A DNA stretch of 64,000 bases from Daphnia pulex (Eukaryota > Arthropoda > Branchiopoda > Diplostraca > Daphniidae), in assembly GCF_021134715.1 (NCBI RefSeq), contig NC_060018.1, positions 7,209,501 to 7,273,500 on the forward strand. The letters are read 5' to 3'. The notes below the pieces were generated by a model that made no database searches, was not told the origin of the DNA, and saw nothing but the letters and a program-made list of their open reading frames with translations. The position numbers were made by a program, and so were the translations under genes. Position 1 is the stretch's first letter, and each line of letters begins with the position of its first letter. Shown here one piece after another: positions 1-64,000 of the stretch.

Positions 1-1506
1 AACCTTTACATGTTACGTGTGTTATAAGCCTGTTTGCTATAAAATATACTAGTATATGATAATAACTGTTTAATCTCGTGTACGAGAATATACAACGTTA
101 AGTTTCGTAAATTAAACGGAATCGAGTGGAATATACTTTCAGACTGCATACAAAATATCGCCCTGCCAGTCTGCTACCCCACTCAACTCAGCTACCAACT
201 AACGGTAAAGTGCACTTGCTATTCAGTTTGTTGCTGTACATTGAGACAGTCAATTTGCTGCATCCCCAATTGTCTTGGTTGATTGATGCACTTGGGAGAG
301 TAGACCGAACAGAAGGCCTAGGTACCGACTTCAAACAATGAAATATGGATTCAAATTGGACATTCAATTTTGTCACGATTACGTCAAGAATTATAGCGAC
401 CATCAGCCACCTACAGTAAATTGTTCATCAGCTCATAGCTGCTCACCAAAACCGACGAGACGATCTTTTCTCTTCTTTCCTCAATGCGCCCAAATGAAAT
501 ACAAGTGACCGTACGAGCGAAATAATAATAACTTCCACACTAGAGAGATCTATGTGTGGGGAAAGAAAATGACAGGAGGGAGGGTGACAAAGTTACTGTA
601 GTATATTTTTTAAAATAAAATTTTGTATTCTTGTATACTAGTAAGAATGATATAATGAGGTACTATGGGGCCGTACATGAACCGTTTTACGTTATAAATA
701 AAAAAAAAATAATAATAAAAAAAAAAACATTTCTATAACTTTTTATGACAAAAAAAAACCGTTTGGGCAATAAATTTAAAAGATTGATCTATTGATCCAG
801 CAGCACACACCAAATAATGATGATGATAAAAAAAGGAATCCATTTGGTCGCGCATCGGGTTTGTCCGCAATGCGCTTCGATTGACACATGAAACGTCTCC
901 CCCAAAAAAAGTCAAATGGCTTCCTCTGTCAAAGATTATACGAGATCTCTTATTGCTTTCCAAGAAAAAAAAAATGTATGCGTCTATATTATTTCATGAT
1001 GCAGCCCCTTTTAGGTGTCATCGAGTGTCATCGTTTTCCCACTCTCCGCCACTCACGCTTTCGTTTTTTATTCCAATCCCATGAATGAAAAACACACAAC
1101 GAACTATTCACTTTCACAACTTTTACTAATATTCAAAAGAATAGGCTAATGATTTATGGTGTCTGGTATAATGTTTTCCTACCGTTTTCATTTTATTTAT
1201 TTTTTAGGGGTAGGGGGTTATGGGGAGAGAGATGACTGAAGTTTAGTTGCATTTGTAATAGTGATGCGCACATTTTGCTATCTGCCCTCGATTCATTAAG
1301 GAAACAGGACATTTGTGTGTCTAAAGCTTTATTGTATTTCTTATTAGCATATTCCATCTTCCGACTGTTGCGCACTACAGCTTGTCAGTAGTAAGCCTAC
1401 ATGTAGTATCACAATACGTTCAGAAGCGCGCAGCTGACTTAAAAAAAAGGAAGTAAGCGCAGGAAACTTCACATGAGGCTGCTACTAGGATATTGTGCGT
1501 GGTAGC
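1..1506. other. AT-rich intergenic sequence upstream of proctolin
   Basis: No gene is supported here. The stretch is AT-rich, with long A runs around 708-760 and 965-975. The open frames are short, overlap on both strands and have no recognisable motif. It probably includes the upstream regulatory region of the proctolin gene. Confidence 0.5.
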
Positions 1507-1515
1507 TATATAAAG
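1507..1515 (+). promoter_or_regulatory. Probable TATA box of the proctolin gene
   Basis: TATATAAAG lies about 30 bp before a likely transcription start near 1535-1545. It is followed by a short non-coding exon ending at a donor (GTAAGT at 1580) and an acceptor at 1781-1782, 14 bp before the start codon. A clear TATA box fits a regulated neuropeptide gene. The transcription start is inferred. Confidence 0.6.
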
Positions 1516-1796
1516 ATGCCCAGTTACTCTGCTCTTGTCATTCTCACACAGTCCCTTACAAAGGCAAAATACATAGCTGGTAAGTTCTACTCTTTGAATT
1601 AACTTCATGACTTCAAACTGCAAAACGTCTGTAACAATGTCATGTGTATAGTATTCAATTTTCACCTTTCTATTGTCTATGTTTCTTATTAATTTGCTAA
1701 TTCAATTTTTGATTTCTCTTAGTGGTAGAACTAATAATGCTTTCCAAACGTATCTAATAGATCTACATCGTTTATTTCACAGATCTTAGTTGAATC

Positions 1797-2354
1797 ATGT
1801 TAAAGTCGACTTCCCTCAAAGCGCTTCTGACGCTTTTCATGGTGACTTTTGTTATAATGGCATCATCGTCCGGCTCAAGTTGGGGAGTTGATGCTCGTTA
1901 TCTACCCACTCGATCTGATCCACTATCACCAATTGGGCCCCCTCGAGGTGAAGATCCACGTTTCGACCGTCTCTACGACATAATCATTAGAGAGGTATTT
2001 TGTTTTACTATATAGAAAAATATAGTGCAATAGTATTAATGGCAGATGAAAATAAATACAACTACCCTCTACCATTCCCTACTTTTTAAATTGAAAAGAA
2101 AAAAAAACTCGAGCAGAAATTTTCAACATTGACATTGTGTCAATTGAGTAAATTTTCATAAATTTAACTGACAAACTCGTTAAGCTTTATTATGATTGAC
2201 GCAACTTAGACACCAATATAGAATTATAGAGCAGCAATTATTGTCAACGAATTTTTCTTTTGATTCCTTGCAGCTACTTCGAAATGGTGGAGGTGATATG
2301 CTGGATGAAGCGAAGTACCCAATCAAGAACCAGTTCAGCAGTGGCGCATATTAA
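1797..2354 (+). CDS. Proc: Proctolin neuropeptide precursor
   Basis: Encodes a secreted precursor of about 92 residues in two coding exons, 1797-1994 and 2274-2354 (intron GT at 1995, AG at 2272-2273, phase 0). Residues 1-33 are a hydrophobic signal peptide ending VDA. Immediately after it, at residues 34-38, is RYLPT, the exact sequence of proctolin, followed by Arg39 as a processing site. Proctolin is a myotropic neuropeptide/neurohormone of arthropods that acts through a G-protein-coupled receptor. The remaining tail (SDPLSPIGPPRGEDPRF...GAY) is a precursor-related peptide of unknown role. Only one peptide copy is present, and it sits directly at the signal-peptidase site, as in other arthropod proctolin precursors. 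A non-coding first exon at about 1535-1579 is likely, and AATAAA occurs at 2644-2649. The five-residue match plus its placement makes the call firm. Confidence 0.93.
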
Positions 2355-2659
2355 CTTAGAAGACAAAGTTCGTCTCTCAATGAACACTTTCGTTTTCGGC
2401 ATCGCGTTTCAATCCAACCTTTTCTTATCTCGCAATTTTTAAATAATAGTTCATAAAATCAACTGGGAGATAATATTAGGTATATGCATCGCATTTGTTT
2501 GCTCGTTTACACCTGAAAGTATTATAGCTACTGGCGAACTGCAGAAACCGTAATTAATCGCTTAATACATGCCGCTTAATGTAACTTATTGTTTTCACTT
2601 ATTTCAAAACGTAATTAGCCTGAGTGGCTTGGATATAAAGTTCAATAAAAAAAAGACGG

Positions 2660-4700
2660 CCGGTAGAAGCAAAAACGGTGGACTAATAGCTGGAACAGCG
2701 TAAACCATTCAACGTTTATACACCGTAATTAGTTACAAATGTAGATACAGTAGGCTGTGAATCAGTGCATTTTCCATCAATTTGAAACACACAATCACGA
2801 TTTGCAAGTAAACACAAAAACAGAATATTATGGAATTAAAAATAATATTCAGTCTGAAAGGCAGGCTTTTTTATAGAAATCTACTGCAATTTAATCTACT
2901 ACAAAGTAATCTCACGAAAACTCACTCACCTAATACGCGCATGAAGACAAAAAAAGTTCAAGTGTTGGCGAACGAGATAGTTCGATTGCTCATCAAGCTT
3001 AGTAGGATATACTAGGCGATGTGATAGGCTTATTTTATTATTGTCCTTAAGAATAAAACCAAAGCTTTCCATGGAGTAATCCAATTTCTTCTTCCCTATA
3101 GTAGCTAATTTTTTAATCGAAACCCTAGATCAATTAATGTTAAGAATTAAGCAATCAACTTACGTGGCGGGGGCTCTGCGGTGTACACCCCCCCACGCAG
3201 TTGTTCTTCACTCACTTTTTGAACCATTATTTTACTGTCGCGTATTTAGAGCGAGGTTTCTGCAGCTCGCTGGCATGGGTCGGAGTCGGAGGTGTTGTTG
3301 TCTTTTTATCTCTCTTGTGTTCTGAGATCTTAACGACATCGACGAGATCACGACGTCACTGATCTAAATTACAGGATTAGGGCGACGATCCAGATAACTC
3401 GAGTCATTGGAACTGTACACCATAAACATATCATTAATAAGCCTATGCAAGAAAACATGATAATTATTTTCCTGACGTTCACTGGTGTGGTCCTATATTT
3501 ATGGCCAATAAATTCATAAATGCGCTGAGGAAATATTTAGCGGCTAGTTCCACCATTTATCAACTACCGACAGCCAAAGCTGCTGGTGCTGCAAAGAAAA
3601 CTTTTCAGTGCTGGCCTCCATCTGAAGGATTGTTCAATTTTTTGTAAATATTTTTATCTATGTTAATAAAACCACAGCCTTACTACATTTGTGATAGAAC
3701 CACCATGGATTGTTGTGTGTCGCCGATATTTTACACATTTAACTAAAAAAAAACTTGCCTCAGTTTTGCGTTATTCAGATGATTTAAATTGATTAATTTG
3801 AATAATAGAAAAAAGCGCTACCCCAAAAATAAAAAAAAGTGGAATTATCTTGTGATACTTGATCGTAATGGGTTACTTCGTAACTACTAAAGCCCCGCAT
3901 TCAATCAATCTGTTTGAGTTAGTTCAGGTAGACGAATCCATTCATCACCACTAGGTAGATTTATTCTTTACCAATTTCAGAAAGTGAGTTCGTTTATCTT
4001 AATTTTTTTCTTATATTATACAGATTATATTATATCAGGCATAATATACTATCTTCATATTGGTTTAGAAACCTAGTCTTTGTTCTCATCAGATATCTTT
4101 TAAATGAGCTTTACCATTGATCAAGCTGGTTGTTGAAGAAGTGTAACGACGGAAGTTATATCCGATAGGTTCTCTGGAGTTAAATCCGACTGAGAGATAC
4201 CCTATTACTTGTTCCTTCACCTATATACATACAACGAATGACAACTGAATGCCATCTTGCTTAGTACCTCACAATAAATCCATGTCCCCGGACGAGGAAT
4301 CGAACTCGGGGTCAGTGTGAAGTTATCAGTACCACATGACGCCTTATCCGACTCGCCTAACCGTCCTTATACGATAAACGTTCGCCGCTAGATGGCTATG
4401 AAATTAAACGTCTTCTACTACCAACGGCGTTTCAACTTTCAAGAGTCAGACATGGTAAAACAAAAACTATTCCAAAAAATTTTCTCTTTCGTAAGCTTCT
4501 TTGGTTTAATTTTAATTTAATCAGTTAAGATTATACCGTTGCTATAGCGCTGGATGTCGGTCTGAAGCTGCGCACAACCATAAGCGTATGCAGAAAAAAA
4601 TAGACGGAATAAGCTGATTGAAATTGAATCGTTTTATTTCAAACTTTAATGAAAACTCGATCAAAAAAGGAACACTTAAACAAAAAAAGAAAAAATAGAA
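2660..4700. other. Intergenic, AT-rich
   Basis: No convincing protein gene lies between the proctolin 3' end and the PRPF40 stop codon. The stretch contains a tRNA-like relic at 4290-4366 and scattered AATAAA motifs (for example near 3665). Open frames are short and lack splice context or recognisable motifs. Confidence 0.5.
4290..4366 (-). pseudogene. tRNA-like relic (tRNA pseudogene or SINE head)
   Basis: Read on the minus strand, this has an A-box-like TTAGGCGAGTCGG followed by ATAAGGCGTC, and a B box GTTCGATTC at the right distance. The acceptor ends pair imperfectly (GGACGG with CTCGTCC), and the T arm is weak. It resembles the D arm of the array tRNA-Arg genes near 47 kb. I read it as a decayed tRNA or tRNA-derived SINE rather than a working gene. 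Confidence 0.45.
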
Positions 4701-4708
4701 GTGATGAA

Positions 4709-8308
<3,600 letters not shown>

Positions 8309-8830
8309 GACACTATACTGGCACTCATAAGAAATGAACGATTTTTGGAGCCGGTTGGCACTTAACACGCTTTGTTTTCGTACAGAACCAATTTCCACCT
8401 AAGCGTGGGCTACTACCTACTACTCAGTATTAACAAGCACGGTTGCCACGGTATTCGTATTCATACGCTTATAGCGTTTAGCTCGGTTCGGTTACTGTTT
8501 ACTGCAGCTCAAAAGCCCTTTTGCAGTAAGGGTAATACAAAAACCTTAAATATCAGTACTGGTTGGTATAAAGCAAACACTTCCGCCATTCAGCGGAAAA
8601 TAGTACAACTAAAGATTTCTAGTACTGAGTGTTGAATCAACACTGTTGACTACCAAACTGCTTAAATCTGTAGTTTTACTGGACGCCGCTACGAGCGCTA
8701 ATTGAATGAAAGGTTTATTTACATTACAATGAAGTAAGATCATGCTTTTGCACAGGTGATTCCATGCTGTTCAAATGTGGGCAGTTTTCATTTACTAATT
8801 TGCAAGCTCAATTTCAATTTCAAATAAAAA
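8309..8830. promoter_or_regulatory. Probable bidirectional promoter between PRPF40 and NOM1
   Basis: The 522 bp between two divergent start codons must hold the 5' UTRs and promoters of both genes. No clear TATA box is seen for either direction, which is usual for housekeeping genes. An 87-codon open frame through it has no recognisable motif and is not called. Confidence 0.45.
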
Positions 8831-11566
8831 ATGAGTCCTCATACAACAAAAAATGATGATTGTGCAACTAAAAAAAAATCTGTAAGTTTGATCATATGTA
8901 ATTCTTAATTCTTTTCAAATTTTAAATCTCTTGCTGATTCTTGTACCATTATTACTTTTCTAGAAAAACAATGTGTTGAAAGTAAAAAAGCAGACAACAG
9001 GTAACTATTTTCCATATATGTTATCCCCTTTTATTAGATATGAATTTCCAGAATTTTTTTATTGACCTCGTAGGCACCAAGAAATTTGTTACTAGAGAAG
9101 TTCTTCGCAAAAATCTTAGAAAATTAAAGAAACAGAAGAAAAACAAAAAACACGCATTTCCAGGAACCCAGGATATAATTGATAGTCAAGATGGAAATGA
9201 TACTTTCAAAGAAGTTGAGAAGTTACCTTGCCAAACCCAACTTCCCAAAAAGAGTAAAGCCGTAAAAGACAAAAATGCAGAAAGCAGCAAAAAGAAAGAA
9301 ACATTTGACCAACAGAGCATGAAGCAGAGAACAAAGCAGCTCCAAATAGCCAACAAACTTGAAGAGAAAAATATTAAGAAAATTGAAAAACAATTGAAAT
9401 TAAACAAGCGGAAGTCTAAGGGTGTACCCAAATCGTTTGTAGATGATGGACTTGATTTTCTCCTTGAAGTATGTGACCCTGATTATAGAAGTAAATTGGC
9501 TAAAGAAGAATTTGACTTTGCTGATAATGATGCCGGTTTTGAAGAAGATTTGGCCTTACTCAATTCAAAAAGTGATGTAAAGAATAATAAGAAGGAAAAA
9601 AATCCAAAAGAAGTTAAAGTGAAAAAAACGTTATTAAGTAAAGGTACAAGTGATACTTCATCGAACTCGGAAGATAGTGACTCAAGTTGTGACATGAATG
9701 AAGATCATGCTGAAAGTATCGCCAGTGAAAGTGACGGTCATTCAGAAAATGAAGACATTCAAGAAAATTCATGCACTGACATTAGAACTTCAAAGGACGA
9801 AAAAATGGAAACCTATCAAGAAGATATATATGGTCGTTTGCGTGACAAAAAAGGAAATTTGATCACCGAGCAAACAGTCGAGCAAGTCAAATATGTTCCG
9901 CCAGGAAAACGTTTGGCTACGTCCGATGAATTTGATGCTGACATTCAAAAATTAAAACGCCAAATGAAAGGATTGCTTAACCGACTTGCTGAAACTAATC
10001 TACCAAGCATAGTTTCTGCGATTGAAAAACTGTACCTAAGCCATTCAAGGCATAATATGCAAGAAGCTATACACACACTTGTTATGGACTCTTTGGTGGG
10101 CGAAGTTCTCTCTCCTGAACGTCTCATAATGGAGCACTGTGTTTTAATTGCAGCGCTTCATGCTAACGTAGGTACTGAAGTTGGGGCTCAATTTCTGGAG
10201 CTCGTTGTTCGAAAATTTGACGCATCTTATAAAACGGAGTCTCAAACGAAAGAATTGGATAACATGATCTTAATCCTTTGCCATATGTATAACTTTGGCC
10301 TTGTAGCTGCCCCACTTTTAAAGGATATTCTTCACATGCTTGCCGAAAAATTCGAAGAAAAGGACATTGAACTTATTCTAATTGTTCTAAGAACGGTTGG
10401 ATTCGCATTGAGGAAAGATGATCCTGTGTCTCTGAAGGAAATCATTTTTGTTCTTCAGACCAAAGCTGGACAAGCAACTGAACAGCCGGCCAGGATTCGT
10501 TTCATGTTGGAAATTCTTCTTGCCATCCGAAATAACAATATGACCAAAATACCGAATTATGATCCTAGTCACACAGAACACCTGCGCAAATTACTGCGCT
10601 CTCTGACTAAGAAAGGAGATGCGCTAAGCAAGTTAAATATAACTTATTCTGAATTGTTGGCTGCAAACAACCGAGGAAGGTGGTGGATTGTAGGTTCAGC
10701 ATGGGTGGGCCAAGGTCCTACAGCAACGACTTCACAAGCTAAACAGGTATCTTCCAACTCGGATGAACCTGAGTACAGTGTTGAATTACTTGAAATGGCA
10801 CGGAAGCAGAGAATGAACACTGAGGTACGTTTAGACTGTTAATAGTATGATACACATTTATGATGTAATTAAACTGATTCTTTTAAATTTCGCTTAATTT
10901 AACTTAGGTCCGACGCAACATTTTCTGTATCCTGATGACAGCAGAAGATTTTGTTGAAGCTTTCGAGAGACTTATGCGATTGGGATTGAAAAGCCAGCAA
11001 GAACGAGAAATTGTGCATGTGATCATGGATTGCTGCCTGCAAGAAAAAAGCTTCAATCCGTACTACGCTCATCTGTTACAAAAGCTTTGCAACTTTCATC
11101 GGCGATTTCAGATTGCTTCGCAATTTGCTTTGTGGGACCATTTTAAGGATCTATCATCACAGTCTCAATTGCAGATTAGTCATTTATCAAAATTAATTGT
11201 GCATTTGACTGTAGAAGGCTCTCTAAGCATCTCCGTTCTTAAAGTAATTCAATTTTCGGAAATGGATCGTTTACTAGTGCGCTTTCTACGACAGATTTTG
11301 CTTGGTAAGTTTACTGTTCTATTCATAAATGATTAATTCCACAACTACTTTGAATTTTATGATTTTCAGGATTACTTCTTAATCCATCGGAAAATGCAGT
11401 TAAATCGGTGTTCGCTAGCATCGGTTCATCTAAATATGGTCTCCTCAGAGAAGGACTGCTTCTTTTTATGCACCATTTTTTAATGAAAAATATGGAAAAA
11501 ATGGATGAGAACGATGCTGAAATGTTGAGAAGTCGGATTCAAATGGTTCAGGAAAACTTTCTATGA
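8831..11566 (+). CDS. NOM1: Nucleolar MIF4G domain-containing protein 1
   Basis: Ribosome-biogenesis protein of the nucleolus (family of yeast Sgd1), which recruits RNA helicases or phosphatase PP1 in animals. Five coding exons: 8831-8881, 8964-9000, 9074-10824, 10908-11304 and 11370-11566, about 810 residues. The N-terminus is Lys-rich and coiled (KKFVTREVLRKNLRKLKKQKK region), followed by an acidic Ser/Asp/Glu stretch. The YGRLRD...YVPPGKR motif precedes a MIF4G domain (about 9930-10670), and an MA3 domain (from VRRNIFCILM at 10908 to about 11300) completes the family architecture. The start at 8831 is chosen because the first two small exons splice in frame into the conserved Lys-rich block. 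The upstream part of the 600-codon frame (9040-9073) is intron, not exon. It is tail-to-tail with HPRT. Confidence 0.95.
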
Positions 11567-11757
11567 CCTTGGAAACAAATATGAATACAATCATGAATCT
11601 ACTTTTGATAGACTGCTTGGATTTCTTTCCCGTGGATTTTCGTATTTGTACGTTTTCCACAGTAACAGAATAATTACTTTTTACTACAATAACATATTCT
11701 ATTACTCTGCAATTTCCGTTGAAATGAAATCTAAATAAGGTAGTAGAAACATTAACA

Positions 11758-11763
11758 AATAAA
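11758..11763 (+). terminator. Polyadenylation signal for NOM1
   Basis: AATAAA lies 192 bp after the NOM1 stop, in the short spacer between the convergent NOM1 and HPRT genes. It is the first canonical hexamer on this strand in a suitable place. Confidence 0.55.
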
Positions 11764-11889
11764 GGTATAATTTTTTAAAATTAAAACTTGAATTTCTTGC
11801 TAATTCGAACAAAATTACACTAAATTTCTTTTTTGACAATTTCGTGCGCATGTCTATGGCACAAAATGCACAAGAGAGCATTTTAATGA

Positions 11890-11895
11890 TTTATT
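11890..11895 (-). terminator. Polyadenylation signal for HPRT
   Basis: The reverse complement reads AATAAA, about 120 bp past the HPRT stop. With the NOM1 signal at 11758 it leaves the two convergent 3' ends nearly abutting or slightly overlapping. Confidence 0.5.
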
Positions 11896-12013
11896 CTTTT
11901 TGGGAAAAAGTAAATATTAATTTTATTTTTCATTCCATTATTTGGTTGTTATAACTGATGTTTAAGCGGAATGGAAGTGGTGGTCCGCAACATATAACGG
12001 AAGACCCTTGACA

Positions 12014-13317
12014 TCACACTTTGTATTTGTTGATGCCGTTGTTGTTCACAACGCATATATGCTAAAAAAAAGATAAAATTCAGGAATAGAATAGAAAACA
12101 AGAATTAAGTAATTGTGTCAACATACATGCAGATCTCTAAATCTTTCATTGAAGTCCAGGGCATACCCAACAACAAATTTGTCTGGAATTTCAAACCCAC
12201 AATCTATGAATTTTCCACAAATGGTAAAAAGAAAAATTATTTTTAAAATTATAATAACTACATAATGTAACTGTAAATAGCCTACATTCAGGAATGTAAC
12301 CATTTGAGGCAGGTTGACGCTTCAGCAAAAGGCTGGCAACTTTGACGCATTTCGGCTGAAATTCTTCTAATAATCCTAGTAGCTTCATCATAGTTCTTCC
12401 AGTATCAATAATATCTTCAACAACCAATACATTCTTTCCTTTAACACTTTCCATGTTATCACCTAGATCAATTCATATCCATTATAAATTATTTTGCATT
12501 TTTTAAAAGACATCATCATATGCCTTTTCATACCTCCAATAACTTCAATGGTGCCAACAGACTTGTCATTCTATCAATAGAATTTTTAAAGTGAGTTCAT
12601 GATTTGATAATGTGAGCATAACAATAATTAAGTTTAACAATACCTGATAGCTTCTTAGTCGGATAAAATCCACTGAAAGGGGCACTGATCTTTCACCTTG
12701 ATTTCGATTCAGACTATTTATTTTATCAATCTGATAAATAAATAAAAATTTATTATGTTAATATCTTAGAACTACACAAATTAGTTATAGAAAATTACCA
12801 GATCTGTGTAAAATTTGTAGCCCCCTAATAATTATAAATGAAACATAAAATTATTATTGATTAGAAGTAGTGAAATATTTTGTAACTCAAGCAATTCAAT
12901 TACATACCTTTGAGAACACATATTGCGACCAGAGGTTCTTTACCAAAATCGGTAAAGATATCTTTGGCAATCCTTTCAATTCTAAAAATAAAGATTATTT
13001 TTAACTACAAGGTAAGAGATTGAGATTCATTAATTGAAAATGTATAAAACACAACAGTAATTACCTATCATGAATGACACCATACGGGATCAGAACAGAT
13101 TCGAGATCATCCTCATAATGCTTTGGAATGCAAAATGAATCCAATGAATAACCTTGGTAGGAATCCTCTATCTTTCAAGGGGAAAAAAATTAAACATATT
13201 TCATTCTTGAATTTTAAGCAAAACCCAGATAACTCAAATTGAGACTTTCTGATAACATGTTTGAAAGTCTGATTTATTTATCAATATTATAAGACTTACC
13301 TTAATGCAATTGGTCAT
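12014..13317 (-). CDS. HPRT1: Hypoxanthine-guanine phosphoribosyltransferase
   Basis: Cytosolic purine-salvage enzyme joining hypoxanthine or guanine to PRPP to give IMP or GMP. Nine small coding exons total about 215 residues, the usual family length. Exon 1 is 13300-13317 (MTNCIK). The following exons give the family blocks [40 protein letters not shown] and [12 protein letters not shown]. The PRPP-binding motif [12 protein letters not shown] is at about 12389-12424, and [18 protein letters not shown] at about 12141-12194. The last exon ends NKYKV and a stop at 12014. The intron before GFEIPDKF uses donor GTAGGC and acceptor ...CATAG; joining there restores PEYCGFEIP, which aligns with human PDFVGFEIP. 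Nothing is broken. Confidence 0.95.
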
Positions 13318-15462
13318 TTTGAGGTCAGTAAAAACTTGTCTGAAACTCACAAAAATGTCCAATACTAACTCGAGCTATAACGCCTCAGGTCGAAATTAAG
13401 GATGAGGAATTTTTATCTTTCGTTGCTAGGTTGGAGTTCGAACACATGACCGCGCGACAGGCCGACAGCACAATTCGTATTAGTTTATATATCCTCGTCT
13501 GTTGCCGGCACATTCCCATAGTTACAAGTGCCAGACGATTACGTAATAAGGATTTAGACGATATTTCTTTCAATCTCTATGGGTTATGCAGCGCCACCTT
13601 CGTTCCTGTACTCTACAATAAGCGGGATTTCCACTTGAGCGCTGCATGAAGAGGCTTTACCAGTTTACCCATCAAAATAACACAGACACGATATTTCCCT
13701 GGCCTCATTGAGCCGCGTGGTTTATGTGCGCGCAGTCAGAATCCTTTTCGAAAGCTGAGAACTAATGGCAAAAGCTGACTTTGCTGCAGTGCGCAATTGA
13801 TATCCCGCGCATTTTACAGGAAATCTAACCAGATGTATTCAAGTCGGTCGGGACGATTTCAAAAATTTATGCATTATGCATTATTCACATTACATAAGAT
13901 TGTGAAACTTGTAATTGATACTAACGTTCAGTGGAAAAGGAAGGAGAGTATATTATAGCCAGACCATTTCCTACGACACTTTTTTTTCTCAGCAACTATC
14001 GGATCACAGCAACGGATCTTATTGATAACGAATACGAAGGCCAATCGACCAGACACCGGTCGTCGCTCGTCTAGTTCTAACGTCATATTTACTTTGAGGA
14101 CTTTGAGCGATTAAGCGCAATAACCTAAAGGTAAAAGATTGAACGCCACTTGAAAAATAGCAGCATCAGTTTTTTGAAACTTAAAATTTACTTCAGCTTG
14201 CCACTGAAGCAATAATCCGAAATAATGGCTGACAAATCCATTATTTTTTGACATTCCACTTTTATTGTACACATCAAACATTATTTGTTTTCAAAAGGAT
14301 TAATGCCATAGCAACAGCAGTCTACACGGATTCAAGTACTTTGTATTGACAGATAATCTAAAATCACCGACATAGTCTACTAAAATAAGATTCGAAAATT
14401 CCACAACCAAGTGCGTCCCCTTCCCTCTCCGTATGAATCGACCTTAAAATCGGCATGACGAACCAACTCGATCGATTTTGCCAGTTCAATATATAGTAAT
14501 AGGCAAATTTAGTTCATTAGGTGTACGATCACAGAATCACACCTGATAAATAACTACTCCGTATTTTCTTTCGACTTTCAAGGTTTCGTTAAACTTACAC
14601 TATAGCTACCATCTGCCAGATAGAAATTAATAAATTATGAACGTTATTGATAACGATTATATACTCGATATATAGCAGTTATAGCACACTGGAACGAAAC
14701 CGCCCCTCATTCAAATGCAAACAAGGCGGTGTTCCAGACCGCTCGTAGTCAATTGAATGCATTCAACCTTATCCGCTAGTCCTAGATTTTATCAAACAAA
14801 TTTTCTTTTTCAACCAAAAAATTATTTCAATGAATTTCAATCGTGTTGCTTGCTGGGTCATTAAAAAAAAGATAAAATTGCAATTCTGTTACCGCAGGTA
14901 AGGAGATGAAAGTGGCAAATATGTGAATCCGACATTTCCAGTATTTGAACCAATTAGCATTCGAATCTGAATGCAATCGTGAGAGTTCAATTCTATTCTT
15001 CTAATACCAAGTTTGCCCGTTGGCGGAAGCGATTTCAGCTTCACGAATCAGTATCATACCTGAAAATTCAAGAAAATGCACTCTGCAAATCAAAAAGTAA
15101 CTTATTATATAAACCCTTCCTTATGTCTTCCATTTTCCAAGTATAACATGACAGATCGGGCGAATCGAGGGATCGCTCAAAAGGGGGGAAAATGACAAGT
15201 GCGTCCCACCATCAGGACAATCCAGAACAAAAAGACGCAATCAATTACAAAAGCAGCACGACGCTAATGAGAAGACATAAGAATGAAAATTCCAAGAAAT
15301 CGGAAAATAAAATGAAAAAAACCAACGAGGTGATGTGAAACTGTTGAGGAACAAGAAAAAGAAAAACGATTAAATGACACGACAGCGCGATGATATAGGG
15401 CCTCTTCTATAACAAAACGTACACGACGCAGTTTACGACAAGGGTTAAATTCGTCACAGTGA
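13318..15462. other. Intergenic between HPRT and Duox
   Basis: About 2.1 kb containing the HPRT promoter side and the Duox 3' UTR side. I see no protein gene, tRNA or clear mobile element. A 72-codon frame at 13431 lies over the HPRT 5' flank and has no recognisable motif. Confidence 0.5.
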
Positions 15463-18400
15463 TTAACCGAAATTCTCGAAATGGTGAATGAAATAGGGCA
15501 GCTTGCGACCCTGATTCACTTCCTCGCAAGCGCTCATGATGGACTTGGTCAAGGGTCGCGGACCGCAACTGAAGACACCGATCTTGCTGACGTAACTGTG
15601 CTTCTTCTGAACGAACTTGAGGAAAGAGGTCATGTCCGGTCGACCAAAATGGTTGACCGCCTTCAGCCCGGTGAACATGCTGCGCTTGGAGATGCGCTGG
15701 AAGTGGTTCTCGCAAATGTAGAGCATCGTCGTGCGCAAATCGAATTTGTGGAAGAACTGAGTGATGAAGATGTGCATCTCCAGCACGTTGGTCACGTCCT
15801 TGCGCTCGACGTCTCTCAGGACGTCGATGAACCACTCAAAGTGGCGGTGCGACGGGCAAGTCCACAGGAAGTAGACCTTCTTGCAGGCGACGCCGGAGTA
15901 GCGGTTGGTTGACGTGCCAAAGACCAAATCGTTGAGGATGGAAGCGTAGGGCGTGACTCCGATACCTCCACCTACCATGACGGCGACTTCAAACTTGTAC
16001 CAGTCCTGATTGCCGCCACCGAATGGACCGTCCAGTTGGATTTTAGGGTCCATCTCTTTCGGGTTGAAATTGCTTGGGTCGAAGTAATTGCGCAGCTTCC
16101 ACGTCCAAGGTCCCTGCGCCTTGATGTGGCAGGATAAAAAGTTTTCGTGAGGAGCCGATGTGAGCGTGAACGAGTGGAACTCTTCAGGCTTGACTCCGGT
16201 GCACGAGAGACGGATCCACTGGCCGGAAAGATACTTGAAATTGGGTGGGCGGTAGAATTTCACCTTGAGGACGTCGGACGGCAGGAGGACCGTTTCGATT
16301 ATGTCCAGGCCCATAAACTTGGTGCGCAAACTGATAATCTTGTCCAGGGTGTAGACGATGGCCGGTCCGATGAGGAAGATCCAGAAGCTGGGCGAGGCCG
16401 TCAGTCGGCCGAGTCCGTGCAAGATGGACAGGATGTAAAGGACAATGTATAAACTGTGAGTCATCCAGAAAAAGTTGTAGGCCTTTTTGCGAATGATGGG
16501 ATGAGCAAAGACAAAGATGATGATCACAACGATAAAGAGGAGCACACCCGTCAGTCCCGTCAGAGTCTGGAACAGCCAGTAGGTGATGGTGGGCTTGTAG
16601 TCGCTGGGCAAGCTGATTTCCTTGGAGAGACAGCGCAAATGTTCGATGGGTTGCGTCGAGACGTGGTAAAAGTTGACGATGTGACCGACCGTGTGCAACA
16701 TCGAAAAGAAGAAGGCCGTCAAGGCGCAAATCTTGTGGAACTGAATGTGAGAATCCAGTGGAATGTATTGCTGCACCGAGAACTCTTTGAGTTTGGTCAA
16801 CAAGTTGCGGGACATGGACAACAACAAGAGGCTGTAGCAGAAGGAAAGGGCCGCGGCTGAGCCACGCGTGATGGCGATGCCGACGCCCATGATGTGACGC
16901 AGATCCGTGTGCTCGGACATGAACGAGTAGTGGATGAATCGGTCGACGAAAAGGGCAATCGTCACGACGTAGAAGACGAACAGGTAGAAAATGTTCTGGC
17001 GATTGCCCTCCAGGAAAGTGGTCAGCTCGTCCCACTTGCGCAGGATCGTGTTGCGGTGGCGCTCCTGGACGGCGTCGATGTGAAAGCTGGTCATACGGGC
17101 CACGTTGGTCGACGTGTCCAAAAAGTTCTGCTTGGCGCCTTTGCAGTCGAGTCCAATGGCGATAAAGTCACCGCGGTACTCGCGCATCATCAGCTTGAAA
17201 TCTTCGTAGGTCAAAGCGTCTTTGTGTTCCAGGCCGGCAGACTGGAACATGCCGTCAATCAATTCCGTCACCTGGTCGTCGTTCAGGCTGTTGTTGGTAC
17301 GCGCAATCTCGACCAACGAGCGCAACATCTCAGAAAGTTCACCTGTTGGTTAAAAATAACAAATCAATCAATCTCGAGGGCCAATCAAAAATGTCTGACC
17401 AATTAAGCTAATGCGAACGTACCTTTGTCGATGACGCCATTGCGATCGTTGTCGCACATGTCGAAAATGATGTGCAACTTGTCCTCGGTACGGCCCTTGG
17501 AAAAGAGGACGACGGTGTCGAGGAACTCCTGGAACGAGATGCGGCCGTCGCCATCCTTGTCGACGATGTTGAACATCATTTTCACGAAGACGTCGTCGCC
17601 CTTCATGCCCAGAGCGCTGGCGAATTCGCTGCGTGACAAAGACGTCCGCATGACCATGATGACATCACCCGTCACCTCCTCCATTTTGCGCTTCTCGCCC
17701 GGCTTGAGACCAAAGGTCAGAGCGTAAGCCTCGCGGAAGAAATGTTCCAGCCGCTTCTCTCGGCGCTCCCGCGTCTCCGCGTTGGACAGCATCTGCTCGC
17801 GGTAGGTGGGAATCTGTTCCAGGTGCTTCTTGTGGCTGGTCAGGAACGTCTCCAACTTGTGGAGGAAGCGCTTGCGCGACGCGTTCGAGTCGAATTCCAG
17901 GACGAGGTCGTAGTCGCGCGGCACGCGCACCAACAGCATCGGCTTCTTACGGGCGTCTTGCGTGACTTCGATCGTCAGCGATTCGACGCCTTTAAAGTTG
18001 ACCTTGCGCAGCTTTTCACCTTTGCGGTTCACCGTGTAAAACGCCTCCTCGGGACCGAATTTCACCTTCACCAGTCGCTTGTGGTTCAAATGTAGCCACT
18101 CCTTGACGACCATCTTGTCCACCGATTTGCCGTTGTTGTTTTCTTCATGGCGGGCCTTGAGCTTGCGACGCTTGGAATTCTGCAATTTCACGACGCCGTA
18201 GCCAGCGCCTGCGGCGATAATCGGCACGAACGCCAAGAGGAGACAGCCGTAGATGTAGGGCACTTCGCTGCCCGCAAAGTAGTCGTAGCCGGCCAAGAAG
18301 TTGCAGGGGGTCAACAGCGAAGCGTTGAGCTGAGTCGGTTGAGGGCACGGGTCGCCATCGCGGAAGAAGAACACATTCCGCTGGATCTCCCCTTCGCTGA

Positions 18401-21400
18401 TGTTCATCGTGCTGAGAATCACGTCGTAAAAGGTCGTTTGGCGGATCTCCTCGATTTCGCTGGCCGTAAACATGCCGTTTTCGCTGTTTTCGAACCAAAA
18501 GCGATCAGCGTCGCGAATTCGACCCAGCTGTTCCTTGATGACGGCCGTGAAAAGTGGACCAGGTCCGTTGGTTGACTCCAACATTCCTCCGATGTAGACG
18601 TCGACATTCCCCAAATCGTTTCCATAGAGCTCGGCCAGCTTTGGGAAGAGTTGAGGCTGTTGAACGGCTAGCGCCGGATTAATGTCGGTCCAGTTGGTGA
18701 TGGGGCTCAGGCGGAAGCTGCGGCGGGCCGTGTTGTAGTCCGGCAGGCCGGTGTCTCGACCGCGCATGATGTTGAGCACTCCTAGATCGCGACGGGAAAA
18801 TTCCATCGGTCCAAATAGCTTGTTGCGGACGTCGGAGCAGAGTAAACTGTCCTCTCGTTCGGCCAGCTGCGAGGCCATGCCCAGGATGAATTCTTCGACG
18901 GAATTGTTGACCAAAATTTCAACAGCGTCCCACCAGGCCGAGCAAAGTCGAATGGCTGGCGTCTCGTTTGGTCCCAACCTGAAATTGCATTGACCGTCAC
19001 GTCTGTAGAGGCCGGGAGGGATCATCGTGTGACCGAAGCGGAAGGCAGCGCTCTGGAACACATGGCTGATTCCAGGGTGTACATCGGCTTTGTAGCCTTC
19101 GTATTCGCCGAGAGATTCACCAATCAGGGCCGGTAAATATTCGTACACGACAATGTTCTACAGATAATACAAAAATAAAAATATTACAACAAACGCTATG
19201 AATGGTTACATCCATCAAGATTTAGACGTACTTGCAATGTTGCCACCACTACACGACGAGCCCTTTGGAAGACTTCTTCATCCGACCATTCCGGATGTTC
19301 TTCTTGAATTCTACCAGCAACCACATTATGGAAACGGAAAAAGACAACGCCAATAGCAAGGATTGCAGGGTTCTGATTGGTCCGGGGATCTCCGAGTACT
19401 AAAATAAAAACATTCGTGAATGATTCGAGAATAATAAATCCCGTCGATAATTGGATACTCACGAAGCATTTTTTCGGGACTGGCCATGCGCATAATGTGC
19501 GGAGCAGGAGCAGTGAAAATAGGTACACGATCCTTGTTTCGTGGGGGCATTCCTTCCGAATCGCCCGATTTAAAAGTTCCGTTTTTGAATGATCGCATGG
19601 CGTTCACCCAGGCCTCACTTGTGCTGTAGATAAAACTGCCATCAATCCAGCTGGTCATCCGATTGATCTAAATCATAACACAAGGACAAAATGTCAATTT
19701 ATAATTCGATTATTATTGTCTTCAATAACTTGACAATTGATCTCATGCGAATCATTTCTCGCACATAAAACGAAATTGACTTAAGTGTGTCAGGGGCTAT
19801 CCGATCGTGTGGAAACCAACGAAATGAGATGATTCCCCTTGAAAAAAAATTCGAAAAACCATAAACAGAAGTGAAGTGCAAGTCTTTCGTTTCGGTCGAT
19901 GGCAAAGTTGTAAACGGAATTAAACAAAACAAACAAAAGTTAAAAACTCCATAACGGGCAGTCGATAAGAAAGAAAGCTTAACCGCCGCTAATATATTCG
20001 TTTTCTCGCATTTTATCAGGAAGAACCCAGTGTACACGCACGAAATGCCTGTTACAAACCTGCGGGCCCAACTGATAACGTTTCTAATTAATGGTTGCAT
20101 TCAATTAATCGTCTTGCACAAGATGCCTCCCAGTGAAAAGAGAGCGGATACGCCCGGAGTATAACGCGCTATAAAAAAAAAAGAAAAACATCTCGACATT
20201 TTCACGAAGTGGCAGCAGCAGCAGACTTCTTTCGCAAGCTTTTTTACATCACGCAACAACAGGAGCAGACGAGAGAAAGAGATATCCAAAATGGGAGTCT
20301 CGAGCACCGGGGCACTCGAGACGGTAAGAAAAAAGGGAAAAGAAAGAGATGGAGACTAGAGGCGAAAGAGAAGCAAAAGAGATGAAAACTCGAGAGAAAG
20401 AGAGAGAGAAATGGTTCCTTGGGAAAGAACGAAGGCCGTAGAGTCAATGGAAACAAAAGCATTGCAGCTCGGCCGTGTCGAAATAATAGAAAGTAGCCCC
20501 AGCGGCTCCTGCAATCACCATTTTGAACTAGAAGCAATAAATCTGGGGGGAATTTCGCTCTCAATGTTATACCATGTACATGATAAATAGCAAACGCCCT
20601 ATAAATCAAACTGAAATCAGATTTGCTGTCCGAAAACAGATGACGGAACGTTTCGATTCGCCGGCAGAATATCCTTGCCCTCAATTTTCATTTTCACCCC
20701 CGTATTCCAAAATACGATTTCTTGTTACATTTGCAAATGTTTTTTACAGCATTGACAGCAACGCATAATAAATATCAACCTTAAAAGTTGATGGTCAAAT
20801 TTCGAAAGCCATTGGCAATGCTATAAATGACAACAATTGAATTTTTCTTGCCGACAAGTAGTTCAGTTTGCTTACGAGCACTTCAAATTGTTTACTAGAC
20901 GCAATTGGCTATTTCTCAAATATGCGTTTCACGCATGACTTCCCCGGAGTATTTTTATTTTATCTTATTTTTACCGGAGGTAATAGGAAATTACTGAAAA
21001 GAGTAAGCGATTATCTATGGTATACCTGTTCCCGGGGGCTGTTTGGGCTTTGTCCTGTTTTGTGGTCGTACCAGGCACGGTGAAATGGCATGAATTTCTT
21101 TCCTGTGCATTCTGCGTCATACATCTCGTCACACTTTTCGATATCTATTTTGTGCATCTCAATTGGGCAACCCGACTCGCTGGCCATCAGAATCTCCGAA
21201 GATACCATTTGTCCTGCAATAAACAAATAAAATACATCGACATACTTTAAGACATTGATCGATGACGCAACACTATTGGGCAATCAAAAGTTGTCGCCAA
21301 CAATCGAAGGTAGACACAGAGAACCTCGATAGTGATCTCACCTAAGAGTCACTCATTATTTCGTAAAACCAAGTGCAATTTGCATATCAATTCAAGTTAG

Positions 21401-24400
21401 ATTGATGTCGATTGATTCGTTTTAAAAATAGAAAAGTAAAATGTCGTAATTTTTACAGCATTTAGCGTTTTGCTACAAAGTTTTAGTCTTGGATTTTGAA
21501 AGTTTTCACCCTTATCAAACCCCAATGTTTGCTAAAGTGCATTTCTTTTCTGGACAAAACAGAGTATTAAAAACGTACCGAAGAAAGCGAAAAGAGCGGT
21601 GCGATTCATGACAGAGCCAAGTCCATCGGGACCTTTCATGAAGAGTTCACTGAGTTTCCTTGCATTGGGCCGATTCACTCCTCCCATCATGTAGACACCG
21701 TCAGCGTAGGTGGCTGGGACTTTGCGCGTCAAGTGACTGTCTGCAATACAAATGGCAACAATTTGATTTAGTTACAATTCACCTCACAAACATTCTGGCA
21801 AATAAACTAAAAACAAAAAGTTGTTACAGGAAATGCTAATCAGTTATCTACAAAGGCATTTACATTTAAGAATTGTACTTTTAAGTTCAGATGAAAAACG
21901 ACCAACAGCAGAAGAATAGAATAGAAAAAAAAAATAAATAAATAATGCATCGGTTGTTTGCTGGCCACTAGAATCGCTAAAATGGAGGAGCCAAGGTGCG
22001 CCAACTTTTTCGTTACTGGTATGTTTGTTTTAATTATAATTTCACACGTCATCACGTAAATGCGTGGCTAGGTGTGCTTTTCATTTTTAAAAAGGACCAT
22101 TCCAACATAAAAGCTCTCAACGCAAATGATAAAAGTATGCAAAAATAGTCGCCAAGTATAGTCTAGTCTCCGTTCAATTTTACAAGTCAGCATTTTAAAT
22201 TATGTGAAGAGATGATTTCACAGCCCACAAATCTTATCATTTCCATCTATTTTTATAATAATAGATTAAATAAATGTGAGATGAAAAGTAAAAGAAGAAG
22301 ACGAAGAAGAAAAGTTGCCAAGGCTAGGCGGTAAAATGCAAAATTGAAAAAAGGTTAGGTACACTAGTAGCTGCGATAAGTAAGACACTTCGTCAGGTAA
22401 AATCCGTTTTATCCTCCAAGGAAAAAAAAGAGAAAGGCAAAAAGAAAAAATGTAATCTCATGTTTCTTTAATTCCGTCTGTTTTGTTTAGCACTACGGTA
22501 AGGTAGCCTTGATGTCAAGCTTCATCATGATTCAATTCAAAAGAACAGGATCGGATTATCATGCCCGGAGGACAAGTTTAGCTCTTTTCAAATTTTTATG
22601 ATCAAATTTACTAGAAAAATTGGGGTTTTCCCTGTTTGTATTACACTTTACATAGACAAAAGAAAATCTTGAAGTGAATTGAATTTTCCGTCGATGCCCT
22701 GTACATTTTATTATGACGACGACAATTTGTGGTGTCACTATTTGTTTTTCGTTTTGCAGTAATGTGTTCAACGTACCGTCTAAAAACCAAAAACAACAGG
22801 TGACAAGGGAAAAGGACGAAGGCTTGGCATTAGCGGCAAGAGTAATGCTATAATTTGGATAAATAAATCTAGGAAAAGGGCGTATGACATACGCGGCAAC
22901 GCAAATGCCTAATTCGTGGGAGTGTTTTGCAAGGTGGTGTTAATTGCCTCTAAAATACAAAATATCAGGCAATGACAAACAATACACACCTTTTCTGTGG
23001 TATGTATTTAACTGCTTATAAGCATTCTATGAATGAGTAATGCACGTTATTAATGCCATACAACCTTATAAAGTTTATTCCTGATTTATGTTGTCAGCAT
23101 GAAACTCCGTGAATGAGGTATGAGGAAGTATACTGCTAATATTTATAGCATTTTTATTTTTATTTCTAAAGTAATTTTCTACTAAAGTATCCGTGTCTAA
23201 AGTATTTGTCTACTAGATGAACTAATTAATAAAGTGTTGAATAATCACGCAATCCTAGTGCCTACCATTTCTAACTGTCTATAATTGAGTCTTAAAATGT
23301 GGAGTGTACGCATCTATTCGATAATAGAAATTAAAGAGAAGAAATAGATAGCAAAATTGTTTTTAATGATCCCCAAAAGTTACTGTAGGAATCAAACGAG
23401 CCATGAATTTAAAAAAAATTAAGACCGTTAACTTACCCACTGATCCCCAATCGGGATGAGCCAAGTTGTTATACCATCCATCGTATCGTGGTTTTTCGTA
23501 GGTGCCCTTAATCCGTTCTGTCAAAAGATAAAAACAAAAACAAGAAATTAGTTTTTCATTTGGGGTTGCGAAAAAGTAGATAGTGCCCATGGATTTCACC
23601 TATTAAACATTAAAACACTCTCGTTAGCAATCTTATCATCTCCCAGTATCGATTGCCCCCAGAATTGCAGCATAAATTTACAAAAGATTGTGCAAAACCA
23701 GATTTGTTTTGAGAACAAGTAACTCTGCCCTGCTTATTTATCGAGATTATATAATCACTGAATTGATTTGTTGACTTAAGAAAATGTTGCGCGTGTTGTG
23801 TCGATTTGCGGTGATTTAGTAGTTCATGGATCGCCTCACGAACTAGGCTAGTCGTTTTCATGGGTGCGAGCTTAGATAGTATAGAAAGGCGTTTCCACCT
23901 ATCTGGAATAAAGCCGAAATCGGCACAGGTGCTCGGCTTTGGACACGCACGGAATGAGGGCCAAGTGCAAAACGCCTCAGCTGCAGTAACGCCGACGTTG
24001 TGAAATGCGAAGGGGGGGAAAGTGGGACATTTACTTTCGTTCCTCACGATACGCTGTCTGGAGCGAGATATTTGTAACAAAATGGGCGTCAACTAGGTGT
24101 ACGTGCATGCCGGTGTAAGGAAGGCTCAAGGGATGGTGAAAATGCACTCTAGTACATTTCATACTTTGTATTCCATTAATGTCGGTTTTTTAGATGGCGG
24201 ACATGCGAATGACCTGAACGGATGGGTGCGGTAGCAACCTTTTCACAAAAATTTGTAATCATAAATAAAAGGTAGCCAGCAGATCGTGATCAGTTTTTTT
24301 TTTAAATAAAATTTCGTGCCAATACAATGCATCAGTGTCACGATCACAAAAGTGTGTGAAGGAGAGAAAAATGGTCTTAAACATATTTCGTTTTTCTCGG

Positions 24401-26810
24401 AGAAAACCGGGAGAAAAAGTGTTGCGGCCGATTTGTGTTGGAATAATGGGTCGGACTTGTTTCAACAACGGCCAGTTTCACTTGTCGTCACGACAGCCGC
24501 AGCTGCACCTGTTCTAGATTCGCTCAAAGCGACCTTGTCCTGAAATTGATCAAACATTCCCATGCATCAACAAGCATCTTTTCTCTATTTGCTCCCAATG
24601 TTGATTGCAAAGTTGATTCCAATGGCGGGCGTTGAAATCACTATTTGTCTATTGGTAACGACAATCTTGCGTTACTTTTAAAAGCATCAAGTCCAACTTG
24701 TTAAATGTCGAATACTGGTCTAGGTAACAATTCAGACAATAACCATGAACCCTTTGTAATACAATTCCTCCCTCGAGGAGGAGGAGAGAGAAACTGATCG
24801 TCAATGGAGGACAAGATTCGAAACGGATTAGAATTGATTATTTTGTTTTTGAGAAAATGTTTGCACTCGATCACTCGAGGCCACACATTAATGGTAGACG
24901 CACCATTACTCAAGGAGAGAGTACGCAAATCTAGACATAGGAAATGACCTGAGGATTAAAAAGAAAGAGTCGCCATTGGAAATTTTGTCGCCTTTGAATT
25001 CTTTCCAAAAATTTCCCTTTTGACAGTTTTCCAGTGACGAAATAATGAAACTTTCAAAGACTTTTCTTTGGGACTAGTTGGCCTGGCAACGCGGGATAAG
25101 GTACTTACAGCAGTACAAATGCTGTTGTTTTTCCAAATGTTTTATGGCCAAATTATTACCAGACTAGAAAAGTGAAATAGAACTATCCTTTGTTCAGAAT
25201 CAGAGGATTAAATTTTACTTTCTATTTCAAACAAAGACTCCTACTTTCTTCAAAATTTTGAAAAGATCAAGATATTGTGATTATAAAGGGTTTTGAGAGT
25301 CCAACAAGAGCTAGAAGAGTATATAATCTAACCACTGTCAGGTATCATGAACTGTTTTACTAGCAGGCTCAGGCTAGCTCAAGGGGTGTAACACTGACAC
25401 AAGTGGTTGAAATTAATACTTTAAAAAAAGGATTAAGCTCTTATAATTCCTCAAAAAAGTTTTTTTTTAATGCATGCGAAATTCCCTTATTTAATTTTGA
25501 AACTCTTGGATAAGCTACAACCCAAAATGCATAAATTTTTCATTTAATTCCAATATTTTTGTTGTTGAATATTAAATGCGAGTCAGCTGTTACACATACG
25601 AATCAATTAATTAGGTTAAAACTGGGCTAGATAAGCGGCACTCTAAATCCCGAAACATTCTAAGCAGTACAGAGTGAAAGTTCATCATGAACAGCTGCCG
25701 AATAGTTTTGTTCCTGTGTCGCTGTTTTCAAACGGGAATGGGAGCCACAGCGATCAAAACGCGCTAAGGAAAGGTAAAGTATGTTTGTGTTACTCTTTTC
25801 CCCCCTTGAGATACTTTTTGATTCATCTTTTCCCGTTCTAGGGCGTCTAAGCTCCAGAAGAACTCGTCCGCGATTCAACATGGTCCTTGACCTACATTCA
25901 TCCGAGACGAGCTTAAATATCACCGGAGGGGTAACATAGCTGAGTTTAGAGAAAAAAGGTCAAATCAAATCATCGTTACAAAAACAAATTCCTCTATCTT
26001 TGAATGAGACGAAAAATGAAGTGAATAACCCCGAAATCTAATTGAGACAAATTCGGAAAAAAAGAATGAACCGCATTTAAATAACGAAAGCAAAGTGAGG
26101 TAGAGCAGGGAAAGTCTGAAAAAAAAACATTTACATTGTTTCACTTTTGAAAGACAGTGTGGGCACAGAAAGCTATAATTGATTGCAAAAAAAAAAACCC
26201 GCCTTGGTAGAACTTCAAGCACAGCTGACTTAAATTTTTGCTTTCCTTTCTCTCTTGAGATAAATGTAATAGAACGACTAGCAAAGCTTCAAGGTTGTGA
26301 ATCGAATTTAATGGTTGAGTAGAGAAACTAATAGATTCCCAAGTCGTGAGAAAGGCTACGCCATGGGAGCTACTACTTTATGAATTCACGTTTGATCATA
26401 AACTGGCAACATGCGATGAGGTGCTGTTGGAATGTAAGCCAATCCAACAAGTTGACCAAATGTTTCGTCTCGTCACATGCAGACGTGACGATTTCGACAT
26501 CGTCACCCAAGATTTGTTCGAGAATCTCACAGTTTATGACCATTATGGCCGTAGTGTCCTTAGTTACAAACTAAAATTCTCCACGATCACCACACATGTC
26601 TCTTCGCTTTCACCCAAAAAGAAAAAAATGGAATTAAACCAACGAAAACTCACCTGCACGTGTCTGTCCTACAAATTGGGAGAAGGGAAGAACCATGAGT
26701 AATCCATAAACCAACCACATGATCGTGCCCTTTGTTACGATGGTCGTGCATTGTCTAGGCCACTTATCGGTGCGAGGTGTTGATCTTCCGCGGTCTGCTG
26801 TACAATCCAT
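15463..26810 (-). CDS. Duox: Dual oxidase (peroxidase domain plus NADPH oxidase)
   Basis: Membrane enzyme that makes extracellular H2O2 from cytosolic NADPH. In arthropods it serves gut immunity and cuticle or matrix cross-linking. Eight coding exons total about 1,524 residues: 26654-26810, 23437-23517, 21579-21740, 21026-21213, 19463-19667, 19232-19398, 17423-19157 and 15463-17342. Order of domains: signal/anchor segment; heme-peroxidase ectodomain (YDGWYNNLAHPDWG through FFRFHNVVAGRI and LGVLNIMRGRDTGLPDYN); a membrane segment near 18200-18260; EF hands (DKDGDGRISFQEF and DNDRNGVIDKGE, giving Ca2+ control); six-helix ferric-reductase core with paired His (HKICALTAFFFSMLHTVGH, HSLYIVLYILSILHG); FAD site HSFTLTSAP; NADPH sites GGGIGVTPY and FSCGPRPLT; and the C-terminal FENFG. 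All major motifs look intact. The last two exons are markedly GC-rich and hold about 79% of the coding sequence. Confidence 0.96.
23518..26653 (-). other. Large first intron of Duox
   Basis: This 3.1-kb intron separates the signal-peptide exon from the peroxidase exons, and is far longer than most introns in the window. It is AT-rich. The frames within it (for example 160 codons at 23610-24092) show no domain or splice context. Long 5' introns often hold enhancers or alternative first exons, but none can be identified by eye. Confidence 0.55.
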
Positions 26811-28019
26811 GGCGTGAACGGGGAGACCTCGATCACTGCTTGACCGATTACTAGTCCGACACGCTATCGCTAACTTTTCTTTCCTATGATTGGCTTTTCT
26901 AAACCACAGAAATTAAGTTAACTCTTGAGCAGAAACGACAAAAGAAAAATTATTAATTTACCTTGTCAATGTTGAGTCAGAATGTTTCGTAACCCCCCCA
27001 AAAAATAAAATAACTAAACAGACGGGAGCAAGAAAGCACGTCAATCAGGGCAAGCTCGTAGAAACACTCACACTTGCAAATAATTGATTCATGGATCTTT
27101 TCTTGAAATAAAACAGCTGTGGGAGCAGACTGTATGACAGTCTCGACGGTATCGATAACCGTTCGCAACTGAACACGAAAACACAACTGGTGTAGACAAC
27201 AGTCAATATTCGCGCTCCTAGACATTCAGGTGTAGAGCTTTCTCTTCGTTCGCTTGTGGGTGGAAGAAAGGGAGGGCAAAAGAGTGGGGAGTGGGTGATG
27301 GCCTCGGGTTACCACCTTCCCCAAAAAGTTTTTCTCTTTCTGATATTTTCATTATTTTTTTTTTTGTCAGCGGTGCGCCACGGTTCCTTTTTTTTTAGGA
27401 AATTCGAAAGCGATCGCACTTTTCTTTTAATGGCAGTAAGTGCAAATGCAGTTAGATGTTTGTAGTTGATTTCTCGACAATTCAAGGATTTTGTTGCTTA
27501 TTATATGTGTTTCACAGGAAATTGGTTATCCAACGAATTTCATAAGGCGCATGCCACCGCAACTGAAACCGATCACAACTAAAAACCTGACTGAAATGAC
27601 TGATGACATTGTGGGGATACACAAATAAACAATGAAGTAATCGAATTATTTATTCCAAGGCTGTATCGTTTTTTAAATGGTTTAAATGTGCGGGTGAGGT
27701 AGTGAAAATGAAAATGAAAAGCTCTTTAAGAACGTTCATTGGCATCTAGCGGAAATTCATGAACTAAACTTCAGTGCGTCGACCGCACTGGAATGATGAT
27801 TGGCTTCTCCTTTTATTCTTCTCCGTGACAATATGGATCAACGCAAGCAGACGAATTTGTATTCAATTTTTGATGTACCACTACCATTGTCGGCGGCGGC
27901 TAGTTTTGTTGAAGCTTCATTGCTGTTGCTGGTTAGAGACTTGAGTCTCGATGAGTTGGTTGATGTTAAGCGATTGAGTTATAAGTGAAACCACAGGTGA
28001 AACCTAGGTATTTCTCAAA
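26811..28019. promoter_or_regulatory. Divergent intergenic region between Duox and CFDP1
   Basis: About 1.2 kb between two start codons pointing apart. It must hold both 5' UTRs and promoters. The palindrome TATCGATA at 27150-27157 matches the insect DREF element. Poly-T runs occur near 27354-27364 and 27390-27398. No protein gene is supported. Confidence 0.45.
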
Positions 28020-28955
28020 ATGAATGAAGAAGATTTTTCCTCAGATTCCAGTGATGATGATTACATTCCTACAGGTAATTGCTCCAAAGTATGTCTATCG
28101 ATCACAATATCTTAGTTGTTACATTTTCCAGGTGCTGAGAGTGATGTTGAAGAATTATCAGATGAAGCTGAACAAATTTCTAACAATGAAAGTGATGACG
28201 CTGTAGAACAAAGCTCTTCCAAAAAGAGAAAACGTCCCTTAAAAAAGAATAAATTAAAAAAGTAGGCTATCTATAACAATCTTTATTTATGGTTTTATGT
28301 TGTGCCTTACATTTACATTTTATTTGTTTTGTAGAACAAAAGTTTCTGAAGAACCAGATGAAGGAGATAAATTAAAAAATACTGATAATGATGAAGATAA
28401 AAAACAAAGGATTGACAGTATATGGGCAAGTTTCAAGGAGGGAACTGACACAAAAGAATTAAAAGAGACTGTTGCACCTATTGTAACCAAACCTACAACA
28501 TCTACAGTCTATAAATTTGCTGGAGAAGAAATCGAGTAATTTGAAACACATCAATGCATTTTAAGTTGACTGGGCTTTTCCTGGATCACACACTTTTTTC
28601 TGTAAATTAATATGTATAATATTCTATTTTTAAATTTAGAATCCCAGAAGAAGTTAAGAAAACTGGACCATTAAATTCCCAAGAAATAAAAGGAAAAAGA
28701 CCTCCAGCTTTAAAATCTGGGGGCCTTTCTAGCTTTACCAGTCAACTGTCAAGTAAAAAAGCAAAGCTCAGCACATTGGAAAAATCAAAGCTGGATTGGG
28801 ATCGCTTTAAAACTGATGAAGGAATTGCGGAAGATCTGAAATCTTTTAATCAAGGCAAAAAGGGATTTTTGGAAAGGCAAGCTTTTCTAGAACGGGCTGA
28901 CGTAAAACAATTTGAGATTGAAAAAAATTTTCGTGCTGGGCGGAAACCTCAGTAA
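28020..28955 (+). CDS. CFDP1: Craniofacial development protein 1 / BCNT-domain protein (Yeti)
   Basis: Chromatin protein linked to the H2A.Z-depositing SRCAP/Tip60-type remodelling complexes; the yeast relative is Swc5 and the fly one Yeti. Four coding exons (28020-28074, 28132-28261, 28335-28535, 28640-28955) give 233 residues. The N-terminus is very acidic (MNEEDFSSDSSDDDY and onward), then comes a basic KKRKRPLKKNK patch. A middle segment has IDSIWASFKEG, and the C-terminal BCNT domain reads KLDWDRFKTDEGI...KKGFLERQAFLERADVKQFEIEKNFR. The BCNT block is the family signature and sits at the extreme C-terminus as usual. The gene is tail-to-tail with USP24, 400 bp away. Confidence 0.93.
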
Positions 28956-29354
28956 CATACCATGCAAATCGTCTCCAACACTGAAATACAACAAATAAAA
29001 AGAAGAATTCAAATGTGTCGTTTCTTTTTACAGTTGCTATCACTTGCGTAATTTTTTTAAATACTTGAAAAAGTTAAATTCTATGCAGAAAAACGAGCTT
29101 CGTCATTAGTTACTGAAACTGTATTTTTTCATTACTTAGAAGGTAATTCGTAGCTTCAAAGAAAGGGTTTCACATCCGTGTGTCTTAACCGAGGCGGACA
29201 TGTAATTGGCACATGTTCAGACAGTTTTGGGGAGAGGATTCGGACTGTTTAACAAAAGGCAAATGCGTTTTGTCGACAAGAATGATGAAATTCACAACAT
29301 CGACAATTGCTAGCATCATTTTTTACCCAACTTGAAGTGAGCTTCGTGGCCAAT
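28956..29354. other. Convergent 3' spacer between CFDP1 and USP24
   Basis: These 399 bp separate two stop codons facing each other, so they hold both 3' UTRs. ACAAATAAAAAG near 28990 is a plausible CFDP1 polyadenylation signal. No gene is seen. Confidence 0.5.
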
Positions 29355-32300
29355 TCAAGAGGGACCTAAGCTAAAACGACACTTTGATTTAGAAGTAGAT
29401 TCTTGGGTAGTAGATATCTCATCAGTTTCAATAGACTGCGCTAACCCAAAATCAAGATCCGTTTCGGTTTCCATGTCCGACGATTCAAACTCGGTCAGAA
29501 GTGCTGTAGCCTCTTCCAATGTAACCTAATTTTAACGGACCAAAAATCAGTAAAAACAAACTGAGAGTTAACACAGCAATAAATATTGTCTACCTGAGCA
29601 GATGTTGTTCGTTGAAATATTCGTGTGTTGGAATTCTCATTGCTAAGATCAGCGTGGGGTGACCAGTAGCTTTGCTCAATCTTTTGCTTCAACCAATTGA
29701 CTGACCACTGCCACTTGCATGGTGATTGCAACAGGTAGTCTTTTGCAATTTGAAGGCGATTTGCAAGACTAACTAAAAATTTCATTAGCTGATAGGCCCG
29801 CCTGCTGTCGTTGCTTTGTTGCGATTGTATTAAGGCTAGACAAAAAGAAAATTTGTTAAACATCTTCAGTAATAAATTTAAGAAACTTTTAAATAAAAAT
29901 AACATGCAATGCAATCGATTGAACAAAAAAAAAAAAAAGAGAAAATGCGTACACCATTGTTAAATAAACCGTCGAAACTTAAGACTGTATGCTATTTATA
30001 AATTTTTATTTTTACCTAAAACGCCTTCAACAGACTGGCCGTCCTTGTCAGTAAAACCATCAATAACGCACTGAAGTCGGTTAAACTGCAGACCATCCTC
30101 CAAAACCTAGAACATTCATTAAAGGCAGAAGCAAGGTTTAAAAAGTCCTCAATAATAAATTAAGAAAACAAATTCATCAAGTACCAAAATTTCTTGGAGA
30201 AGCTGCGCCAAATTTTTCAATTCACTAGCCGAAACAACCGCGCACTGGTGCTATATAAATATACACCAAGTTACATAATTTTTTCTAAATTTTATCATTG
30301 ATTATCAAACAAACCAATGTTTCACGAAGCAGAGTCCGCGAGAAATCCAGCTGTCCCCGAGCAATATACAACAGCATTCGGATCAATGATGATTCACCAC
30401 TTATGTTATTTAAATGGCAACACGCAACGACTAATTCCTGGATGATGAGGACGATTTAACGTAAATAACATTGAATCTATGTTTCTTTTTTTTGGCAATT
30501 ACCTGAAAGTAAAATACGGAACTTTGTCCATACAGCACTGAAGTTACTTCCGGTGGTGTAGGAAGCCTACCAGTATTGTCACAGGCTGTGATGCTGGAAT
30601 TTTGGGCTTGCAAATCGCAATGAAGGATCATTGTTGCCAGTGTTGTATGGAGATCATGGAAATCCTTTGCCTGCGTTTGACTCCACCTTCTTTGCAGTGT
30701 AGAGGTAGGGGAAGGTGCTGGCAAAGGTATGGCAAGACTTTTTTGTCCGGTTGGTGTTGGCTTCGAATTATTTTCTCGGGGGGATAAAACTGGTGATGGA
30801 GGATTGAATCCGACTCTGTCTGCTCCCAACAGAAACACGAGGAGCTTACGGAAAGCACCAAGTTGAAATAAATGTTGACACTGGTCAACTCCCTTGGAAA
30901 TAAATTTTATCTTAAAACTTATTTTATAAATAAAAAAAATAAATAAATTATTAAATACCATATTTGCATAAGTTGATAGAAGATAAAAAAATTGCGAGCA
31001 TGTTTTGCAATTATCAGGGACATCTTTATCCAACATGGACAGCAACGATTCCAGTAATTTTATTAGACACGGTTGATTCTAAAATTCAAAATAAAATTCA
31101 AAAAAAGTTTGACATTGGTTAAAAATAAAAAGCAAAGGACAATATTACCGTCTCCCCTCCATGACTAAAAAAACTCGACAACGAATTTTCCAATATCTTT
31201 GAAAACTGGTGGCGTACATTTCGAGAAGGACACTCCAGCAGAAAGGATCGAATATGCTTAGTTCCTTCTTCCCCTGACCAAAAATCAATGGCCCACATTG
31301 AACACTCTTTGTAAGATGATGTGTAGCTATTGATTAGGTCGACCCAAGAAGAGAGGCGGCTGGATTCTTTAGCTCGAATTCGTAAATAAGTGTGGCACAA
31401 AAAGTGAAGGGCAAGATTTACGGATGGTACTGCACATGAATTGGATGCAGTCTTCTTGGTTGCATTGGCCTATTTACAAAAAAAAAAAAAAGTTTTTTTA
31501 AAATCCAAAATAATAAAAATCAATAAAATTTGCCTCTTACTTGACACAATTCGTAGATAAATTCATAGTAGTCCGGACAGTAAACGTCCCGAGATTTCAA
31601 AAAACGAAGATTTTCTTCCCTCACTGCTTGTTGCACTTGGGCGGGCATTTTTCCTCCAAATAGGCCTTGCCTTTCACCGTGGTTCAGCAATTCAGACAAT
31701 TGGCTTAAACTGTCACGTTGCGGAACAGATCCAATCTGGTGACAATAAATAGATTTTGTGAGGTTCTGCAATTAATGATGTTTGAGCCAGTATGCGTAAT
31801 TACCGAAGCTGATGAAAGTTTGTTAGGCGTAGAGGATAGGGATCCTGCTGCTCGGAAAGATCGGCTTCTAGTCACAATGCTAGAATTTGCTCCAGAGCTG
31901 CTTGTTCCCTTACGAGGAGTTCGTGGAGTTTTCATGGGATCTTCGATTCTGTCATAAAACAGAATATAGCCGTTCCAATATCGCTGTCGTGTTTCCGGAA
32001 ATCCATTCGCTAAAGATAATATGACATAAAATTATTTAAAAAAATAAGTAAAAAAGGAATGTAGAGAAAAGGTGTAGGATGACAAAGAAAGGACAAGCGG
32101 TGAGGAAATAAATTAATTTCAAGGACGAAACAACTATTACTTGTATCATAACTCTTTGCTTTGTAAGTTCCACCGAAGCATTCAGCTTCAAGAGTTGTAT
32201 CATTCATATCGAATTCTTCAACGGTTGTATCATTGAATTTCAGCCATCGATTACGACCGGAACGATCTTCCGAACGTTTTCTTTCTTTAATAAAGGAGTA

Positions 32301-35300
32301 GTAGTGTCCAGCGCTGGCTTGTCCACTGTGTACAACGACGCCAACAAGCTCGTAATTGCTTGAAGACATACGCGTACTCTTTAAAGTCAAACTATTGCGA
32401 TTTTTAGATGTAGTTGCTGTAGTAACATCAACACCAGGACTGTCGGTTCGTTCTCGCTCTTGAATGCCTTCTGACGTGTACGGTGCCATATCCAATTCCC
32501 ATGGAAACTACAAAAGAAAGGGAAAAAGTTAAAACTATTAAACTACGTAAATTAATCGACAAAGGGAAATGTACTTGAAAGTAGTCATCGAACTTGAGTG
32601 ACCTTCCTGCATCCCAATCGTAGTAGAAGCGCTTCAGCTGAATAACCAAGGTTGAAGGCAATGTCTTGATGCACATGCGTTTAACTGTATTTCTCTAATG
32701 GGGAAATAACTAATATGTAGAAATTCATAAAATACACAATTAAACTGATTCTTCCACCTACCTTTACGCCGCACTCTTCACAGAAATAAGCATTATCTCC
32801 TTCTAAAAGTTCTCCTTTAACAAACTGCTCCAGTGAATCAAGTAGATTGTGACTTTTCACTGTCAGATTTAGAGCAAGGAAAATTTGCTCTCTTTCATAG
32901 CGATGTGGACATTCTTTGCAAATCATTTGATCGCTAAAAACGCCACCAAGAGTGTTTTGAAAAAGTTTTTCACGCTCATTTCTGAAAAGATGTTCGTCAA
33001 TACTATCAGCCAAGTGTGTGAAAAACTCAAAAGAGTCTTGTTGTTCACGAACATTGACAGGTTGGCCTCGAAGGCGTAAGCAACGCCAGAACTTCTCTGG
33101 CACATAGTACTGAAGTTTGGAATCCTATAAAAAATTTCGAAAATAGTTTCAACAAACTTCTATGCATGAATTGAATGTTTCAATAACAATATATACCTGT
33201 AAGTGTCCCATGACCATTTGGAACTGGAAGAAAAGCGTGTCTTCGTCCGAATCTTCATCGTCGATTGCCAAAATGCTCTCTTTGATGCCTGGGATGAGAT
33301 ATAACTGCTGGATTACAGAGTTCATATAGCAAGTTGCGCCTGCATTTTTTAACCCCACGAAATTACAGGCCGCTCGACCTTCCACTGCTGGTTCAAACTA
33401 GATTCAAATTAAAAAAGAAAATTATCAAAATTCAGCGTACAGATTTTTTTTCTCGAGCTGACTCTAAAGTGATAAATTAGCGATCACTCAGAATATACGA
33501 ATGCTGGTTGTTGAAGGCAGTCACAAAAAATGAAATGATTACCTCAAATTCTTTAGCCAAATCTGGGTTGAATCGATGGTGCATGGATATCAGTTGTTTG
33601 ACCACAGCTTCAAGATTCTCCTTACATTCAACAACCAACTCAATGATCAATGCATATGCAGCAAGACGCGATTCCGATTGACTGCATTTAGGATTAATAT
33701 TTGTTGGAGTAGACAAGAAACTAGCACGTTTTAATCCTTCGGCAATTAATTTTGATGCCGGAAAGAGATATTGATTAAGAAGGTCTGGTATTAATAGTTT
33801 CCCTGCTTCTTTTCGGTTTACCTGAAATACCATTGGCAAAAAGTAAAATTAAGAAATGAATTTTATGACGATACAATTTCTGTAATATTATTTTTCGAAA
33901 ATTTTTGAGCGTCGTACTTACACCATCACAGTTGAGAAGTCCTCTCACCACATTTAAATGACCAGCTAGCAAGGCATTGTCGGCTTGCTCCATCTCGATC
34001 GATGAAGTTCCACTGTACGGAGTGAAATTGGACAGCCATCCAACTTCATCGTTTAGCATAGATACAGCCACTAGTCCTAAACTGCGCTGATCAGCTACCG
34101 TCAGTGATGACAAGAGTCGACACCGCAAATTGAAATATTGACTGCACTGCGATAACAGTCGCTGCGATGCCCCTCGCGTTGTACACGATGTTATCCATAG
34201 TGGGACTGGAGCTTTGACTAAAATCTATGAAATAAAATATTTGATTACTATTCAATCTTATCCCCTCCGCTTTATAATCGTACCTGAGTTAGTGGATGTT
34301 TACTGGACTGACTTTGTGCTTGGCTAAGTCTAAAAAACAGAGCAGAAGCTTTGTCTCGCACTTCTGAACTGGCACAACCAAGAAGTATATCTATGATGAA
34401 ATCTGTTGGAAAGAAATTGAATAAATCAAGTTTTGAGGATGAAATAAGACATTCGTTAAGCGAGATTTACCTTTAACATAGGGAAAGGAAAAAAAAGCTG
34501 CGAGCTCTTTTGTCCCTCGCACCTCTAGACAAGTAATCAGCAACTCAAGAGCTTCACAGGCAATGAGAACATCTTTGCTGCAGAGTTCTTTGTTGGAAGC
34601 GCAAATCCCAAAGTACAGACCGGCAGTATCGGTATCTCCGCAACTGCTACTGCTACTTGTGCTACCCGTACTACTCTGACGACTTCGTCTGCCGGGATTG
34701 AGTAGAGATGATGCGACGCTGATATTGCTGCCAGTGCCAGTGCCACTATCAATCGACTGACCACCACCGTCCTTGTTCGGCAAAGGTGATGACCCAGGTG
34801 CGGCGGCGAGGTACAACTTTCCTGCAGCGGCTGCCCAGCATACGCGAACGAAGCAGGAAATCATATCAAGAAATTCAGCTTCGCTCAAGGTTTGCAATAC
34901 TTGCAAGGCTGCTTTTGCCGTTTCCAAAGAAATTTCTTTGACGGGGCTACACGAAAAGCTCAAGGAAGTGGTGACGGATTGCAGCTTTACAGGAGAAAGT
35001 TGAATTTTAATAGGCGTAGTCTGACGAATAGGTGAAATTTTCGTAGGCGTCATTTTCGTCGGCGTTAACTGCAACTTGGAAGGAGTCATTTGGGTTTTCA
35101 TTGCCATACTTGAAGCTGCTTCATCAACTTCACCACACAACAAAAAGCGGGCCAATTGAAGAGCAATCAAGCAGCATCCTTGTCGGATTTCATAGTTGAC
35201 ATCTTGCGAAAAATAATCCTTGCGAAGAACTCGAGACACGAAGTTTAATCCACAAGCCAATAGAAATTCTTGCTTGAAGACGTTGGTCTTGTTCAGGGTA

Positions 35301-38300
35301 GTTATGTCGAAAAATGTTGGCATTAATCGTCCAGACAAAACCTACGATGGATATTTTCTGATGAATAATCGATATCCGCGAGATTAATTTCCTGGTTACT
35401 TACCTCAAGATTATAAAGTACACGGAAAGGAGACATGAGTGGAGCTGTTGGATTCAGTAATCCTCTGAGCATGTCCTCCACAGATTCCTTAGAATCGTTC
35501 TTATCGGCAACTGAAAGTTGTTGTGGCGCACGGCGAAAGCTTGCAGAGCGTATATTACTAGCTAACCCACTTGGCTTATGAGAAATAGAAAGTGAGGGTA
35601 TGCCTTAAAATGCAAACAATCGTTATAATAATTAATAAATCAAATCAAACATAAACTTTCAGCACCCACTTTTCGTCGGTGATGTCGCAATAGCTGCATG
35701 GCCAACAACTGTGGGTGCAGTAGCACGTGCAAATGGTGATGTTGAAGCAGTATTACTGGCACTGAGAGCATTTAAACTTCCAACCGAAGGCCGTGGACGT
35801 ATATCAACGTCAAACGAAGCAGCGGTCGAAAATGCAGACGCAGCAGATCGTCTCGAGGCAACTTTTTCCAGAACTTCTAGGACTGCAGGATCCGTCGGAA
35901 TCAAATGTAATAGCCTTCGAATAGTTTCTTGAATCCTAAAAATTACACAAATATGTAGGCATAAGAATTGTAGCTTAACACTAAGAAGGCAAATGAAAAG
36001 TATTACTTAAGATCATCAATTTCCGAAAGTTGATAAAGCATGGTAAAGACTTGGCCACCGTTAGCCATAACAATGCCAGGCAAGGATCGCTCCTGTTCAA
36101 TGTGGAAAGACATTCGAGCAGCGGAGGTATTCGATGTGCTAAGGCTGGATGCCTCTTCCATTTCGGTTTCAACCGTATCTGAAGGAGAGGCTCCAACAAC
36201 GGGTGATGGAGTGTTTGGCAATTCATCCCAATTTTCTTTCAACTGAGTTCACAGGAAGATACAGTGTATGGAATAACGAATCGAATCTTGGGCGCAACCT
36301 GAGGATTTCAAAACATACCTCAGTTAGCTGCGCACCACCAGACACAGCCCCAGCCCCAGACGTTGATTTAACAACCCAAGTTTGCTTGTCCGTACAACCG
36401 AGTTGACTCAACGACTTTTGTTCTCGACCTAATTTCAAAACATTAAGTACAACATCGAGGTTTATTTCGTATTACGAAACTTAAATGATATTCTACTCCC
36501 TATATCTTATTTACCTAGAGGAGAAGGGCGATCGCCTATGACCAAAGTAATTTGTTCGGCGTTGAGGCGTAGAAGCGATGCAATCTTTTGTTTGACAGCC
36601 CATACCGTTTCGTGACTATGAACCTGAAATTCATAATTTAATTAGACGGAACTTCAATTTGCCATGCAGTTTGTTTTACCAGTAAATCAATGTCCGTCTT
36701 GGAATCTTCCGTTTTTATGTGTAATCCTATTGGTTCTCCTTTAAATGATAGTCCATGAGGCAAAATTGTTCTTGGAGCTGGATGGGTTTCTTCTATGACA
36801 CTTATATATTTTTCGACAAGTTCTAACAACCGCCTGATGTGCTGAAGACAACCAGATCTAAAAACAGAATTTTTAAACAGATGTTCTTGAATTACATTGA
36901 AACCAAATCACTTACTTTTTGTCGGGTGTCAACGACGACAGCTGAACAAGAGAAATTGCAGGCGTGTTTGAAGATGTGGCTTTGGAACATGGAACTTGGG
37001 TCTCTAATCGCTTATAGCAATCATTAATAAACTTTTTATGCAAAGTCGCAGGATCCTTTTTCATCCGGGGAGCAAGATGTAAATACGAGATATCTAAAAT
37101 ATGCCCCATGGCTTCTTTTGCTAAGTCTTCATTTGGAGACTCCAAAGCTACTTGCCAAAAATAGTCAGTGCCAATAGGGTCCAATTTTTCAACCATCTAT
37201 TACAAGCCAACAGTCAAAGAATTAGTTATGAATTAATACTAAGATAAATCGTATTAAATATGGTTGGAAGAACAATGATGAGAAAAATACCGTACCGCTT
37301 GTGTTCCAAATCTTCGCATTTTGCCATCCGACACATTCACGGATTCAAAGAAAGTTTTAACACACTCAAAACCTCTCAGAGTAAGTTGGGCAGGGTTACT
37401 CTTCAAAATTTTTTCGCGGAAAAGAGCACTTTGCGTATCAGGCTGCATGTCTCCCAAGCACGATGCAAACCATTGAAAACAACACTGACAAAAAATAATT
37501 AAGATAAAATAATGAATTTTTATTTAATTCAGAAACACAAACCTCTCTGTCAGCTTCACATGCATCTGGGTTTGTCACAAGAGTGTCCCACAATTCCTTG
37601 CACCTAGCCCACGGAAGGTATAAGTCAGCTTCCTTCAATAGTAATTGCAACAAATCAAGGTGAGCTTGAATAAGCTGTCCATGTCGATACCCATATCTGG
37701 TATCCGCAATCGTCTCTTGGGTTAAGGACTGAGACAAAACTTTAGCTGAAGCAACTGCCTGAGAATGGCACTTTCCAAGTGAAACTAGCAATAGTTTAAC
37801 AATTTCGTGATTAGTGTTCCACTCTGCTAAAGCAGTTTTGTCAGGTTTGTGGTAAGTCCCACTCCCTTTTACCATGCTCCGAGCAACATTCAACAAATGA
37901 CGAAGCAGTGGGAGTGTACCCTACAGAAATATAACATTGGAAGTTGATTAATTAAATAAATAAACATAAAGTAATTCTGATTTTTAAAAAACTTTACCTG
38001 ATTTCCTTTCTTCAAATCGTCGATGCAGCGCAAAACATATGTTTTTCTTAATTGCTCTTTGTTCGGTATTTCAGCCAACACACTCAAATGCTCATCGAGT
38101 GCTCTCTCAACTAAGTGACATGGAAGTCCGGTATAGCGGGCTAAATCCCATAATGTTTCCAATATCTTTGAACCCGTTTTAGATACTCGACATTCTTTAC
38201 CAAGCTGGCCAAGAAAGCTGAGTAACTTTTCTCTCATTCGATCGTTGGAATTGCGCTGCCATTTCTAAATAAATTTTTAAAAACAAAATCTTTGATAAAC

Positions 38301-40292
38301 CTGCAATGATTAGTTTGTAAAACGTTTTAAAATTCAAATCTTAACTCTTATCAGAAAACAAGCCACAAATAAAAAAATAAAACATACCTCTTGAACGAGC
38401 AGCAACAAATGATCCAACTGAGCCGGGGCAAGTTTGGGAGCAGCAGCGGCAAGAACACCATGTAGATTATCCACGACATGAAAACTTTTTTCTCCCATTG
38501 CCCAGATTTGACTCAACTCATCCGAGCTTAGGCGTGGACCCAAAAATTCGACAAGACCTTCGTAAAAAGTGCAAAACGTTTATCACGATACGATGAAAAA
38601 CAAATTCGCAAAATAAAAATTTCCAAAAACATTTAAGAGAAAATAAGAACTTTAAATTACCTTTAATCCGATCGGTGTACTGTACGTGGTCAATATTGCC
38701 TTCCAGAGCAACCGACAACACCTGATGATCAGACAACCATTCTGCCAGCTGATCTCCTGGAATAGAAGATTTCTTTGGCGACGTGGATTCAGCTTCCTCC
38801 ACTAACTTTGAAACTTCCTTAAAAATATAATTTTTTTTACAGGTTTGAACTGATGACATAGTAATAAACTTTTTGTTTACTTTCAGAGCATTCATTCGTG
38901 TGCTAAAATGAGGTGTTTTCAGCATGCGTAGGATCACCTCAAGGCGAATGTTGTTCATTCTGTCAGCAAGGTCAGGCCATAAACATTTGCAGAGTAACTT
39001 TAGCGCAACTAGTAGTTCAAGGACAGCTCCGATATCCTAAGAATTCGAGTTTGTAAATTCTGTGCTACACGTCGAAATGTTAATACTGACCTTGTTTTTT
39101 AAATCTTTATCTTCAATCATCGTAACATGATTAACAGCATACTCCACACATTTTGTAAGCATGGGACACACAGCAGATGGATTTAACAATTCGGCACAGT
39201 TTCCTAATGGTCTTAATATCGCAGCCATGGAAACTGGATCAAGATCTTCTTCAAAACTATCTTGCATCATGCCGAATCCATTTTTGGCTCCAAAATGATT
39301 CAAAAGGTCCACAAGCCAACCATATGGATCCTTGATGAATAAAAGATGTATTAACTAATTTGATACCAGTTACCACAATATAATGCATAATACAGTAATT
39401 AAATATACACCAGGAATATGGGAGGGTCAATATAACGATAAAAATACCTGATTAAAATTTTCCGGCGACCTTGCAAATATTTCACCTGGTCCAAATAAAT
39501 CTTCCCAGTGTTTTTCCTCACTCTGTTGTCCTTTATTCTTGCAATTCCATTCACAGTCTAAATCACAGGCAAGTGAGAATACCTGGTTAAGCATTTGAAC
39601 AGGAACTGGTTTGTGCTTCATGCGAACAACAAGAAGATCTATGAATAGCTCCAGCATATTATAGATTCCTTTTTGAATTTCAGAGTTCCACCTCTGCACT
39701 GCTCCAGAATTTAACAACTTTCTGAATGCCTCTGGCATGCATTTATTCAAAAACCTCTGCATGTTTTCATCATTCTCCCAAACACCTTAATTGGATTAAA
39801 AATTAATGTGTGTAATAGAAAAACACAAAATTCACAAGATATAACCCACCTTCTTCTATTAGTTTTGTCGCAGCTGCTAAGCATTTATGCAAACTTTCAT
39901 CCTTTTTATAAGGAATAGACCATTGATCTGTAAATACTCTAGACTCTAATTCATACAGGTGGGTTTCAGGGAAGCCATCATTTCCACTCTAAGAGATAAA
40001 AATGTAAGTGTTGAAAAATGCTTTACATTGACATAATAGATGAAATAGGCTTTACTTCAGACACGGAAGCATCTTCGCTGGATCCTTTGGAAACACCAGC
40101 TACCTCTTTCATGTCAACATCGATGTTTAAGTCAGCAACAGGTCCATAAGATGACACTGACTGATCATTGGTGAGGATAGCAACTGCTTCATTTAGATCA
40201 TTCTTGGCTAAACGTAAAGCTCGTTTGATTTCTCCGATGTCCGGAAATCCCATGGCCATTAACGTGCTGATATTTTCGTCTTCGACGTCCAT
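29355..40292 (-). CDS. USP24: Ubiquitin carboxyl-terminal hydrolase 24
   Basis: Very large cysteine-protease deubiquitinase. The start at 40290-40292 opens a UBA-like N-terminus ([32 protein letters not shown]) that closely matches the start of vertebrate USP24. Many short exons with 50-100-bp introns follow, encoding a long helical, ARM/HEAT-like region (39.8-33.5 kb). The USP catalytic core comes next: Cys box [13 protein letters not shown] (catalytic Cys codon at 33329-33331); [11 protein letters not shown]; zinc-finger cysteines CKEC and [21 protein letters not shown]; and the His box GHYYSF (His codon at 32304-32306) ending [14 protein letters not shown] long C-terminal part runs to the stop at 29355. 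Catalytic residues look intact. USP9X is the nearest other family but lacks this N-terminus. Exact exon ends were traced only in part. Confidence 0.93.
34936..35090 (-). repeat. Run of S/T-P-x-K/R motifs inside USP24
   Basis: Within one USP24 exon, about 50 residues contain seven proline-directed basic motifs: TPSK, TPTK, TPTK, SPIR, TPIK, SPVK and a later SPVK. The tract is a degenerate repeat of roughly TPxKLQ/M. It matches the consensus of cyclin-dependent kinases, so it may be a phosphorylation cluster in a disordered loop. Confidence 0.7.
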
Positions 40293-41407
40293 GACGTCTT
40301 CTCTCCGGCGTTTTAAAATTTTTATTGTTTATCTGAAGAGGAAACAAATACAAAATTAGAACATATCACGATGCACGATGAGTGTATCCCAAGCACTCTG
40401 CGCATTTTTTTTTTTGTTTTTTTGTTATCTTACTACGATCACAAGAGGCACGAACTCCTTCGCGGAGCTTTTTGAAATTCTTCTATACACATAGGATAAA
40501 CTGCATGGAGGAGTGGCAAACAAATGTTAGCGGTAGGCAGGCCCCTTGTCAAATGCGCCCTCCCTATTAAACCGTGGGCGCTGACATCTTTGACATGTTG
40601 CCAGCTCATTCATTCCTCTAAACAGTGGTTTCAGACGGATTCGACTTTTAGAAAAAATGCTTAATGATTTTTTACCACATAATTTCAATTGAAAGTATGA
40701 AATCTCTTTAACAAATCTTCGTGGCTGCCTGTTTTTATTGTTTCATAGCGGTTAGTAATACCTATTTTAAAACTAGGAACTCGCAGGACTAGCGAAAACA
40801 TGCGAAAATATTTCAAAAATTGAAATAATTATTCTTTTAACGATCCTTTATAACTCTGATTTCACCAGTAACTATTTTAAAAATTCTACACGAAATACGA
40901 AGACCTGAGAAGGCTCAGCGCTTAACGCTGCCACAAAGCTGATAAACAATTTAAACAAGTTATCGAAAAAGTCCAAAAAGTATTTGATGGTTGCTCGCTG
41001 CTCGGGGCAGAATATTTATTCAATTATTCCTTTTCCAATAAATTTTAAACAAATTTTCATTAATGAGGAAGTGGTTGATTACAAGAAGATTCTTAATTCT
41101 TATTTTTTGTCACGTTTGTCTCTTTGCCTGCCTTTGCGATAAACCCGATAAGGCATAAGGCGACAAGCCGACAACCAATGAAATCGAACAAGCTGCCCAA
41201 ACGCAGGTGGCGCATTAGTGGTAGAATTGTAAGCAAACGGCAATACCGCAATATGGCAATAGGCATTAAGCCAAGGAAGCAAACGTAAAAAAGCAGTTGT
41301 TTCTCAGCGTGTTGCGATTGCAATTTTCTATTCATCCAAACAGTATAACATCTGTTAAGTGATATTTTCAAATTAATTTCCCTTCATCTGTCACAATAAT
41401 CCTTCAG
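40293..41407. promoter_or_regulatory. Divergent intergenic region between USP24 and CWC22
   Basis: About 1.1 kb between the two start codons holds both promoters and 5' UTRs. The AG just before the CWC22 ATG (41406-41407), preceded by a pyrimidine-rich stretch, could be an acceptor of a 5' UTR intron. No TATA box or coding frame stands out. Confidence 0.45.
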
Positions 41408-44400
41408 ATGGAAAGTGTCGTCAAAGCTGTTGGTTTACCCGTAAATTTCTTAGAAGAAGTCGACGATGATTTGGAAGATGAACGAGACGAAAAAGCTCCA
41501 GCAAAGCCCGATAGCAATATTCGGAAACGACGGTATAGTTCAGAGGAGGAATACAGAAGAGAAAGGTAGACAACTGTACCAAAAGTGTTACAAGTAACAA
41601 ATTAATTTACTTCATATTCATTTTTTTATCAGGAAAAAAAACTATGAAATAGGCACACGCTATTGGGGAGATGAAGGCCCTAGAGATAACTACACACAAC
41701 ATTCAAGAGAACAAGATCAACATTCAAGAAAAAGAGAAAATCAATTGAAAAAGGATGACAGAAAAACTAGTGAACAAGGTCCTTTAAATGAAGAGGATAC
41801 TAAAGAGCCTAAGAGAGTTAAAGAAATGGATCCAGTGCTGACACGAACCGGAGGAGCTTACATTCCTCCTGCCAAGTTAAGAATGATGCAAGCCCAAATA
41901 ACTGACAAGTCAAGCTTAGCTTTTCAGCGTTTATCTTGGGAGGCTCTCAAAAAATCCATTCATGGATTAATCAATAAAGTCAATGTGTCAAATATCCCAT
42001 TGATTATAACATCCTTGTTCAAAGAAAATATTGTTAGGGGACGTGGTCTTCTAACTAGGTCCATCATTCAGGCACAAGCTGCATCACCAACATTTACACA
42101 TGTCTATGCAGCCCTTGCTGCATTAATCAATTCCAAAGTATAAACGTGATTTATATTAATTCATGTATTTAATTTAATTCACATCACATTTGTTGATGTT
42201 TCAGTTTCCTAACATAGGTGAACTGCTATTATCTCGCCTTATTCTTCAATTTCGCCGTGGGTTTCGTCGAAATGACAAACAAATATGTATGAGTTCGACA
42301 AGATTCATAGCACATCTGGTGAACCAACAAGTGGTAATATTGAAATTTTGCTCTCATGTTTTGTTTTTCAAATGCACTGAAAATTTTTCTTGGTATTTTA
42401 GGCACATGAGCTTTTGGCTCTAGAAATTTTAACTCTTCTGTTAGAAAATGCAACTGATGATTCAGTTGAAGTCGCGGTTGGATTTTTGAAAGAATGTGGT
42501 CAAAAGTTAGGTGAAGTCTCCCCTCGAGGATTAACTGCTGTCTTCGATCGCCTCCGTCATGTTTTACACGAAGCTGACTTAGACAAACGCGTGAAGTACA
42601 TGATTGAAGTAATGTTTCAAGTACGAAAGGATGGCTTTAAGGACAACCCTGCTATCGTGGAAGATTTGGATTTGGTGGAAGAAGAAGATCAATTCACTCA
42701 TTTGATGTCGATACAAGAAGAAGAATTGGATCCCCAGGATATGTTGAGTAATAAGTTGCTATTAATGGATTTAAAAAATATCTGTATTCCTCAATCTACC
42801 AAGTTAGTTTACTGGGCTTAAATTTTTATTTATTTTTAAAATAATCTTTGACTGTAATGAGCCCCAAGTTCCGTGCTTTTCTTAAACTGTTAATAGTAGA
42901 TTTTATATGTCTATCTCCACTTTGATACCACTAACTGTTTCGCGTATTTTTGTAGATGTTTTCAAGCACGACCCGGATTATGAAGCCAACGAAGAAAAGT
43001 ACCAAGCTGTCAAAACAGAAATTATTGGAGATAATTCGGGCGAATCAGACGGTTCTGGAGAAGAAAATGATGAATCTGATGGAGATAGTGCTTCGGAGGA
43101 GGAAGCAAAAGGTAAGAATAGCATATACTTTTACTTGGGTCGATTCAATTTGTATGTTTTTAATTTTGTTTTTTTAGAACAAGGCGATATTGTTGACGAG
43201 ACGGAGACAAACCTTATTGCTCTTCGACGCGTTATTTACCTTACTATTCAGAGCAGTTTAGATCACAATGAATGTGCCCATAAAATGATGAAAATGCAAA
43301 TGAAACCTGGACAAGAAACTGAGTTATGCCATATGATCTTGGATTGCTGCACCCAACAAAGGACGTATGAAAAATTTTTCGGCCTTTTAGCCCAGGTACG
43401 ATTTCTTATTAAATAAAAAACTATTCAAGTATATCAATTTTCTTTTCGGTGTATTAGAGATTTTGCCAGATTAATAAGGCATACATACCACCATTCGAGC
43501 AAATATTTCATGATACATACGACACAATTCATCGGCTGGATACTAACAAGCTTCGCAATGTAGCCAAAATGTTTGCCCATTTACTTTTCACAGATGCCAT
43601 CAGTTGGCAAGTGATGGCTAACATTCGACTAACTGAAGAAGATACTACAAGCTCTTCGAGAATATTTCTTAAAATTTTATTTCAAGAAATGGCAGAGTAC
43701 ATGGGTCTCAGCAAGCTAAATCTTCGCCTCAAAGACCCGTCAGTGCACCAACTATTTTTTAAACATCTTGTTTGGTTATACGTCACCAATTTAATTTTTT
43801 TAATATTTTCGTTTTAGGACTTTGCAACCGTATTTTGAAGGAGTTTTCCCTCGCGATGATCCTCGCAACACTCGATTTGCCATTAATTTCTTTACTTCCA
43901 TCGGTCTAGGAGGGTTGACGTAAGTTTTTCTATCTCGTTGATAGATTCTTTAAGATTAATTAATAATTTTGTGTTGCGTTGGATGGGACGTTTCAATTAT
44001 GTAGAGACGAACTTCGGGAACATCTTCGGACTCACCCTAAGCCGCCGCCAATTACTGTTCCAGCACCAGTGTCCTCATTGTCAGCTGCCGCTGCACAGTT
44101 GTTATTGGAAGATTCTGATTCAGATTCAAGTTCATCGTCGTCTTCATCTTCCTCGTCATCATCATCTTCGTCTTCATCATCGTCATCAACATCTTCATCA
44201 TCGTCCTCAGACGGAAAAACGAAAAAGAAAACTTCTCGGTCAAGCCGTCGTTCAAATGATAGAACCTCGAAGTCTGTGAGTCGTTCGACTGACAAACCTC
44301 GCGAAGACAGTAAACCTAGTAGCAAACATGCTGACGATGGTTCTCGTGAAGATCGACCTAAAAGAATTGAGCGTTCTCGCAGAGAGGAACATTCTCGCAA

Positions 44401-44635
44401 GGAAGAATATTCTCGTAGAGAGGATCATTCTCGCAAGGAAGAACATTCTCGCCAAGAGGGTCGACGCCGCACTGAATCCAACGAAGGGAAAGGAACTGAA
44501 AGAAGAAGAAGAACCAGAACTCCAGAAGACAAAGGACGTGACCCTAAATATCCAGATGATCAAGGGAAAAGTAAGAGCAGTAGACACAGGCAGGATTATG
44601 AAGATGAATTCAAAAGTCGTCATTCCCGTCGATAG
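41408..44635 (+). CDS. CWC22: Pre-mRNA-splicing factor CWC22
   Basis: Spliceosome protein that delivers eIF4A3 to assemble exon-junction complexes; the fly orthologue is nucampholin. Nine coding exons (41408-41565, 41633-42137, 42205-42333, 42402-42747, 42956-43111, 43178-43395, 43458-43738, 43818-43919, 44005-44635) give about 841 residues. [17 protein letters not shown] leads into the MIF4G domain ([16 protein letters not shown]... to about 42600). An acidic linker ([20 protein letters not shown]) precedes the MA3 domain ([18 protein letters not shown]..., [17 protein letters not shown]), then [14 protein letters not shown] and [23 protein letters not shown], nearly identical to the human protein. 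The C-terminus is a poly-Ser tract and an Arg/Ser/Glu-rich tail. For the intron at 43739 the donor GTCAGT is preferred because it restores KDPTLQPYF. Confidence 0.96.
44126..44209 (+). repeat. Poly-serine coding tract in CWC22
   Basis: Twenty-one serine codons in a row, one Thr, then six more serines, mostly TCA, TCG and TCT. Synonymous codons are mixed, so the tract is kept at the protein level rather than being a simple DNA microsatellite. Vertebrate CWC22 has a Ser-rich tract at the same place. Confidence 0.85.
44372..44466 (+). repeat. HSRKEE-type repeats in the CWC22 tail
   Basis: Five back-to-back copies of a six-residue unit (HSR/YSR followed by K/R/Q, E, E/D/G) with matching DNA repeats of about 18 bp. 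They form the Arg-Ser-Glu tail typical of CWC22, here expanded in tandem. Confidence 0.7.
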
Positions 44636-44969
44636 ATGTGTGCTGTATTCGGCTTGTTTTTTTTCCCCAATGAAATATACTTCTTTTACCTCGTTATGAT
44701 CGTGTTTTATTTTGTACGTTCGCTGTCTTACAAAGGGTTATTTATTTACATGACTCGATCATAACGTTAAACAAGAGGAAATCAACTTTTTCATAAGTTT
44801 TTTTTTTCTTTACCAAGTGTTATTCTCAAGTTTTACCATCACACCACACTTTTTATTAACCTAATACTAACCATTTAGGTCATAGACAGCAAAAATGTAC
44901 AATTCATTACTCGTATTGCAGCTGGAAGTGGAATTGAACTACGAGTCTTTAGCAGGGGAGTATGACTTA
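44636..44969. other. Convergent 3' spacer between CWC22 and ICMT
   Basis: These 334 bp hold the 3' UTRs of two genes facing each other. T-rich stretches lie near 44790-44812. No gene is seen. Confidence 0.5.
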
Positions 44970-46147
44970 TTACATATTGTAACCGTGAATGAATGGTAAA
45001 CCAGTAGGCACTTTTGACTGATACGCAACATAATCGCGACCAAAGAAGTGGAGAAGAGTTACTTCTTCTTCAAACACACGTTCATGGAAAAATTTCCATG
45101 ATGCAAACGTATAAGCAACGGCACACAGAGGATTACACAAAATGATTTGCGTACCGATGGACCAATAAAACCAACCGACATAGCTTGGATGACGGCATAG
45201 GCTGTAAATTCCAGTAGTAACAAGTTGATGTTGTTCTTCTCGGCGAGTTCTGATCAGATGATCAAAGTTGTGAAAGGCTGTCAGCATTGCAGTCTTCCTT
45301 AAAACTTCTCCTCCAATACAAAGAAGGAGACCTAGCATACTTATCCAGTAAGCATTTTTAAAGCCTGAATAGAAAAAAAGGCAACTATTAATATCAAATA
45401 AAAGAACATAATACAATTTGATCAATGTGAATGTGATACCTGGGAACAGCCAAAACTCAGTCCAATATTCAATCCAAGATATTAATGCTGCAATACCATA
45501 TGCTTTACTATGATTGAGCAAGAAGCTTTCCAAACTTAAATTTTGGGGCCTGATTACTGAGGTGACAACAAACTCAGAGAAATGGAAAAAGGACATAATC
45601 AAGATGTACCTGTAATCACAAAAATATATTCTTAAATTATGCCTGAATCTGATATGAAATGCATATGCATTACCATCCAAGAGAGGTATAGTTTGCACTA
45701 CAACATAATGCAATTGTTATTCCAAATGCTTGACCAATTCCAAGTAATAATGATCTCCAAACAATCTGCATTAAAGAATATAAAATCAAACATGTTCTTT
45801 GCTATTTTAGTACATTAATTTCTTACTTGGTAATGTTGTTCTTGAAACAACAGTCGAGATATTAGACAACTGACTGCTAGCAAGACAAATGAACTGACTG
45901 TAATATAATGCAATCCTATTGTGTGTTTTTCTTCTTGATGAGCAACTTCAACTGGGTGTAGGTAAAGACAAATAAAAACTGTGGTGCAAAGATGCAGAAT
46001 CCCAGCTACCGCAAAACTACAGCACCCGATTTTCCCATAGGTGTGCATGTTAAATTGATTGTCAGCGGCTGATTGATGAGTATGTCTCGAAGATATCCTT
46101 AGCTGAATAATGTTGAATTCCTTAAATTGGTCCACAATGCTGCACAA
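44970..46147 (-). CDS. ICMT: Protein-S-isoprenylcysteine O-methyltransferase
   Basis: ER membrane enzyme that methylates the C-terminal prenylated cysteine of CaaX proteins such as Ras and lamins, using S-adenosylmethionine. Four coding exons (45827-46147, 45674-45765, 45440-45609, 44970-45364) give about 325 residues with several hydrophobic helices. Family blocks are FFHFSEFVVTSV, SLESFLLNHSKAYGIA, EYWTEFWLFPG, GEVLRKTAMLTAFHNFDHLI and the catalytic-region motif LCRHPSYVGWFYWSIGTQIIL, ending RDYVAYQSKVPTGLPFI. The first Met (46145-46147) is chosen as the longest frame. The internal Met before HTYGKIG (about 46048) would drop a hydrophilic leader of about 33 residues and is a reasonable alternative start. 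Confidence 0.94.
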
Positions 46148-46896
46148 AACATATTAAACATCCCAATAGCTATTCCGCTATTCTGACGAGTTTCTGACAG
46201 CAAGACAAAATAAACTTCGCCGGGGAATTTCCCAAGTCTACTTGCCCGCGCAAACCGCGCGTCCTAAGTTGCGCGGAATACTTGGCGCGTGAAAAACCAT
46301 GGCCTACTCTATGGTTAAGGGCTTAAGGCCTGTAGACTTGTATCCACTGCCATGAAGGCGAGAGGCGTGGCCAAATTCCCTAGCCCTGCTCCTGTGATAG
46401 CCAATCTCAAGAAAAAATGAGGGTTGTACTTCGCCATCTGGTGTTGTAAGATGTAAATGTAAATCTCGTTGTAGGCTAAAGTAAATAACAAGTTGTTGGA
46501 AGCCACGAAACGCGTTTTTCTTACTAAGTTCAACACCAGTTGTTTAGGAAAACGACTAAATAGGGTAAAATTACACGTGCATAATTCCCAAAAAAATTTT
46601 CTAATCAATAGGGTCTTTGCATGAAATTTCGATTTGTTTTTAACATACTTCATGAGAATCAGTTTTTCACGCTGATCCTCATGGTATTTTTTATTTTTTT
46701 TTAAATCAATCGAAGTGTGTGTTTTTCTAGTTCAAAGTTCGAATAAGCGCCTCCCATTTCAAAACGGGGTCTCAGCCATTTTTGATGGGCGGTGCTTAAT
46801 TTGTGATGAATTTGTAGACGACGCTCACCAAAATCACCCTTTTCGTATTTCGCCTTAAGACCCTTAGGGCGAAAGAGGGTTGTATTCAGCCGTAGG
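46148..46896. other. Spacer between ICMT and the tRNA array
   Basis: About 750 bp with no supported gene. A 112-codon minus-strand frame (46315-46653) has no recognisable motif. A short inverted repeat lies at 46651-46683. Array sequence begins at 46897. Confidence 0.5.
46651..46683. repeat. Short inverted repeat (hairpin)
   Basis: CATGAGAATCAG and CTGATCCTCATG pair at 11 of 12 positions around a 9-nt loop, followed by a T-rich stretch. Its function is unknown; it could be chance or the end of a small element. Confidence 0.5.
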
Positions 46897-46998
46897 ATCT
46901 AGTAATAATATTTATTGGTTCACCAATATTTCCGTTTGACCTTACTGAAGAGCAGGTTAAATGAGAGATGCAAAATCCTAGCACTTTCTTTAAGTGTA

Positions 46999-47082
46999 GG
47001 TCGTGTGGCCTAATGGATAAGGCGTCGGACTTCTATGAAAGTAGTTATCCGAAAATTGCGGGTTCGAGTCCTGCCGCGATTA
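46999..47082 (+). tRNA. tRNA-Arg(TCT), unit 1, with 11-nt intron
   Basis: Folds as GGTCGTG acceptor, D arm GCCT/AGGC, anticodon stem TCGGA/TCCGA, loop CTTCTA-A and T loop TTCGAGT. The intron TGAAAGTAGTT is at 47036-47046, one base 3' of the anticodon. This copy has a G-T wobble in the T stem and a T-G wobble in the acceptor, absent from the other units. Confidence 0.95.
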
Positions 47083-47346
47083 ATAGCATATGACGAAACT
47101 ATTAGTTCATGATGAGTAGTAGTTAACCACAAACCATGGGGAATCATGTCAGATCAATAAAACTACAAATATATCTCGAACACTCAATGAATATCACTGG
47201 CTTGCATTGCCTTCACAGTGACGATTGAAATTGGCTGCTGATATAGCCTTGCTTGGTAGATACCTTAAATCATTCTCTCTAAAGACACACAGAGTATACC
47301 TAACTGATGATGAATGAACCTTTTATTAATATATTAAAAATTTATT

Positions 47347-47420
47347 GGCCTGTTAGCTCAGTTGGTTAGAGCGCCGTGCTAATAACGCGGAGGTCATGAG
47401 TTCGATCCTCTTACGGGCCA
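47347..47420 (+). tRNA. tRNA-Ile(AAT), unit 1
   Basis: Full cloverleaf: acceptor GGCCTGT/ACGGGCC, anticodon stem CCGTG/CGCGG with loop CTAATAA, T loop TTCGATC. 74 nt, no intron. A T4 run lies about 30 bp downstream. Confidence 0.97.
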
Positions 47421-47497
47421 CTATAATTCTTTCATTAAATATTTTCCACTCTAAAAAGGTACTGATAGATTCGAAATATTTTGCTAAAATAGTGAAT

Positions 47498-47579
47498 GCA
47501 GATATGGCCGAGTGGTTAAGGCGACTGACTCGAAATCAGTTTCCATCTTGGAGCGTAGGTTCGAATCCTACTATCTGCG
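47498..47579 (+). tRNA. tRNA-Ser(CGA), unit 1
   Basis: Type II tRNA of 82 nt: acceptor GCAGATA/TATCTGC, anticodon loop CTCGAAA, long variable arm TTCCATCTTGGAGC. TTTT follows directly as a Pol III terminator. Confidence 0.97.
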
Positions 47580-47800
47580 TTTTGTGGCATTTTATTGGTA
47601 AATGTAACTACACCACATTTGATCAAGTGACGCCAGAAGTTATTTCTAGTCATTTTTTGGGAGAACATCCAAGTTTAAAATCAGTAGGGGAGTACACAGT
47701 GAGAGAAGAACGAAAGGTCTTTAGGTCTTTAGCATATGTGATGGCCCTGGACAAGACAAGACAAACTAAGCAACGGGGTGACCCTGGATAAGGCATGCTC

Positions 47801-48022
47801 TCAACAATGGTCCGTACGAGTGGTAAGAACAGTCAGGTCCATCGAAGTCGAGGTCTGTGATCGTAGGCCAGGTTTAGATAGTTTCTAAAAGTAGATGAGA
47901 GACAACAAGTACACGTTGCCGAGAATGCACCTTACCATCATGACCAGCGTCTTGAATTCAGCGCGTTGTTGCTCCAGGAACCAGTGAAGACGGCAGAGAA
48001 GGATGAGAGAGTCAGAGTTCAC
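47801..48022 (-). pseudogene. Exon-like coding fragment carried in every array unit
   Basis: On the minus strand, an 87-bp block (48022-47936; 29 codons, VNSDSLILLCRLHWFLEQQR onward) is flanked by acceptor TTTTACAG and donor GTAAGG. A 51-bp intron ending CTTTTAG joins it in frame to an 84-bp block (47884-47801) that ends in a stop. I do not recognise the protein. Copies lie at 50280-50501, 52758-52979, 55237-55458, 57715-57936, 61151-61372 and 63629-63850. The unit-6 copy has lost the acceptor AG. It is probably a gene piece captured when the unit formed; a working small gene is less likely. Confidence 0.5.
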
Positions 48023-48214
48023 CTGTAAAACAGCAGAATAAGTTCCGCTGCCAAGTAATTGTCACTGGCAAAGGTTTCCAAGTTTAAGCATGCCATTTCA
48101 GCGATTTCCCAACACTTGGACCAATGAAAATTTTTGCTTGAAAACAGTAAAACAAAAGACAAGTAATTGCCAATTTAACGACGATTTTCGATAATTATAG
48201 TTTCGGTTGCTCGC

Positions 48215-48287
48215 TACCTCTGGCGAGACTCGAACTCGCAATCCCCGGCTTAGGAGGCCGGTGCCTTATCCATTAGGCCACAAAGGC
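48215..48287 (-). tRNA. tRNA-Arg(CCT), unit 1
   Basis: 73 nt: acceptor GCCTTTG/CAGAGGT (wobbles), D arm GCCTAATGGATAAGGC identical to that of tRNA-Arg(TCT), anticodon stem CCGGC/GCCGG with loop CTCCTAA. Reads AGG codons. Confidence 0.96.
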
Positions 48288-48793
48288 TGAGTTATGTTGA
48301 ATCTCCTATTCGAGGAATGACGTTATATTGCAAAGCTTTTTCCTAGAAGATAGCCAAACGTCCCATGTTGTATAAACATACAGCGATTACCGTCTGTGGA
48401 CATCGTCTCAATCTTGAAAACCATGTTTTTTGAATAATCTTAACTACAAACTCTATTTACAGCTTTCGAGTTCTATAACTGGACATACATTTACTATTGC
48501 AATTAGTTGTATCAAATATCAAGGCTTTCTACTCTCACAATGAGGGATACTCTTTCTCACTATCTCATTTCATTATTTGTGTATGTTCCACGACCTATAT
48601 CCGAATGTACTTCCTTTTGGTTCGCACTTTCTCTACATCGTAGGAATTAACGTAAAGAAACACCATGAGAACTCGTGTTGTCGTCTATGAACATCTATGA
48701 ATTCTGCCCATAATGGTGAATGATTTCAAACGATATTAACTTGATAATAAATGGTGGAAAACCAACAATACTAACTAAAATCAAAAGACTAGC

Positions 48794-48866
48794 CGCCCGA
48801 TAAGGGACTTGAACCCTTGACCTCAGGATTAAAAGTCCCGCGCTCTACCGTCTGAGCTAACCGGGC
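48794..48866 (-). tRNA. tRNA-Lys(TTT), unit 1
   Basis: 73 nt: acceptor GCCCGGT/ATCGGGC, anticodon loop CTTTTAA, T loop TTCAAGT. A T4 run begins 8 nt past the 3' end. Confidence 0.97.
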
Positions 48867-49277
48867 TTAATAATTGGTATTGCAATAGTTTTCCGTTCGA
48901 GTTCATTTTTAAATTTTACGATTGCTTATAGATCTTTTACGGACGGAAGTACGGACGTTTTTCTATTCTTCGTAAACAAAATGGGTACACATTCTTTCAT
49001 CCTATAATTTGTCTCTGACTACATTTTGTGTTTGTAAACTACACTCAAAGACCGCCATAATGCATTTCGGCACTGGTTCTGAAAAATAGACACGTTTCTG
49101 GAAACGCCAAGTAACAGGTCATGGCTCCACGGTTCCGAGATAGATCCCGGGACCTAGGATACCCATGACTGCACAGTTAATATTTGTAATCATGCGTAAA
49201 TTTGAGATACTAGTAAACGATTGAAAATGAGTTGTTCCACTAGAAAATACTAGCATGTGAAACAAATGGCAATTCAC

Positions 49278-49359
49278 CGCAGTTGGTAGGGTTCGAACCT
49301 ACGCCCTCAGAGAGGAATAGATTTCAAGTCTATCGCCTTAACCACTCGGCCACAACTGC
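49278..49359 (-). tRNA. tRNA-Ser(TGA), unit 1
   Basis: Type II tRNA of 82 nt: acceptor GCAGTTG/CAACTGC, anticodon stem ATAGA/TCTAT with loop CTTGAAA, long variable arm CCTCTCTGAGGGC. Shares its D arm with tRNA-Ser(CGA). Confidence 0.97.
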
Positions 49360-49477
49360 CCCGATTTTTCAGACAATCTAGTAATAATATTTATTGGTTC
49401 ACCAATATTTCCGTTTGACCTTACTGAAGAGCAGGTTAAATGAGAGATGCAAAATCCTAGCACTTTCTTTAAGTGTA

Positions 49478-49561
49478 GGTCGTGTGGCCTAATGGATAAG
49501 GCGTCGGACTTCTATGAAAGTAGTTATCCGAAAATTGCGGGTTCGAGTCCCGCCACGATTA
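49478..49561 (+). tRNA. tRNA-Arg(TCT), unit 2, with 11-nt intron
   Basis: Standard array form with T stem GCGGG/CCCGC and acceptor 3' strand CACGATT. Intron at 49515-49525. The first T4 run downstream is 239 bp away (49800-49803), just before tRNA-Ile. Confidence 0.97.
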
Positions 49562-49825
49562 ATAGCATATGACGAAACTATTAGTTCATGATGAGTAGTA
49601 GTTAACCACAAACCATGGGGAATCATGTCAGATCAATAAAACTACAAATATATCTCGAACACTCAATGAATATCACTGGCTTGCATTGCCTTCACAGTGA
49701 CGATTGAAATTGGCTGCTGATATAGCCTTGCTTGGTAGATACCTTAAATCATTCTCTCTAAAGACACACAGAGTATACCTAACTGATGATGAATGAACCT
49801 TTTATTAATATATTAAAAATTTATT

Positions 49826-49899
49826 GGCCTGTTAGCTCAGTTGGTTAGAGCGCCGTGCTAATAACGCGGAGGTCATGAGTTCGATCCTCTTACGGGCCA
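49826..49899 (+). tRNA. tRNA-Ile(AAT), unit 2
   Basis: Identical to the unit 1 copy, with loop CTAATAA and a complete cloverleaf. Confidence 0.97.
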
Positions 49900-49976
49900 C
49901 TATAATTCTTTCATTAAATATTTTCCACTCTAAAAAGGTACTGATACATTCGAAATATTTTGCTAAAATAGTGAAT

Positions 49977-50058
49977 GCAGATATGGCCGAGTGGTTAAGG
50001 CGACTGACTCGAAATCAGTTTCCATCTTGGAGCGTAGGTTCGAATCCTACTATCTGCG
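49977..50058 (+). tRNA. tRNA-Ser(CGA), unit 2
   Basis: Identical to the unit 1 copy, followed at once by TTTT. Confidence 0.97.
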
Positions 50059-50692
50059 TTTTGTGGCATTTTATTGGTAAATGTAACTACACAACATTTG
50101 ATCAAGTGACGCCAGAAGTTATTTCTAGTCATTTTTTGGGAGAACATCCAAGTTTAAAATCAGTAGGGGAGTACACAGTGAGAGAAGAACGAAAGGTCTT
50201 TAGGTCTTTAGCATATGTGATGGCCCTGGACAAGACAAGACAAACTAAGCAACGGGGTGACCCTGGATAAGGCATGCTCTCAACAATGGTCCGTACGAGT
50301 GGTAAGAACAGTCAGGTCCATCGAAGTCGAGGTCTGTGATCGTAGGCCAGGTTTAGATAGTTTCTAAAAGTAGATGAGAGACAACAAGTACACATTGCCG
50401 AGAATGCACCTTACCATCATGACCAGCGTCTTGAATTCAGCGCGTTGTTGCTCCAGGAACCAGTGAAGACGGCAGAGAAGGATGAGAGAGTCAGAGTTCA
50501 CCTGTAAAACAGCAGAATAAGTTCCGCTGCCAAGTAATTGTCACTGGCAAAGGTTTCCAAGTTTAAGCATGCCATTTCAGCGATTTCCCAACACTTGGAC
50601 CAATGAAAATTTTTGCTTGAAAACAGTAAAACAAAAGACAAGTAATTGCCATATAACGACGATTTTCGATAATTATAGTTTCGGTTGCTCGC

Positions 50693-50765
50693 TACCTCTG
50701 GCGAGACTCGAACTCGCAATCCCCGGCTTAGGAGGCCGGTGCCTTATCCATTAGGCCACAAAGGC
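50693..50765 (-). tRNA. tRNA-Arg(CCT), unit 2
   Basis: Same sequence as unit 1. The type B one-base deletion lies just downstream of its 3' end. The nearest T4 run is about 56 nt past the gene. Confidence 0.96.
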
Positions 50766-51271
50766 TGAGTTATGTTGAATCTCCTATTCGAGGAATGACG
50801 TTATATTGCAAAGCTTTTTCCTAGAAGATAGCCAAACGTCCCATGTTATATAAACATACAGCGATTACCGTCTGTGGACATCGTCTCAATCTTGAAAACC
50901 ATGTTTTTTGAATAATCTTAACTACAAACTCTATTTACAGCTTTCGAGTTCTATAACTGGACATACATTTACTATTGCAATTAGTTGTATCAAATATCAA
51001 GGCTTTCTACTCTCACAATGAGGGATACTCTTTCTCACTATCTCATTTCATTATTTGTGTATGTTCCACGACCTATATCCTAATGTACTTCCTTTTGGTT
51101 CGCACTTTCTCTACATCGTAGGAATTAACGTAAAGAAACACCATGAGAACTCGTGTTGTCGTCTATGAACATCTATGAATTCTGCCCATAATGGTGAATG
51201 ATTTCAAACGATATTAACTTGATAATAAATGGTGGAAAACCAACAATACTAACTAAAATCAAAAGACTAGC

Positions 51272-51344
51272 CGCCCGATAAGGGACTTGAACCCTTGACC
51301 TCAGGATTAAAAGTCCCGCGCTCTACCGTCTGAGCTAACCGGGC
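51272..51344 (-). tRNA. tRNA-Lys(TTT), unit 2
   Basis: Same as unit 1, with a nearby T4 terminator. Confidence 0.97.
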
Positions 51345-51755
51345 TTAATAATTGGTATTGCAATAGTTTTCCGTTCGAGTTCATTTTTAAATTTTACGAT
51401 TGCTTATAGATCTTTTACGGACGGAAGTACGGACGTTTTTCTATTCTTCGTAAACAAAATGGGTACACATTCTTTCATCCTATAATTTGTCTCTGACTAC
51501 ATTTTGTGTTTGTAAACTACACTCAAAGACCGCCATAATGCATTTCGGCACTGGTTCTGAAAAATAGACACGTTTCTGGAAACGCCAAGTAACAGGTCAT
51601 GGCTCCACGGTTCCGAGATAGATCCCGGGACCTAGGATACCCATGACTGCACAGTTAATATTTGTAATCATGCGTAAATTTGAGATACTAGTAAACGATT
51701 GAAAATGAGTTGTTCCACTAGAAAATACTAGCATGTGAAACAAATGGCAATTCAC

Positions 51756-51837
51756 CGCAGTTGGTAGGGTTCGAACCTACGCCCTCAGAGAGGAATAGAT
51801 TTCAAGTCTATCGCCTTAACCACTCGGCCACAACTGC
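51756..51837 (-). tRNA. tRNA-Ser(TGA), unit 2
   Basis: Same as unit 1; long variable arm and loop CTTGAAA intact. Confidence 0.97.
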
Positions 51838-51955
51838 CCCGAATTTTCAGACAATCTAGTAATAATATTTATTGGTTCACCAATATTTCCGTTTGACCTT
51901 ACTGAAGAGCAGGTTAAATGAGAGATGCAAAATCCTAGCACTTTCTTTAAGTGTA

Positions 51956-52039
51956 GGTCGTGTGGCCTAATGGATAAGGCGTCGGACTTCTATGAAAGTA
52001 GTTATCCGAAAATTGCGGGTTCGAGTCCCGCCACGATTA
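51956..52039 (+). tRNA. tRNA-Arg(TCT), unit 3, with 11-nt intron
   Basis: Identical to unit 2. Intron at 51993-52003. Confidence 0.97.
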
Positions 52040-52303
52040 ATAGCATATGACGAAACTATTAGTTCATGATGAGTAGTAGTTAACCACAAACCATGGGGAA
52101 TCATGTCAGATCAATAAAACTACAAATATATCTCGAACACTCAATGAATATCACTGGCTTGCATTGCCTTCACAGTGACGATTGAAATTGGCTGCTGATA
52201 TAGCCTTGCTTGGTAGATACCTTAAATCATTCTCTCTAAAGACACACAGAGTATACCTAACTGATGATGAATGAACCTTTTATTAATATATTAAAAATAA
52301 ATT

Positions 52304-52377
52304 GGCCTGTTAGCTCAGTTGGTTAGAGCGCCGTGCTAATAACGCGGAGGTCATGAGTTCGATCCTCTTACGGGCCA
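52304..52377 (+). tRNA. tRNA-Ile(AAT), unit 3
   Basis: Gene identical to other copies. The base pairs just upstream differ (AAATAAATT). Confidence 0.97.
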
Positions 52378-52454
52378 CTATAATTCTTTCATTAAATATT
52401 TTCCACTCTAAAAAGGTACTGATACATTCGAAATATTTTGCTAAAATAGTGAAT

Positions 52455-52536
52455 GCAGATATGGCCGAGTGGTTAAGGCGACTGACTCGAAATCAGTTTC
52501 CATCTTGGAGCGTAGGTTCGAATCCTACTATCTGCG
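52455..52536 (+). tRNA. tRNA-Ser(CGA), unit 3
   Basis: Identical to unit 2. Confidence 0.97.
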
Positions 52537-53171
52537 TTTTGTGGCATTTTATTGGTAAATGTAACTACACAACATTTGATCAAGTGACGCCAGAAGTTAT
52601 TTCTAGTCATTTTTTGGGAGAACATCCAAGTTTAAAATCAGTAGGGGAGTACACAGTGAGAGAAGAACGAAAGGTCTTTAGGTCTTTAGCATATGTGATG
52701 GCCCTGGACAAGACAAGACAAACTAAGCAACGGGGTGACCCTGGATAAGGCATGCTCTCAACAATGGTCCGTACGAGTGGTAAGAACAGTCAGGTCCATC
52801 GAAGTCGAGGTCTGTGATCGTAGGCCAGGTTTAGATAGTTTCTAAAAGTAGATGAGAGACAACAAGTACACATTGCCGAGAATGCACCTTACCATCATGA
52901 CCAGCGTCTTGAATTCAGCGCGTTGTTGCTCCAGGAACCAGTGAAGACGGCAGAGAAGGATGAGAGAGTCAGAGTTCACCTGTAAAACAGCAGAATAAGT
53001 TCCGCTGCCAAGTAATTGTCACTGGCAAAGGTTTCCAAGTTTAAGCATGCCATTTCAGCGATTTCCCAACACTTGGACCAATGAAAATTTTTGCTTGAAA
53101 ACAGTAAAACAAAAGACAAGTAATTGCCAATTTAACGACGATTTTCGATAATTATAGTTTCGGTTGCTCGC

Positions 53172-53244
53172 TACCTCTGGCGAGACTCGAACTCGCAATC
53201 CCCGGCTTAGGAGGCCGGTGCCTTATCCATTAGGCCACAAAGGC
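53172..53244 (-). tRNA. tRNA-Arg(CCT), unit 3
   Basis: Identical to unit 1, with the type A downstream sequence. Confidence 0.96.
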
Positions 53245-53750
53245 TGAGTTATGTTGAATCTCCTATTCGAGGAATGACGTTATATTGCAAAGCTTTTTCC
53301 TAGAAGATAGCCAAACGTCCCATGTTATATAAACATACAGCGATTACCGTCTGTGGACATCGTCTCAATCTTGAAAACCATGTTTTTTGAATAATCTTAA
53401 CTACAAACTCTATTTACAGCTTTCGAGTTCTATAACTGGACATACATTTACTATTGCAATTAGTTGTATCAAATATCAAGGCTTTCTACTCTCGCAATGA
53501 GGGATACTCTTTCTCACTATCTCATTTCATTATTTGTGTATGTTCCACGACCTATATCCGAATGTACTTCCTTTTGGTTCGCACTTTCTCTACATCGTAG
53601 GAATTAACGTAAAGAAACACCATGAGAACTCGTGTTGTCGTCTATGAACATCTATGAATTCTGCCCATAATGGTGAATGATTTCAAACGATATTAACTTG
53701 ATAATAAATGGTGGAAAACCAACAATACTAACTTAAATCAGAAGACTAGC

Positions 53751-53823
53751 CGCCCGATAAGGGACTTGAACCCTTGACCTCAGGATTAAAAGTCCCGCGC
53801 TCTACCGTCTGAGCTAACCGGGC
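53751..53823 (-). tRNA. tRNA-Lys(TTT), unit 3, without its close terminator
   Basis: Gene body identical to other copies, but the 3' flank reads CTTCTGATTTAAG. Both nearby T4 runs are lost, and the next is about 32 nt downstream. Confidence 0.96.
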
Positions 53824-54234
53824 TTAATAATTGGTATTGCAATAGTTTTCCGTTCGAGTTCATTTTTAAATTTTACGATTGCTTATAGATCTTTTACGGA
53901 CGGAAGTACGGACGTTTTTCTATTCTTCGTAAACAAAATGGGTACACATTCTTTCATCCTATAATTTGTCTCTGACTACATTTTGTGTTTGTAAACTACA
54001 CTCAAAGACCGCCATAATGCATTTCGGCACTGGTTCTGAAAAATAGACACGTTTCTGGAAACGCCAAGTAACAGGTCATGGCTCCACGGTTCCGAGATAG
54101 ATCCCGGGACCTAGGATACCCATGACTGCACAGTTAATATTTGTAATCATGCGTAAATTTGAGATACTAGTAAACGATTGAAAATGAGTTGTTCCACTAG
54201 AAAATACTAGCATGTGAAACAAATGGCAATTCAC

Positions 54235-54316
54235 CGCAGTTGGTAGGGTTCGAACCTACGCCCTCAGAGAGGAATAGATTTCAAGTCTATCGCCTTAACC
54301 ACTCGGCCACAACTGC
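54235..54316 (-). tRNA. tRNA-Ser(TGA), unit 3
   Basis: Identical to unit 1. Confidence 0.97.
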
Positions 54317-54434
54317 CCCGATTTTTCAGACAATCTAGTAATAATATTTATTGGTTCACCAATATTTCCGTTTGACCTTACTGAAGAGCAGGTTAATTGA
54401 GAGATGCAAAATCCTAGCACTTTCTTTAAGTGTA

Positions 54435-54518
54435 GGTCGTGTGGCCTAATGGATAAGGCGTCGGACTTCTATGAAAGTAGTTATCCGAAAATTGCGGGTT
54501 CGAGTCCCGCCACGATTA
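54435..54518 (+). tRNA. tRNA-Arg(TCT), unit 4, with 11-nt intron
   Basis: Identical to unit 2. Intron at 54472-54482. Confidence 0.97.
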
Positions 54519-54782
54519 ATAGCATATGACGAAACTATTAGTTCATGATGAGTAGTAGTTAACCACAAACCATGGGGAATCATGTCAGATCAATAAAACT
54601 ACAAATATATCTCGAACACTCAATGAATATCACTGGCTTGCATTGCCTTCACAGTGACGATTGAAATTGGCTGCTGATATAGCCTTGCTTGGTAGATACC
54701 TTAAATCATTCTCTCTAAAGACACACAGAGTATACCTAACTGATGATGAATGAACCTTTTATTAATATATTAAGAATTTATT

Positions 54783-54856
54783 GGCCTGTTAGCTCAGTTG
54801 GTTAGAGCGCCGTGCTAATAACGCGGAGGTCATGAGTTCGATCCTCTTACGGGCCA
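54783..54856 (+). tRNA. tRNA-Ile(AAT), unit 4
   Basis: Identical to other copies. Confidence 0.97.
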
Positions 54857-54933
54857 CTATAATTCTTTCATTAAATATTTTCCACTCTAAAAAGGTACTG
54901 ATACATTCGAAATATTTTGCTAAAATAGTGAAT

Positions 54934-55015
54934 GCAGATATGGCCGAGTGGTTAAGGCGACTGACTCGAAATCAGTTTCCATCTTGGAGCGTAGGTTCGA
55001 ATCCTACTATCTGCG
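54934..55015 (+). tRNA. tRNA-Ser(CGA), unit 4
   Basis: Identical to unit 2. Confidence 0.97.
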
Positions 55016-55649
55016 TTTTGTGGCATTTTATTGGTAAATGTAACTACACAACATTTGATCAAGTGACGCCAGAAGTTATTTCTAGTCATTTTTTGGGAGA
55101 ACATCCAAGTTTAAAATCAGTAGGGGAGTACACAGTGAGAGAAGAACGAAAGGTCTTTAGGTCTTTAGCATATGTGATGGCCCTGGACAAGACAAGACAA
55201 ACTAAGCAACGGGGTGACCCTGGATAAGGCATGCTCTCAACAATGGTCCGTACGAGTGGTAAGAACAGTCAGGTCCATCGAAGTCGAGGTCTGTGATCGT
55301 AGGCCAGGTTTAGATAGTTTCTAAAAGTAGATGAGAGACAACAAGTACACATTGCCGAGAATGCACCTTACCATCATGACCAGCGTCTTGAATTCAGCGC
55401 GTTGTTGCTCCAGGAACCAGTGAAGACGGCAGAGAAGGATGAGAGAGTCAGAGTTCACCTGTAAAACAGCAGAATAAGTTCCGCTGCCAAGTAATTGTCA
55501 CTGGCAAAGGTTTCCAAGTTTAAGCATGCCATTTCAGCGATTTCCCAACACTTGGACCAATGAAAATTTTTGCTTGAAAACAGTAAAACAAAAGACAAGT
55601 AATTGCCATATAACGACGATTTTCGATAATTATAGTTTCGGTTGCTCGC

Positions 55650-55722
55650 TACCTCTGGCGAGACTCGAACTCGCAATCCCCGGCTTAGGAGGCCGGTGCC
55701 TTATCCATTAGGCCACAAAGGC
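55650..55722 (-). tRNA. tRNA-Arg(CCT), unit 4
   Basis: Identical gene body, with type B downstream sequence. Confidence 0.96.
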
Positions 55723-56228
55723 TGAGTTATGTTGAATCTCCTATTCGAGGAATGACGTTATATTGCAAAGCTTTTTCCTAGAAGATAGCCAAACGTCCCA
55801 TGTTATATAAACATACAGCGATTACCGTCTGTGGACATCGTCTCAATCTTGAAAACCATGTTTTTTGAATAATCTTAACTACAAACTCTATTTACAGCTT
55901 TCGAGTTCTATAACTGGACATACATTTACTATTGCAATTAGTTGTATCAAATATCAAGGCTTTCTACTCTCGCAATGAGGGATACTCTTTCTCACTATCT
56001 CATTTCATTATTTGTGTATGTTCCACGACCTATATCCGAATGTACTTCCTTTTGGTTCGCACTTTCTCTACATCGTAGGAATTAACGTAAAGAAACACCA
56101 TGAGAACTCGTGTTGTCGTCTATGAACATCTATGAATTCTGCCCATAATGGTGAATGATTTCAAACGATATTAACTTGATAATAAATGGTGGAAAACCAA
56201 CAATACTAACTAAAATCAGAAGACTAGC

Positions 56229-56301
56229 CGCCCGATAAGGGACTTGAACCCTTGACCTCAGGATTAAAAGTCCCGCGCTCTACCGTCTGAGCTAACCGGG
56301 C
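56229..56301 (-). tRNA. tRNA-Lys(TTT), unit 4
   Basis: Identical gene body. The first T4 run is weakened to TTCT, but a second remains about 13 nt downstream. Confidence 0.97.
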
Positions 56302-56712
56302 TTAATAATTGGTATTGCAATAGTTTTCCGTTCGAGTTCATTTTTAAATTTTACGATTGCTTATAGATCTTTTACGGACGGAAGTACGGACGTTTTTCTA
56401 TTCTTCGTAAACAAAATGGGTACACATTCTTTCATCCTATAATTTGTCTCTGACTACATTTTGTGTTTGTAAACTACACTCAAAGACCGCCATAATGCAT
56501 TTCGGCACTGGTTCTGAAAAATAGACACGTTTCTGGAAACGCCAAGTAACAGGTCATGGCTCCACGGTTCCGAGATAGATCCCGGGACCTAGGATACCCA
56601 TGACTGCACAGTTAATATTTGTAATCATGCGTAAATTTGAGATACTAGTAAACGATTGAAAATGAGTTGTTCCACTAGAAAATACTAGCATGTGAAACAA
56701 ATGGCAATTCAC

Positions 56713-56794
56713 CGCAGTTGGTAGGGTTCGAACCTACGCCCTCAGAGAGGAATAGATTTCAAGTCTATCGCCTTAACCACTCGGCCACAACTGC
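56713..56794 (-). tRNA. tRNA-Ser(TGA), unit 4
   Basis: Identical to unit 1. Confidence 0.97.
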
Positions 56795-56912
56795 CCCGAT
56801 TTTTCAGACAATCTAGTAATAATATTTATTGGTTCACCAATATTTCCGTTTGACCTTACTGAAGAGCAGGTTAAATGAGAGATGCAAAATCCTAACACTT
56901 TCTTTAAGTGTA

Positions 56913-56996
56913 GGTCGTGTGGCCTAATGGATAAGGCGTCGGACTTCTATGAAAGTAGTTATCCGAAAATTGCGGGTTCGAGTCCCGCCACGATTA
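56913..56996 (+). tRNA. tRNA-Arg(TCT), unit 5, with 11-nt intron
   Basis: Identical to unit 2. Intron at 56950-56960. Confidence 0.97.
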
Positions 56997-57260
56997 ATAG
57001 CATATGACGAAACTATTAGTTCATGATGAGTAGTAGTTAACCACAAACCATGGGGAATCATGTCAGATCAATAAAACTACAAATATATCTCGAACACTCA
57101 ATGAATATCACTGGCTTGCATTGCCTTCACAGTGACGATTGAAATTGGCTGCTGATATAGCCTTGCTTGGTAGATACCTTAAATCATTCTCTCTAAAGAC
57201 ACACAGAGTATACCTAACTGATGATGAATGAACCTTTTATTAATATATTAAGAATTTATT

Positions 57261-57334
57261 GGCCTGTTAGCTCAGTTGGTTAGAGCGCCGTGCTAATAAC
57301 GCGGAGGTCATGAGTTCGATCCTCTTACGGGCCA
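57261..57334 (+). tRNA. tRNA-Ile(AAT), unit 5
   Basis: Identical to other copies. Confidence 0.97.
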
Positions 57335-57411
57335 CTATAATTCTTTCATTAAATATTTTCCACTCTAAAAAGGTACTGATACATTCGAAATATTTTGCTA
57401 AAATAGTGAAT

Positions 57412-57493
57412 GCAGATATGGCCGAGTGGTTAAGGCGACTGACTCGAAATCAGTTTCCATCTTGGAGCGTAGGTTCGAATCCTACTATCTGCG
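57412..57493 (+). tRNA. tRNA-Ser(CGA), unit 5
   Basis: Identical to unit 2. Confidence 0.97.
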
Positions 57494-58128
57494 TTTTGTG
57501 GCATTTTATTGGTAAATGTAACTACACAACATTTGATCAAGTGACGCCAGAAGTTATTTCTAGTCATTTTTTGGGAGAACATCCAAGTTTAAAATCAGTA
57601 GGGGAGTACACAGTGAGAGAAGAACGAAAGGTCTTTAGGTCTTTAGCATATGTGATGGCCCTGGACAAGACAAGACAAACTAAGCAACGGGGTGACCCTG
57701 GATAAGGCATGCTCTCAACAATGGTCCGTACGAGTGGTAAGAACAGTCAGGTCCATCGAAGTCGAGGTCTGTGATCGTAGGCCAGGTTTAGATAGTTTCT
57801 AAAAGTAGATGAGAGACAACAAGTACACATTGCCGAGAATGCACCTTACCATCATGACCAGCGTCTTGAATTCAGCGCGTTGTTGCTCCAGGAACCAGTG
57901 AAGACGGCAGAGAAGGATGAGAGAGTCAGAGTTCACCTGTAAAACAGCAGAATAAGTTCCGCTGCCAAGTAATTGTCACTGGCAAAGGTTTCCAAGTTTA
58001 AGCATGCCATTTCAGCGATTTCCCAACACTTGGACCAATGAAAATTTTTGCTTGAAAACAGTAAAACAAAAGACAAGTAATTGCCAATTTAACGACGATT
58101 TTCGATAATTATAGTTTCGGTTGCTCGC

Positions 58129-58201
58129 TACCTCTGGCGAGACTCGAACTCGCAATCCCCGGCTTAGGAGGCCGGTGCCTTATCCATTAGGCCACAAAGG
58201 C
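58129..58201 (-). tRNA. tRNA-Arg(CCT), unit 5
   Basis: Identical to unit 1, with type A downstream sequence. Confidence 0.96.
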
Positions 58202-58707
58202 TGAGTTATGTTGAATCTCCTATTCGAGGAATGACGTTATATTGCAAAGCTTTTTCCTAGAAGATAGCCAAACGTCCCATGTTATATAAACATACAGCGA
58301 TTACCGTCTGTGGACATCGTCTCAATCTTGAAAACCATGTTTTTTGAATAATCTTAACTACAAACTCTATTTACAGCTTTCGAGTTCTATAACTGGACAT
58401 ACATTTACTATTGCAATTAGTTGTATCAAATATCAAGGCTTTCTACTCTCACAATGAGGGATACTCTTTCTCACTATCTCATTTCATTATTTGTGTATGT
58501 TCCACGACCTATATCCGAATGTACTTCCTTTTGGTTCGCACTTTCTCTACATCGTAGGAATTAACGTAAAGAAACACCATGAGAACTCGTGTTGTCGTCT
58601 ATGAACATCTATGAATTCTGCCCATAATGGTGAATGATTTCAAACGATATTAACTTGATAATAAATGGTGGAAAACCAACAATACTAACTAAAATCAAAA
58701 GACTAGC

Positions 58708-58780
58708 CGCCCGATAAGGGACTTGAACCCTTGACCTCAGGATTAAAAGTCCCGCGCTCTACCGTCTGAGCTAACCGGGC
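58708..58780 (-). tRNA. tRNA-Lys(TTT), unit 5
   Basis: Identical to unit 1, with its close T4 runs. Confidence 0.97.
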
Positions 58781-59191
58781 TTAATAATTGGTATTGCAAT
58801 AGTTTTCCGTTCGAGTTCATTTTTAAATTTTACGATTGCTTATAGATCTTTTACGGACGGAAGTACGGACGTTTTTCTATTCTTCGTAAACAAAATGGGT
58901 ACACATTCTTTCATCCTATAATTTGTCTCTGACTACATTTTGTGTTTGTAAACTACACTCAAAGACCGCCATAATGCATTTCGGCACTGGTTCTGAAAAA
59001 TAGACACGTTTCTGGAAACGCCAAGTAACAGGTCATGGCTCCACGGTTCCGAGATAGATCCCGGGACCTAGGATACCCATGACTGCACAGTTAATATTTG
59101 TAATCATGCGTAAATTTGAGATACTAGTAAACGATTGAAAATGAGTTGTTCCACTAGAAAATACTAGCATGTGAAACAAATGGCAATTCAC

Positions 59192-59273
59192 CGCAGTTGG
59201 TAGGGTTCGAACCTACGCCCTCAGAGAGGAATAGATTTCAAGTCTATCGCCTTAACCACTCGGCCACAACTGC
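59192..59273 (-). tRNA. tRNA-Ser(TGA), unit 5
   Basis: Identical to unit 1. Confidence 0.97.
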
Positions 59274-59429
59274 CCCGAATTTTTAGACAATCTAGTAATA
59301 ATATTTATTGGTTCACCAATATTTCCGTTTGACCTTACTGAAGAGCAGGTTAAATGAGAGATGCAAAATCCAAGCACTTTCTTTAAGCGTAGGTCGTGTG
59401 GCCTAATGGATAAGGCGTCGGACTTCTAT

Positions 59430-59437
59430 GAAAGTAG
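59430..59437 (+). repeat. Left target-site duplication of the hAT insertion
   Basis: GAAAGTAG directly before the element, repeated exactly at 60387-60394. In uninterrupted units the sequence occurs once, within the tRNA intron. Confidence 0.95.
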
Positions 59438-60386
59438 CAGTGGCTCCTATCTTTTTTTTTTACCCTAGAGTTAAAGATACTAAAAAAAAATTGCCCGAAA
59501 AAAAATTTAAGTTAAGTTATTCAGAAATACCGAAAAAAAATTCTAAGATACAAGATATTATCTGAAAAAAAAGTAAAGATAAGTTATTTCCGAATTTTTA
59601 TGGTGGGAAAAAGATAAGATAAGTTAAGATAAGATATAAGTTATTTTTTAGTAAAAAAAAAGGAAAAAGAACATTTGAGTTGATAAATTGTTGAATTTCT
59701 GCATTGTATTGCATGACAAGCCTTACTTTTAGTTTACACAGCAATGACAGCATCACGTAAACCAACTTTAAGCCCTGCGTTGCACTTGATAAGCATCAAG
59801 TTGACGAAAAGTTCTGGTTTCATGGCTGCGCGTTTTGCTGTTAAAATATCCGAAGCCACACTGAAAGCTCGTTCAACAGATCCTGATGATGCTGCAGCGC
59901 TAACAACATCTCTGCCGATTTCGCTTAGTATTCGAAAACGACACTGATTAGATTTCCAATACTCGAGGGGCTTAGTGACGCAAAGGTCACCGTCGGGATC
60001 CATTGAATTCACTGGAACTTCCATAGCTACGATGGGTTCTTTTAAATAAGTCCCCAACTCATCCAATACTTTGGCCGGGCGCTGAAAGCATTTCGCTGAA
60101 AGCATGGCTGAAAGTAGTCTGCTACGTCCTGATGAGTCAGCTGTCAGGGTCAGGCCTTGGCCTTAAAAATTTTATCCCTCAAAGTAAATCATTTTTTTTA
60201 CCGCTAGATGGGATCTCAAGTATCTTATCTTTTAGGGCCAAATAATACCATTATTTTCATACCCTAAAGTTAAAAATACTTTATTTTAACTGAATTTTAC
60301 ACAAGATAAAAGATACCAAAAAGATACCAAAAATATCTTATCTTAGCTTATCTTAACTTACCTTTTACAAAAGATAGGAGCCACTG
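59438..60386. mobile_element. hAT-superfamily DNA transposon remnant (949 bp)
   Basis: Bounded by an 18-bp perfect terminal inverted repeat, CAGTGGCTCCTATCTTTT, and an 8-bp target duplication; both are hallmarks of hAT elements. Subterminal regions carry many AAGATAAG / CTTATCTT motifs in opposite orientation (59611-59640 and 60331-60360), likely transposase-binding repeats. Inside, on the minus strand, is only the C-terminal end of a transposase. The element is therefore an internally deleted, non-autonomous copy. Its sharp ends and exact duplication suggest a recent insertion. Confidence 0.95.
59734..60105 (-). pseudogene. C-terminal fragment of a hAT transposase (dimerisation domain)
   Basis: A 123-codon open frame containing LEYWKSNQCRFRILSEIGRD and SSGSVERAFSVASDILTAKR, the hAT C-terminal dimerisation motif. 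The N-terminal BED zinc finger and the catalytic RNase-H-like core are absent, since the whole element is only 949 bp. It is a relic, not an active enzyme. Confidence 0.9.
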
Positions 60387-60394
60387 GAAAGTAG
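60387..60394 (+). repeat. Right target-site duplication of the hAT insertion
   Basis: Second copy of GAAAGTAG, after which the tRNA intron and 3' half resume. Confidence 0.95.
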
Positions 60395-60696
60395 TTATCC
60401 GAAAATTGCGGGTTCGAGTCCCGCCACGATTAATAGCATATGACGAAACTATTAGTTCATGATGAGTAGTAGTTAACCACAAACCATGGGGAATCATGTC
60501 AGATCAATAAAACTACAAATATATCTCGAACACTCAATGAATATCACTGGCTTGCATTGCCTTCACAGTGACGATTGAAATTGGCTGCTGATATAGCCTT
60601 GCTTGGTAGATACCTTAAATCATTCTCTCTAAAGACACACAGAGTATACCTAACTGATGATGAATGAACCTTTTATTAATATATTAAGAATTTATT

Positions 60697-60770
60697 GGCC
60701 TGTTAGCTCAGTTGGTTAGAGCGCCGTGCTAATAACGCGGAGGTCATGAGTTCGATCCTCTTACGGGCCA
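60697..60770 (+). tRNA. tRNA-Ile(AAT), unit 6
   Basis: Identical to other copies. Confidence 0.97.
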
Positions 60771-60847
60771 CTATAATTCTTTCATTAAATATTTTCCACT
60801 CTAAAAAGGTACTGATAGATTTGAAATATTTTGCTAAAATAGTGAAT

Positions 60848-60929
60848 GCAGATATGGCCGAGTGGTTAAGGCGACTGACTCGAAATCAGTTTCCATCTTG
60901 GAGCGTAGGTTCGAATCCTACTATCTGCG
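60848..60929 (+). tRNA. tRNA-Ser(CGA), unit 6
   Basis: Identical to unit 2. Confidence 0.97.
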
Positions 60930-61563
60930 TTTTGTGGCATTTTATTGGTAAATGTAACTACACAACATTTGATCAAGTGACGCCAGAAGTTATTTCTAGT
61001 CATTTTTTGGGAGAACATCCAAGTTTAAAATCAGTAGGGGAGTACACAGTGAGAGAAGAACGAAAGGTCTTTAGGTCTTTAGCATATGTGATGGCCCTGG
61101 ACAAGACAAGACAAACTAAGCAACGGGGTGACCCTGGATAAGGCATGCTCTCAACAATGGTCCGTACGAGTGGTAAGAACAGTCAGGTCCATCGAAGTCG
61201 AGGTCTGTGATCGTAGGCCAGGTTTAGATAGTTTCTAAAAGTAGATGAGAGACAACAAGTACACATTGCCGAGAATGCACCTTACCATCATGACCAGCGT
61301 CTTGAATTCAGCGCGTTGTTGCTCCAGGAACCAGTGAAGACGGCAGAGAAGGATGAGAGAGTCAGAGTTCACTTGTAAAACAGCAGAATAAGTTCCGCTG
61401 CCAAGTAATTGTCACTGGCAAAGGTTTCCAAGTTTAAGCATGCCATTTCAGCGATTTCCCAACACTTGGACCAATGAAAATTTTTGCTTTAAAACAGTAA
61501 AACAAAAGACAAGTAATTGCCATATAACGACGATTTTCGATAATTATAGTTTCGGTTGCTCGC

Positions 61564-61636
61564 TACCTCTGGCGAGACTCGAACTCGCAATCCCCGGCTT
61601 AGGAGGCCGGTGCCTTATCCATTAGGCCACAAAGGC
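61564..61636 (-). tRNA. tRNA-Arg(CCT), unit 6
   Basis: Identical gene body, with type B downstream sequence. Confidence 0.96.
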
Positions 61637-62142
61637 TGAGTTATGTAGAATCTCCTATTCGAGGAATGACGTTATATTGCAAAGCTTTTTCCTAGAAGAT
61701 AGCCAAACGTCCCATGTTGTATAAACATACAGCGATTACCGTCTGTGGACATCGTCTCAATCTTGAAAACCATGTTTTTTGAATAATCTTAACTACAAAC
61801 TCTATTTACAGCTTTCGAGTTCTATAACTGGACATACATTTACTATTGCAATTAGTTGTATCAAATATCAAGGCTTTCTACTCTCACAATGAGGGATACT
61901 CTTTCTCACTATCTCATTTCATTATTTGTGTATGTTCCACGACCTATATCCGAATGTACTTCCTTTTGGTTCGCACTTTCTCTACATCGTAGGAATTAAC
62001 GTAAAGAAACACCATGAGAACTCGTGTTGTCGTCTATGAACATCTATGAATTCTGCCCATAATGGTGAATGATTTCAAACGATATTAACTTGATAATAAA
62101 TGGTGGAAAACCAACAATACTAACTAAAATCAAAAGACTAGC

Positions 62143-62215
62143 CGCCCGATAAGGGACTTGAACCCTTGACCTCAGGATTAAAAGTCCCGCGCTCTACCGT
62201 CTGAGCTAACCGGGC
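62143..62215 (-). tRNA. tRNA-Lys(TTT), unit 6
   Basis: Identical to unit 1. Confidence 0.97.
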
Positions 62216-62626
62216 TTAATAATTGGTATTGCAATAGTTTTCCGTTCGAGTTCATTTTTAAATTTTACGATTGCTTATAGATCTTTTACGGACGGAAGTA
62301 CGGACGTTTTTCTATTCTTCGTAAACAAAATGGGTACACATTCTTTCATCCTATAATTTGTCTCTGACTACATTTTGTGTTTGTAAACTACACTCAAAGA
62401 CCGCCATAATGCATTTCGGCACTGGTTCTGAAAAATAGACACGTTTCTGGAAACGCCAAGTAACAGGTCATGGCTCCACGGTTCCGAGATAGATCCCGGG
62501 ACCTAGGATACCCATGACTGCACAGTTAATATTTGTAATCATGCGTAAATTTGAGATACTAGTAAACGATTGAAAATGAGTTGTTCCACTAGAAAATACT
62601 AGCATGTGAAACAAATGGCAACTCAC

Positions 62627-62708
62627 CGCAGTTGGTAGGGTTCGAACCTACGCCCTCAGAGAGGAATAGATTTCAAGTCTATCGCCTTAACCACTCGGCC
62701 ACAACTGC
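62627..62708 (-). tRNA. tRNA-Ser(TGA), unit 6
   Basis: Identical to unit 1. The flank has one private change (AACTCACC for AATTCACC). Confidence 0.97.
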
Positions 62709-62826
62709 CCCGATTTTTCAGACAATCTAGTAATAATATTTATTGGTTCACCAATATTTCCGTTTGACCTTACTGAAGAGCAGGTTAAATGAGAGATGCA
62801 AAATCCTAGCACTTTCTTTAAGTGTA

Positions 62827-62910
62827 GGTCGTGTGGCCTAATGGATAAGGCGTCGGACTTCTATGAAAGTAGTTATCCGAAAATTGCGGGTTCGAGTCCC
62901 GCCACGATTA
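62827..62910 (+). tRNA. tRNA-Arg(TCT), unit 7, with 11-nt intron
   Basis: Identical to unit 2, without the transposon. Intron at 62864-62874. Confidence 0.97.
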
Positions 62911-63174
62911 ATAGCATATGACGAAACTATTAGTTCATGATGAGTAGTAGTTAACCACAAACCATGGGGAATCATGTCAGATCAATAAAACTACAAATAT
63001 ATCTCGAACACTCAATGAATATCACTGGCTTGCATTGCCTTCACAGTGACGATTGAAATTGGCTGCTGATATAGCCTTGCTTGGTAGATACCTTAAATCA
63101 TTCTCTCTAAAGACACACAGAGTATACCTAACTGATGATGAATGAACCTTTTATTAATATATTAAAAATTTATT

Positions 63175-63248
63175 GGCCTGTTAGCTCAGTTGGTTAGAGC
63201 GCCGTGCTAATAACGCGGAGGTCATGAGTTCGATCCTCTTACGGGCCA
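63175..63248 (+). tRNA. tRNA-Ile(AAT), unit 7
   Basis: Identical to other copies. Confidence 0.97.
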
Positions 63249-63325
63249 CTATAATTCTTTCATTAAATATTTTCCACTCTAAAAAGGTACTGATACATTC
63301 GAAATATTTTGCTAAAATAGTGAAT

Positions 63326-63407
63326 GCAGATATGGCCGAGTGGTTAAGGCGACTGACTCGAAATCAGTTTCCATCTTGTAGCGTAGGTTCGAATCCTACT
63401 ATCTGCG
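63326..63407 (+). tRNA. tRNA-Ser(CGA), unit 7, variable-arm variant
   Basis: One change from the other copies, G to T at 63379. It turns GGA to GTA in the variable-arm stem and breaks its middle pair. The rest of the cloverleaf is intact, so the gene may still work. Confidence 0.93.
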
Positions 63408-64000
63408 TTTTGTGGCATTTTATTGGTAAATGTAACTACACAACATTTGATCAAGTGACGCCAGAAGTTATTTCTAGTCATTTTTTGGGAGAACATCCAA
63501 GTTTAAAATCAGTAGGGGAGTACACAGTGAGAGAAGAACGAAAGGTCTTTAGGTCTTTAGCATATGTGATGGCCCTGGACAAGACAAGACAAACTAAGCA
63601 ACGGGGTGACCCTGGATAAGGCATGCTCTCAACAATGGTCCGTACGAGTGGTAAGAACAGTCAGGTCCATCGAAGTCGAGGTCTGTGATCGTAGGCCAGG
63701 TTTAGATAGTTTCTAAAAGTAGATGAGAGACAACAAGTACACATTGCCGAGAATGCACCTTACCATCATGACCAGCGTCTTGAATTCAGCGCGTTGTTGC
63801 TCCAGGAACCAGTGAAGACGGCAGAGAAGGATGAGAGAGTCAGAGTTCACCTGTAAAACAGCAGAATAAGTTCCGCTGCCAAGTAATTGTCACTGGCAAA
63901 GGTTTCCAAGTTTAAGCATGCCATTTCAGCGATTTCCCAACACTTGGACCAATGAAAATTTTTGCTTGAAAACAGTAAAACAAAAGACAAGTAATTGCCA

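Follow-up and report, generated by a model that had tools for sequence, protein, structure and literature searches.

The window analyzed here, a 64,000-nt stretch of the Daphnia pulex genome (NC_060018.1, positions 7,209,501 to 7,273,500), ends in a tandem array of a ~2.48-kb unit with ~40% G+C. The units repeat head to tail with a period of 2478/2479 bp, and each carries six tRNA genes on two strands. ARAGORN and Rfam both score the genes, confirming the array that an earlier note had described; the order and strands given there, Arg(TCT), Ile(AAT) and Ser(CGA) followed by Arg(CCT), Lys(TTT) and Ser(TGA) on the opposite strand, are also correct. The array region (46897–64000) contains no N and consists of six complete units and a partial seventh, all in plus orientation, with the last 102 bp of a unit in front (46897–46998, plus; spacer, 100% identical to unit positions 2377–2478). 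Genes with known domains lie to the left of the array.

Unit 2 (49478–51955, 2478 bp) served as the reference for comparisons within the window. Identity to it is 99.6% for unit 1 (46999–49477, 2479 bp) and unit 3 (51956–54434, 2479 bp), 99.8% for unit 4 (54435–56912, 2478 bp) and 99.7% for unit 5 (56913–59391, 2479 bp). Unit 6 (59392–62826) contains an insertion and matches unit positions 1–46 and then 39–2478 at 99.6%; the partial unit 7 (62827–64000) matches at 99.9%. The near-identity claimed by the earlier note holds, at 99.6–100% over the full length of units 1–5, but its count of seven units has to be amended, as the seventh is a 1174-bp partial copy and unit 6 measures 3435 bp. No short tandem repeats were reported within the unit outside the insertion. 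A conserved spacer block at unit positions of about 800–1110 (50277–50587 in unit 2) is 90–98% identical to the unit of the cluster on contig C8 (50-bp windows 801–1100); the remaining spacer windows are mostly at 55–92%, with one (1951–2000) at 98%. An exon-like frame of this block has no family match.

The plus-strand genes of the unit begin with Arg(TCT), which has an 11-nt intron and is called by Rfam and by ARAGORN with introns allowed at 46999–47082, 49478–49561 (unit 2; folding z −2.8), 51956–52039, 54435–54518, 56913–56996 (units 1–5) and 62827–62910 (unit 7). ARAGORN and Rfam agree on all copies of the other five genes. In units 1–7, Ile(AAT) lies at 47347–47421, 49826–49900, 52304–52378, 54783–54857, 57261–57335, 60697–60771 and 63175–63249, and Ser(CGA) at 47497–47580, 49976–50059, 52454–52537, 54933–55016, 57411–57494, 60847–60930 and 63325–63408. 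On the minus strand of units 1–6, Arg(CCT) occupies 48215–48287, 50693–50765, 53172–53244, 55650–55722, 58129–58201 and 61564–61636; Lys(TTT) 48794–48866, 51272–51344, 53751–53823, 56229–56301, 58708–58780 and 62143–62215; and Ser(TGA) 49278–49359, 51756–51837, 54235–54316, 56713–56794, 59192–59273 and 62627–62708. ARAGORN finds 37 tRNAs in the window without introns and 39 loci with introns allowed; Rfam finds 38, all over its cut-off (55–70.7 bits). The earlier figure of 39 tRNA loci in 17 kb thus stands as a count, but only 38 are intact: the note had passed over a 949-bp element that breaks one of them.

This element (59438–60386) lies inside the Arg(TCT) gene of unit 6 (59392–60432, plus), whose two parts match the unit at 1–46 and from 39 onward; its intron is interrupted, and ARAGORN miscalls the locus as Leu with a 966-nt intron. 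The insert has 18-bp perfect terminal inverted repeats and an 8-bp target duplication and encodes, on its minus strand, a C-terminal transposase piece (Dimer_Tnp_hAT, E 3.1e-12), marking it as a hAT remnant. A search of the main locus, over 122 kb of readable sequence, gave one copy. The Dada transposon also targets tRNA or snRNA genes; its description gives a 6–7 bp duplication, a fixed site in one RNA gene and a Dada transposase (PMC3706591). The insert, with its 8-bp duplication and hAT domain, does not fit this description.

The array goes on past the right edge, as the earlier note had stated, with the last Arg(TCT) match ~170 kb beyond. It spans C2:7.256 to at least 7.444 Mb, about 190 kb in all, and only its left end falls in the window. 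About 25 more units of this main array could lie in the 62,000 bases just beyond the right edge, a stretch that reads as N in the sequence analyzed.

Related clusters and other tRNA arrays

The six-tRNA unit occurs in seven clusters over four contigs (C2, C3, C8 and C10), each at least 1.7 Mb from the contig ends. All 81 genome-wide matches to Arg(TCT) with its intron fall within these clusters, and only 4 of 84 Ser(CGA) and 4 of 78 Arg(CCT) matches lie outside. Main-array units diverge from one another by about 0.6% (pairwise values, genes 0.0065 and spacers 0.0060). Divergence from the main array is 0.015–0.022 for clusters on the same contig; in spacers it is about 0.05 for the C3 and C10 clusters and 0.14 for the C8 cluster. 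In the C3 cluster, genes are nearly as diverged as spacers (0.044 versus 0.053 for one C3 unit compared pairwise with the main array). The C8 cluster keeps the same six-gene order at ~86% identity, so the repeat form is old. Its Lys anticodon is CTT, in contrast to TTT in the other clusters read, a difference that bears on how tRNA anticodons change. In the C3:3.32-Mb cluster, Ser(CGA) is decayed in 6/6 copies scored (33.5–45.3 bits).

Eight tRNA kinds were used as probes: Arg(TCT), Ser(CGA), Arg(CCT), Lys(TTT), Gly(GCC), initiator Met, Asp and Ala. Gly(GCC) (among 100 of 377 matches listed), initiator Met (among 100 of 115) and Asp land mainly in tandem arrays, and the array arrangement of tRNA genes may therefore be genome-wide. 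Lys(TTT) also has scattered copies (among 100 of 113 matches listed), and an approximate Ala sequence gave zero matches in the genome.

Support for homogenization of whole units

The earlier note held that homogenization acts on the whole unit rather than on single genes. In a maximum-likelihood tree of 46 units, each of the five clusters sampled with at least two units forms one branch; grouping by cluster takes 5 changes over 6 groups, the minimum, and 0/200 shuffles were as low. Cluster B8 alone is weakly supported (77/0). Both divergence and tree show that units resemble others of their own array more closely than those of other arrays. Main-array units less than 10 kb apart differ at 14.2 sites on average versus 21.7 for those farther apart (0/5000 permutations as low); the rank correlation of unit difference with distance is nil (rho 0.017). 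A 3.7-kb stretch has a second copy 5.5 kb away with one mismatch, and units of 1.7 kb and 3.0 kb, products of deletion and duplication, recur. These recent multi-unit copies and recurring deletion and duplication units are signs of unequal exchange. Together, the unit tree, the within- versus between-array divergence, the likeness of near neighbors and the recurring altered units support the view that concerted evolution acts on whole units, cluster by cluster, as in rDNA. The note had argued from spacer identity being as high as gene identity. This holds pairwise (0.0060 versus 0.0065) but not per site, since polymorphic sites are far denser in genes and their upstream flanks; equal identity by itself cannot tell homogenization from a recent burst.

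Polymorphism around the tRNA genes

Pooled over five clusters of the one genome assembly, 115 of 2314 gene sites are polymorphic, as are 37/283 sites 1–10 bp upstream and 104/7082 in spacer more than 50 bp away. Within clusters, density exceeds that of distant spacer 3.4-fold in genes (Fisher's test, 4e-19) and 9-fold in the 10 bp upstream (2e-21). Genes are more polymorphic than spacer in 5/5 clusters, and the 30 bp upstream exceed distant spacer for 6/6 genes. When gene positions are rotated, 47/2478 offsets score as high, which makes the excess only moderate. Strand bias is weak (C>T versus G>A, p 0.049; A>G versus T>C, p 0.16). Consensus divergence between the main array and four other clusters peaks just upstream in 4/4 comparisons (0.08–0.45 versus 0.01–0.10). 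In a Gly/Trp array of 9 units, gene sites are likewise more variable (16/143 versus 45/849, p 0.013), and the upstream flank has no excess variation (2/60). The 3.8 units of the C12 array vary at 4/1440 positions, none in listed tRNA genes, which is too little variation to tell.

Few of these gene variants become fixed. In a McDonald–Kreitman comparison of the main array with C10, genes have 39 polymorphic and 2 fixed sites versus 44 and 54 in distant spacer (p 4e-9); the upstream 20 bp have 33 and 13. This upstream excess of polymorphism over fixation is not predicted by a purely higher neutral mutation rate. Fixed changes between clusters number 0–13 in genes versus 14–140 in distant spacer. 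Some genes have no T-run nearby: for Arg(TCT), a T4 run within 260 nt of the ARAGORN gene end is absent in 4/6 cluster consensuses and occurs only at 234–239 nt in the other two, and Arg(CCT) has one only at 53–58 nt past the gene end. We read the variation profile as probable transcription-associated mutation that is purged by selection and homogenization. Thornlow et al. 2018 reportedly found raised variation in the immediate flanks of tRNA genes, with the genes themselves strongly conserved long-term (cited in PMC8113476). The Daphnia pattern resembles this but appears among tandem copies in one genome and is raised inside the genes too. Daphnia mutation-accumulation work reports that highly transcribed regions mutate more (PMC12915781).

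Discussion

We consider it probable, at roughly 0.75, that the arrays are homogenized cluster by cluster and that mutation associated with Pol III is offset by exchange and selection. Pol III transcription would raise the mutation rate at the array tRNA genes, and redundancy would let damaged copies persist for some time; unit exchange, with selection on the total tRNA output of the array, would then replace them by good units. Where replacement fails, exchange would spread a decayed copy instead, as it may have done with Ser(CGA) in the C3:3.32-Mb cluster. The array would act as a buffered high-copy reservoir of tRNA genes, as rDNA does for rRNA. A wider proposal, to which we give somewhat less than even odds, is that most Daphnia pulex tRNA kinds lie in satellite-like tandem arrays, as in Entamoeba, with transcription-driven Pol III hypermutation continually offset by whole-unit exchange and array-level selection.

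Low divergence in the main array, about equal in genes and spacers when taken pairwise, and near-identical neighbors such as two B8 units with 2 differing sites would also be expected if each cluster had expanded lately from one unit with no ongoing homogenization. The age of the repeat form implied by the C8 cluster speaks against such recent amplification, as do nested variation, deletion and duplication units and element insertions within clusters; several independent bursts from an old stock would be turnover in any case, and we find this account unlikely. It is highly improbable that the assembler invented the copy number or order of the units. Such repeats are hard to assemble, and unit order and count are doubtful near C2:7389902–7390001, because a 100-N gap in the main array adjoins an inverted piece of a unit there. 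However, 46/46 aligned complete units are distinct in sequence, insertions are confined to single units, the clusters are spread over four contigs, with five others sampled lying ~2–14% off the main array in spacers, and the window joins the array to known-domain genes without N.

The remaining alternatives concern the genes. If the units were now satellite DNA in the main, with tRNA genes as passengers that are mostly silent and under almost no selection, then the many variants inside genes, the uniform decay of Ser(CGA) in one cluster and the genes without near T-runs would follow; yet changes in genes, though segregating, rarely reach fixation between clusters, 38/38 unbroken window genes score well, and the probes for three further isotypes likewise land mostly in arrays, which leaves this possibility with little weight. 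Reduced exchange around tRNA genes, which would make homogenization uneven, or else relaxed selection could shape the variation profile instead of extra mutation, and a polymorphism peak that adjoins the genes and is stronger than the peak in fixed differences fits both. Under concerted-evolution theory, the divergence rate between arrays is set by mutation, not by exchange rate, and the upstream peak recurs in consensus divergence in every comparison with the main array; relaxed selection cannot lift variation above that of neutral spacer. We thus hold these explanations to be rather doubtful and retain Pol III-associated mutation offset by exchange and selection.

The array is a new, rich example rather than a new kind, because tandem tRNA arrays are already known. 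Like rDNA and 5S arrays, which combine whole-unit homogenization with tolerated transposon insertions and redundancy, it shows all three features, but its unit combines numerous small Pol III genes that differ in kind and lie on both strands. The Xenopus laevis tDNA repeat is said to be a long homogeneous tandem array of a ~3.2 kb multi-tRNA unit; by description, this animal array differs in gene set and genome-wide spread. At human 1q23.3, a macrosatellite with a 7.3-kb GC-rich, ~98% uniform unit also carries several tRNA genes, at a single locus with a proposed boundary role through CTCF (Darrow and Chadwick, PMC4041453). The Daphnia unit is smaller (2.48 kb), has ~40% G+C, and occurs in seven clusters alongside further array kinds. 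In Entamoeba, uniform tandem units of several tRNA kinds form several array kinds per genome, for which concerted evolution was proposed (Tawari et al., PMC2652664); that paper reports no clear evidence of pseudogenes. Daphnia shares the uniform multi-kind units and the several array kinds, but is an animal, has no reported short tandem repeats in the unit outside the insertion, keeps its clusters away from contig ends and diverged in sequence from each other, and includes decayed genes.

Tandem tRNA arrays have so far appeared as an Entamoeba oddity (PMC2652664) or as single animal loci; Daphnia pulex appears to carry many. This small animal model is bred clonally and has mutation-accumulation lines, and its arrays are assembled on chromosome-size contigs. 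Because each unit has six genes on two strands beside spacer, Pol III-gene mutation, homogenization and selection on redundant genes become separately measurable in one locus. If the wider proposal is true, the germ-line Pol III activity of each gene could be read from the variation at its start, and the spacer would serve as a built-in control.

Repeat units in the window and across the genome

The earlier note placed seven units of the 2.48-kb, six-gene block at window positions 46897–64000; six are complete, but the seventh is only partial. Gene order and strands are as claimed, with Arg(TCT), Ile(AAT), and Ser(CGA) on the plus strand followed by Arg(CCT), Lys(TTT), and Ser(TGA) on the minus strand. 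Arg(TCT) contains an 11-nt intron. The count of 39 tRNA loci stands, but 38 of the 39 reach the Rfam cut-off and the Arg(TCT) gene of unit 6 is interrupted. The interrupting sequence is a 949-bp element bounded by perfect 18-bp terminal inverted repeats; it has an 8-bp target duplication and carries a hAT dimerisation domain. The transposon Dada was rejected as its identity on the duplication length and the domain. Six of the seven window frames scanned have a Pfam match. Dual-oxidase-like reading frames lie at window 15463–19148, where a haem peroxidase with EF hands adjoins ferric-reductase/NAD-binding domains, and other animal-type frames encode MIF4G, MA3, ICMT, and ubiquitin hydrolase. 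G+C is about 0.49–0.54 at window 16–20 kb, above the remainder of the window.

The array runs past the right edge of the window (C2:7209501–7273500), as had been proposed: the next 62,000 bases are N, and beyond them the array continues up to its final Arg(TCT) match at C2:7443566, giving a span of about 190 kb. In a probe search of the genome (133,188,837 bases, 13 contigs), all 81 Arg(TCT) matches fall in seven clusters. This main array holds 39. Two other clusters on C2 are A7 (C2:7.088–7.104 Mb), with 6, and the inverted B8 (C2:8.208–8.284 Mb), with 19; the remainder are on C3 (6 at 3.320–3.333 Mb and 2 at 3.143–3.147 Mb), C10 (7 at 7.677–7.694 Mb), and C8 (2 at 1.760–1.763 Mb). A looser probe from the 5′ half of Arg(TCT) gave 136 genome matches; among the 100 listed, ten lie away from the clusters (on C2, C5, C7, and C9) and seven are copies of the related Arg(TCG), from another array.

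Several clusters depart from the window unit. The six genes of the C8 cluster (C8:1760000–1765500) stand in the same order, at about 86% identity, and the Lys anticodon there is CTT, not TTT. Two Arg(CCT) genes of A7 (C2:7088997 and C2:7103203) carry an anticodon change that reads as TCT, and several units at C10:7.675–7.695 Mb have Arg(CCT) duplicated 194 bp apart. Groups of Arg(TCT) and Arg(CCT) at C2:10968358–10973977 and C2:11162358–11167977 repeat at exactly 194,000 bases, either through a large duplication or as an assembly effect.

Tandem tRNA arrays are a known kind of locus, as Entamoeba arrays, the human 1q23.3 repeat, and a survey stating that large tRNA clusters arose many times in eukaryotes (PMC2888827) illustrate; among the open-licence papers listed by our searches, none was on nuclear tRNA arrays of Daphnia. 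The genome contains further arrays with different units. On C12, a 1440 bp unit carries Lys(TTT), Ser(GCT), Gln(CTG), Met(CAT), and Arg(ACG). Also on C12, tRNA positions at C12:14124–15619 recur 2,982,666 bases further on, at C12:2996790–2998285, and a second C12 pair shows the same offset. At C10:9.82–9.88 Mb, the two units examined, of about 1423 bp, carry Pro(CGG), Gln(TTG), His(GTG), Pro(TGG), Leu(AAG or GAG), and Arg(TCG), and an array at C10:8.98–9.03 Mb combines Gly(GCC) with Trp(CCA) in about 1.0 kb. Match spacing alone defines units of about 0.97 kb for Gly (C10:5.09–5.17 Mb), about 0.51 kb for Asp (C10:5.17–5.34 Mb), and about 0.42–0.48 kb for initiator Met (C2 and C7). Among the 100 Gly matches listed of 377, 99 are on C10, and 10 of 85 Asp matches are off it; the initiator Met probe found five scattered singles among 100 places listed of 115, and the Lys(TTT) probe found scattered copies as well. 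An Ala probe had no genome match.

Evidence for homogenisation of whole units

The earlier note held that spacers are as alike as genes, and pairwise divergence in the main array bears this out (genes 0.0065, spacers 0.0060; the divergence counts comprise 23 units in all). The other two C2 clusters, A7 and B8, diverge from the main array by 0.015–0.022. Spacer divergence from the main array rises to about 0.052 for the C3 (3.32-Mb) and C10 clusters and 0.141 for C8; the corresponding gene values are 0.044, 0.013, and 0.033. From 58 intervals between Arg(TCT) starts we aligned 46 with a length of 2400–2560 and no N; the 12 dropped include the two C10b intervals, the unit with the insertion, and those with duplications or deletions, and the C3:3.14-Mb cluster is outside the tree and counts. 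In the tree of the 46 units, every cluster represented at least twice (five clusters) occupies a single branch, that of B8 being weakly supported (77/0). Unit pairs less than 10 kb apart differ at 14.2 sites (34 pairs) vs 21.7 for the others (219 pairs), and none of 5000 permutations was as low. A smooth decay of similarity with distance was rejected, as rank correlation is nil and the near-neighbour effect alone holds. A 3.7-kb stretch of the main array recurs with one mismatch. We read near-neighbour likeness, the tree by cluster, and this recurrence as signs that units undergo frequent short-range unequal exchange or conversion as wholes; at the level of sequence comparison, these observations back the whole-unit homogenisation proposed before.

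A spacer block at window 50277–50587 (unit positions about 800–1110) is conserved above most other spacer. It contains an exon-like 29-codon frame on the minus strand between splice-like signals; a captured coding exon was rejected as its source, since searches of Pfam and PDB with the frame gave no match and no parent gene was found. Of 85 genome matches to the block, 83 are in clusters; the remaining two fall in relics, a unit at C3:2.368 Mb and one on C7 that contains a stop.

The examined part of the main array includes units with a 545-bp duplication and others without positions 470–1795, and each type recurs. A tRNA-Ile gene holds a 6.6-kb LTR element whose 515-bp terminal repeats are 99.6% alike; it may be BEL/Pao-like, and a Pfam search of one piece gave no match. 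A 7.2-kb element has TTAA flanks and a DDE_Tnp_1_7 (piggyBac-type) transposase; Pokey is described as a Daphnia piggyBac element with a TTAA insertion site (PMC3849761). A 1.9-kb inverted unit piece adjoins a 100-N assembly gap (C2:7389902–7390001); it was therefore dropped as evidence of an array event and may be a scaffolding or assembly error.

Genes are more polymorphic than distant spacer and seldom fix changes

Polymorphic sites were tallied within clusters, excluding columns near gaps and counting the intron with the genes. They make up 5.0% of gene sites (115/2314) and 1.5% of spacer beyond 50 bp from genes (104/7082). The first 10 bp upstream reach 13.1% (37/283), followed by 18/290, 9/290, 7/273, and 2/239 in successive 10-bp steps to 50 bp; downstream, the steps to 30 bp give 9/298, 9/289, and 6/298. 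When the gene map was rotated round the unit, the gene value was matched or exceeded at 47 of 2478 offsets and the upstream-30-bp value at 6 of 2478. Genes exceed spacer in all five clusters taken singly (p 3e-5 to 0.048; smallest sample two units).

Just upstream of genes, consensus divergence of the main array from B8, C3, C10, and C8 is 0.08, 0.20, 0.22, and 0.45; distant spacer has 0.01, 0.04, 0.04, and 0.10, and genes have 0.00–0.03. In McDonald-Kreitman-style counts (polymorphic in the main array/fixed, gap-adjacent columns kept), genes vs distant spacer give 39/0 vs 44/14 against A7 with B8, 39/6 vs 44/49 against C3, 39/2 vs 44/54 against C10, and 39/13 vs 44/140 against C8 (p 6e-4 to 3e-11), the outer samples being small (C10 two units, C8 one). 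Together, the within-cluster and McDonald-Kreitman-style counts argue that genes gain changes faster than spacer and seldom fix them. Transcription-associated mutation combined with purifying selection would account for high gene polymorphism and rare fixation alike. Raised mutation is reported for Daphnia transcribed regions (PMC12915781) and for tRNA-gene flanks (PMC8113476).

Some observations do not agree with this reading. In the Gly/Trp array, genes again exceed spacer in polymorphism and the upstream peak is missing, and variation in the C12 array is too low to show any profile. Sense-strand mutation bias in the present unit is marginal, and upstream positions too have polymorphism in excess of fixation. 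T-runs are distant for two genes, Arg(TCT), which has no near T-run, and Arg(CCT). In the C3:3.320–3.334 Mb cluster, Ser(CGA) is decayed in all six copies scored (33.5–45.3 bits). Such uniform decay suggests that homogenisation is able to spread damage too, and judging from these gene copies it can be read as the concerted spread of a poor gene.
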